From Propionibacteriaceae bacterium P6A17 (lineage in GTDB: Bacteria; Actinomycetota; Actinomycetes; Propionibacteriales; Propionibacteriaceae): DNA of 39,919 nt. Position 1 is the stretch's first letter. The number at the start of each line of letters is the position of its first letter. The notes under the pieces were generated by a model. That model saw nothing but the letters and a program-made list of their open reading frames with translations. It searched no databases and had not been told where the DNA came from. Location of the stretch: positions 1-39,919 of the forward strand of contig JHVD01000023.1 of the NCBI GenBank assembly GCA_000619965.1. The letters run 5' to 3'. The translations under genes and the position numbers were made by a program. Shown one piece after another: positions 1 through 39,919 of this stretch.

Positions 1-251
1 TTTCGCAGCTCGGCCACCTCGCGGCGCAGGCGCTTGTTCTCCTCAGCGACATCGCTCGGGACACCGGGCTTCGCGCCGGCGTCGACCTCGCGGCGGCGAT
101 GCCACACCCGCAGCGTCTCCGCGCTCATGCCGAGGAGCCCCGCAACATGTCGCACGGCGGACATCAGATTCGAGTGCTCACCGGAGGCCTTGGCCTCATC
201 GAGCATCCGCAGCGCGCGCTCGCGCATCTCGGGAGAGTACTTCTGGTTCAT
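1..251 (-). CDS. IS3-family transposase OrfA, partial (runs off left edge)
   Basis: Reading leftwards from the ATG at 251, the protein starts MNQKYSPEMRERALRMLDEA and continues into a helix-turn-helix stretch (LLGMSAETLRVWHRR) and a leucine-rich coiled-coil start (AEENKRLRREVAEL). This is the usual OrfA layout of IS3 elements: an HTH that binds the terminal repeats, then a leucine zipper that joins OrfA to the transposase. About 83 codons are visible and the 3' part is outside the window. The gene lies about 48 nt inside the IS end at 299. It differs in sequence from the OrfA at 1063-1410, so it belongs to a second, different IS3 element inserted into the first. Confidence 0.85.
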   Translation of the reverse strand, partial: MNQKYSPEMRERALRMLDEAKASGEHSNLMSAVRHVAGLLGMSAETLRVWHRRREVDAGAKPGVPSDVAEENKRLRREVAELR

Positions 252-299
252 CGTGTTCCATCCTTGCTTCAAGAACGGAACGAAACCCAGGCCGATTCA
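1..299 (-). mobile_element. Inner IS3-family element, left end only
   Basis: The end is placed at 299, where the minus strand reads TGAATCGGCCTGGGTTTCG. This resembles the end of the interrupted element (TGAAGCACCCTGGGTTTG, minus strand from 1461), and IS3 ends typically begin with TG. The sequence left of this point encodes OrfA. The orfB of the other element loses its homology exactly here. The other end is outside the window, so the target duplication cannot be checked. Confidence 0.7.
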
Positions 300-1030
300 T
301 TCCGGGGCCCCGGCCGGGCCGGTCCGCGAACGAGTTCTGTCTTGTAGTACCCGTTGACTGTCTCGGTCAGGGTGTTGTCATACGAATCCTCAACGGTCCC
401 GATCGACGGGGTCGCGCCGATCTCGGCGAGGCGTTCCCCGTAGCGGATCGACGTGCATTGAGACCCGGCATCGCTGTGACACCGCAGATCCTCGTGGTGA
501 CGACCTCTCGACCAGCGGGCCATCTCGATCGCGTGGCGGACCATCTCGGTGCGCAGGTGCGACGCGACCGGCCACCCCAGGATCATCCGGGAGAACGCGT
601 CGATGATGAAGCACACAGAGGCGACCCCGGCCCAGGTGGGCACGAACGTCAGATCGGTGACCCAGAGCCGGTTCGGCACGGTCGCGGTGAACTCTCGTCT
701 CACGAGGTCAGGGGGCCGCGCCGATGCCGGATCCGGCCGGGTCGTCTTCACGCGCTTCGACTGCCTCGCCCCCTCGATTCCGGCGACGCGCATCTGGCGC
801 GCAGTCTGGTCTCGGCCGATCATGATCCCCGACCGCTTGGCTGCTTTCCAGAGCGTGCGGATCCCGTAGACCCGGTTGTTGGCCTCCCACGGTTCGACGA
901 TCTGCGGGATCAGCTCCTCGTCCCGTAGCGCGCGGGCAGATGGAGCGCGGGTCTTGGTCGCGTAGTAGCTGCTCGGAGCCACCCGCAGCAGTCTGCAGAG
1001 GAGCTCGACTCCGAGCTGGCGACCGTCCAC
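269..1030 (-). pseudogene. IS3-family transposase OrfB (DDE integrase core), truncated by inner IS3
   Basis: The frame from GTG 1030 gives an HTH_21-like N-terminus (LLCRLLRVAPSSYYATKTR) and then an rve integrase core. The three acidic catalytic positions are visible: D in NRLWVTDLTFVP, D in CHSDAGSQCTS, and E in LTETVNGYYKTELV. Family members run about 50-60 residues further, through the WVHWWN-like segment. Here the frame enters the end of the inner IS3 at about 300 and stops at 269, so the C-terminus is lost and the enzyme is probably inactive. In intact elements OrfA and OrfB are joined by a -1 frameshift. The frames here are arranged that way, with OrfA ending at 1063 and the OrfB frame open just beyond it. 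Confidence 0.85.
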
Positions 1031-1461
1031 GACGTCGTCCGTGTTCGCGTCGATGAACGCGACTACTCCCGGTCATGGCGGTCGAGCTCCGCCCCGAAGA
1101 GAGACGCTGCCCGCTTCAACACCTCGTTGGCGCGGCGAAGCTCCCGGTGCTCCTGCTCCAGCTCTTTCACTCGTTGCGTCTCGGCGCTGCTCACGCCGGT
1201 GGTGACGCCATCATCGATATCAGCCTGTTTCACCCACGTCCGCACGGACTCGACCCCATAACCGAGTTGCGTCGCGACACGCTGCACGGTTGCCTGCGTG
1301 ACGCCGAGCTCGGCGCGCAGCGTCCTCACCATCCGCACCGCGGCAGCCTTTTCCTCGACCGAGTAGCGACGCGTCGTCGGCTTCCCCACACTCTGTTCCT
1401 TCGGCAGCACTCCATCCTCGTTTCCAAGATCAGGAGCCCCCAACAAACCCAGGGTGCTTCA
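300..1461 (-). mobile_element. Outer IS3-family element, interrupted
   Basis: The left terminal repeat is at 1443-1461 (minus strand TGAAGCACCCTGGGTTTG). It is followed by orfA (1063-1410) and orfB (from 1030 down), both on the minus strand. The element is cut at 299/300 by a second IS3 element, so its 3' part and right end are missing here. The rest may lie beyond the left edge of the window, on the far side of the inner element. Confidence 0.75.
1063..1410 (-). CDS. IS3-family transposase OrfA of the outer element
   Basis: This is a small DNA-binding protein of about 115 residues. It reads TTRRYSVEEKAAAVRMVRTL, then an HTH (VATQLGYGVESVRTWVKQAD) and a coiled coil (VKELEQEHRELRRANEVLKR), which is the HTH_Tnp_1 plus leucine-zipper pattern of IS3 OrfA. 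The GTG at 1410 is preferred as start because GAGG lies about 6 nt upstream. A longer frame opens at a TTG at 1446 but has no such support. It is followed by orfB in the -1 frame. The gene itself looks intact, but its partner orfB is broken. Confidence 0.8.
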   Translation of the reverse strand: MLPKEQSVGKPTTRRYSVEEKAAAVRMVRTLRAELGVTQATVQRVATQLGYGVESVRTWVKQADIDDGVTTGVSSAETQRVKELEQEHRELRRANEVLKRAASLFGAELDRHDRE

Positions 1462-1578
1462 GTCGGTCGCGTACTCAAGGACTTGGAGGACGCCGGGTTG
1501 GTTGAGCCGTCGTGGCCGTCGCGACGGGGCAGAGGGTTTCACTACGTCTCGACGCGCGGTCGGAGCGCAGGGGCATAA
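1462..1578 (+). pseudogene. 3' remnant of a winged-helix transcriptional regulator gene
   Basis: Directly after the IS3 end, an open plus-strand frame encodes about 38 residues: VGRVLKDLEDAGLVEPSWPS, then RRGRGFHYVSTRG and a stop. The pattern of a recognition-helix end (vgRvLkdLedaGLVep) followed by a beta-wing (GRGfhYv) is typical of ArsR/MarR-like winged-helix proteins. The 5' part is missing because the IS3 element sits at the boundary. The exact family cannot be told from 38 residues. The palindrome at 1575-1598 overlaps its stop codon. Confidence 0.6.
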
Positions 1579-1635
1579 TTAACGCGCGAGTTAATTATAG
1601 GTCGGTGTCTCACAGGGCCCGGCTGGATAATTAAC
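1575..1635. promoter_or_regulatory. Triple ATAATTAAC operator-like repeat
   Basis: A perfect 9-bp inverted repeat ATAATTAAC (1575-1583) / GTTAATTAT (1590-1598) has a 6-bp GC spacer, and a third direct copy of ATAATTAAC lies at 1627-1635. These A/T blocks stand out in very GC-rich DNA. They lie between the remnant of a winged-helix regulator and the methyltransferase gene, so they look like regulator binding sites. No binding protein can be assigned. Confidence 0.5.
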
Positions 1636-1721
1636 CGCCCGTGAATGGGCCAATCCGATGCGGGAATCGGCCTGAGTGCCCTTCCTGTGCGCGAGCCATG
1701 CCGAGCGGGAGCGCGTGGGGT

Positions 1722-1727
1722 TAGGGT
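1722..1727 (+). promoter_or_regulatory. -10 box TAGGGT of a leaderless promoter
   Basis: TAGGGT ends 6 nt before the ATG at 1734, which puts transcription start at or next to the A of ATG. No ribosome-binding site is seen. The same arrangement precedes the next two genes. No convincing -35 box is visible. Confidence 0.5.
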
Positions 1728-1733
1728 CTACCC

Positions 1734-2315
1734 ATGCATCCGTTCGCCTCGCAGTGGAATCTGGATTCGGAGCTGTATCCGCTCGTCGGGGATCTGCTCG
1801 AGGGGCGAGAGGTGGTGCTGGACGTCGGGTGCGGCGACGGTACGTTGGCTCGGTATCTGGCCCGGCGTGGACATCAGGTGCTGGGGATCGACAGGGAGCC
1901 GGAGGTGTTGCCGTCGGATTCGGAGGGCACCCACTTCGAGCTGGCTGACGCGTCGAATCTTCCGTTCGGGTTTGATTCCTTTGATGCGGCGGTGGCGGTG
2001 TCGAGTTTGCACCACAACGCGCGTCCGGGGCTGGTGTTGGGCGAGATGCGGCGTGTGCTGAAGCCTGGGGGAGTGGTGGTCGTCGTCGGGCAGGCGCTCG
2101 ATCGCACACCTGCGGATATGGCCCGTACGGCGCGGGACGTGGCCCGGGCGCGGTGGATGGCGCGTGGCAAGACCCGGTGGGATCCGGGGGCGCCGGTCGT
2201 GGAGCCGACGATGGGTTGGTCCGAGACGAAGGCGCTGCTGGGGGAGTATCTGGAAGGGGTGTCGTGGGAGCGCGTCGGCTCCCATCGATACGTGGCGGTC
2301 TGGCATCTGGCCTAA
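1734..2315 (+). CDS. Class I SAM-dependent methyltransferase
   Basis: The 193-residue protein belongs to the Methyltransf_11 type. Motif I is VVLDVGCGDGTLARYLA (about 27-43), the glycine-rich SAM-binding loop. An acidic residue ends strand 2 (GIDREP). ELADASNLPF is the usual adenine-binding segment, FDAAVAVSSLHH is motif IV, and VLKPGGVVVVVG is the motif after helix D. Such enzymes move a methyl group from SAM to small molecules, and the substrate cannot be read from the sequence. The gene stands alone, reads away from the IS3 remnant, and probably has a leaderless transcript. It has no visible link to the glycan genes downstream. Confidence 0.85.
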   Translation: MHPFASQWNLDSELYPLVGDLLEGREVVLDVGCGDGTLARYLARRGHQVLGIDREPEVLPSDSEGTHFELADASNLPFGFDSFDAAVAVSSLHHNARPGLVLGEMRRVLKPGGVVVVVGQALDRTPADMARTARDVARARWMARGKTRWDPGAPVVEPTMGWSETKALLGEYLEGVSWERVGSHRYVAVWHLA

Positions 2316-2340
2316 CGCCCGTTTTGTCGCTCCCGGGCGC

Positions 2341-2346
2341 TAGTGT
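2341..2346 (+). promoter_or_regulatory. -10 box TAGTGT of a leaderless promoter
   Basis: TAGTGT is followed by 6 nt and then the ATG at 2353, so the mRNA is predicted to begin at the start codon. There is no Shine-Dalgarno sequence. It lies 26 nt after the methyltransferase stop codon. Confidence 0.5.
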
Positions 2347-2352
2347 GCCGAT

Positions 2353-3441
2353 ATGCGGCGAGGTGCGAGGGCGACGAATTCCTCGAAGGTAATCGCATGG
2401 CTGCTGGTCATGGCCTTCGTGTTGACCGGTTGCGGCGGCCTCGACGCCATGGTGCCCTCATCGCCAGCGTCGACCAGCAGCGCTCCGGTGCAGCCGAGTC
2501 CCGAACCCGCACCGGAGCCGAGGCCGACGGGCCCCGAGCCTGCCGAGGCGTCGTCGGTGGCGACGACGCTGCCACCCACCCCGACGCCCACCCCCACACT
2601 CGAGCCCACGGAGCTCGAGGAGGCCGACGACCCGCCTCTGGTGGCGGGGCTTCTGGCGCTGGAGGCCGTCGACCAGTTGCGCGTCAAGGGTCGGGCCCCG
2701 ATGACGGGGTACGACCGGGACCTGTTTGGGCCGGCCTGGCAGGACACGGATCGCAATGGTTGCGACACCCGCAACGACATCCTCCGGCGCGACCTGCGGG
2801 AGCTGGAGCTCAAGGACGGCACGAACGGTTGCGTCGTGCTTCGAGGCCTACTGGACGACCCGTTCACCGGGGAGACCATCGCATTCCAGCGCGGGCAGGG
2901 CACATCGGTGCTCGTGCAGGTCGACCACGTCGTCGCCCTCGCCGACGCGTGGGTCAAGGGCGCGCAGCAATGGGACGACGCGCAACGCCTCCAGTTCGCC
3001 AACGACCCGCTCAATCTGATCGCGGTCGACGGCGCGGAAAACCAGGCCAAGGGCAACGGCGACACCGCCACGTGGCTGCCGCCCCACAAGCCCTTCCGGT
3101 GCCGCTACGTCGCTCGTCAGGTGGCGGTCAAGGGCAAGTACGACCTGTGGCTCACGAGTGCCGAGCGGGACGCCATGGCGCGCGTGCTGTCGGGCTGCCC
3201 GACGGAGCCCCTGCCCGTCGACGGGGAGTCGGCCTGGGGTGGGACGGCGGTCATGAAGGCGGTGGAACGCGACGAGCCACCGGAGGCAGCGCCGGACGAC
3301 GGCGACGCGTACTTCGCCAACTGCCGCGAGGCATGGGCGGCAGGCAAGGCGCCGTTGCGGCGCGGCGACGCGGGCTACCGGTCCGGCCTCGACGGCGACG
3401 ACGACGGCATCGCCTGCGAGCGGCCACCGAAGTCGGGCTGA
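2353..3441 (+). CDS. Secreted lipoprotein nuclease: GmrSD/DUF1524 HNH domain plus Excalibur domain
   Basis: The 362-residue protein begins with a lipoprotein signal. It has a basic N-terminus, a hydrophobic run and the lipobox LTGC with Cys27. A Pro/Thr/Glu-rich linker (about 35-95) would span the envelope. Residues about 100-285 form a DUF1524/GmrSD C-terminal-type HNH domain, with VDHVVALADAW (His192) and NDPLNLIAVDGAENQAKGN carrying the His and Asn residues expected of the family. Residues about 320-356 are an Excalibur calcium-binding domain (YFANCREAW...GDDDGIACERP, paired cysteines). DUF1524 proteins with these N- and C-terminal additions are common in actinomycetes and are predicted extracellular nucleases. 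The biological target is not known from the sequence. The promoter appears leaderless. Confidence 0.88.
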   Translation: MRRGARATNSSKVIAWLLVMAFVLTGCGGLDAMVPSSPASTSSAPVQPSPEPAPEPRPTGPEPAEASSVATTLPPTPTPTPTLEPTELEEADDPPLVAGLLALEAVDQLRVKGRAPMTGYDRDLFGPAWQDTDRNGCDTRNDILRRDLRELELKDGTNGCVVLRGLLDDPFTGETIAFQRGQGTSVLVQVDHVVALADAWVKGAQQWDDAQRLQFANDPLNLIAVDGAENQAKGNGDTATWLPPHKPFRCRYVARQVAVKGKYDLWLTSAERDAMARVLSGCPTEPLPVDGESAWGGTAVMKAVERDEPPEAAPDDGDAYFANCREAWAAGKAPLRRGDAGYRSGLDGDDDGIACERPPKSG

Positions 3442-3472
3442 CGTCCACACGCCGGTGGGCAACGCGCGGACC

Positions 3473-3502
3473 TTGCCCCCCGTCGGATACCCCCGGTAGT
3501 AT
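3473..3502 (+). promoter_or_regulatory. Leaderless promoter TTGCCC-18-TAGTAT
   Basis: TTGCCC (3473-3478) and TAGTAT (3497-3502) are separated by 18 nt. The -10 box ends 7 nt before the ATG at 3510, which predicts a leaderless mRNA. This is the best-matching of the leaderless promoters in the window because both boxes are visible. Confidence 0.55.
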
Positions 3503-3509
3503 TTCGCGC

Positions 3510-4013
3510 ATGATTCGACGACTTCGCCAGAGCCTGCAGGCCATCCGGATGTGGACGCTGCGGCAGTGGTTGGCGGCCGTGCTGGGTGCGCTGGGGGCGG
3601 GGGTTGTCGTCGGGGTGGCGACGGTGCTGATTCCGAACCCGGTGTTCGGGCGGGACATCGCGCCCGTGTGGTGGAACTACCCGGTGTGGGTGGTGACCTC
3701 GGCTTTGATGGGGCTGCTGGCGGCGACGTATATGCAGCCGTCGGGGGATGCAGCGGTGGCGCCGGTGCTCGAGGAGCGAACGGAGCAGCGGACGACGCGG
3801 TTCGGCGCCGTCGGCGGCGTGCTGGCGTGGTTCGCCGTCGGGTGCCCGGTGTGCAACAAGCTGGCGCTGTTGGCCTTCGGGTATTCCGGGGCCATCACGT
3901 GGTTTGCTCCCATGCAGCCAGCGTTGGCCGTCGCCGCGCTGGCACTGACTGGGGCAGCGCTGGTGATGCGGCTCAGTGGGCAGGTGGAGTGTCCTGTGCC
4001 GCGGGCCGCGTGA
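3510..4013 (+). CDS. Small membrane protein with a GCPVCNK (CxxC) motif
   Basis: The 167-residue protein has a basic N-terminus and about four hydrophobic segments (about 17-40, 54-72, 96-118 and 130-150). The third carries GCPVCNKLALLAFG, a CxxC pair at or in the membrane. A CxxC pair there could bind metal or take part in thiol-disulfide exchange, as in VKOR or DsbD-like proteins, but there is no wider similarity that I can see. The ATG at 3510 is chosen over longer upstream in-frame options because it is preceded by a good leaderless promoter and begins right after the nuclease gene. Function unknown. Confidence 0.75.
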   Translation: MIRRLRQSLQAIRMWTLRQWLAAVLGALGAGVVVGVATVLIPNPVFGRDIAPVWWNYPVWVVTSALMGLLAATYMQPSGDAAVAPVLEERTEQRTTRFGAVGGVLAWFAVGCPVCNKLALLAFGYSGAITWFAPMQPALAVAALALTGAALVMRLSGQVECPVPRAA

Positions 4014-4207
4014 TCCCGTGTGAGCGTTTCGATGTGCGCAGACTTGCCTCGACTGCACGGACAACGCGGCAGCGGACGCCCTGGCGAGGGCGGAGAGAGT
4101 GCCGCGGAGAGCCTGATTGCCTTGGCCGAGCAAGTGCCCGACCCGCATGGGTACGTGGGCCCTGGCCCATGGGATAGCGCGGGTCGTGTTATGGGGCACG
4201 ACATCAG

Positions 4208-4226
4208 CGGCCCCGCGAGGGGGCCG
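4208..4226. terminator. Hairpin in the gap after the CxxC membrane protein
   Basis: CGGCCCC (4208-4214) pairs with GGGGCCG (4220-4226) around a 5-nt loop, 195 nt after the stop at 4013. There is no T-run. The rest of the 4014-4258 gap holds only a short palindrome (TGGGCC-CT-GGCCCA near 4155) and no gene I can support. Confidence 0.35.
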
Positions 4227-4258
4227 ATTAACCGAACTCCCTGAGGAGTCGGCGGGGT

Positions 4259-4966
4259 ATGTCACTGGTGTACGCACCACTTGTCGAGTCATTTCCAGAT
4301 GGGTCTGGGATCCCCGAAGGGGTGCCATCTCAGAGGGGCAATCCCTCGGGGCCGGACAGGCTGCGGGTGCAGGTGGACGGCTTCCGTCGTTGTCACGGAC
4401 TGCACGAGCAGGCGCGTTGCCAGTTCCTGTGGCTTGATCTGGTCAAATTCGCCGAGAACGTGCGTCCGCACAGCTCCTTCGAGCATGTTCACCACTTCAC
4501 TGCACCGGCGGTGGGAGACGCCGGTGTGGTCAGTCGTCAGAGTGTGTATCAAAGAGCGTTCGAAGGGCGCTCGCCTGATCGCCTGACCATCGTCCAAGGC
4601 CGCGATCAGTCGAAGCCGAAGCACTGCCGCGCGTGCCAGACGAGCTGGATGGAGCGCGACGAGAAGGAAACGGATGTCAACATCGCATTCAGGCTTGTTG
4701 CGGATGTCGTTCAAGCGGTGGTGGACACGGCGATGCTCATCAGCGCTGACTCTGACTTGGCGCCTGCTGTTCGAATGGCTCGTGAGTTGAATCCGAGTCC
4801 GCACATCGTCGCCGCGTTTCCACCCAGACGTTACTCGGATGAGCTGAAGAACATCATGCCGGGCTCCTTGCAGACCTATGTGTCGCGAGTGAAGAAGTCG
4901 CTGCTGCCCGAGACCGTCGTGTCCCTTGACGCAACGACCCTCACCCGGCTGCAGAACTGGGCGTGA
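4259..4966 (+). CDS. NYN-domain protein (LabA/DUF88-like putative RNase), possibly degenerate
   Basis: From about residue 36 the protein follows the NYN (PIN-like) fold pattern. RVQVDGFRRCHGLHEQARCQ corresponds to the family's first strand and acidic residue (usually yvDGFNlYhgL). A CxxC-like pair (KPKHCRACQTSW) is followed by EKETDVNIAFRLVADVV and AMLISADSDLAPAV with the conserved acidic residues, then IVAAFPPRR. Family members are Mg-dependent RNases or RNA-processing enzymes. The usual Asn after DGF is Arg here, and the GC content is lower than in the neighbours, so decay or recent transfer is possible. The ATG at 4259 has GAGGAG about 11 nt upstream. A GTG at 4367 would begin right at the domain and is an alternative start. 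Confidence 0.6.
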   Translation: MSLVYAPLVESFPDGSGIPEGVPSQRGNPSGPDRLRVQVDGFRRCHGLHEQARCQFLWLDLVKFAENVRPHSSFEHVHHFTAPAVGDAGVVSRQSVYQRAFEGRSPDRLTIVQGRDQSKPKHCRACQTSWMERDEKETDVNIAFRLVADVVQAVVDTAMLISADSDLAPAVRMARELNPSPHIVAAFPPRRYSDELKNIMPGSLQTYVSRVKKSLLPETVVSLDATTLTRLQNWA

Positions 4967-5084
4967 GTTGCCCATCAACCACCGGTGGTCTCAGCCGCGA
5001 CACTCAATAGCACCGCCTCAGCCGGCTGACGCCGGATGCGGAGCGTGCTTCAGTGGATGGCCGCTGCGCGACCGCCCGACGCAG

Positions 5085-5107
5085 GCCGAGGGCAGCCTGC
5101 CCTCGGC
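5085..5107 (-). terminator. Terminator-like hairpin after the acyltransferase gene
   Basis: GCCGAGGGCA (5085-5094) pairs perfectly with TGCCCTCGGC (5098-5107) around a 3-nt loop. It lies 22 nt beyond the stop codon of the minus-strand gene ending at 5130 and also downstream of the plus-strand NYN gene, so it could serve both. No T-tract is present, as is usual for high-GC actinomycetes. Confidence 0.55.
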
Positions 5108-5129
5108 AGCGGGAGCGCAGTTGCGCAGG

Positions 5130-7067
5130 CTACGACTGCGACAACGCCGCAGCAAGCCGAGAGCTTTGGCGCGTGGCCTCGCGTACGATGCGTTGGGCGC
5201 CAGCTTGGGTCACGTGGTCGGCATCCGAGTACAGAGCTCGGTCCGCATCGGCACGACGACACACCTCGTCGTCGCACAACGCCCCGAAGATGTCCACGAC
5301 CTCGACTGATGGGAATTGCGCTTCGATGGTGCGGAGATCTTCCTTGATGGCCTGGTCATCTCCCGCGAAATAGTCTCGCTCGTGTTGGCAGGTGTCCCCG
5401 GGCAGGGCCACAGCCGTTCGATACACACAACCGAACATGTCGGTCGGCCAACGGGGGTTGTCCGTGAGAATGTAAAGCGGGCGCCCGGCTGAATCCAGTG
5501 CTAGAGCCACGGCCGCCATTCCAGCGCGTTCGTGTTCGGAGAGCCCTGCCTGACCTCGGAACAAAGCCCGCGAGTAGATCACGAAGCGTAGGTTCGACTG
5601 GTCCGTGATGTAGTCGGCCACGGCTTGGGCTCCGGCCGGTGAGCCGAACGGTTTCGGGGAGCGAACGGTCATGACCAAGAAGTTGAGCTTCGGATACTGT
5701 TCAGCCAGCGCCAACACGAGATGCTCAGCGTGGCTGTCCCCGATGAGCGCGGCGGTTGGCTCACCGCCCTTGGTGGTGCCACACAGGCCGTTGCTCAATC
5801 GCTGGAGTGCCGAATCAGGGCATGGGTGCAGCACATCGCGCGGATCTCTTTCCTCATGCTGTGCAACACGAGGTGCGAGGGCCCCGCCCGGGGTCATGGC
5901 TGGCACCAAAACCCATGCCCAGGATGCCCACGCGGTCAGAGCCGCTCCCAGCGCGGGAACTGCAGTTCTCGCGAGGAGCCGACCAAGTTCGGTGGCGCGG
6001 ACCACCTTCAGCCGACGACAGGGTTGCTCGACATGGACATACGTCAGGTAGGCGGGGGCGACCGACAAGAGACCCGCAATCACCGGAGCGACCGTCGAGA
6101 AGGGAAGCATCGCCCTGGCGGTCACGATCATGGGCCAATGCCACAGATACAGCGAGTAGGACCAGTCGCCGATCGCCACCATCGGACGGCTACCGAGGAG
6201 CTTTGTGAGGGAGTTCTCGCCGCGCCGAGAGCTGACAAGCATCAATACGGTGGCGCAGACCGGCAGCAGAGTCGCTTTCCCCGGGAAAAGGGTCTCCGCA
6301 GTGATCACGATGCAGGCGATCCCGACCCCTGCGAGTCCCAGCCAGCCCGAGAGCGCCAACAACCAGCGGGGCAACATCCGCACCAGCGGAAGGATGAGCG
6401 CCACCAGGCACCCCGCCAGGAACTCCCAGGCTCGCGAAAACGGACCGTAGTAGCCGAAGGGGAAATTGACGCTCATCCGCACCGACCACAGGGAAGCAAC
6501 CGCCAGACCTCCCAAACCCATGACGGCAAACAAGCGATTCGGGCCGAAGCGGAGGCGTCTTCCCAGCCACAACAGCAGAAACAGGAGGGCAGGCAACACG
6601 AGGTAGAACTGCTCCTCCACGGACAGGCTCCAAGTGTGCAGGAGCGGATTGCTCTCGGCATTGGGACCAAAGTAGTCTCCGGAGGCGACAGCCACGACGG
6701 CATTCGCCATCCCTAAGGTGGCTCCCAGCGCCGTCTGATAAGTCGCCTCTTGTGGCCCGAGCGGCGACAGAAAAAGAAACGCCAGGACGACAGTCACGAT
6801 TGAGGTCACGGCCAGCGCGGGGGCCAGTCGCTTTATTCGCCTCACGTAGAACGCCCAAAAGGCGACGCGACCCGTCGACTCATACTCGCGCAGCAGCATC
6901 AGCGTAATGATGAAGCCTGAAATGACAAAGAACATGTCGACGCCGACGAATCCCCCAGACAGGGGGAGCGCAGCGTGGTTGGCCATCACCGTCAGCACCG
7001 CGATTGCGCGAAGCCCCTGCACATCTCTCAGCAAGTTGCTGCTCGGCGCCGAAGACGCGTTGCTCAC
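5130..7067 (-). CDS. Acyltransferase-3 membrane protein with C-terminal SGNH domain (OafA-like)
   Basis: The 645-residue protein starts with an acyltransferase-3 domain. It has LLRDVQGLRAIAVLTVMANH with the catalytic-type His, GGFVGVDMFFVISGFIIT, then R-x10-H-like and SLSVEEQFYLVLP motifs, and about ten membrane helices to about residue 390. The last 230 residues form an SGNH hydrolase-like domain: ALIGDSHAEH (Ser block) near 440 and DADHVTQAGAQRI (Asp-x-x-His) near the C-terminus. Proteins of this AT3-SGNH layout O-acetylate surface glycans or peptidoglycan, carrying acyl groups from the cytoplasm to the SGNH domain outside. The GTG start at 7067 has AGGAGAGGGG 5-9 nt upstream. It probably decorates the polysaccharide made by the adjacent locus. 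Confidence 0.9.
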   Translation of the reverse strand: MSNASSAPSSNLLRDVQGLRAIAVLTVMANHAALPLSGGFVGVDMFFVISGFIITLMLLREYESTGRVAFWAFYVRRIKRLAPALAVTSIVTVVLAFLFLSPLGPQEATYQTALGATLGMANAVVAVASGDYFGPNAESNPLLHTWSLSVEEQFYLVLPALLFLLLWLGRRLRFGPNRLFAVMGLGGLAVASLWSVRMSVNFPFGYYGPFSRAWEFLAGCLVALILPLVRMLPRWLLALSGWLGLAGVGIACIVITAETLFPGKATLLPVCATVLMLVSSRRGENSLTKLLGSRPMVAIGDWSYSLYLWHWPMIVTARAMLPFSTVAPVIAGLLSVAPAYLTYVHVEQPCRRLKVVRATELGRLLARTAVPALGAALTAWASWAWVLVPAMTPGGALAPRVAQHEERDPRDVLHPCPDSALQRLSNGLCGTTKGGEPTAALIGDSHAEHLVLALAEQYPKLNFLVMTVRSPKPFGSPAGAQAVADYITDQSNLRFVIYSRALFRGQAGLSEHERAGMAAVALALDSAGRPLYILTDNPRWPTDMFGCVYRTAVALPGDTCQHERDYFAGDDQAIKEDLRTIEAQFPSVEVVDIFGALCDDEVCRRADADRALYSDADHVTQAGAQRIVREATRQSSRLAAALSQS

Positions 7068-7209
7068 AGTGTCCCCTCTCCTGAACCGGCGCGGACCCTC
7101 GAACCGCAGTCGGTCCGGCCCACGCGCTGCCGGAGACCATCGAGTAATCCGCTAGAAGGAGCGTAGTGCACTGGTATCCACGCGCGGCAGCTTCGCCGAC
7201 TGTGTGGCC

Positions 7210-7450
7210 GTTGGTGCGTCTCGATAGGTGCGGCTTCGCCGCACCTACTCGACGAACGGGTGGGGGCGGCGTGGCGTCGGGTCGACGGGCGGGTGCGGGG
7301 CGGCGTGGTGGTTGGTGCGTCTCGATAGGTGCGGCTTCGCCGCACCTACTCGACGAACGGGTGGGGGCGGCGTGGCGTCGGGTCGACGAACGGGTGCGGG
7401 GGCGGTGTGGCGTCGGGTCGACGGGCGGGTGCGGGGGCGGTGTGGCGTCG
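7210..7450. repeat. Direct repeat 2 x 78 bp (101-bp period) plus 35-bp tandem units
   Basis: The segment starting GTTGGTGCGTCTCGATAGGT at 7210 recurs at 7311 and is identical over about 78 bp. Each copy contains a hairpin (TAGGTGCGGC / GCCGCACCTA, 3-nt loop TTC, first copy 7225-7247). Three imperfect units, starting at 7374, 7409 and 7444 (period 35), follow up to the VanZ gene end. The hairpin core (TCTCGATA...TACTCGACGAAC) is the reverse complement of the core in the tandem array at 28179-28496. The remaining 7068-7209 stretch shows no gene. Confidence 0.8.
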
Positions 7451-7452
7451 AT

Positions 7453-7896
7453 TCACGAGCGCCGGGTCGTCCGTCGCCAGAGGTCGATGACGATGGCCGC
7501 GAGGACAGCGCCGACGGTGTTGGCAAGGACGTCCAGCCAGCTCGCGTCGCGGGGCAGCCACCGCCATTGCGCCACCTCCACGCCGACGGACAGCAGCAGC
7601 GCGAGCCCGGCCCAGGTCCACACCCGTAGGCGAGGCCAGACGACGGCGAGGAGTACCGTCGGGATGGCGAACAGCAGCATGTTGAGCAAGAAGGCGTAGC
7701 CGTCGATGGAAAGGTGGTCGATGCCGAGGACGGACTTGTTGAAGTAGAAGAGCCACACGACGAAGCGGTTCAGCCTCCAGCCGATCGGCAGCAGCACGAG
7801 CCCAGCGCCGACGACGACCCACGCGGCCAACGCCCCCGCCGCCAAGCGACGAGAGGCGGGCCATCGGACGGGACCGCCGTCGGCGGGAGAACGCAT
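7453..7896 (-). CDS. VanZ-family membrane protein
   Basis: The protein is about 147 residues long with four predicted membrane helices (about 20-40, 67-84, 90-108 and 122-140). The VanZ signature is present: NMLLFAIPTVLLAVVWP, GVEVAQWRWLPRDASWLDVL and ANTVGAVLAA. VanZ-like proteins often accompany polysaccharide clusters. The founding member gives low-level teicoplanin resistance, but the biochemical role is unsettled. It is the last gene of the minus-strand operon 13778-7453. The ATG at 7896 lies just past the stop of the polymerase gene (7904). A GTG at 7899 is the alternative start. Confidence 0.85.
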   Translation of the reverse strand: MRSPADGGPVRWPASRRLAAGALAAWVVVGAGLVLLPIGWRLNRFVVWLFYFNKSVLGIDHLSIDGYAFLLNMLLFAIPTVLLAVVWPRLRVWTWAGLALLLSVGVEVAQWRWLPRDASWLDVLANTVGAVLAAIVIDLWRRTTRRS

Positions 7897-7903
7897 CACA
7901 CTT

Positions 7904-9214
7904 TCACCCTACGGCTCCGCCGTCGGCCGTCGCCGGCGGTGCCTCGGCCCCGTCGTCGGGCCACGTCGCCACGAGCCCGACACACGCCCACCACCACAGG
8001 CTCACGCCGAAGTTGCGCAGGAGGTAGGTGTCGAACAGGAACGCCACCAGCGACGCCAGCAGCGCACTCGCGACGACCAGCCGCGGCAGATCGTGGCGCG
8101 CCTGCCACCACAACACCAGCAGCGCCACCCCCAACACCGCCCCCGCCAAGGCACCGATCAGCCCATGCTCGACGAGCAGCGCCAGCGGCGTCGAGTGCGG
8201 GGTGAGCAGCAGATTGCCGGCCGTCGTCGGACGGACACTCGAATGCCCCTCCGGCGGGAAGCGGTAGAGCCCGGTCTCGTACGCCGGCCACGGCCACGCA
8301 TGCCCCGAGCCGAGCCCGAAGATCCTCGTCGACCAATCCTCGTTCCACAGCGTCAGGGCATTGACGAGGTTGTCCCGACGCTTCGCGTCACGGAGGTTGA
8401 ACACCCGGTCGAACCCCGGCACGAGAGGGGCCAGCGCAGCCGCGACGACGAGCACCGCCCCCAGCGGCCACAGCTTGCGCACGTCGCCGGCGCGGGTCAA
8501 CAGCACCCCGACGACGATCAGCGCGATGAACGCCACCACGGCCACCATGCCGCCGCGCGACTGCGTCGCCAGCAGCGCGACCATCCCACCGCCGATCAAC
8601 GCGAGCCCCAGCTTGCGCGAGCCACCCCGTCGCAGGAATTCGGCCAGCCCCAACGCCACCAGCAGCAGGAAGATCACATGCACGACGGCGGCCCCACCCT
8701 GGCCCGTCGCCAGCCGCACCGAATGCCGGTAGGCCGACTGGAACGGCCACCCCGCGAACGCCACCACCAGCGACGCGGCCCCGGCCCACGCGACGATCCG
8801 CAGCCGCAGATGCCGCTGCGCCGACAACACCATCCCCAGACCCGTCACCATCGACAGGCCCGCATTGAGCAGCGGCACCAGCAGGAAACGCAGCGGCACC
8901 GGCCCTCCGCCGGGGGTCGTGGCCTGCGCCGGGCCGTGGAACGGGAGCGCGACGATGCCGTAGACCACCACGACGGTGAAGGCCCCCACCAAGATCAGCG
9001 CAGCACGCCCGAGCTCACGCCCCCGCCTGGCCCACCAGGGCGCGGTGAGCGCCGACAGGATGATCAGCGCGATCAGCTCGAAGGTCGGAAACCGCAGCAC
9101 CGGCACCCGGTAGGCGAGCTGCACGGCCTGACACAGCGCCAGATAGGGCACGAACGCCCACGCCACGCGGTTGCCCCGCTTGATGAACCCGACGTCCTCC
9201 ACTGCCTGCTGCAC
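7904..9214 (-). CDS. O-antigen ligase/polymerase-like membrane protein (Wzy/WaaL superfamily), first of two
   Basis: The polytopic protein is about 436 residues long with roughly ten hydrophobic segments. A long periplasmic-type loop around residues 280-345 (FGLGSGHAWPWPAYETGLYR, then LLLTPHSTPLALLVEHGLIG) matches the Wzy_C pattern, where an H-S-x-x-L-x-x-L-v-E-x-G-l-i-G motif follows the large loop. Family members polymerise or ligate undecaprenyl-linked glycans outside the membrane. The GTG at 9214 is preferred to an in-frame ATG at 9244 because GGGGG lies just upstream and the first helix begins shortly after. It is in operon with the oxidoreductase upstream and VanZ downstream. Whether it is a polymerase or a ligase cannot be decided from the sequence. 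Confidence 0.85.
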   Translation of the reverse strand: MQQAVEDVGFIKRGNRVAWAFVPYLALCQAVQLAYRVPVLRFPTFELIALIILSALTAPWWARRGRELGRAALILVGAFTVVVVYGIVALPFHGPAQATTPGGGPVPLRFLLVPLLNAGLSMVTGLGMVLSAQRHLRLRIVAWAGAASLVVAFAGWPFQSAYRHSVRLATGQGGAAVVHVIFLLLVALGLAEFLRRGGSRKLGLALIGGGMVALLATQSRGGMVAVVAFIALIVVGVLLTRAGDVRKLWPLGAVLVVAAALAPLVPGFDRVFNLRDAKRRDNLVNALTLWNEDWSTRIFGLGSGHAWPWPAYETGLYRFPPEGHSSVRPTTAGNLLLTPHSTPLALLVEHGLIGALAGAVLGVALLVLWWQARHDLPRLVVASALLASLVAFLFDTYLLRNFGVSLWWWACVGLVATWPDDGAEAPPATADGGAVG

Positions 9215-9268
9215 GCCCCCATCTTCGCACCAGCCGGGCCCCACACCCCAGCCGAGGTGCAGCCGCAG

Positions 9269-10261
9269 CTACGGGCGCACGTCGACGAACGTGTTCGTCC
9301 TGGCCGACTCGATCATCGCCTCGCAAACCCGCACCACCTGCGCGCCCTGCGTGAGCGTGACGATGTCCGCCTCCTTGCCCAGCACCGCGTCGCGGAAGTG
9401 CTCATGCTCGGTGCGCAGCGGCTCCGGCTTCGGGATCGCGAAACGGGTCACGTTCCCCTCGGCCACCCCACGGAAGCGCGCGATGTCGTCCCACGTCTGC
9501 TCGACGGAGGCGTTGGCGTAGAACGTCAGGTCGGCCGTCAGGGTGTCGGCGACGAACATGCCCTTCTCGCCGGTGACGATCGTCACCCGCTCCTTGCTCG
9601 GGGTCAACCAGTTGACGAGATGATTCGAGATGACGCCCCCGCTCAGCGTGCAGGTGGCCGAGACCATGTCCTCGTACTCGCGTCCAGCCTTGAACACCGA
9701 CCGCGCAGCCACCCACTCATAGTCACGCTGCGTCACCCACGCGGTGAGGTCGATGTCGTGCGACGCCAGATCCTTCACGACGCCGACGTCGGCGATCCGG
9801 GCCGGGAATGGCCCCTGACGACGGGTGATCACCTGGTAGACGTCGCCCAGCTCGCCCGCCTCGAGCCGCCTGCGCAGCTGCTGGAGCGCCGGGTTGTACC
9901 GCTCGATGTGCCCCACCGCGCCGACGAGCCCCCGCTGGCCGAACGCCTCGACGAGCAGCCTCGCCCCCTCGACCGTCTTGGCGAGGGGCTTCTCGATCAG
10001 CGCGTGCACTCCCGCCTCCGCGATCGCGACGCCGATCTCCTCGTGGAACATCGTCGGGGCGGCCACCACCACGTAGTCCAGGCCCTGCGCGAGCAGCGCG
10101 TGGACGTCGGGAAGGACGGGCAGCCCGTCGGCCACCCCGTGTGGGTCACCCTGCGCGTCGGCCACCGCGACGAGGTCCACCCCATCGATGGCCCTGAGGT
10201 TGCGCGCGTGGTGACGCCCCATCATGCCGAGGCCGACGAGGCCGGCGCGGAGGTTCGCCAT
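9269..10261 (-). CDS. Gfo/Idh/MocA oxidoreductase, WlbA/WbpB-like (UDP-GlcNAcA 3-dehydrogenase candidate)
   Basis: The protein has about 330 residues. An N-terminal Rossmann fold shows GLVGLGMMGRHHARNL, then VVVAAPTMFHEE, and the family EKP motif (LIEKPLAKTVEG, about 89-100). VVKDLASHDIDLTAWV carries the catalytic-type His/Asp of the C-terminal domain. Members of this family oxidise sugar hydroxyls with NAD(P). Next to a DegT aminotransferase and a hexapeptide acetyltransferase, the likely role is the 3-oxidation of UDP-GlcNAcA in the WlbA-WlbC-WlbB (WbpB-E-D) route. The ATG at 10261 overlaps the stop of the aminotransferase gene (TGATG), indicating translational coupling. Confidence 0.85.
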   Translation of the reverse strand: MANLRAGLVGLGMMGRHHARNLRAIDGVDLVAVADAQGDPHGVADGLPVLPDVHALLAQGLDYVVVAAPTMFHEEIGVAIAEAGVHALIEKPLAKTVEGARLLVEAFGQRGLVGAVGHIERYNPALQQLRRRLEAGELGDVYQVITRRQGPFPARIADVGVVKDLASHDIDLTAWVTQRDYEWVAARSVFKAGREYEDMVSATCTLSGGVISNHLVNWLTPSKERVTIVTGEKGMFVADTLTADLTFYANASVEQTWDDIARFRGVAEGNVTRFAIPKPEPLRTEHEHFRDAVLGKEADIVTLTQGAQVVRVCEAMIESARTNTFVDVRP

Positions 10262-11352
10262 CACGCACCCGCCTTCGCGAGCGCGGTGACCGCCGCGACG
10301 ATCCGCTCCAGATCACCCTGCGAGAGCGACGGGTGCACCGGCAGCGACAGGCACTCGCGTGCGGCCTGCTCGGTGCCCGGCAGCTCGACCGGCGACTGGA
10401 ACGGCTTCAGGCGGTGGTTCGGCACGGGGTAGAACATGCCCGAGCCAATGTTGTACTCCTCCTTCAGCGCCTTGGCCAGGCCGTCGCGGTCCTCGGCGAC
10501 GCGCACGGTGTACTGGTGGTACACGTGCACCGCGCCCTCGGCCACGGCCGGCACGATGACGCCCTCCAGATTGGCCGACAGGAAGGCCGCGTTGTCCTGG
10601 CGGGTCTTCGTCCAGGCATCCACCTTGGTGAGCTGTACGCGACCGATGGCGGCGTGGATGTCGGTCATGCGGTTGTTCAGGCCGACGACCTCGTTGTGGT
10701 ACTGCTGCAGCATGCCCTGATTGCGATACAGGCGCACGTTGCGCGCGATCGTCTCGTCCGCGCAGGAGACCATGCCGCCCTCGCCGGAGGTCATGTTCTT
10801 CGTCGGGTAGAGGGAGAACATCGCGAACGCGCCGAAGGCGCCGACGGGGGTGCCGTGCAGCGACGCGCCGTGGGCCTGCGCGGCATCCTCGAACAGCAGC
10901 AAGCCGTGCTTGTCGGCGATGGCGCAGAGCTGCTCCATCTTGGCCGGGTGGCCGTAGAGGTGCACCGGCATGATCGCCTTCGTGCGCTCGGTGATCGAGG
11001 CCTCGACTGAGGCCGGGTCGAGCGTGAAGTCGTCGAGCGCGATGTCGGCGAAGACCGGGGTGGCGCCGGTGAGGGCCACCGAGTTGGCCGTCGCGGCGAA
11101 CGTGAAGGACGGGACGATGACCTCGTCGCCAGCGCCGATGCCGTTGCTCAGCAGGCCCAAGTGCAGGCCGGAGGTGCCGGAGTTGACGGCGACGCAGGCG
11201 CGGCCGAGCTTGAAGTGCTCGGCGAATTCCTGCTCGAAGGCCGCTACCTCCGGGCCCTGGGCGATCATGCCGGAGCGCAGGACGCGGTCGACGGCCGCGC
11301 GCTCCTCGTCGCCGATGATCGGCTTGGCGGGCGGGATGAATGCTTCGGTCAT
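10261..11352 (-). CDS. DegT/DnrJ/EryC1-family aminotransferase, WlbC/WbpE-like
   Basis: The PLP enzyme is about 363 residues long. Motifs in order: GPEVAAFEQEFAEHF, CVAVNSGTSGLHLGL, VIVPSFTFAATANSV, LLLFEDAAQAHGAS (Asp that contacts the PLP nitrogen), and FSLYPTKNMTSGEGGMV with the Schiff-base Lys at about 185. Sugar aminotransferases of this family transfer an amino group from glutamate to a keto-sugar nucleotide. The coupled genes on either side (oxidoreductase, hexapeptide acyltransferase) suggest 3-amination of UDP-3-keto-GlcNAcA. AAGGAGG lies 4-5 nt before the ATG at 11352, and an ATG at 11355 directly precedes it. It overlaps both neighbours, in one operon. Confidence 0.88.
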   Translation of the reverse strand: MTEAFIPPAKPIIGDEERAAVDRVLRSGMIAQGPEVAAFEQEFAEHFKLGRACVAVNSGTSGLHLGLLSNGIGAGDEVIVPSFTFAATANSVALTGATPVFADIALDDFTLDPASVEASITERTKAIMPVHLYGHPAKMEQLCAIADKHGLLLFEDAAQAHGASLHGTPVGAFGAFAMFSLYPTKNMTSGEGGMVSCADETIARNVRLYRNQGMLQQYHNEVVGLNNRMTDIHAAIGRVQLTKVDAWTKTRQDNAAFLSANLEGVIVPAVAEGAVHVYHQYTVRVAEDRDGLAKALKEEYNIGSGMFYPVPNHRLKPFQSPVELPGTEQAARECLSLPVHPSLSQGDLERIVAAVTALAKAGA

Positions 11353-11954
11353 CATGCCTCCTTCACGAGGACGAGGGTTTCACCGGACTGTTCGAACTCG
11401 TCGCCGGTCTTGGGATCGCGGTAGGTGTTGTCGCCGGTCTGCTCGAGCGGGAAGCCGGAGCGGCCCACCCACTTGATGCGACGGGCGGGGACTCCGGCCA
11501 CGAGCGCGTAGGCGGGCACGTCGCGGGTCACGACGGAGCCGGCGGCGACCGTCGCCCACTCGCCGATGGTGACCGGCGCGACGCACACGGCACGGGCGCC
11601 GACGGAGGCGCCGTGCTTCAGCGTCACACCGACGGGCTCCCAGTCGTGGGCGCTCTTCGACGAGCCATCCGGGTTGCAGGCGCGCGGGAACGTGTCGTTG
11701 GTGAGCACGGCGGCGGGGCCGATGAACACCCCGTCCTCCAGATGCGCGGGCTCGTAGACCAGCGCGTAGTTCTGGATCTTGCAGTTGTCGCCGACGTGGA
11801 CCCCGCTGCCGATGTAGGCCCCCCGGCCCACGACGACGTTCTCGCCGATCCGGGCGCCCGCGCGCACCTGCGCGAGGTGCCAGATCGAGGAACCGTCGCC
11901 GATCGACACGTCGTCGTCGAGGTCCGCGGAGGGGAGGATTCTGGGCTCTGCCAT
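11352..11954 (-). CDS. Left-handed beta-helix N-acetyltransferase, WlbB/WbpD-like
   Basis: The 200-residue hexapeptide-repeat protein shows many [LIV]-G-x4 turns: ARIGENVVVGRGAYIGSGVH, CKIQNYALVYEPAHLEDGVF, then VTIGEWATVAAGSVVTRDVP. The segment IQNYALVYEPAHLEDGVFIG resembles WlbB/WbpD, which acetylates the 3-amino group of UDP-GlcNAc3NA with acetyl-CoA to give UDP-2,3-diacetamido-2,3-dideoxy-glucuronate. The C-terminal tail (YRDPKTGDEFEQSGETLVLV) is also typical of that subgroup. An 82-nt gap separates it from the upstream sugar transferase, and it is coupled to the aminotransferase downstream. A different acyl donor, such as an acyl-ACP, cannot be excluded. Confidence 0.87.
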   Translation of the reverse strand: MAEPRILPSADLDDDVSIGDGSSIWHLAQVRAGARIGENVVVGRGAYIGSGVHVGDNCKIQNYALVYEPAHLEDGVFIGPAAVLTNDTFPRACNPDGSSKSAHDWEPVGVTLKHGASVGARAVCVAPVTIGEWATVAAGSVVTRDVPAYALVAGVPARRIKWVGRSGFPLEQTGDNTYRDPKTGDEFEQSGETLVLVKEA

Positions 11955-12036
11955 AAGCGTGTGGTCTCCTAGCGCGATTGCCGCTCAGTCTAGTGTCTGC
12001 CGCCCGACGACGACGCCGCGCGGGGCCGCGAAGACC

Positions 12037-12633
12037 TCAATCGCGGACGATCGCCTGCACGGTGCGGACGATCACGCCGAGATCGCCAAGGAAGGAGCGG
12101 TTGCGCACGTAGTCGCGGTACATCGCCACCTTCTTCGGCAGGATCACCTCGACGTAGTGCCGCTCGGGGTCGTCGACGGCGGCCAGCTCCTCCTGCTCGT
12201 TGCGGAACGCGATCGCCGCCGGGTCGGAGATGCCGGGCCGGACGCTCAGGATCTCGCGGCGGGCCTCGTCGCCCCACAGCTCGACGTAGCGCGGCACCTC
12301 GGGGCGCGGGCCCACCACCGACATGTCGCCCAACAGCACGTCGATGAGTTGGGGGAGCTCGTCGAGCTTCGACTTGCGCAGGAAGGCCCCGACGGGTGTG
12401 ATGCGGGAGTCGTTGGCGCTGGTGACGAGCGCGCCCGCGCCCGCGACGCGCATCGAGCGGAACTTGTGGATGCGAAACACCTTGCCGTCCCGCCCGACGC
12501 GCTCCTGCCGGAAGAACACCGGCCCCTGGTCGTCGAGCTTGATCGCCACCGCCACCGCGAGGAACACGGGCGCGAGCACGACGAGTCCCGCGGCGGAAGA
12601 GACGACGTCGAACGCGCGTTTGGCCACGCTCAC
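12037..12633 (-). CDS. Initiating phosphoglycosyltransferase (bacterial sugar transferase, PglC-type short form)
   Basis: The protein has 198 residues. A single N-terminal membrane segment (FDVVSSAAGLVVLAPVFLAV, about 8-30) is followed by the cytosolic monotopic core: DDQGPVFFRQERVGRDGKVF, HKFRSM (about 57-61), the catalytic Asp-Glu pair in KLDELPQL (91-92), and VVGPRPEVPRYVE. It lacks the large N-terminal membrane domain of WcaJ/WbaP, so it resembles PglC, which moves phospho-diNAcBac or a related sugar to undecaprenyl phosphate and starts the repeat unit. The GTG start at 12633 overlaps the TGA of the aminotransferase upstream (GTGA), hence translational coupling. Confidence 0.9.
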   Translation of the reverse strand: MSVAKRAFDVVSSAAGLVVLAPVFLAVAVAIKLDDQGPVFFRQERVGRDGKVFRIHKFRSMRVAGAGALVTSANDSRITPVGAFLRKSKLDELPQLIDVLLGDMSVVGPRPEVPRYVELWGDEARREILSVRPGISDPAAIAFRNEQEELAAVDDPERHYVEVILPKKVAMYRDYVRNRSFLGDLGVIVRTVQAIVRD

Positions 12634-13778
12634 GCGAGGATCCCCGTCACTGCCTCGACGACGTGGTCGACGTCGTCGTCGGTCATGGAGGAGAAGATGG
12701 GCAGGCTCACACAGCGCTCGAACTGCGCCGAGGCGACGGGGAAGTCCTCGGGCGCATGGTGGTAGGTGTCGCGCCAGTAGGGCTGCAGGTGCAGCGGGAT
12801 GAAGTGGACGCTGGTGCCCACCCCGGCGTCGGCCATGCGCTGCACGAAGCCGTCGCGGCCGAGCGGCGCCTCGTCGGTGAGGCGCAGCACGTACAGGTGC
12901 CAGGAGTGCGTCGAGCCGTCGGGGGCGTGCGCGGGGAGGACGACGGGCAGGCCGGCGAAGGCCTCGTCGTAGCGGGCGGCGATCGCCGCGCGCTTGGCGG
13001 CCATTTCGTGCGAACGTTGGAGCTGCACCCTGCCCATCGCGGCGGCGGTGTCGGTGAGGTTGTACTTGTAGCCGGGGGCGACGACGTCGTAGTGCCAGCT
13101 CGGCTTCTTCGACGAGTAGCGGTCGAACACGTCGCGGTTGATGCCGTGGAGCCGCATGGTGCGCATCCGGGCCGCCAGCTCCGCATCGGGGGTGACGACC
13201 ATGCCACCCTCGCCGGTGGTCATCGTCTTGGTGGCGTAGAAGCTGTAGACGGTGGCGTCGTGCCCGTGCGCGCCGATCAGCGTGCCCTCGTTGAGCGTCG
13301 GGAACGAGTGGGCTGCGTCCTCGACGATCCGTAGCCCGTGGCGCTCGGCGAAGTCGGTGAGGGCGCCGTCGGGGACGCCCAGCCCGGCGAAGTGGACCGG
13401 GGCGATCGCGACGGTGCGCTCGGTGACCTTGCGCTCGGCGTCCGCCAGATCGATGCACAAGGTGAGCGGATCAACGTCGACCAGCACAGGGTCGCCGCCC
13501 AGGTAGCGCACCGCCTCGGCAGTGGATGTGAACGTCCAAGTGGGGACCAGCACCTCGGTGCCGGGTCGCACCCCGATCGCCTCGAACGCCAAGTGCAGGC
13601 CGGCCGTGGCGGAGTTGACGGCGATCGCTTCGGCGTCAGCGCCAAGGAACTCGACGAACTCCCGCTCGAAGGCGGCGCAGTTGGGGCCGGTGGTGAGCCA
13701 GCCGGAGCGCATCGTCGCGACGACGGCGGAGATCTCGGCCTCGGTGATGTCCGGGCGCGCGAAGGGAAGGAATGCCAC
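12630..13778 (-). CDS. DegT/DnrJ/EryC1-family aminotransferase, PglE/PseC-like
   Basis: The 382-residue PLP-dependent sugar aminotransferase reads MAFLPFARPDITEAEISAVV, AIAVNSATAGLHLAFEAIG, VLVPTWTFTSTAEAV, RIVEDAAHSFPT (Asp for the pyridine nitrogen) and YSFYATKTMTTGEGGMV with the Schiff-base Lys184. The N-terminal PfARPditeaEi pattern is common in enzymes that make 4-amino-4,6-dideoxy sugars. It is the first gene of the minus-strand operon, coupled to a PglC-type transferase, and divergent from a PglF/WbpM-type 4,6-dehydratase. The likely reaction is 4-amination of a UDP-4-keto-6-deoxy-HexNAc. No dedicated PglD acetyltransferase is adjacent. The hexapeptide protein at 11352 is one candidate. 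Confidence 0.88.
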   Translation of the reverse strand: MAFLPFARPDITEAEISAVVATMRSGWLTTGPNCAAFEREFVEFLGADAEAIAVNSATAGLHLAFEAIGVRPGTEVLVPTWTFTSTAEAVRYLGGDPVLVDVDPLTLCIDLADAERKVTERTVAIAPVHFAGLGVPDGALTDFAERHGLRIVEDAAHSFPTLNEGTLIGAHGHDATVYSFYATKTMTTGEGGMVVTPDAELAARMRTMRLHGINRDVFDRYSSKKPSWHYDVVAPGYKYNLTDTAAAMGRVQLQRSHEMAAKRAAIAARYDEAFAGLPVVLPAHAPDGSTHSWHLYVLRLTDEAPLGRDGFVQRMADAGVGTSVHFIPLHLQPYWRDTYHHAPEDFPVASAQFERCVSLPIFSSMTDDDVDHVVEAVTGILA

Positions 13779-13887
13779 GCATCGGACGATACACCGCTGT
13801 CAGCCGCGCACCGGGGCCCACCGCGCGAGCCGACGAGCACCCTCGCCCCTCCAACCCCTGGGAGCCGCCCGGGTGACGTCGGAGGAT

Positions 13888-13893
13888 TACACT
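13888..13893 (+). promoter_or_regulatory. Possible -10 box in the divergent aminotransferase/dehydratase gap
   Basis: TACACT lies 28 nt before the GTG at 13922, followed by the ribosome-binding site GAGGAGGG. No clear -35 box is seen. The 143-nt gap 13779-13921 separates divergent genes that probably act in the same pathway, so both promoters should lie here. Confidence 0.3.
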
Positions 13894-13921
13894 CGGGCGC
13901 AGACGTATCTGAGGAGGGTTT

Positions 13922-15712
13922 GTGGCCAGCCGCACCACCAAGACCGGCCTGCTCCGCGTGGGGCTGGCGCTGTGGGACAGCCTGAGCTGGGCGTTGGCCG
14001 TCGTCGCGCTCGTCGTGATGCGCTACAGCTTCTCCCTGAGCCGGGCCGAGTCGCAGTTCGTCGTCCAATACCTGAGCGCCGCGGTGCTGCTGCAGGTGGT
14101 CATCGGCGTCGCCAGCAAGCTCTACCGCGGCAGGTATCGCATCGCCTCCTTCGACGAGGCGGCGCAGCTCGCCGCAATCGTGGCCGCCATCGGCTTGGTG
14201 CTGGGCATCCTGTCCGCCAACTTCGCCACACCCGGCTACCCGCGCGTCGTCACCTTCACCGTCCCCCTCGCCGCCATTCTCCTGATGGCCGCCGGCCGCT
14301 TCCTGTTCCGCACGGTCACCCGCAGCTCCCACGGGGCAGAGGCGGAGCCGGTGCTCGTCTGGGGCGCTGGCAACGCCGGGCAGCAGCTCGCCCGCCTGCT
14401 CGAGTTCGATCCCGACGCGCCGTTCGAAATCGTCGGCTTCATCGACGACGACCCCACCAAGCGCAACCTGCACCTCTCCGGCGCGAAGGTGCTCGGCGAC
14501 CGCACCCGCCTCGTCTCCGCCGCCCGGCAGCACGGGGTGCGCACCGTCATCATCGCCATCCCGACGGCGGACAAGTACTTCATGCGCGAGGCGTCCGCCA
14601 TCACCGACGACGCCGGCCTCAAGACGCTCGTCATGCCCCCGACGAGGGAGCTCGTCTCCGGGCGCGTGGAGCTGTCGAGCCTGCACCAGCTCGACGTCAC
14701 CGACCTGCTCGGCCGCGCCCAGGTGAAGACCAACCTGTCGGAGATCTCCGACTACCTCTCCGGCAAGGTCGTCCTCGTCACCGGCGCCGGCGGCTCGATC
14801 GGCTCGGAGATCGCGCGGCAGGTGCACAAGTTCGGGCCCAAGGAGCTCGTCATGCTGGACCGCGACGAGTCCGGCCTGCACGGCACCCAGCTCTCCATCT
14901 TCAACCAGGGCCTGCTCGACACCCCCAACATGGTGCTGTGCGACATCCGCGACGAGGATGCCCTCGACGCCGTCTTCGCCGCGCACCGCCCGGACGTGGT
15001 GTTCCACGCCGCCGCGCTCAAGCACCTCCCGATGCTGGAGCAGTACCCACTCGAGGGCTGGAAGACCAACACCCTCGGCACCCTCAACGTGCTGCGCGCG
15101 GCAGAGAAGTACGACGTGCAGCGCCTGGTCAACATCTCCACCGACAAGGCCGCCGACGCGACGAGCGTCCTCGGCAAGACGAAGCGCCTCGCCGAGGAGC
15201 TGACCGCGTTCTTCGCCCAGAAGCTCGGCCGCAACTGGCTCTCCGTCCGCTTCGGCAACGTGCTCGGCTCGCGCGGCTCGATGCTGCACACCTTCACCCG
15301 CCAGATCGAGGCCGGCGGCCCCGTGACCGTCACGCATCCCGAGATCACGCGCTACTTCATGACCATCCCCGAGGCCTGCGAACTCACCATCCAAGCCGGC
15401 GCGATCGGCAAGCCTGCGGACGTGCTCGTGCTCGACATGGGCGAGCCCGTGAAGATCCTCGACGTGGCGCGGAGCCTCATCGCGCGCTCCGGCCGCGACA
15501 TCGACATCGTCTTCACCGGATTGCGCCCCAACGAGAAGATGCACGAGGTGCTGTTCAGCGGCGACGAGACCGCCGAGCCGACGAGCCACGAGCTCATCTC
15601 GCGGGTGCAGGTGCCGCCGCTCGACCCGACGGAGCTCGACCACGTCGACGGTGGCGATCCGGACTCCCTCAACCAGCTCATGCACCAGCGGGCCCAGTCC
15701 CGTCCGGCCTGA
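13922..15712 (+). CDS. Membrane-bound NDP-HexNAc 4,6-dehydratase (PglF/WbpM/CapD-like)
   Basis: The 596-residue protein has four N-terminal membrane helices (about 14-130). A CoA-binding-like Rossmann segment follows (VLVWGAGNAGQQLARLLEFD), then the catalytic SDR domain with VLVTGAGGSIGSE (about 284-296), VVFHAAALKHLPMLE, LVNISTDKAADATSVLGKTK and VRFGNVLGSRGSM. The full-length membrane form is typical of WbpM/PglF, which convert UDP-GlcNAc to UDP-4-keto-6-deoxy-GlcNAc. The catalytic region has Thr-Ser-x-x-x-x-Lys rather than Tyr-x-x-x-Lys, as in this subgroup. GTG start with GAGGAGGG upstream. It heads a plus-strand operon with two glycosyltransferases and is divergent from the matching aminotransferase. 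Confidence 0.92.
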   Translation: MASRTTKTGLLRVGLALWDSLSWALAVVALVVMRYSFSLSRAESQFVVQYLSAAVLLQVVIGVASKLYRGRYRIASFDEAAQLAAIVAAIGLVLGILSANFATPGYPRVVTFTVPLAAILLMAAGRFLFRTVTRSSHGAEAEPVLVWGAGNAGQQLARLLEFDPDAPFEIVGFIDDDPTKRNLHLSGAKVLGDRTRLVSAARQHGVRTVIIAIPTADKYFMREASAITDDAGLKTLVMPPTRELVSGRVELSSLHQLDVTDLLGRAQVKTNLSEISDYLSGKVVLVTGAGGSIGSEIARQVHKFGPKELVMLDRDESGLHGTQLSIFNQGLLDTPNMVLCDIRDEDALDAVFAAHRPDVVFHAAALKHLPMLEQYPLEGWKTNTLGTLNVLRAAEKYDVQRLVNISTDKAADATSVLGKTKRLAEELTAFFAQKLGRNWLSVRFGNVLGSRGSMLHTFTRQIEAGGPVTVTHPEITRYFMTIPEACELTIQAGAIGKPADVLVLDMGEPVKILDVARSLIARSGRDIDIVFTGLRPNEKMHEVLFSGDETAEPTSHELISRVQVPPLDPTELDHVDGGDPDSLNQLMHQRAQSRPA

Positions 15713-15736
15713 CCCCGCCAGCGACAAGGAGCAGCC

Positions 15737-16957
15737 GTGCGCATCCTCTACATCGACCACTACGCCGGATCCCCGACGGCGGGCATGGAGTACCGGCCGC
15801 ACGCGATGGCGCTCGAGTGGGCCAAGCTGGGGGCGGAGACGACGATCCTCGCCGGCACCTACAGCCACCTGCGCAAGCGCAACTTCGAGGACGTCGATCC
15901 CGGCCGCCCCATCGACGTCGACGGGGTCCCCTTCCGGTTCCTGCGCACCCGCAGTTACGAGGGCAATGGCCTGGGCCGGCTGCTGAGCTGGGCGGATTTC
16001 GTCGGAGGAGGCCTGCGGCGAGCGCGCGCCATCGCGGACGCCACCCGCCCCGACGTCGTCATCGCCTCGTCGACGTATCCGTTCGACACCTGGCTCGCCG
16101 CGGCGCTCGCGCGGCACGCAGGCGCGGGCCTCGTCCACGAGATCCACGACCTGTGGCCGCTCACCCCCATCGAGCTCGGCGGGCATTCGCCGCACCACCC
16201 GCTCATGTGGGCGATGGGGGTGGCCGAGCGCTGGGCGTACCGCCACAGCCGCGTGATCGTGTCGATCCTGCCCAACACCGAGCCGCACGTGCGATCCCTC
16301 GGCATCGACACGCCCGTCATCCACATCCCCAACGGCATCGACGTCGACCAGCCGCACGCACCCGCGCCGGCCGATTTCGTCGCCCGCATCGACGCGCTGC
16401 GCAAGGCTGGCCGTCGGATCATCGGCTACGCCGGTGGCATGACCACCGCCAACGCCATGGACGACTTCGTCGAGGCCATGGGGCTGCTCACCGACGAGCC
16501 CGTGACCGCGGTCCTTTTGGGCGACGGACTCCTCCGGCCCGACCTCGAGCAGCGGGCGGCCAGGCTCGGGGCGCACATCGACTTCGCCGGATCGCTGCCG
16601 AAGGCCCAGGTGCACGAGGCATTGTCGCTGTGCGACGCGCTCTACATCGGTTCGAAGCGCAGCCCCCTCTACGAGTACGGCGTCTCCGCCAACAAGATCT
16701 TCGACTACATGCTCACCGGCGTCCCCATCGTCGACGCATTCGCCTCGCAGCACTCGCCCCTCGCCTACAGCGGCGCCGCCGTGCGCGCACGCGCCGAGGA
16801 CCCGCACGACATCGCGCGGGCCATCGTCGAGGCCACGAATCTCCCCGACGACGAACGCGCCCGCCTCGCTCAGGCCTCGATCGCGTGGGTGCGCGAGCAC
16901 CACAGCCTGCCGGCGCTCGCCGAACGGTTCCTGACCGTGCTGCGGGTGGCCGCGTGA
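15737..16957 (+). CDS. Glycosyltransferase family 4 (WbuB-like)
   Basis: The 406-residue protein has a GT-B fold. The N-terminal domain (MRILYIDHYAGSPTAGMEYR, then HEIHDLWPLTPIELGG) and the C-terminal nucleotide-sugar site (SLCDALYIGSKRSPLYEYGV, then NKIFDYMLTGVPIVDAF with the conserved acidic residue) are both present. This pattern is seen in WbuB-type enzymes, which transfer HexNAc sugars to lipid-linked acceptors in the cytoplasm. The GTG start at 15737 follows AAGGAG. It lies 24 nt after the dehydratase and overlaps the next glycosyltransferase by 4 nt. Donor and linkage cannot be predicted. Confidence 0.88.
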   Translation: MRILYIDHYAGSPTAGMEYRPHAMALEWAKLGAETTILAGTYSHLRKRNFEDVDPGRPIDVDGVPFRFLRTRSYEGNGLGRLLSWADFVGGGLRRARAIADATRPDVVIASSTYPFDTWLAAALARHAGAGLVHEIHDLWPLTPIELGGHSPHHPLMWAMGVAERWAYRHSRVIVSILPNTEPHVRSLGIDTPVIHIPNGIDVDQPHAPAPADFVARIDALRKAGRRIIGYAGGMTTANAMDDFVEAMGLLTDEPVTAVLLGDGLLRPDLEQRAARLGAHIDFAGSLPKAQVHEALSLCDALYIGSKRSPLYEYGVSANKIFDYMLTGVPIVDAFASQHSPLAYSGAAVRARAEDPHDIARAIVEATNLPDDERARLAQASIAWVREHHSLPALAERFLTVLRVAA

Positions 16958-18222
16958 TCGTCGTCGTCACCTCGCAGTTCCCCTTCGGCGCCGGCGAATC
17001 GTTCATCGAGGCCGAGCTGCCCCTGTGGACCGCGGCCGACGACGTCGTCCTGCTTCCCGAGCAGCGCGCCGGCGGCCCGAGTGCGAGGCCCTTCCCACCC
17101 ACGGTTCGGCTCGACGAGACCCTCGCCGACCGCTGGGCCTCCCGCAGATGGCTGGCCTGGGCGGCGCTGTTGGCACTGATCTCCCCTGTGCTGTGGCGCG
17201 AGCTCGCCGCGCTGGCGCGGGCGCGGCGCCTCAACCCCACGCGCGCCACGGTGGCCTTCCGCACCCTCGCGCAGGCGCAGCTCATCGAGCGCACGCTCCA
17301 CGACCTCGCACGCCGCGAGGGGCGCCACGTCGACGTCGTCTACGGCTACTGGCTCTCCGCGGGCGTGCTGGCCGGCGCGCTCGGGGTGCGACGAGGACGC
17401 GTCGGGGCCGCGCTGTGCCGCGCCCACGGCACCGACCTCTGGGAGACGTCGCGACTGGCGCAGTACACGCCGCTGGTGAGGCAATTCGCGCCCCAGATCA
17501 CGTCCGTGCACGCCGTCTCGGCCAGTGGTGCCGAACACCTCGCCCGCTACGGGTTCACCGACGACCAGCGCGGCGTCGCGCGGCTCGGCGTCACGATCCC
17601 CGACGAGCAGACCCCGCCGAGCGGCCCCGGCGAGCTGCACGTCCTCACCCTCAGCTCCATGACCCCCTTCAAGCGCCTCGACAAGGCCGCCGCCGCGCTC
17701 GCCCGGCTCCACGAGCTGCGGCCGGACCTGCGGCTCACCTGGACCCACATCGGCACGGGTCCGCTGCACGACGAGGTCGCCCACCTCGCCGAGGGGCTGC
17801 GGGCGGAGGGCGTCGTCGTCGAGCTGCCCGGCGCGCTCCCCCACGACGAGGTCCTGGCCCGGCTGCGCGGCCCCGGGGTGGACGTCGTGCTCAATACCTC
17901 CGACTCCGAGGGCATCCCCGTCTCGCTGATGGAGGGGATGGCCCACGGCATCCCGGCCGTGGCCCCCGACGTGGGTGGGATCGCCGAGCTCGTGCCGTCG
18001 GCGACGCTGCTGCCCGCCCACGTCTCGGGCGAGGAGGTGGGCGAATATCTCGCCGCCCACGTCGACGACCTCAAGGCTCCGCGCTGGCGTGCGGAGGCCC
18101 GGGAGCGCGCGGCGACGCTTGTCGACGCGCAGCGAAACCACGGGGAGTTCATCGCGCACGTGCGCGTCGTCGCCTCGGCCGCCCGCGCCCGTCGGCGCCC
18201 CGGCGGGACGTTCAGCGGCTGA
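16954..18222 (+). CDS. Glycosyltransferase family 4
   Basis: The 422-residue GT-B protein begins IVVVTSQFPFGAGESFIEAE, a pattern typical of GT4 enzymes of Gram-positive capsule loci. The acceptor region has CRAHGTDLWE. The donor region has LSSMTPFKRLDKAAAALARL, HIGTGPLHDEVAH and LNTSDSEGIPVSLMEGMAHG, the E-x7-E sequence that binds the nucleotide sugar. The GTG start at 16954 overlaps the TGA of the previous gene (GTGA), which implies coupling. Its 3' end overlaps the convergent Wzz-like gene by 11 nt. Sugar specificity unknown. Confidence 0.88.
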   Translation: MIVVVTSQFPFGAGESFIEAELPLWTAADDVVLLPEQRAGGPSARPFPPTVRLDETLADRWASRRWLAWAALLALISPVLWRELAALARARRLNPTRATVAFRTLAQAQLIERTLHDLARREGRHVDVVYGYWLSAGVLAGALGVRRGRVGAALCRAHGTDLWETSRLAQYTPLVRQFAPQITSVHAVSASGAEHLARYGFTDDQRGVARLGVTIPDEQTPPSGPGELHVLTLSSMTPFKRLDKAAAALARLHELRPDLRLTWTHIGTGPLHDEVAHLAEGLRAEGVVVELPGALPHDEVLARLRGPGVDVVLNTSDSEGIPVSLMEGMAHGIPAVAPDVGGIAELVPSATLLPAHVSGEEVGEYLAAHVDDLKAPRWRAEARERAATLVDAQRNHGEFIAHVRVVASAARARRRPGGTFSG

Positions 18223-19471
18223 GCGCGCCCGCCCCCGCCTCGTAGGGCGAGGACACCGTCGGCAGCTTGTCGGCCTGGACGACGAGGCCCGCGACGGGCG
18301 CCCGCACCGCATCCAGCAGGGCGAGCGCCTCGGCCAGGCCCTTGCGACGGTCCACGTCCTGGGCGACGACGACGAGCACCGCATCGAGCCGGCTGGCGAC
18401 CATCGGCCCATCCGACGCGACCAGCAGCGGCGTGCAGTGCACGAACGTCCAGCCCTCGCCCCGCATCCGCGCGACGACGGCGTCCCAGTCGGCGCGCGCC
18501 AGCAGCTCGGCGGGATTGGCGGGCACGGCGCCAGCCCGAAGGACGCCGTCGAGGGGCTGCGCGTCGCGCCCGAGCAGCAGGTCGACGAACCCCTCGTCGG
18601 AGGTGCCGAGCGGGTGGGCCCGGAGGTCGGCGTCGACGACGCGCACCGGCTCGCCGAGGCGTCGGGTCGCGGCGGCCAACGACGTGGTCAGGCGGGCCGA
18701 GCGGGCGCCGTCGGTGAGGGCCGCGATGCCCACCGTGCGCGGGCCCCCACCCGGGGCCAGGAATCGAAGCTGGGCGGCGAGGCGGTCTGCCTGCTCGTCG
18801 GTGGGGGAGGGGAACGTGAACGCGACGACGGACTCGTCGGTGATGGCGGCGACCTGCTGGTGCGTGCGCAGGCGGTCGTCGAGGGCGACGCGCGCGATCA
18901 GGTAGGCGAGCCCGACGAGCAGCCCCGCGAGTGCTGCGGAGGCGAGCCGGCGGGCGATCCCCGCGTCGCTGCCCCCGACCATCCCCACCTGATAGTCGGT
19001 CGAGACCCACTCGAGGGCGGTGCGCCCGTCGGCCGAGCGCAGCGGGGTGGCCTCGAGCTCCTGCTGGAACTGCTCCGCCACCGCCTGCACGAGTGCGCGG
19101 GCCGCGTCGGCGCTCTCCGCCTGCGTGGACACCACGAACACCAGGCTCGACGGGGGCGTGTCCTTCGCGATGCGCGACGCCATCAGCGGCGCCGGGACGG
19201 GCGGGTCCAGCCGGCCGCCGGCCGGGCCCAGCACACGTGGCGAGACGAGCAGCGCCTGGGCCGTGCTCACCAGCTCGGCCGACGCGGCCTGGTCGCGGGC
19301 GACGTCGCCGCTGCCGGCCCCGGAGAGGGTGGTCTGGATCGTCGCCGAGGCGCTGTACGACGGCGTCGACAGGAGGGGGCCGATGAGGAATGCGAGCGCG
19401 GCCGTGACGACGGCAACCACTGCGGCGCCGACGGCGAAACGTCGGCTGCTGGCGACGTATGAGCGAAGCAT
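18212..19471 (-). CDS. Wzz-like chain-length protein fused to a degenerate BY-kinase-type P-loop domain
   Basis: The 419-residue protein has two membrane helices (about 12-32 and 177-195) around an extracytoplasmic segment of about 140 residues, the layout of Wzz/CapA chain-length regulators. The cytosolic part (about 200-419) resembles the CpsD/CapB tyrosine kinase fold: VGIAALTDGARSARLTTSLA stands where Walker A should be, and VRVVDADLRAHP matches the second (A') motif. The Gly-Lys-Ser/Thr of Walker A is missing, the Walker B Asp (usually viiDtPP) is replaced by TFVHCTPL, and there is no C-terminal tyrosine cluster. ATP hydrolysis and autophosphorylation are therefore unlikely, and a scaffolding role in controlling chain length is more plausible. 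AGGAGG lies 5 nt before the ATG. Confidence 0.75.
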   Translation of the reverse strand: MLRSYVASSRRFAVGAAVVAVVTAALAFLIGPLLSTPSYSASATIQTTLSGAGSGDVARDQAASAELVSTAQALLVSPRVLGPAGGRLDPPVPAPLMASRIAKDTPPSSLVFVVSTQAESADAARALVQAVAEQFQQELEATPLRSADGRTALEWVSTDYQVGMVGGSDAGIARRLASAALAGLLVGLAYLIARVALDDRLRTHQQVAAITDESVVAFTFPSPTDEQADRLAAQLRFLAPGGGPRTVGIAALTDGARSARLTTSLAAATRRLGEPVRVVDADLRAHPLGTSDEGFVDLLLGRDAQPLDGVLRAGAVPANPAELLARADWDAVVARMRGEGWTFVHCTPLLVASDGPMVASRLDAVLVVVAQDVDRRKGLAEALALLDAVRAPVAGLVVQADKLPTVSSPYEAGAGALSR

Positions 19472-19502
19472 CCACCCTCCTGACGGGCTCGAACCACGAC
19501 CT

Positions 19503-19508
19503 AGGCTA
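19503..19508 (-). promoter_or_regulatory. -10 box TAGCCT for the Wzz-like gene
   Basis: On the minus strand TAGCCT lies 31 nt upstream of the ATG at 19471, with AGGAGG in the leader. No good -35 box is seen. Confidence 0.35.
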
Positions 19509-19569
19509 CCGGCCCCCCAGGGCTCGTCACGCGGGCACACCGCGCGGCCACACCGCGCGCTGCGGACGG

Positions 19570-19575
19570 TAGGAT
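19570..19575 (+). promoter_or_regulatory. -10 box TAGGAT, near-leaderless promoter of the second Wzy-like gene
   Basis: TAGGAT ends 8 nt before the ATG at 19584, so the mRNA should start within a nucleotide or two of the start codon. No ribosome-binding site is present. It is divergent from the Wzz-like gene promoter. Confidence 0.45.
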
Positions 19576-19583
19576 CACGCGTC

Positions 19584-20891
19584 ATGGGCACGAGGGGTTT
19601 CGAGGCGGGGTTCCTCGTCGCGCTGTTCCTCATGCCGCTTTCCGCCGCGCTGGGCAGTTTCGTGACGCTCGCCGGGCTGGCGCCGGCCCGCCCCGTCGCC
19701 GTGGTGCTGTGCGTGTTCGCCCTCCTTCGGCTGCGACGAGCTCCCTCGCCCCAGGCCGTGCTGACGACGGTGCTTGCCGCGGCGTGGCTGGGCTGGGGGT
19801 TCTGCCTGCCCGCGACGCCTGCCGGGGTCTCGGAGCTCAGCAGCATCGGCTTGGGCATGGCCACCGTCGCGGCGCTCGTCGCCGAACCCGCGGGCGTGCG
19901 CACCTGGCGGGTGTTCGCTGCAGGGTGGGGCCTCGCCTGGGTCGTCGCCTGCGTGCCCGCGCTGGCGGAGATCGCCACCGGGGAGCACCTGCCCAACTAC
20001 CTCCAGGGTTCTCCGGAGTACGTGCGCCAGGCCTCGACGGACATCGCCTCGTTCTTCGTCAACCCGAACCTGTTCGCCTACTTCATCACGCTCGCCTCCC
20101 TCGTGCTGGTGGGGTTGGCGGGCCTGGCGCGCACCGGGTGGGGCCGGATCGCGATGATCGCCCCGATGGTGCTCAACGTGCCGCTGGTCTACGCCTCCGG
20201 CAGCCGGATCTCGACGCTGATCGGCCTCAGCCTGTGCGCCTGGACCGCCTGGGCCTGGCTTCCTCGGCTGCGCCGCCAGTTCGTCGCGCTCGCCGCGGTG
20301 GGGGTGGCCGCAGGGGGGCTCGTCGCCCTGTATTCGCAACGCCTGCGGCAGTTCCTCGAGACGCAGAGCGGCGGCTCGACGGAGGGCCGCCTCGGCCTGT
20401 ACCGCAGCGGGCTCCACCTGTGGGAGGACAGCCTGGGGCTCGGCGTCGGCGCGGGCCGCTTCGAGCAGGCCATCGCACGCGGCGCGGTGCCCTATGACAC
20501 CGGCGGGGCGCTCAACCCACACTCGGGCGTGTTCGAGCTGCTCACCCAGTACGGCCTCGTGCCCGCGGCGGTCGCCGTCGCGTGCCTCACGGTGGTGGTG
20601 GCGAGGGCGCTGCCGTCGTTCGGCCCCTCGGCCAGCTCCCAGGCCGAGGCCGCGGCCGGGCAGTTCGTCGTCGTGTCCGTGCTGGCGATGCTCGTATTGT
20701 CGTTTGCCAACTCGACGTTCCTCGACTCGCCCATCGCGTGGCTGCACATCGCCTCCACCATCATGGCGTCGGTGGCGCTTCGGTGTGGCACCTTCGCCCC
20801 CGACGACGACGCGCGCCGGGCGCCCGGGCCGCTGGGCCGTCGTCCAAGGCTTCGGGCCTACGCCGAGTCGCTGGCGGCGCCGCGGTCGTAG
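19584..20891 (+). CDS. O-antigen ligase/polymerase-like membrane protein (Wzy/WaaL superfamily), second of two
   Basis: The 435-residue protein has about ten hydrophobic segments. The O-antigen ligase pattern includes SFFVNPNLFAYFITLASLVL, YASGSRISTLIGLSL and a large loop with GRLGLYRSGLHLWEDSLGLG, then NPHSGVFELLTQYGLVPAAV (the H-S-x-x-x-e-x-l-x-x-y-G motif). Members polymerise or ligate lipid-linked glycans at the outer membrane face. It is monocistronic, with a near-leaderless start. The 3' end overlaps the convergent flippase gene by 34 nt. With the protein at 7904 there are two candidates, so one may be the polymerase and the other a ligase or cell-wall transferase. Confidence 0.85.
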   Translation: MGTRGFEAGFLVALFLMPLSAALGSFVTLAGLAPARPVAVVLCVFALLRLRRAPSPQAVLTTVLAAAWLGWGFCLPATPAGVSELSSIGLGMATVAALVAEPAGVRTWRVFAAGWGLAWVVACVPALAEIATGEHLPNYLQGSPEYVRQASTDIASFFVNPNLFAYFITLASLVLVGLAGLARTGWGRIAMIAPMVLNVPLVYASGSRISTLIGLSLCAWTAWAWLPRLRRQFVALAAVGVAAGGLVALYSQRLRQFLETQSGGSTEGRLGLYRSGLHLWEDSLGLGVGAGRFEQAIARGAVPYDTGGALNPHSGVFELLTQYGLVPAAVAVACLTVVVARALPSFGPSASSQAEAAAGQFVVVSVLAMLVLSFANSTFLDSPIAWLHIASTIMASVALRCGTFAPDDDARRAPGPLGRRPRLRAYAESLAAPRS

Positions 20892-22201
20892 CCGCGGGCG
20901 ACGAGCAGCGCCACCGCGCACAGCACGACGAGCAGCGCCGCCTGGCCGAGGCTCATCCACCAGACGGTGCGCAGGAGGTCGCCGCCGCGCCCCGACCAGA
21001 TGATCGTCAGCGGCAGGGCCGCGTAGACGACGGCGAACGCCAGCATGATGCCTTGGCGTCTGGCGACCACGAAGAGGTTCGAGATCGGCGCAGTGGAGAA
21101 GTTGAGGTAGAGCCACGGGGTGAGCGCGGCGGCGAACAGACCGACGCGCGTCCAGTCGGCGCCCAGCACCCACGGCAGCACGGGCGGCGCGAGGAAGTAG
21201 ATGAGCAGGAACGGCACGGCGGCGACGAGCAGCGTCGTGCGCAGGGAGCGCCGCACCAGAGCCGACATCTCGCCGCGCGGCGTCACGCTCAGCCGCTGGA
21301 AGAACACCTGGGACAGGGCGGAGGCGACGAGCGCCGTCGGCGCCTGGACGAGCATCCACGCCAGCCCGAACTGCCCGACGACCGCCGCGCCGGCGATCGC
21401 GCCAATGAACAGGTTGATGCCCTGCAGGCGGACCGCGTCGACGAGCGCGTTCGGGCCGTTCAACAGGGGCATCTTCCGGTGCTCGCGCAGGAGCCGACGG
21501 ACGTCGTCGGAGGTCAGCGCGACGCGCTCCGGGATCCCTCCCCGGCGCCACAGGTTCAGCAGCGCGGCCACCTGCCCCAGCAGCGTGCCGAGCACGAGGC
21601 CGAACGCGCCGACGCCGGTGGGCCCGAGACCCACCTGGGTGACGGCCACCGTGGAGGACTGCATCATCTTGTTGCGGCTCACGAGCGTGAACCGCTTCTG
21701 GCGGACCAGCCACTGCGTGTAGATCGCCATCTGGCCGAAGGCCCACACGATGGCGCCCACGCCGTACAGCCAGGCGTGGGCATGCTCGGGCATGCCGCGA
21801 AACAGCGACGCGATCCGCGGCGCGAACAACAGCATGACCAGCGTCGTCGCCAACGCCATGACGAGGTTGATGCGGCTGGCGATGCGCACGAGGCGGCGGG
21901 CATCGTCGTCGGACTTCGGCAGCATGATGGCGAGGTCGTAGCGCAGGGCCGCGAGCGGGATCACGAAGCCGGCGACGGAGGTGACGACCACCCAGGCGCC
22001 GACGGCCTCCTGCGAATACAGGCGGGTGATGATCGGCATCGTGACGATCGGCAGCAATTGCGCCACGCCCGTGCCCGTCATGAGGGTCAGGACGTGCTGG
22101 ATGAAGGGATGCGCGGCGAGCAGACGGCGGACGCGGCCGGGCGGACGCCCACGCTCGTCGCCTGGTCGGCCCTCGGCCTCGCCCCCCGGCGCGTCGCTCA
22201 T
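20858..22201 (-). CDS. Polysaccharide flippase, Wzx/MOP superfamily
   Basis: The 447-residue protein has a short charged N-terminal tail and then about 12 membrane helices: HVLTLMTGTGVAQLLPIVTM, PIITRLYSQEAVGAWVVVTS and LAALRYDLAIMLPKSDDDAR. This is the Polysacc_synt pattern of Wzx proteins (taPiltRLYspeefG, RYelaivlp). Wzx moves undecaprenyl-diphosphate-linked repeat units to the outer face of the membrane. The ATG at 22201 overlaps the stop of the upstream glycosyltransferase (ATGA). It is the last gene of the minus-strand operon that starts at 28124. Confidence 0.9.
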   Translation of the reverse strand: MSDAPGGEAEGRPGDERGRPPGRVRRLLAAHPFIQHVLTLMTGTGVAQLLPIVTMPIITRLYSQEAVGAWVVVTSVAGFVIPLAALRYDLAIMLPKSDDDARRLVRIASRINLVMALATTLVMLLFAPRIASLFRGMPEHAHAWLYGVGAIVWAFGQMAIYTQWLVRQKRFTLVSRNKMMQSSTVAVTQVGLGPTGVGAFGLVLGTLLGQVAALLNLWRRGGIPERVALTSDDVRRLLREHRKMPLLNGPNALVDAVRLQGINLFIGAIAGAAVVGQFGLAWMLVQAPTALVASALSQVFFQRLSVTPRGEMSALVRRSLRTTLLVAAVPFLLIYFLAPPVLPWVLGADWTRVGLFAAALTPWLYLNFSTAPISNLFVVARRQGIMLAFAVVYAALPLTIIWSGRGGDLLRTVWWMSLGQAALLVVLCAVALLVARGYDRGAASDSA

Positions 22202-23304
22202 CGGGCGCGGCGTGCCGCCCGAGCGCTGACCTCGAGCAGCGCCGGCACCTCGGCCTCGAAGTTGAACTCCTGCTCGATGGCGGCGCGCCCTCGACGGCCC
22301 ATCTCGGCCGCGCGCACTGGGTCGGCGACGAGTGCCGCGATCGCCTCGGCGGGGGCGGCGGCGGTCGTCGTGTCGACGAACACGCAGCAGTCGTGGCCGC
22401 CCAGGATGCGGCGCAGCCAAGGGAAGTCGCTCACCACGGCCGGGATGCCGGCGGCCATGTACTCGAACAGTTTCGTCGGCAGCGAATCGACGTAGTTGCC
22501 GAGCGGCTTCAGGAAGACCAGGCCGATGGAGCCGGACGCGACGATGCCGGGCACCTCCGTCGACGGCAGCATGCCCCGGTAGTCGATGCGCGGGTCGCCG
22601 GACTCGAGCAGGGGCCGGATGTCGTCGTCGGCCTTTCCCGCGACGAGCAGCGTGGCTCCCGGCACCTGGCGCACCGCGTCGATCATCACGTCGACCTGCC
22701 TGCCCTGCGAGAGCATCCCGACGTAGACCACCCGGCCCGGCACGTGCTCGGCCGACGAGGCCGGGTATTCGTGGAGGTACGGGTAGTTGTGGACGACGGC
22801 CCTGTTGGGGTTCGAGTAGAGGCCGGCGATGTGCTCGGTGGCCGCGACGATGCCGTCGAAGCCCTTGTCGGCGAGCTTCACCAGGCCTTTGGCGAGCAGC
22901 ATCGCGAGCGGATGCACGAGCCGCGGGATGTACGGCTTGTCGTCCATCTGACCGACGAGGTCCTCGTGGGCGTCGTAAATGGCCGCCTTGCGCCGGACGG
23001 ACTTCCACAGCCACACCATCGGGATCAGCTCCGGGTCGTGGACGTGTACCAGCGACGGGCGGACGCGCTCCAGCGCACGGAACGCGCGCCACTGCGCCTT
23101 CAAGCGTCCGACGATGCCACTCGCGGTGGACAGGCCCACCACCTCGACCCCGTCGACGACCTCGTCGTGCTCCTGCGCGCCCAGGAACCAGAGGTCGACG
23201 CCCGAGGCCGCCAAGGAGCGGCACTCCTTGTTGAAGATCCGGTTGTCCCGCGGCGGGTGGAGCGTCGAGAGGTGCGCGACGCGCCCGCGGATGGCCTTCG
23301 TCAA
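22198..23304 (-). CDS. Glycosyltransferase family 4
   Basis: The GT-B protein is about 368 residues long: RVAHLSTLHPPRDNRIFNKE at the N-terminus, LVHVHDPELIPMVWLWKS, then DAHEDLVGQ. The donor side has VYVGMLSQGRQVDVMIDAVR and PTKLFEYMAAGIPAVVSDFP, with the E of the sugar-nucleotide site. The start is a TTG at 23304 that overlaps the TGA of the dehydrogenase gene. No ATG or GTG is available before the first conserved strand, so coupling is likely. The GT probably uses a hexose or HexNAc derivative made by the locus, but the donor is not predictable. It overlaps the flippase start by 4 nt. Confidence 0.87.
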   Translation of the reverse strand: MTKAIRGRVAHLSTLHPPRDNRIFNKECRSLAASGVDLWFLGAQEHDEVVDGVEVVGLSTASGIVGRLKAQWRAFRALERVRPSLVHVHDPELIPMVWLWKSVRRKAAIYDAHEDLVGQMDDKPYIPRLVHPLAMLLAKGLVKLADKGFDGIVAATEHIAGLYSNPNRAVVHNYPYLHEYPASSAEHVPGRVVYVGMLSQGRQVDVMIDAVRQVPGATLLVAGKADDDIRPLLESGDPRIDYRGMLPSTEVPGIVASGSIGLVFLKPLGNYVDSLPTKLFEYMAAGIPAVVSDFPWLRRILGGHDCCVFVDTTTAAAPAEAIAALVADPVRAAEMGRRGRAAIEQEFNFEAEVPALLEVSARAARRAR

Positions 23305-24605
23305 CGCCGGCTCTCGCCGTCGCCGATCCGGAAGAAGCGCACGCCCTGCCAGCGGGCCTCGTCGAGCATGCCGCGGCCGTCGACGACGACGTGCAGGCCG
23401 GGCAGGCTCTCGGGGGTGAGCTCCTTGTACTCGGGGTGGTCGGCCTGGACGATCGCGACGTCGGCAGGCTCGCCCACGTGGTAGGCCTCGAACCCGTAGC
23501 GGGCGAGCTCGTCGTCGGTGAACATCGGGTCGTGCACCAGGACGCGGGCGCCGCGGGCGTGCAGGCCCTCGACCGTCGGGAACACGCCGGAGAACGCCGT
23601 CTCCTTCACCTTGCCGCGGTATGAGGCGCCGAGCACGACGACCGTCTTGCCCTCGAGCGAGCCGAGCGCGCCCTCGGCCAGCCCGATCGCGTACTCGGGC
23701 ATCGTCATGTTGGCCTCGCGGGCGGTGCGGACGATCGTCGCGTCGGGATCCGTGTAGAGGTACAGACGCGGGTAGACGGGGATGCAGTGGCCGCCGACGG
23801 CGATGCCCGGGCGGTGGATGTGGCTGTAGGGCTGCGAGTTGGAGGCGTCGATCACCTTGTGCACGTCGATGCCGTGCGCGGCGGCGAACTTGCCGAACTG
23901 GTTGGCCAGCCCGATGTTGACGTCGCGGTAGGTGGTCTCGGCGAGCTTCGCCATCTCGGCCGCCTCGGCGGTGCCCATGTCCCACACGCCGTTGCCGCGC
24001 GGGAGGTCGGGGCGCTCGTCGAACGTGAGGACCTGCTCGTAGAACTCGATGCCGCGACGTGTGCCCTCCTCGGAGAGGCCGCCGACGAGCTTCGGGTACT
24101 TGCGCAGATCCTCGAAGACGCGGCCGGTGAGGACGCGCTCGGGGGAGAACACGAGGTGGAAGTCGTTGCCCTCGACGAGGCCCGAGATCTCCTCGATCAT
24201 CGGCTTCCAGCGGCCGCGGGTGGTGCCGACGGGCAGCGTCGTCTCGTAGGAGACGAGGGTGCCGGGGGAGAGGTGCTCGGAGAAGCTGCGGGTGGCGTTC
24301 TCCATCCAGCCGAAGTCGGGCTGCCAGGTCTCGTCGTCGACGAACAGCGGTACGACGATGACGATCGCCTCCGCGCCGGGGATCGCGTCGGCGTAGTCGG
24401 TGGTGGCGCGCAGCTTGCCGGCGGGCACGAGCTCCTGCAGCTTCTCCTGCAGGTGCGCTTCACCCGGGAATGGCTCCTCGCCCGCGTTGACCTTGTCGAC
24501 GACGCTCTGCTGGACGTCCACGCCCACGACCTCGTGGCCCATGGAGGCGAACTGCACGGCCAGGGGCAGGCCGATCTTGCCCAAGGCAATGACTGCGATC
24601 TTCAT
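23301..24605 (-). CDS. UDP-N-acetyl-hexosamine 6-dehydrogenase (WbpA/WecC-like)
   Basis: The 434-residue protein of the UDPG/MGDP dehydrogenase family has a Rossmann start (IAVIALGKIGLPLAVQFASM), the SYETTLPVGTTRGRW segment, FSPERVLTGRVFEDLRKYPK, and GGHCIPVYPRLY with catalytic Cys274. A C-terminal domain follows (VVVLGASYRGKVKETAFSG). The FSPERVLTG form is typical of enzymes that oxidise UDP-GlcNAc or UDP-ManNAc to the uronic acid in two NAD-dependent steps. It supplies the substrate for the oxidoreductase/aminotransferase/acetyltransferase set at 9269-11954. RBS AAGGA lies 6 nt before the ATG. It sits in the ABC-transporter operon. Confidence 0.9.
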   Translation of the reverse strand: MKIAVIALGKIGLPLAVQFASMGHEVVGVDVQQSVVDKVNAGEEPFPGEAHLQEKLQELVPAGKLRATTDYADAIPGAEAIVIVVPLFVDDETWQPDFGWMENATRSFSEHLSPGTLVSYETTLPVGTTRGRWKPMIEEISGLVEGNDFHLVFSPERVLTGRVFEDLRKYPKLVGGLSEEGTRRGIEFYEQVLTFDERPDLPRGNGVWDMGTAEAAEMAKLAETTYRDVNIGLANQFGKFAAAHGIDVHKVIDASNSQPYSHIHRPGIAVGGHCIPVYPRLYLYTDPDATIVRTAREANMTMPEYAIGLAEGALGSLEGKTVVVLGASYRGKVKETAFSGVFPTVEGLHARGARVLVHDPMFTDDELARYGFEAYHVGEPADVAIVQADHPEYKELTPESLPGLHVVVDGRGMLDEARWQGVRFFRIGDGESRR

Positions 24606-24681
24606 GGAGTTCCTTTCCCGGCGCCACGACTCCCAGCAGCTTACCCCGGGGCGGGGAACCGGACTGGGCGTGGCGGCGGCG

Positions 24682-25434
24682 TCAGGGCATCTGCTTGTCG
24701 ATGTCGGCGTTGTAGGCGGCGATCACGTCGGGCATGTCGCCGTCGAGGTGCAGTCCGCCACCGCGCAGGTAGAGGCCTCGGTTGCAGAATCGGCGCAGGT
24801 CTGGCTCCGAGTGGGAGACGAGGAACAGCGTCTTGCCGTTGCTGAGCAGGTCTTCCATTCGGCGGTAGCACTTCTCGCGGAATGCCTTGTCGCCGACGGC
24901 GAGCACCTCGTCGACGAGCACGATCGGCTGATCGAGCTGGGTGATGACGGAGAACCCGAGCCGCACCTGCATGCCTGAGGAGAAGTGACGAAATGGCACG
25001 TCGAGGCCGTCTCGCACCTGGGGGCCGGCGAAGTCGATGATGCCCTCGAACTTCTCGTCGATCTCCTCCTTCGTGAGGCCGTGCAGCCCGGCGGTGAGGT
25101 AGACGTTCTCCCGAGCGGACAGGTCGCCGATGAATCCGCCGGTGAGCTCGATCATCGGGGCGACGCCGCCGTCCACCGTGATCGAACCTTCGTCGGGCAG
25201 CAGCACACCCGCGATGATCTTCAGCAGCGTCGACTTCCCCTCGCCGTTGGCCCCGACGAGCCCCACCGCCTCGCCGGCGTGGATGTCGAAGGACACGTGG
25301 CGCAGTGGCCAGAAGGTGGACTTGTCGCCGGTGACTTGACGCTTGAACACCAGCTCGCGCCAGGAGAGCTGGCGTTTGCGCGAGCGAAGAAACTCGATGC
25401 CGACGTCCTTCGCGGAAATCACGACATCGGTCAT
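24682..25434 (-). CDS. ABC transporter ATP-binding protein for polysaccharide export (Wzt/TagH-like, short form)
   Basis: The protein has 250 residues. Walker A is GANGEGKST (about 61-69), the signature is HFSSGMQVRLGFS, Walker B is PIVLVDEVLAVGD, and the H-loop is LVSHS. The DEVLAVGD sequence with AFREKC is typical of the Wzt/KpsT/TagH subfamily. It lacks the C-terminal carbohydrate-recognition domain of long Wzt proteins, so export does not seem to depend on a terminal modification. It pairs with the permease at 25434. The ATG overlaps the permease stop by 1 nt (TGATG). Confidence 0.92.
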   Translation of the reverse strand: MTDVVISAKDVGIEFLRSRKRQLSWRELVFKRQVTGDKSTFWPLRHVSFDIHAGEAVGLVGANGEGKSTLLKIIAGVLLPDEGSITVDGGVAPMIELTGGFIGDLSARENVYLTAGLHGLTKEEIDEKFEGIIDFAGPQVRDGLDVPFRHFSSGMQVRLGFSVITQLDQPIVLVDEVLAVGDKAFREKCYRRMEDLLSNGKTLFLVSHSEPDLRRFCNRGLYLRGGGLHLDGDMPDVIAAYNADIDKQMP

Positions 25435-26231
25435 CAAATCTCCTTGAGGACGGCGCGTTCCATGCGCTTGAAGGTGAAGACGCCCAGGACGAGCATCAGC
25501 AGCGTGCCGATGGTCCCGTAGCCGACGACGTGCCATTGCACGGGATTGGGGAAGAAGCCGGCGCGGAACAGCTCCAGGATCCCCGCAAGGGGATTGATCT
25601 GGAACAGCCACTCCCACCCCTCGAGCTTCGCGAACTTCGAGAGGTCGAAGATGATGGCGGATGCGTAGAAGTAGATCCGCAGGAAGATGCGCACCGTGGG
25701 CTGGATGTCGAACATCATGACCGTGAGCGGCGCGAGCACCAGCCCGAAGCCAGTGATGTAGAGGAACAGCAGCAACATGCCGACGGGGAACAGCAGCAGG
25801 CCCCAGTTGAGCGTCGCCTCACCCCGGACGAGGTAGAAGACCACGAAGATAACGAGCACCGGCAGCGAAAAGGCGAACTCGAGCCCCTTCGAGGCCACCA
25901 CGCGCAGCACCCAGATTTCGCGCGGCAATTGGGTGGACCGCACCAGCTGTCGCTCCGTGATGAGCGAGCGCATCGACTCGCTGACCGCCGCGTTGAACCA
26001 CTGCCACGGCAGCAGCCCCGCGAGCAGGAACAGGAAGTAGGGTGCGTGGCCCGCGTCGCTGCGCTCGAAGAGCACGACGAAGATCATGAAATAGATCAGC
26101 GCCGTGATCAGCGGATCCAGAACGGTCCACAGGTAGCCGATGACGCTTTGCGAATAGCGCACGCGCAGGTCACGCTTGACGAGGAGGCGCAGGACTCTGC
26201 GTTCCTCCCACAGTCGCTTCAGGGTCTGCAA
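25434..26231 (-). CDS. ABC-2 type permease for polysaccharide export (Wzm/TagG-like)
   Basis: The protein is about 265 residues long with six membrane helices. The N-terminal amphipathic part LLVKRDLRVRYSQSVIGYLW precedes LDPLITALIYFMIF, and the C-terminal part has FQINPLAGILELFRAGFF. This is the TagG/Wzm/KpsM pattern. With the ATPase at 24682 it would export a complete polymer across the membrane. The TTG at 26231 is preferred because AGGAGAG lies 8 nt upstream. A longer frame reaches an ATG at 26297 but would overlap the previous gene with residues unlike family members. Confidence 0.88.
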   Translation of the reverse strand: MQTLKRLWEERRVLRLLVKRDLRVRYSQSVIGYLWTVLDPLITALIYFMIFVVLFERSDAGHAPYFLFLLAGLLPWQWFNAAVSESMRSLITERQLVRSTQLPREIWVLRVVASKGLEFAFSLPVLVIFVVFYLVRGEATLNWGLLLFPVGMLLLFLYITGFGLVLAPLTVMMFDIQPTVRIFLRIYFYASAIIFDLSKFAKLEGWEWLFQINPLAGILELFRAGFFPNPVQWHVVGYGTIGTLLMLVLGVFTFKRMERAVLKEI

Positions 26232-26262
26232 CTCGTGCTCTCTCCTGTCGTCTCTTCTGGGC

Positions 26263-27255
26263 TCACTGCCCCAGTTCTTGCGACAGCCTACGCCCAAACT
26301 CCGCGGGGGGCTGGCAAGGCGAGGCGTACTGTCCCAGCAGGGAAGCCTGTCGAGGGGCCAATGCCTCGTCCAGGGCGATCAATTCAGGGGTGCCCACCCG
26401 CAGCGCGCGGATGCCGTGCACCGCGGCCAGGTTGAGCAGCGCCGTCGACGATGCCCCGACGAGCACCGTCGCACCGAGCGCGACCGGGTTGAACTCCGCC
26501 AGCGTCGGCTCCGCGGGCGCATCGTGGGCGGCATGGCGTGAGTGACGGCCGGGCGCTTCGCCCGGATGCGGCAGCACGACCATGTCAAGGCCAATCCGAC
26601 GACACGCCTCGGCGACCTCTTCCACGTGATTCTGATACGTGGCGACGTCCAGCACCCCGAGCTCAGGCCACGGCTGCGAGAGGAACACCGCACGTCTCGC
26701 CACGGCTGGTGCGGGCGCGAGGCGGCGGAACTCGTCGGCCACGGGGGCATTGAGCCCCCACCGCTGAGCCAAGCGCACGTGTAGGGGCCAGCGCACATTC
26801 GTCAGGGTCCCAGTGGCGAGCTCGACGGCCGTGGTCCTCACTGTGCGCCACGGCTCGCCGACGCCCTGCCGCTGCATCGCCTCCCAGCGCGAGCGCCAGT
26901 TGCCGTAGGTGCCGAGCCCCTCGTCGGTGACCACGACGGTGATCCTCCGGCTTGGGTGCCGGGTGCGGAGCCGCAACCATGGCTTGATGCCTACGGCGCC
27001 CGTCGACAGCATCCAGAGGCGTTCTCCCGGGGGCGCGCTCGAGCCGTCCCAGTGCGCGACGTCCACCCTGGCGTCGTCCAGCAGCGCGGACACCTGGCTG
27101 GGCGTGATCTCGTCGCCGCCGAAGAACTGCCTTGTGGGCAGCATGCGCAGCGAGACCTCGCCGGGCTCCCTCCGCAGCAGCTCGCGCACCCAGGAGATGC
27201 CGTAGGTGAGGTGGCCGCGGCTCGCGACGCCAGCCCACCAGACGGTGTGCCTCAC
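26263..27255 (-). CDS. Glycosyltransferase with polysialyltransferase-like motifs
   Basis: The protein is about 330 residues long and is not GT2 or GT4. Visible motifs in order are VVVTDEGLGTYGNW (Asp-Glu-Gly at about 111-113), FLSQPWPELG (about 191-200), LDMVVLPHPGE (His-Pro at about 230-231) and LVGASSTALLNLAAVHG (Ser-Ser at about 269-270). The D/E-D/E-G, H-P and S-S/T trio is the catalytic signature of the sialyltransferase and polysialyltransferase families GT38, GT52 and GT80. Such enzymes use CMP-activated nonulosonic acids. The spacing matches, though overall similarity cannot be measured here. The GTG at 27255 overlaps the upstream stop (GTGA). It sits directly before the ABC permease, as polymer-forming transferases do in ABC-dependent capsule loci. 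Confidence 0.6.
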   Translation of the reverse strand: MRHTVWWAGVASRGHLTYGISWVRELLRREPGEVSLRMLPTRQFFGGDEITPSQVSALLDDARVDVAHWDGSSAPPGERLWMLSTGAVGIKPWLRLRTRHPSRRITVVVTDEGLGTYGNWRSRWEAMQRQGVGEPWRTVRTTAVELATGTLTNVRWPLHVRLAQRWGLNAPVADEFRRLAPAPAVARRAVFLSQPWPELGVLDVATYQNHVEEVAEACRRIGLDMVVLPHPGEAPGRHSRHAAHDAPAEPTLAEFNPVALGATVLVGASSTALLNLAAVHGIRALRVGTPELIALDEALAPRQASLLGQYASPCQPPAEFGRRLSQELGQ

Positions 27256-28124
27256 CACAGCGGGGGCCTGCCGAGCTTCGTCATGGTCCAGACCGTGCGC
27301 CACGAGATGGGTTCGCGTGCGCGCGGTGCCCGCTGGGAAAGCCCGGCACGGAGCCCCTCCCAGATCACCTTGACCTGCTTCGGCGACCGGGCCCGCAGCA
27401 GCGTCGCGCCCGTCCACACCGCGAGGTAGAGCGGCAGGATGGGAGCGGGCAGGTTGCGCTTGGCCACCCACACGCGGTTGCGCATCGTCGTGAAGAAATG
27501 GTGCGAGTGCCGGGCGGCTGCCGTCGCGGGGTGGTGGACGACGATGTCGGGGGCGTACACGATGCGCCATCCGCGGTCGATGAGGCGCATTGCCATGTCC
27601 GTGCCCTCGTGACCGAAGAACAGCTCGGCGTACCAGCCATCGACCTGGTCGAACGCCTCCCGACGAAATAGCGCCATCGCCTCCCAGAACACCGCGACGT
27701 CGCCCCCGAGCATCTCGTTTGACTTGCGCAGTCGTGGCACCCAACGGCGAGGGCTCGGCGCCCCCGACGGGTCGGCGCCCCGGGCCTGCACGACGCCGAC
27801 ATCGGGGCCACAGCGGGCCACCATGCGGGCCAGGGTGTCGGGGGAGGGGAGGGCGCCGTCATCGTCGTAGAAGAACAGGAACTCGCCCTTGACGAGGGCT
27901 GCAGCCAGATTGCGGCCGCCTGGACAGCCGAGATTGTCGGGGGAGTGGAAGGTGCGGACCCAGCTCGGAATGCCTTCCGGGTCCCAGCCGTTGCCGACGA
28001 GGACCACGTCCATGTCGACGCCCTGCTGCGCCTCGAGCGCCCGCAATGCGGCGGCGAGCTCCGCCGGGCGATTGCCCATGCTCAGTAGGGCAACGCCCAC
28101 GGTGGGCAGCGAATCCTGCGACAT
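27252..28124 (-). CDS. Glycosyltransferase family 2
   Basis: The 290-residue GT-A enzyme has VGVALLSMGNRPAELAAALR, LGCPGGRNLAAALVKGEFLF, FYDDDGALPS with the metal/nucleotide-binding Asp residues, and WYAELFFGHEGTDMAMRLID (ED-like base region). A short C-terminal membrane-associated helix (LYLAVWTGATLL) is possible. The ATG at 28124 has GGAGG 5 nt upstream, while an in-frame GTG at 28130 falls inside that site. It is the first gene of the operon that runs through the PolyST-like transferase, ABC exporter, dehydrogenase, GT4 and flippase. The donor is unknown. Confidence 0.88.
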   Translation of the reverse strand: MSQDSLPTVGVALLSMGNRPAELAAALRALEAQQGVDMDVVLVGNGWDPEGIPSWVRTFHSPDNLGCPGGRNLAAALVKGEFLFFYDDDGALPSPDTLARMVARCGPDVGVVQARGADPSGAPSPRRWVPRLRKSNEMLGGDVAVFWEAMALFRREAFDQVDGWYAELFFGHEGTDMAMRLIDRGWRIVYAPDIVVHHPATAAARHSHHFFTTMRNRVWVAKRNLPAPILPLYLAVWTGATLLRARSPKQVKVIWEGLRAGLSQRAPRAREPISWRTVWTMTKLGRPPLW

Positions 28125-28178
28125 TCGCACCTCCTCTGCTTCCGCCCAAGCCTACTGGGGTTGGTTCGGCCCGCCCGT

Positions 28179-28496
28179 CGAGACGTGCCGATGGACCCGA
28201 TCGGTGGGTCCGCCCGGAGGCGGTGTTCGAGGGGTGTGCGGCCTTCGCATGTTCGTCGAGTAGGTGAGGCTTCGCCTCGCGTATCGAGACGTGCTGATGG
28301 ATTCGGTCGGTGGGCCCGGTCGGAGGCGGTGTTCGAGGGGTGTGCGGCCTTCGTATGTTCGTCGAGTAGGGGAGGCTTCGCCTCGCGTATCGAGACGTGC
28401 TGATGGATTCGGTCGGTGGGCCCGGTCGGAGGCGGTGTTCGAGGGGTGTGCGGCCTTCGTATGTTCGTCGAGTAGGTGAGGCTTCGCCGCACGTAT
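28179..28496. repeat. Three tandem 106-bp repeats with an internal hairpin
   Basis: The start CGAGACGTG recurs at 28179, 28285, 28391 and 28497, exactly 106 bp apart. Units two and three are almost identical; the first differs at some positions, and only the beginning of a fourth is present. Each unit ends in GTTCGTCGAGTAGG, then a GAGGC-TTC-GCCTC hairpin (changed in the last copy) and GTATCGAGAC. This core is the inverse of the one at 7210-7388. No coding sequence is credible in 28125-28774. Confidence 0.85.
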
Positions 28497-28554
28497 CGAG
28501 ACGTGCTGGGGATCGGCTGGGGAGTGTCTCGTGGTTTCGACTGGTCCGCTGCGC

Positions 28555-28777
28555 GGACCGCTCAACCATCGGGGTCCTGGACCGCTCAACCATCGGGGTA
28601 CTGGACCGCTCAACCATCGGGGTACTGGACCGCTCAACCAGCCGGGGTGCCGGACCGCGCAACCATGGGGGCTTCACCGCTCAACCAGTCGAGGTGCCGG
28701 ACCGCCCAACAATGGGGGCTTCACCGCTCAACCAGTCGAGGTGCCGGACCGCCCAACAATGGGGGCTTCACCGCTCA
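28555..28777. repeat. 24-bp tandem repeats (x4) followed by 47-bp tandem repeats
   Basis: GGACCGCTCAACCATCGGGG-type units begin at 28555, 28579, 28603 and 28627 (period 24, the fourth 25 bp). Units of 47 bp then begin at 28652, 28699 and 28746. The last copy overlaps the stop codon of the minus-strand gene at 28775. A hairpin GGTCCGC-TGC-GCGGACC precedes the array near 28543-28559. There are no unique spacers between copies, so it is not a CRISPR array. Confidence 0.85.
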
Positions 28778-29149
28778 ATCAGCCATGGAGACGAGTCGCC
28801 CGCAGCAGACCACGGCGTCCCCGACGACGAACTGCGCCACCTCCACGTGCCCAGGCTCTGGGGAGCCCAACAGACCCCGGCCGAGTAGCGTCAGCACCGG
28901 GGTGTCGGTGAGCTTTGCCACCACTTCGAGCCTCGTCCAGGCCCGCCAGAAGTCCTCGTCGGAAGTCAGGCGGGCAGCGAGCGCGGGAGGCGGGGTCGTC
29001 GAGCGCTCGACGTCGAGCGCTCCCCAGCCGGGGGCGCGGAGACACCAGCGGGTGTCGTCGGAGGTGTAGGAGTGGATGAGGGTGCAGCCGTCGGGACAGG
29101 GCAGGTCCCGACGGCTGCGGATCAGGTGTTGCTCAGATGGAGCCGCCAC
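28775..29149 (-). CDS. 4'-phosphopantetheinyl transferase-like protein (short)
   Basis: The protein is about 124 residues long. WGALDVERSTTPPP matches the first PPTase motif (G-x-D-v/i-E, the Mg-binding acidic pair) and FWRAWTRLEVVAKLT matches the second (W-t-x-k-E-a-x-x-K), with Leu in place of the usual Lys before Glu. It is shorter than Sfp (about 220) and close to AcpS (about 120) in length. PPTases attach the phosphopantetheine arm of CoA to the serine of carrier proteins. Here an ACP gene lies three genes upstream in the same operon, the expected client. The GTG at 29149 overlaps the SDR gene by 17 nt. No ribosome-binding site is seen, so coupling is assumed. The stop codon lies within a tandem repeat copy. 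Confidence 0.6.
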   Translation of the reverse strand: MAAPSEQHLIRSRRDLPCPDGCTLIHSYTSDDTRWCLRAPGWGALDVERSTTPPPALAARLTSDEDFWRAWTRLEVVAKLTDTPVLTLLGRGLLGSPEPGHVEVAQFVVGDAVVCCGRLVSMAD

Positions 29150-29876
29150 CGTCGATGACGAGCGTCTGTCCGTTGACGTTGGTGTCCTCGAAGAGCAGGG
29201 TGTCCAGGACGGGCACGACATCGCTGGGCTCCACCAGCCTCCCTGTGGGGGTGCGGCGGGTGATCGTGTCGAGCTGCGTCTGGCCGAGCACCGAGCTCAT
29301 CTCGGATGCGAAGAAGCCGGGGGCAATCGAGTTGCACAGCACTCGGCCGTGCATCTCGCGCGCGATGGTGCGCATGGCGGAGTCCAGCCCGCCCTTCGTC
29401 GATGAGTAGGCGACGAGCCCCGCGTAGCCGCGCTGGGCGCAGATGGAGGTGATGAACACGATGCGGCCGGTCCCGCGGCCGGCCATGATGCGCCGCAGCA
29501 CCGTACGGGTGAGGATCAGGGGCGCGGTCAGGTTCGTCTGGATGATCTGCTCGATGCGCTCCGGAGAGGTGTGCACATGCAGGGAATCCTGGCCGATGGC
29601 TGCGTTGTTGACGAGGCCGTCGATCGGTCCCAGCTTGCGCTCGGCCTCCTTGACGAACGCATTCAGTGCCTTCGTGTCGGTGGCATCGACGGACGCGACG
29701 TGGACCCGCTCGGGGTACTGCGCGGCGAGCTGCTCGAGCTCCGGGGTGATCGTGCGGGCAAAGGTGGCCACCTTGGCGCCGCGGTCGAGGATGGACTGCA
29801 CGATGGCGAGGCCCAATCCGCGCGAGCCGCCGGAGACGACCACGCAGGAGGCAGCTGCAATGGGTGGGTTAGACAT
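29133..29876 (-). CDS. SDR-family oxidoreductase (3-oxoacyl-ACP reductase-like)
   Basis: The 247-residue classical short-chain dehydrogenase has the cofactor motif VVVSGGSRGLGLAIV (TGxxxGxG type, with GGSRGLG favouring NADPH) and VNNAAIG (90-94). Catalytic Ser144 lies in VFITSICAQ, and Tyr157 and Lys161 lie in AYSSTKGG. The C-terminal GQTLVIDGGGSI is usual for FabG-like reductases. With an ACP and an acyl ligase in the same operon, reduction of a 3-oxoacyl-ACP to a 3-hydroxyacyl-ACP is a reasonable inference. A sugar or alcohol substrate is possible. It overlaps the ligase gene by 8 nt. Confidence 0.88.
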   Translation of the reverse strand: MSNPPIAAASCVVVSGGSRGLGLAIVQSILDRGAKVATFARTITPELEQLAAQYPERVHVASVDATDTKALNAFVKEAERKLGPIDGLVNNAAIGQDSLHVHTSPERIEQIIQTNLTAPLILTRTVLRRIMAGRGTGRIVFITSICAQRGYAGLVAYSSTKGGLDSAMRTIAREMHGRVLCNSIAPGFFASEMSSVLGQTQLDTITRRTPTGRLVEPSDVVPVLDTLLFEDTNVNGQTLVIDGGGSI

Positions 29877-31098
29877 CGGACTTCAGGCTCTCCTTCAAGG
29901 GGATTTCGTCGAGAATGCGCACTCGACGCGGCACCTCCGTCTCTGCGAGGTGCTCGGTGGCGTAGCGGATGATGTCGTCCTCGGTGAGCGACTCGTCGTC
30001 GAGGACGACGGAGGCTTGCACCATGTTGCCGACGATGGGCGCCTTGCGGGCCTTGATCGCAGCCCAGGCGATCCCGGGGTGCTCGAGGAGAACGCTCCGC
30101 ACCTTTCCGGCGGACACCTTGGTGCCGCCCACGTTGATCTCGTCCGAGCCGAGCCGCCCGGTGATGTGGACCCGGCCGTCGCGGATCTCCACGCGGTCTC
30201 CTGTGCGGAGGACCTCGTCCACGCCCGAGCCGCGGTGCGGCGAGGCGATCAACAGCTCGTCGCCGTCGACGCTGAGCTGCGGACGGCCCTCCTTGTGGGA
30301 GTCCAGCCACTCGACGGGGAAGCCGGCCTTCCCGTCGTGGACCGCGATGCTGGCGCCGGCCTCGGAAGAGGCGTAGATCCACGAGACGCGCGTGTCCGGG
30401 AACGTCTGGTGGAGGAGATCGATCACCGCCTGATCCACGGGCTCACCGCCGAGGGTGATCTGCTTGAAGCGCACGCGGGCGAGCTCATCGCGCTGGGTGA
30501 GCAGTGCTTGGCGCCAGAACGTGGGGGTGCCGGACGCGGCGTCGACCCCGTACTTGGCCGCCTGTTCGGCCCACGGGTGGCCGCCGTCGACACACACCAT
30601 GGACGTACCGGGGTGGGCCAGCGCGAGCGTCGTGACCTGCCACCACGCGTAAGCGCCGGGGGTGTAGGGGTTGAGCCAAGTGCGAGGGGGCTGCTTGCCG
30701 CGCACGGTGAGCAGCGTGTCGAGCGTGTGGCCCACCTGCTTCGGGCGGCCAGTGGAGCCGGAGGTGAGCAGCCAGACGCGCCCGGGGCGAGTGGTGCGCT
30801 GCTCCGTGGGCTCCGCCACGATCTCCCCGTCGGCCACGATGGTCAGTCCGAGGTCCAGGAGATCCTGCTCGAGTCCGGGCTCCCGTCGGGATGCCGCAGC
30901 GACGAGCAACTCGCGCTGGTGCTGGCGCTGATGCCACACCGCTCGCAAGGCCTCAAGGTCATCACGGACGAACACCGCTGCACGATCCGGGAGCGTGATG
31001 GGAGGCAGTTCGGCCCACGAGCCGTCGAAGTCGCCGGCGACGATGCGGTTTTCGGCGCTCAGCGGCGGTCTTGGCGTGTCGGGGTGATCGAACGTCAT
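29869..31098 (-). CDS. AMP-forming acyl ligase (acyl-ACP synthetase candidate), short form
   Basis: The 409-residue member of the ANL superfamily has P-loop LTSGSTGRPK (about 111-120), YASSEAG (A5), LRTGDRVE (A7), GRLGSDEINVGGTKVS (A8 hinge) and PLKESLKSDV with the A10 catalytic Lys near the end. It is about 100-130 residues shorter than most acyl-CoA synthetases because the N-terminal region before the P-loop is compact, as in some dedicated acyl-ACP ligases. The enzyme would adenylate a carboxylic acid and load it on the ACP encoded just upstream. The ATG overlaps the ACP stop (ATGA) and the stop overlaps the SDR gene. The acid cannot be predicted. Confidence 0.85.
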   Translation of the reverse strand: MTFDHPDTPRPPLSAENRIVAGDFDGSWAELPPITLPDRAAVFVRDDLEALRAVWHQRQHQRELLVAAASRREPGLEQDLLDLGLTIVADGEIVAEPTEQRTTRPGRVWLLTSGSTGRPKQVGHTLDTLLTVRGKQPPRTWLNPYTPGAYAWWQVTTLALAHPGTSMVCVDGGHPWAEQAAKYGVDAASGTPTFWRQALLTQRDELARVRFKQITLGGEPVDQAVIDLLHQTFPDTRVSWIYASSEAGASIAVHDGKAGFPVEWLDSHKEGRPQLSVDGDELLIASPHRGSGVDEVLRTGDRVEIRDGRVHITGRLGSDEINVGGTKVSAGKVRSVLLEHPGIAWAAIKARKAPIVGNMVQASVVLDDESLTEDDIIRYATEHLAETEVPRRVRILDEIPLKESLKSDV

Positions 31099-31349
31099 GC
31101 TTGCTGCTGCAGCTCGTCGATGAAGTCGAGGACGTCCGCGACGGTGCGAATCGTCCGCAGCCCGGGTGCGTCGAAGTTGAGCTCTTCGTCCAGTTCGTCC
31201 TCGACACGGAGCGCGAGCTCCGAGAAGTCGAGCGAGCGGAAGCCGATCTCGTCGAGCGCGGTGTCTTCGGAGGAGGGCATCTCCTTGTCCTGGCGGCGGA
31301 GCACCTCGGCCATCATTTCCTTGACCTGTTCGCGGCTCAACTGGGCCAT
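31095..31349 (-). CDS. Acyl carrier protein with an RSL (not DSL) phosphopantetheine motif
   Basis: The 84-residue acidic protein has the PP-binding pattern MAQLSREQVKEMMAEVL, DEIGFRSLDFSELALRVEDE and TVADVLDFIDELQQQ. Ser39 is the expected phosphopantetheine site. The residue before it is Arg instead of the almost invariant Asp of the G-x-D-S-L motif. AAGGAG lies 5 nt before the ATG at 31349, which favours this start over a GTG at 31355. It is first in an operon with an acyl ligase, an SDR and a PPTase-like gene. The carrier would hold the acyl group during activation and reduction. Confidence 0.88.
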   Translation of the reverse strand: MAQLSREQVKEMMAEVLRRQDKEMPSSEDTALDEIGFRSLDFSELALRVEDELDEELNFDAPGLRTIRTVADVLDFIDELQQQA

Positions 31350-31391
31350 CTTCACTCCTTGGCTGGTTGGGATGCTGGATTGGCTTGGGCC

Positions 31392-31397
31392 AGTCTA
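31392..31397 (-). promoter_or_regulatory. Possible -10 box of the ACP operon
   Basis: On the minus strand TAGACT lies about 43 nt upstream of the ATG at 31349. The leader carries the AAGGAG site. No -35 match is seen. The rest of 31398-31586 shows nothing I can name. Confidence 0.35.
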
Positions 31398-31586
31398 CTC
31401 GCGCCGTGCCCTCGGGTGCCCGATCCGCGCCCGAGCGTCCAGGCGGCGCGGCACTGGGGCGTGACGGAGTGACGTCCAGTTGCGCACAGCGGGCGCGACA
31501 CGCCGGGGGCGGATCATCTGGCGTTCAATCTGTCACGCGACCACCCTGCCGGGGGCCGACAGATTCACGTCGTGCTCCCGGATGAT

Positions 31587-31623
31587 GCAGCGAGGGGGCC
31601 CGTCATACGGGCCCCCTCGCTGC
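31587..31623 (-). terminator. 16-bp perfect hairpin after the Excalibur repeat protein
   Basis: GCAGCGAGGGGGCCCG (31587-31602) pairs perfectly with its complement at 31608-31623 around a TCATA loop, 21 nt beyond the stop at 31644. There is no T-run, but the stem is very strong. A similar hairpin follows the next gene. Confidence 0.65.
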
Positions 31624-31643
31624 GCTGCTGGATCGGCTGCGTG

Positions 31644-32708
31644 TCAGCGGGTCTCGCAAGCGACGCCGTCGCCGTCGCGGTCGAGATGCGGACCGTAGCC
31701 GGGTTGACCGCGATACAGCGGGGCCTTGCCGGCTGCGCGAACGGCGTCGCAGTTCGGGTAGTAGACCTCGGAAGTGGAGGTTCGAGTCATCCGGAAGTTG
31801 TTGGAGTAGACGTTGCGGCCACCAGCGCGGACGCCGACACGATACGTGGTGGTGCCCACGGTGTTGACGCCGTAGGTGAGCGGGATGATGAAGTTGCCGG
31901 AACCGTCGGTGGTGCGCTGCTGCGACTTCGACCAGCCCGTGGCGACGAGGACCTCGGTCCACACCGGCGCATTCGGGGCGCCCTTCGCGGTGCCCCAGGT
32001 ATTGGTGACTTGTCCGACGGGCTTGGTGCCGGCGCTGTACGCGGTGACCGTGACGGAGGGGGCGGTACGCGTGACCGAGAAGGTGTTCGAGTAATACGTG
32101 CGGCCCGCGGCGCGGACGCCCACGCGATAGGTGGTGGTGCCGACGATCGTGGTGCCGTAGGTGAGCGGGATGACGAAGCTGCCGGAACCGTCGGTGGTGC
32201 GCTCCTGCGACTTCGACCAACCTGACCCGATCAGCACCTCAGTCCAGGCCGGGGCATTCGGGGCGCCCTTCGCGGTGCCCCAAGTGTTGGTGGCTTGTCC
32301 GACGGGCTTGGTGCCGGCGCTGTACGCGGTGACCGTGACGGAGGGGGCCGTACGCAGCAGGTCGAACGGTGCCGAGTAGACGACGCCCTCCGTCGCTCGG
32401 ACGCCGACGCGGTACGTGGTGACGCCCTCGGTGTTCGTGCCGTAGGTGAGCGGGATGACGAAGTTGCCGGACCCGTCGGTCTGCCGGACCTGTGAGCGGG
32501 ACCATCCCGTAGGGAGCAGGACTTCGGTCCAGATCTCGGCCTGTGGGGCCTCGGTGGCGGTGCCCCAAGTGTAGGTCGTCTGTCCCACTGTCTTGGTGCC
32601 CGCCGAATAAGCGTAGACAGTGGTGGCGGCTCGTGCCGGCAACGTCCATGCGGACACGCTGAGTAACAACGTGACGAGCAACGCCGTCATTCTGCGCAAC
32701 TTGGACAT
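31644..32708 (-). CDS. Secreted protein: three about 90-residue repeats plus C-terminal Excalibur domain
   Basis: The protein is about 354 residues long. A signal peptide (MSKLRRMTALLVTLLLSVSA, cleavage near PARA-AT) is followed by three repeats of about 90 residues. Each has the pattern SAGTKxVGQxTxTWGTA, WTEV, GWSKSQxRTTDGSG, FxIPLTYG, TTTYRVGVRA. The last 39 residues form an Excalibur domain (YYPNCDAVRA...LDRDGDGVACETR) with paired cysteines and a calcium-loop-like DRDGDG. The repeats look like Ig-like beta-sandwich units but I do not recognise a named family. The ATG at 32708 has GGAGG 5 nt upstream. It is probably a cell-wall-associated or extracellular protein, and the same repeat occurs in the Rpf-type protein at 33031. 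Role unknown. Confidence 0.8.
   Translation of the reverse strand: MSKLRRMTALLVTLLLSVSAWTLPARAATTVYAYSAGTKTVGQTTYTWGTATEAPQAEIWTEVLLPTGWSRSQVRQTDGSGNFVIPLTYGTNTEGVTTYRVGVRATEGVVYSAPFDLLRTAPSVTVTAYSAGTKPVGQATNTWGTAKGAPNAPAWTEVLIGSGWSKSQERTTDGSGSFVIPLTYGTTIVGTTTYRVGVRAAGRTYYSNTFSVTRTAPSVTVTAYSAGTKPVGQVTNTWGTAKGAPNAPVWTEVLVATGWSKSQQRTTDGSGNFIIPLTYGVNTVGTTTYRVGVRAGGRNVYSNNFRMTRTSTSEVYYPNCDAVRAAGKAPLYRGQPGYGPHLDRDGDGVACETR
31969..32355. repeat. Internal DNA repeat in the Excalibur repeat gene
   Basis: A segment of about 102 bp at 31969-32070 recurs at 32254-32355, 285 bp (95 codons) away, with only a few changes. It marks recent duplication of repeats two and three. The first repeat and those in the neighbouring gene are more diverged. 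Confidence 0.8.
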
Positions 32709-32977
32709 GGGGACCTCCGTTGGTCGGGTGGAACACAATCGCCGGGCCTTGTTGGCGGGAACAACACGTGCCCTTGGATGATCGCAGGATAGTCCGAGGC
32801 GCTTCGTGCCGTATACCTAGGGGCCCGGTTTGGGCAGGGCTGTTGACCTGAAGGAGACTCTTTCGCTTTACGAGAGGCGAGGGTTGGAGCCGATGAACGC
32901 GACACCCCGCAGGTGCTGCGCAGAGAGGCCCCAATCATGCGGGGACAGCCACGCGCTGACGGATTGCCGCGTGACAG

Positions 32978-33007
32978 GCAAGGGGCCCCGTCATAGGGGC
33001 CCCTTGC
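32978..33007 (-). terminator. 12-bp perfect hairpin after the Rpf-type gene
   Basis: GCAAGGGGCCCC (32978-32989) pairs with GGGGCCCCTTGC (32996-33007) around GTCATA, 23 nt beyond the stop at 33031. The loop and flanking bases resemble the hairpin at 31587. The remaining 32709-32977 stretch holds the leader of the 32708 gene and nothing else that I can support. Confidence 0.65.
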
Positions 33008-33030
33008 GGAGTCAAGCTCTCGGTCGCAGA

Positions 33031-34203
33031 TCAGGCGCACGACCACGGCTGGAAGCCGCGCAAGTCGTGGAGCCTGTTGGCCACGGTGATCTGCTCGTCG
33101 CGCGTGGCCTGATGCGGGTACGTCGCGAAGTCGCCGCCATCAACTGAGTGCCAGGTCTGGTAGTTGAACTGCAGGCCACCGTAGTAGCCGTTGCCGGTGT
33201 TGATCGACCAGTTGCCACCCGATTCGCACTGCGCGATGCGGTCCCAGGTGGCCGCCATTGAGAGGTCCAGCGGGAGGCCCTCGCGGGTCAGCGTGAAGGG
33301 ATTGGATCTGACGACGCCGAGTGACGTACTTGCGGCGACGCGGAAGGTGTATGTGCCGGCGGTGGCCTTGCCAAACGTGAGTGGGATGGAAAACGAGCCG
33401 TTGGTGCCGGTGGTCCGCTGCTGCGACTTCGCCCACGATCCATCGGGAAGCTTCACCTCGGTCCACACCGAGCGAGACAGGGCTCCGTGGGCAGTGCCCC
33501 ACGTGTAGGAGTCCACTCCGGTGCGAGTCTTGCCCGCCGACGTGGCGGTGACCCAGCCGGTACGGGTGAGAACGAACTCGTTCGAGCGGACGATTCCCGT
33601 CGCGGTGCTGGCGGCGACTCGATAGGTGTACTTGCCCGCAACGTTGGAGCCGTAGGTCAGCGGGATGGAATATCCGCCGGACGAGCTGGCGGTGCGTTGC
33701 TGTGATTTCACCCACCGCCCATCAGACATTCGGACCTCGGTCCACACTGGGCGGTTCGCGGCACCGTGGGCTGTGCCCCACGCGTTGGTGGCGAGACCGG
33801 CCTGCTTCGTGCCGGCGGACGCACTCGACACCCATCCCGTGCGGGTGAGAGTGAGGGTCGCGGAGCGCACAACGCCCGCCGGGGTGCTCGCCGCTACGCG
33901 CCAAGTGGTGGTGCCCGCGACGTTGGACCCGTAGGTCAGCGGAATGACGTACGTGCCGTCGGCTGCAGCGGTGCGCTGCTGGGACTTGGACCAGGAGCCG
34001 TCGGCAAGTCGTACTTCCGTCCAGACGGCCCGGCCCTCCGCGCCCAGGGCCGTACCCCACACATTGGCGGTGACATCGACGCGGGTGGTCCCTGCGGAGC
34101 TCGCCGTCACAGTGGCCGCCGAGGCCGGGGTGATGGTGGCTGGGGCGACGAGCGCGGCGGCTGCTGCGAGGACCATGAGCGCTTTCAAACGCCAGTTGGG
34201 CAT
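33031..34203 (-). CDS. Secreted resuscitation-promoting-factor-type transglycosylase with three repeat domains
   Basis: The 390-residue protein has a signal peptide (MPNWRLKALMVLAAAAALVA, cleavage near ASA-AT). Three repeats of about 92 residues (NxWGTAxGA, WTEV, GxWxKSQQRT, xIPLTYGSNVAG, YRVAAS, VRSNxFxLTRxG) occupy about 32-310. The C-terminal 78 residues are an Rpf catalytic domain: ATWDRIAQCESGGNWSINTG with catalytic Glu327, then YYGGLQFNYQTWH. Rpf domains are lysozyme-like and cleave peptidoglycan, acting in regrowth and cell-wall remodelling. The usual G5/DUF348 or LysM partners are replaced by the repeats shared with the gene at 31644. GGGAGAAGG lies about 8 nt before the ATG. It is divergent from the GNAT gene. 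Confidence 0.88.
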   Translation of the reverse strand: MPNWRLKALMVLAAAAALVAPATITPASAATVTASSAGTTRVDVTANVWGTALGAEGRAVWTEVRLADGSWSKSQQRTAAADGTYVIPLTYGSNVAGTTTWRVAASTPAGVVRSATLTLTRTGWVSSASAGTKQAGLATNAWGTAHGAANRPVWTEVRMSDGRWVKSQQRTASSSGGYSIPLTYGSNVAGKYTYRVAASTATGIVRSNEFVLTRTGWVTATSAGKTRTGVDSYTWGTAHGALSRSVWTEVKLPDGSWAKSQQRTTGTNGSFSIPLTFGKATAGTYTFRVAASTSLGVVRSNPFTLTREGLPLDLSMAATWDRIAQCESGGNWSINTGNGYYGGLQFNYQTWHSVDGGDFATYPHQATRDEQITVANRLHDLRGFQPWSCA

Positions 34204-34367
34204 GATCGATTACCTTCTCCCTGAAAACTTCTCAGTTTCAGTTAAGCAAAGCTTCAGGAAGAATCCAAGCCGGTCGTCTGAATCCGCAGCGGCGTCGTCG
34301 GCGGGCGTGCTCCGCGGAGTACGGCCCACTAGCATGGCCGATAGCCCCGAACCCTTGAGGAGGCCCC

Positions 34368-34859
34368 ATGCTTCGCCCTGCAACTGATGCCGATCTCGAT
34401 GCGATGCGTCGTTGGCGCAACCACGACGAGGTCCGCCGCGTCTCGCTCACGCAACACGAAATCAGCGCCGATGAGCACGCCGCCTGGTGGGAGAAGACGA
34501 AGTCCGACGAGACCCGTCGCGTCCTCATCTATGAGCGTGACGGAGTGCCGTCGGGTGTTGTCACCTTCTTCGACATGACGGACGGCAAGGCCTGGTGGGG
34601 GTACTACTTGGACAATGATGGGCTCGCTGAGCGTGGCGCGATGTTCCCGGCTTGGATTTCCATCCAGCGCGAGGCTGTCAGGTACGCACGCAAGGAGCTC
34701 GGGCTCACGCAGCTCGACGGCGAGACGCTCGTTGCAAACGAGTCGGCCGTCGACTTCAACGCGCGACAGGGTTTCCGCGAAGTTGAGCGATACGCTCGCG
34801 AGGTGGGTGGACAGACCGTCGAGGTCATCCACTCGCGCAAGATCTTTGAAGGGAAGTAG
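34368..34859 (+). CDS. GNAT N-acetyltransferase, PseH-like
   Basis: The 163-residue protein reads MLRPATDADLDAMRRWRNHD, EVRRVSLTQHEISADEHAAW, then GVVTFFDMTDGKAWWGYYLD and TLVANESAVDFNARQGFREV. The WRNHxEvR and I-x-x-x-E-H-x-x-W motifs are those of PseH-type enzymes, which N-acetylate UDP-4-amino-4,6-dideoxy sugars from acetyl-CoA in pseudaminic-type nonulosonate synthesis. It stands 3 nt before the PseI-like synthase gene, which supports that role. GAGGAGG precedes the ATG. The other early enzymes (PseB, PseG, PseF) are not seen in the window. Confidence 0.78.
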   Translation: MLRPATDADLDAMRRWRNHDEVRRVSLTQHEISADEHAAWWEKTKSDETRRVLIYERDGVPSGVVTFFDMTDGKAWWGYYLDNDGLAERGAMFPAWISIQREAVRYARKELGLTQLDGETLVANESAVDFNARQGFREVERYAREVGGQTVEVIHSRKIFEGK

Positions 34860-34862
34860 CAG

Positions 34863-35915
34863 ATGGCCAAGTCAATCTCGATCAGTGGCGTGCCCGTCGG
34901 GTCGGAGGCAGACCCGTTCATCATCGCCGAGATGAGTGGCAATCACAACGGTGACCTCCAACGAGCGCTGGATATCGTCACGATGGCTGCGGAAGCGGGG
35001 GCGCACGCCATCAAGCTGCAGACCTACACGGCAGACACCATCACCATCGACGCGGACACCCCGAGCTTCCGCCTCTCGGACGGTCACGAGCTGTGGGGAG
35101 GGCGGCGTCTCTACGACCTCTACGACGAAGCCCACACGCCGTGGGAGTGGCACGAGAAGATCTTTGCGCATGCTGCTGACAAGGGCATCCTCGCGTTCTC
35201 GTCGCCCTTCGACCCGACTGCCGTCGCCTTCCTTGAGGGCCTTGGTGCTCCGGCGTACAAGGTGGCGAGCTCCGAGATCGTCGACCTGCCGCTGATCCGC
35301 GCCATGGCCGAGACCGGCAAGCCGATCATCATTTCCACCGGCATGGCATCGATTGCCGAGATCGACGACGCGGTGAAGGCTGCGCGCTCGACGGGCAACG
35401 AGCAGATCGTCGTGCTGTCCTGCACGGCTGATTACCCGGCGGACCCGGCGTCGGCCAACCTGCGCTCGATCCCGGTGCTGGCCAACGCGTTCGACGTGCT
35501 TGTGGGGCTGTCCGACCACACGATGGGCATCGGTGTGCCGGTGGCGTCGATTGCGTTCGGCGCGGTGCTCGTTGAGAAGCACGTCACGTTGTCGCGCGGT
35601 GACGGCGGTGTCGACTCGGCGTTCTCGCTGGAGCCTGACGAGCTCGCCGCGATGGTCCGCGAGACCGCGATCGCCCGTCAGGCGCTCGGCGAGGCCCGGA
35701 TCGGCGCGAAGGAGTCCGAGCGCGAAGGGCTCCGGTTCCGTCGCTCGCTGTTCGTGACGCGCGACGTCAAGGCAGGGGAGCTGGTGGGCCCCGACAACGT
35801 CCGTTCGATCCGGCCCGCAGGTGGCCTGATGCCCGACGAGTTCAAGAACGTTGAGGGCCGGGAATTCCGCGTCGACGCAGTCAAGGGCACTCCGCTCACA
35901 TGGGATTTGCTTTGA
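34863..35915 (+). CDS. pseI: Nonulosonic acid synthase, PseI/NeuB-family
   Basis: The 350-residue protein has a TIM-barrel NeuB domain (PFIIAEMSGNHNGDLQRALD, AIKLQTYTADTITID, AFSSPFDPTAVAFLEGL, APAYKVASSEIVDLPLI, KPIIISTGMAS, VLSCTADYPADP, GLSDHTMGIG, VEKHVTLSRGDGGVDSAFSL). A C-terminal SAF/antifreeze-like domain follows (RSLFVTRDVKAGELVGPDNV). The LYDLYDEAHTPWEWHEKIF stretch is typical of pseudaminic acid synthase rather than sialic or legionaminic synthases. It would condense a 6-deoxy-diacetamido-hexose with phosphoenolpyruvate to a 9-carbon acid. It overlaps the frame of the next gene by 16 nt. The specific product (Pse or a relative) is inferred. Confidence 0.85.
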   Translation: MAKSISISGVPVGSEADPFIIAEMSGNHNGDLQRALDIVTMAAEAGAHAIKLQTYTADTITIDADTPSFRLSDGHELWGGRRLYDLYDEAHTPWEWHEKIFAHAADKGILAFSSPFDPTAVAFLEGLGAPAYKVASSEIVDLPLIRAMAETGKPIIISTGMASIAEIDDAVKAARSTGNEQIVVLSCTADYPADPASANLRSIPVLANAFDVLVGLSDHTMGIGVPVASIAFGAVLVEKHVTLSRGDGGVDSAFSLEPDELAAMVRETAIARQALGEARIGAKESEREGLRFRRSLFVTRDVKAGELVGPDNVRSIRPAGGLMPDEFKNVEGREFRVDAVKGTPLTWDLL

Positions 35916-38164
35916 CGTCACAGGAGGTAGCTGTTGCGGCTCCCGGTCAGTCCGTTGCCTTACCCCGACCTTGGGCAGGACGAGCCCTCAGCTGGACATT
36001 TGCGCTGGTCGCGTTTGGGCTGACGTCTGCTGCGATGCTGGCCCACGGGTTCGAACTTGGGCAGCAGGTCAGGCTCTTGGCCGCGACGTGCCTGCAGGTC
36101 GTGTTGCCAGGGTTCGCGTTGACTGGGTGGATGCGACGTTCGACGTTGCCCGAGTTCTTGGCTGCGGGATTCATCCTCGGCCTTCCCGTTCAATTGCTCG
36201 GCTGGGGAGCGGGTGTCACGACGGGCGCAACTTGGTTGATGTGGGGCGTTCCTGTGGGGGTCGGGGCTGTGGGGGTCGTTGCGCAACGTGAACGTCTGCT
36301 TCGCAACTTTCGTCAACGACGGGAACTGAGTGGCTGGGAGTCGCTGACGCTCTTGGCGCTGTGGGCGGTGTTCGTTCGACGCCTGTCAGACCAGTGGAAC
36401 ACGCAGATATTCGATGACCGGACCGCGGCGTTGTACCAAGACCTCTACTGGCACTTGGCGATCAACGCCACTTCGATGCGGGGCTTGCCACTGCGAGATC
36501 CGCAGGCAGTGGGGGAGACGCTCAACTACCACTGGCTCACCAACGCGCACATCGGTGCCCTAGCACGATCGGCCGAACTCGATCTCCCGGGGCTGAGTGT
36601 GCATGCTTGGGTGTTCGCTCCGCTCGCTGCACTGCTGGGAGCAAGTTTCGGGCTGGCCCATCACCTTGCACGCAGCACCCTTGCAGGCACGCTAGCCGCT
36701 GGTTTGGTCGTCCTCGCTCCGGCGTTCGCGGTGAACTCGGCCGTTCGTGCTGGAGGGTTCGGCAACTTCCAGCCGCTTTCGCCGTCGCACATGCTCGGGA
36801 TGCCGGTGACGGTGATGCTCGCTTGGCTCGTCATCACGTTGCTGTCGTCAGGAGCACTCCGCCGTCGGGCCGCTGTGCTGCCCCTAGCGTTCATGATTCC
36901 GCTCGTGGCCGGAGTGAAGGTGTCGACGCTTCCGGTCTTGGCCTGTGGTGTCGTCGCGGCGGGCTTGCCCCTGTTGGTGATTCGACGGCGAAGGGGGCTC
37001 TGGCTGGGTCTCCTCACTGCAGTGCTCGGTGCCTTGGTCGTGACCACGCCTGTGTTCGGCGGGGGCGCCGGCGGGAGCACGTTCGGATTGCTGCTGAGTC
37101 AACAAGGCCTCGGGATCTGGAAGGACAGCGGGGCGGAACTCGCGCTCCGGGGACCACTCGGTGACAAGGCACTACTCGCCGGATTCATCGCGTTGTTGTG
37201 CCTCAACGCGGCCGTGGCATTGCCGGCTCTCCTGTCATTGCGCCTTCGTCAACCAGCGGGCTGGCTACTGCTCGGCATGATCACGTCGGCGTTCGGAGTG
37301 ACATTCGTGCTGTCCCATCCGGGCAAGTCGGAGATGTATTTCCCGATGGGGGTGCAACCGCTGCTCGCGGTCGCGGTGGCCGCCGGGCTCGTGGTGATAG
37401 TCCGGCGCTCATTGTCACTCGCGCTCCGAGATTTGGTCGGGACGGTCGCGGCAGGACTGACAGTGGGGGCGTGGCTCAGCACGGCCCCGCCATGGCAGAC
37501 GCTGACACTCCGGGGCGAGGCTGCTGCGCTGGCGTTCGCTCTGCTTCTCGCGGTGGCCGTGTTGATCCTGGCTACGATCATCGGCATGCGACGGGCTCTA
37601 GCCCTGGCGTCGGTGTGGCTGGTGGCGGCATCAAGTGCCAGCGGGGTGCTCGGCGCAGTCAATGGCAGTGGGTTCTCCTCATTGTCGGGGCAACACGTGC
37701 AGCAGGTGGCAGCGGAGCGCAAGCCTTCCGCGAGGGATGTCGTTGAAGACGAGATGCGGGCGCTGCGCCACGTTACCGAACTGCCAGCCGACGCCGTGCT
37801 GGCCACCAACGTGCATTGCCAAGAAGTCAAGACGAGCGACAATTGCGACGCTCGTGCGTTCTGGGTGGCCGGGATCGGCCAGCGTCCCGTGCTGCTCGGC
37901 GGTTGGGGATACACGAATCTCGGGCGCTCGACGCAGGGCCAGGGGGGGCGTTACCACGTCATGAATCCGTACCCCGATGAGCAACTCTTCGCGCTCAACG
38001 AGCGTGCGTTTCAAGAGCCCGACGACGCCACTATCAGAGCTTTGAAGGAGCGGGGGGTGACGCATCTGTTCGCGGATCGTCGTGCATCGGGGGTGGCTGA
38101 TCTCACCCCGTGGTGTACGACCACCTTCGAGAACTCTACGGTGACCGTCTGCGCTCTAGGCTGA
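35900..38164 (+). CDS. Large polytopic membrane protein, GT-C glycosyltransferase-like
   Basis: The 754-residue protein has about 12-14 hydrophobic segments and a C-terminal soluble part of about 140 residues. After the fourth or fifth helix, the loop DDRTAALYQDLYWHLAINAT holds acidic and aromatic residues in the position where GT-C enzymes carry their catalytic Asp. The C-terminus (LPADAVLATNVHCQEVKTSD, FWVAGIGQRPVLLGGWGY) is probably outside the cell. Such proteins use polyprenyl-phosphate sugars, and one synthase for those donors is encoded at 38624. The start at 35900 overlaps the synthase gene. A TTG at 35912 (TTGA with the synthase stop) is an alternative. The exact function is not recognised. 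Confidence 0.6.
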   Translation: MGFALTSQEVAVAAPGQSVALPRPWAGRALSWTFALVAFGLTSAAMLAHGFELGQQVRLLAATCLQVVLPGFALTGWMRRSTLPEFLAAGFILGLPVQLLGWGAGVTTGATWLMWGVPVGVGAVGVVAQRERLLRNFRQRRELSGWESLTLLALWAVFVRRLSDQWNTQIFDDRTAALYQDLYWHLAINATSMRGLPLRDPQAVGETLNYHWLTNAHIGALARSAELDLPGLSVHAWVFAPLAALLGASFGLAHHLARSTLAGTLAAGLVVLAPAFAVNSAVRAGGFGNFQPLSPSHMLGMPVTVMLAWLVITLLSSGALRRRAAVLPLAFMIPLVAGVKVSTLPVLACGVVAAGLPLLVIRRRRGLWLGLLTAVLGALVVTTPVFGGGAGGSTFGLLLSQQGLGIWKDSGAELALRGPLGDKALLAGFIALLCLNAAVALPALLSLRLRQPAGWLLLGMITSAFGVTFVLSHPGKSEMYFPMGVQPLLAVAVAAGLVVIVRRSLSLALRDLVGTVAAGLTVGAWLSTAPPWQTLTLRGEAAALAFALLLAVAVLILATIIGMRRALALASVWLVAASSASGVLGAVNGSGFSSLSGQHVQQVAAERKPSARDVVEDEMRALRHVTELPADAVLATNVHCQEVKTSDNCDARAFWVAGIGQRPVLLGGWGYTNLGRSTQGQGGRYHVMNPYPDEQLFALNERAFQEPDDATIRALKERGVTHLFADRRASGVADLTPWCTTTFENSTVTVCALG

Positions 38165-38193
38165 GGCCCATGCCGGGGAGCGCAAGGAGACGC

Positions 38194-38631
38194 TCAGGCT
38201 GCAGTAGGGCGTTTGAACACCATCTGGGCATAGAGGAGGTAGTTCCACGTGAGCGAACCGGCAGTGGCTGCCAGTTTGGCGATCAGCAGGAGCAGCGGGC
38301 CATCGAACCAGCTGTGGAGCAGAGTACTCGCTGCCCAGATTAAGAACGTCTGCACCACCCACAGGCCGAACAGCGTGACGATGAGGAACAGGGCGAACTG
38401 CCGACCGCGGTGGCCGTCGGAGTTGAAGGTCCACTTCCTGTTGAGGAAGAAGCTGACGACGAGACAGATGCCCGTCGAGAGAATGTTCGCGATGTACTGG
38501 TCCAAATCCAAGACGTAGACGAAGAGGAATAGGAGGGCGAAGTCGAGCAGGGTGTTGAAGCCGCCGACGATGGCGAACCGGACCAGCTGTCCCAGGTTGC
38601 GGACTTTGGGTCCGCCCGCAGTTTCAGTCAT
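38194..38631 (-). CDS. GtrA-family membrane protein
   Basis: The 145-residue protein has four membrane helices (about 16-37, 44-65, 80-100 and 112-136) and the GtrA signature: QLVRFAIVGGFNTLLDFALL, then NILSTGICLVVSFFLNRKWT followed by F. GtrA proteins are thought to flip undecaprenyl-phosphate-linked sugars across the membrane. It overlaps the DPM1-like glycosyltransferase by 8 nt (translational coupling), the classic GtrA/GtrB pairing. It ends 30 nt from the convergent GT-C-like gene, which may be the GtrC-type user of the sugar. Confidence 0.9.
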   Translation of the reverse strand: MTETAGGPKVRNLGQLVRFAIVGGFNTLLDFALLFLFVYVLDLDQYIANILSTGICLVVSFFLNRKWTFNSDGHRGRQFALFLIVTLFGLWVVQTFLIWAASTLLHSWFDGPLLLLIAKLAATAGSLTWNYLLYAQMVFKRPTAA

Positions 38632-39565
38632 CCTCGCGACGCCCGTAGATCTCCTGGATGCCGTACAAAGGCCGCCCCTTGACCTCGGTGTAGATGCGTC
38701 CGACGTAGCTGCCGATGATGCCCATCATGACGAGTTGCAAGCCGCCGACCAACAAGATCACGATGACGGTGAACGTCCAGCCGGGGACAGCGTGCGTGGG
38801 GAAGAACAACCGGACGACGAGGGCGTAGAGGATGCCCAGAAATGCGAGCAGGGAGAAGCCTGCGCCCATCTGACTGATCAGCGCGAGCGGCTTGCTCGAG
38901 AAGCCCATGATGCCGTCAGTGGCGAGCTTGATCATCTTCTTCAGCGGGTAGCCAGTCTCGCCTGCGTGGCGTGCATGCCTGTCGAATTGCACCGCGACGT
39001 GCTTGAAACCGGCGTGAGCGAACATGCCGCGCAGGAAGCGGTCGTGCTCGCGGTACTTGCGAATGTGGTCGAGTGCCTTGCGGGAGACGAGCCGGAAGTC
39101 GCCAGTGTCACGGGGAATCTCGACGTCGGAGAGCGCATTGAGCGTCCGGTAGAACATGTCCGCCGTGAACTTCTTGAAGAACGTGTCCTGTCGCGTGCGG
39201 CGCTGCGCGTAGACGACGTCGTAGCCTTCGTGCCACCGCTCGATGAGTTCGAGCGCCACCTCCGGTGGGTCCTGCATGTCCGAGTCCATGATGACCACCG
39301 CATCGCCTCGGACGATGTCGAGGCCCGCGGTGACGGCCAGTTGGTGGCCGTGGTTGCGGGAGAGGTCCACGACGACGACGCGTTCGTCCCGTTCTGCCAG
39401 GGACTTCAGCAATTCCAAGGAATCGTCGCGGCTGCCGTCATTGACGTAGACGAACTCGAGGTCTTCTTGGAGTTCTGCCGTGACCCTCGTGATGGTCTCG
39501 TGGAGAAGCTCGATGTTGCCCGACTCGTTGTAGATCGGGAACACGAACGAGATGAGTTGGGCCAT
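38624..39565 (-). CDS. Polyprenyl-phosphate glycosyltransferase, GT2 (DPM1/GtrB-like)
   Basis: The 313-residue protein has a GT-A N-terminal domain (ISFVFPIYNESGNIELLHET, FVYVNDGSRDDSLELLKSLA, VDLSRNHGHQLAVTAGLDIV, VVIMDSDMQDPPEVALEL with the DxD-type Asp residues, and RDTGDFRLVSRKALD). Two C-terminal membrane helices (about 235-260 and 270-292) follow. This is the GtrB layout, in which glucose or another sugar is moved from a nucleotide donor to undecaprenyl phosphate. With GtrA it supplies sugar outside the membrane for a GT-C enzyme. The start is ATG 39565. The 39-nt gap up to the IS5 element at 39605 leaves little room for a promoter, so the insertion may affect expression. Confidence 0.92.
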   Translation of the reverse strand: MAQLISFVFPIYNESGNIELLHETITRVTAELQEDLEFVYVNDGSRDDSLELLKSLAERDERVVVVDLSRNHGHQLAVTAGLDIVRGDAVVIMDSDMQDPPEVALELIERWHEGYDVVYAQRRTRQDTFFKKFTADMFYRTLNALSDVEIPRDTGDFRLVSRKALDHIRKYREHDRFLRGMFAHAGFKHVAVQFDRHARHAGETGYPLKKMIKLATDGIMGFSSKPLALISQMGAGFSLLAFLGILYALVVRLFFPTHAVPGWTFTVIVILLVGGLQLVMMGIIGSYVGRIYTEVKGRPLYGIQEIYGRREDD

Positions 39566-39604
39566 CGCTGCCTCTTCCGCTTCATTGTTGTCGCCTTGAC
39601 CTAG

Positions 39605-39919
39605 GGCGTGTTGCTAAAGGGGGATCGTCGGCACGCGGGCCACGATTGAGGGTGTGGCGCGTAACGAGATCTCCGATGAGGCCTGGGCCGTGATCGGTCC
39701 GCTGTTTCCGGCTCCGAAGGCGACGGGCCGTCCGCCGGTGGAGCGCCGAATGGTGGTGGAGGCGACCGCGTGGCGGTACCGCACGGGCGCTCCGTGGCGG
39801 GATGTGCCGGAGCGGTTTGGGAACTGGAACACGATCTACAAGAACTTCAATCGCTGGTCGGAGCAGGGCGTCTGGGCGCGCGTGCTCGAGAAGGTCCAGT
39901 CCCTCACGCATCAGCGCGG
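39605..39919 (+). mobile_element. IS5-family element, left part (runs off right edge)
   Basis: The end is placed at 39605, where GGGCGTGTTGCTAAAGGGGG begins directly after CTAG (39601-39604). This is a plausible target site for the IS427-type group of IS5. The transposase frame begins 49 nt inside. The other end and the target duplication are outside the window. Confidence 0.65.
39654..39919 (+). CDS. IS5-family transposase, N-terminal part (DUF4096 domain)
   Basis: From the GTG at 39654 the protein reads MARNEISDEAWAVIGPLFPA, ATGRPPVERRMVVEATAWRY, RTGAPWRDVPERFGNWNTIY and FNRWSEQGVWARVLE. This is the DUF4096 N-terminal region of IS5/IS427 transposases (sdeeW..i.pllP, gRp..d.R..l.a..w..rtGapWrdlP..fG.w.tv...f.rW...G.w..l). 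In this group the DDE domain is in a second frame reached by frameshift. It lies beyond the window. About 88 codons are visible. Confidence 0.9.
   Translation, partial: MARNEISDEAWAVIGPLFPAPKATGRPPVERRMVVEATAWRYRTGAPWRDVPERFGNWNTIYKNFNRWSEQGVWARVLEKVQSLTHQR

Follow-up and report, generated by a model that had tools for sequence, protein, structure and literature searches.

Why would a locus of surface-glycan genes carry its own acyl carrier protein (ACP), and to what would the acyl group be handed on? The question is raised by a 39,919-nucleotide stretch of DNA from Propionibacteriaceae bacterium P6A17 (hereafter the window), in which four minus-strand open reading frames run from 31349 to 28775 and overlap head to tail by 4, 8 and 17 nt (Table 1). 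An earlier note on this DNA had read them as an operon for an ACP, a ligase, a reductase and a PPTase-like protein, and our annotation bears this out, with the first three over their Pfam cut-offs. An AAGGAG sequence lies upstream of the ACP start, and a scan of positions 28100-31800 for promoters and terminators returned no match. The interval from the mini-PPTase gene to the glycosyltransferase gene that comes next (28131-28774) is filled with direct repeats in a stacked arrangement, their units being 106, about 24 and 47 nt long. A role in anti-phage defence was considered and set aside because PADLOC gave zero matches among the four proteins. We propose that the four genes probably serve the pseudaminic acid (Pse) pathway as an acyl relay, acting through a divergent PseH-like GNAT.

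Table 1. Positions of the four-gene set and of the GNAT-PseI pair in the window.
Feature	Position	Strand	Profile evidence
Acyl carrier protein, 84 aa	31095..31349	-	PF00550, 31.6 bits (cut-off 20.8)
Short AMP-forming acid:ACP ligase, 409 aa	29869..31098	-	PF00501 and PF13193 over cut-off
FabG-like short-chain dehydrogenase/reductase (SDR)	29133..29876	-	PF00106, 151 bits
Miniature Sfp-like phosphopantetheinyl transferase (mini-PPTase), 124 aa	28775..29149	-	Pfam/NCBIfam: no match
PseH-like GNAT, proposed acyltransferase receiving from acyl-ACP	34368..34859	+	TIGR03585, 83.9 bits
Pseudaminic acid synthase PseI	34863..35915	+	TIGR03586, 452.8 bits (cut-off 340.25); PF03102, PF08666

We examined the residues that each protein would need for its predicted role. 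The ACP attachment motif, GFRSLDFSEL, is the same in all 29 aligned sequences and has Arg instead of Asp before the serine; that serine, S39, the phosphopantetheine serine of the PP-binding domain, is invariant. In the ligase, TSGxTGRPK, YASSE, TGD, GR and K406 are invariant across 18 aligned sequences, the catalytic Lys406 standing three residues from the C-terminus. With both of its Pfam domains over cut-off, the ligase thus shows the P-loop, adenylation motifs and C-terminal catalytic lysine that we take to define the ANL superfamily. Its nearest solved relatives are a malonyl-CoA ligase, a DHB ligase and a beta-aminoacyl-ACP synthetase; because their scores are alike and come mainly from the C-terminal domain, the identity of the acid is not inferable from them, and we dropped that approach. 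For the SDR, the best NCBIfam model is the 3-oxoacyl-ACP reductase FabG (TIGR01830), at 159.3 bits and under its cut-off of 297.75, and the generic SDR catalytic residues N, S, Y and K are kept in at least 97% of 84 homologues.

The fourth protein matched nothing in Pfam or NCBIfam at E<=1, and so no Pfam ACPS (PF01648) either; the sole PF01648 match in its genome sits on a different contig. A PDB profile search with the mini-PPTase alignment gave chance matches only, and a fold comparison was required: 103-118 of the 124 residues align to PPTase chains among the best 25 matches listed. Residues D46, E48, E75 and K79 are invariant in 26 sequences, so that the protein unites a PPTase fold with the D-x-E and E metal ligands and catalytic K that we take to be the Sfp-type phosphopantetheinyl transferase motif. 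It resembles Sfp, PptT and PptAb in this fold and in a D-x-E, W, E, K pattern, but it departs from them in size, their solved chains having about 200-280 aa, in its 6-16% identity to them, and in having no Pfam ACPS match.

Lipid and polyketide clusters, too, typically draw on an ACP, a FabG-like SDR, a ligase and a PPTase, and this shared composition would suit a small lipid or secondary-metabolite operon hitchhiking with the glycan genes. However, the earlier note had seen neither a ketosynthase nor a thioesterase, and we likewise found none in the 34 genes scanned of the 37 called in the window. Moreover, PseI is encoded by 83 of 85 ligase genomes, against 20 of the 394 genomes in a class-wide sample. 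A hitchhiking operon was already disfavoured, and we give it hardly any credence. With the same 83 genomes, the link to a glycan withstands a test that had been set beforehand, namely that the gene set should not lie mostly away from glycan loci.

The link to PseI also holds within the family, where 10 of the 197 genomes have the ligase (at least 460 bits, with the next best genome below 46). The mini-PPTase, profiled by scoring the 20 best first-look candidates per genome, occurs in exactly the same 10, although the match in G128, at a contig end, is partial. A PseI above its cut-off is encoded by 15 of the 197, all 10 ligase genomes among them (Fisher p 1.6e-13, which ignores relatedness). 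Across the class-wide sample, seven genomes have the ligase and six have both it and PseI (Fisher 5.3e-8, again ignoring relatedness); the seventh, G216, has no PseI listed, and its ligase contig is 5,873 bases long. The nearest named relative found among the best 80 of 158 places is Tessaracoccus oleiagri, with a ligase 82% identical, which places the window probably in or close to this genus.

We further compared gene neighborhoods in 85 loci, namely the window, 80 named loci (the best 80 of the 158 places with a relative) and four loci of the same family. Outside the window, the flanks compared extend no farther than about 10 kb from the ligase. In 82/85 loci the genes for ACP, ligase and SDR follow one another directly in the same orientation. 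Counted singly, by a six-frame profile search with score limits that we set, the ACP is found in 84 loci, the SDR in 84, the GNAT in 80 and PseI in 73, and the fetched flanks also hold PseB (43/85), PseC (41/85), PseG (42/85) and a cytidylyltransferase (37/85). All 80 GNAT genes are oriented divergently to the ACP gene, and 55 of them lie within 1 kb of it; in 34 of the 73 loci with PseI, PseI is the GNAT's immediate neighbor in the same orientation. Twelve loci lack PseI, but the genomes of ten of these encode it at another place. In the other two genomes, those of L062 and L091, it was not found; L091 is an orphan ligase that has neither ACP nor SDR nor GNAT nearby. A mini-PPTase lies near the ligase in 60/85 loci (53 by another local count). 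These local counts are too low, as L117 and L118 were scored absent, yet the corresponding genomes, G022 and G076, encode a mini-PPTase farther off; the remaining 23 loci without one were judged on the fetched flanks.

The most constant members of these loci are therefore the relay genes, the GNAT and PseI. Relatives of other window neighbors are found less widely, with GT2 glycosyltransferases in 19 loci and weakly polysialyltransferase-like proteins in 20. A link to exporters had also been expected and did not appear: the window's two ABC exporter families each occur in 7/85 loci (clusters at 32% identity and 60% coverage, which distant exporters would escape), and we rejected these ABC exporters as a constant neighbor. 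Two other families, of about 280 aa (L038:5195-6046) and about 600 aa (L051:4603-6420), occur in 60/85 and 52/85 loci; they lie beside pse genes, as they also do in the ligase-free pse loci L195 and L203. Neither has a convincing Pfam, NCBIfam or PDB profile match, and they are possibly enzymes of Pse transfer or of the polymer.

A short AMP-forming ligase with a single carrier resembles DltA/DltC. By this analogy the ligase would load an amino acid onto the carrier, destined for a wall polymer as in D-alanylation, and the SDR would have an unrelated sugar role. The ligase does score 56 bits against an amino acid adenylation model, whose cut-off is 317, but no DltA model is among the best 25 of its 77 NCBIfam matches and no MBOAT was found among the 34 scanned genes. 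The SDR, being present in 84 of the 85 loci, is integral to the set. We consider such a D-alanylation-like system improbable and retain the Pse relay.

The rest of a Pse pathway is represented in the same genome. In the window, the GNAT adjoins PseI; on contig C6, PseB is over its cut-off, PseC scores 421.6 bits against a cut-off of 423.5 and PseG 117.7 against 153.55. The PseB, PseC, PseG and PseI that would work with a PseH are thus found, and this GNAT is the only PseH-like match above 25 bits in the genome. The PseG of C6 is a fusion protein whose C-terminal domain is aldo-keto-reductase-like (L128:7588-9555; KidO model, 55 bits), and its gene adjoins those of PseB, PseC, an SDR and a KdsB-like cytidylyltransferase. 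In the window, an Excalibur protein with internal repeats (31644-32738) and a transglycosylase-like protein (33031-34203), which share one sequence cluster, separate the relay from the GNAT-PseI pair.

The earlier note had offered three receiving acyltransferases: this GNAT, a hexapeptide protein (11352) and an AT3-SGNH protein (5130). The GNAT stands, kept with the set as described above. The other two were rejected, each being alone in its cluster with no relative in the other 84 loci, a weak test because those loci reach about 10 kb at most and these genes lie farther away. Near the hexapeptide protein are a DegT aminotransferase and an oxidoreductase of the Gfo/Idh/MocA type, a combination reminiscent of a WbpB/E/D-type diacetamido-sugar set. 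Positions 9269-13778 and 23301-24605 together encode that oxidoreductase, two DegT-type aminotransferases, the hexapeptide protein, a sugar-1-phosphate transferase and a nucleotide-sugar dehydrogenase, which resemble a diacetamido-uronic acid set. The window further encodes one Wzx-like and two Wzy_C proteins, an integrase-core (rve, HTH_21) transposase-like frame close to the contig start (269-1030) and, at 2557-3441, a protein that combines an Excalibur domain (58 bits) with a C-terminal GmrSD domain (72 bits).

We then asked how far the GNAT itself resembles PseH, the UDP-4-amino-4,6-dideoxy-N-acetyl-beta-L-altrosamine N-acetyltransferase. The PDB profile matches are PseH (4xpk and 4ri1) and, third, FdhC (5kta), which was solved with CoA and a 3-hydroxybutanoylamino sugar. 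Against the PseH model TIGR03585 the window GNAT falls under the cut-off of 93.1 bits, and its L038 homologue reaches 88.0. The linked GNATs mostly differ from PseH in the donor loop: RGxG is missing in 28 of the 30 that were aligned (of 80), and it is present in six of seven readable PseH domains from ligase-free pse loci, the seventh reading RGQN.

These data bear on whether the relay could instead acylate another position of the same polymer, by O-acylation or at N5, the GNAT being an ordinary acetyl-CoA PseH that shares the locus. The GNAT is close to the PseH cut-off, though below it, and structurally near acetyl-CoA enzymes; the same GNAT type accompanies a full pse cluster at L195 and L201, whose genomes have no ligase of this family; and other candidate enzymes exist, with an AT3 acyltransferase of a family other than the window's AT3-SGNH near the set in 22/85 loci, besides the L038- and L051-type families. 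Yet the GNAT, in 80 loci, is more constant than any of these, and 28 of the 30 aligned linked GNATs have lost the RGxG loop. We regard acylation of another position as unlikely, if less so than D-alanylation. Near the L195 pse cluster, Pfam also picks out sulfotransferase-like and CDP-alcohol phosphatidyltransferase-like frames, and L201 has frames similar in size and place.

In the Pse pathway, the 4-amino group of the PseC product becomes N7 of Pse. The relay would thus begin with the mini-PPTase turning the dedicated ACP into its holo form, after which the short AMP-forming ligase would adenylate a small free acid and load it on the ACP. The FabG-like SDR would reduce a keto function on the bound acyl chain, in the simplest case 3-keto to 3-hydroxy. 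The PseH-like GNAT would then take the chain off the ACP and attach it to the 4-amino group of the sugar made by PseB and PseC. Once PseG, PseI and the cytidylyltransferase had acted, the chain would stand on N7 of Pse in a surface glycopolymer of actinobacteria. That the acid may be a 3-keto or hydroxy acid, and the transferred group hydroxylated, is suggested by the FabG-like SDR and the precedents below. The earlier idea, in which a free acid becomes an acyl-ACP that then supplies the acyl group for an amino sugar in a surface glycan, is thus taken up in part: the genome context, above all PseI, strongly supports it, and the chemical steps stay predictions from gene families.

A more specific version, to which we give even chances, is an insulated actinobacterial relay with a private ACP (GFRSL), a private Pfam-dark PPTase of 124 residues and a short free-acid ligase. 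PseH would have turned from an acetyl-CoA to an acyl-ACP enzyme, yielding N7-hydroxyacyl Pse in surface glycopolymers and leaving fatty acid synthesis untouched. If true, glycoengineering could draw on the minimal pair of PPTase and carrier and on a sugar GNAT that depends on acyl-ACP. Teichulosonic acids are cell-wall polymers of some actinobacteria, as described for Kribbella and for Streptomyces coelicolor, the latter's based on the nonulosonic acid Kdn (PMC6113628, PMC7831098). Should unusual N-acyl groups decorate Pse in such wall polymers, the gene set would be their genetic basis and a genome marker predicting producer strains.

Within the open-licence literature we recognised no description of this gene set in actinobacteria; related sets come from Gram-negative flagellin glycosylation. 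The viosamine island of P. syringae pv. tabaci 6605 comprises acp, vioS, vioR and vioB and yields N-3-hydroxybutyryl viosamine; deletion of vioR, a 3-oxoacyl-ACP reductase, abolishes the modified viosamine, as seen by mutant and mass spectrometry (PMC3927599). The authors consider dTDP-N-acetoacetylviosamine, and therefore reduction after transfer is possible in our relay too. Both systems bring together an ACP, a 3-oxoacyl-ACP reductase and an amino-sugar N-acyltransferase. However, that report assigns the chain to a KAS III (VioS), in whose place the window, with no ketosynthase among its scanned genes, has the AMP ligase; the acceptor there is dTDP-viosamine on flagellin rather than Pse in an actinobacterial surface polymer; and no PPTase is among the seven genes it names (PMC3927599).

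Aeromonas group II islands, which we compared on gene content, contain an ACP, a 3-oxoacyl-ACP reductase, an AMP synthetase and PseH beside pse genes (PMC7874193). They differ in also carrying luxC and luxE, and the available text suggests a liposugar, not an N-acyl group, and names no PPTase. The flagellin of A. piscicola AH-3 bears a 376.14 Da Pse derivative, for which the authors propose that liposugar (PMC7874193); by our own arithmetic, this mass equals a Pse5Ac7Ac residue (316.13) plus C2H4O2, as one dihydroxybutanoyl or two glyceroyl groups replacing acetyl would give. Altogether, Gram-negative flagellin already provides a known case of an ACP feeding the N-acylation of a glycan amino sugar, and the present set is distinguished from it by the ligase replacing the ketosynthase, the dedicated Pfam-dark mini-PPTase, the proposed Pse acceptor and the actinobacterial setting.
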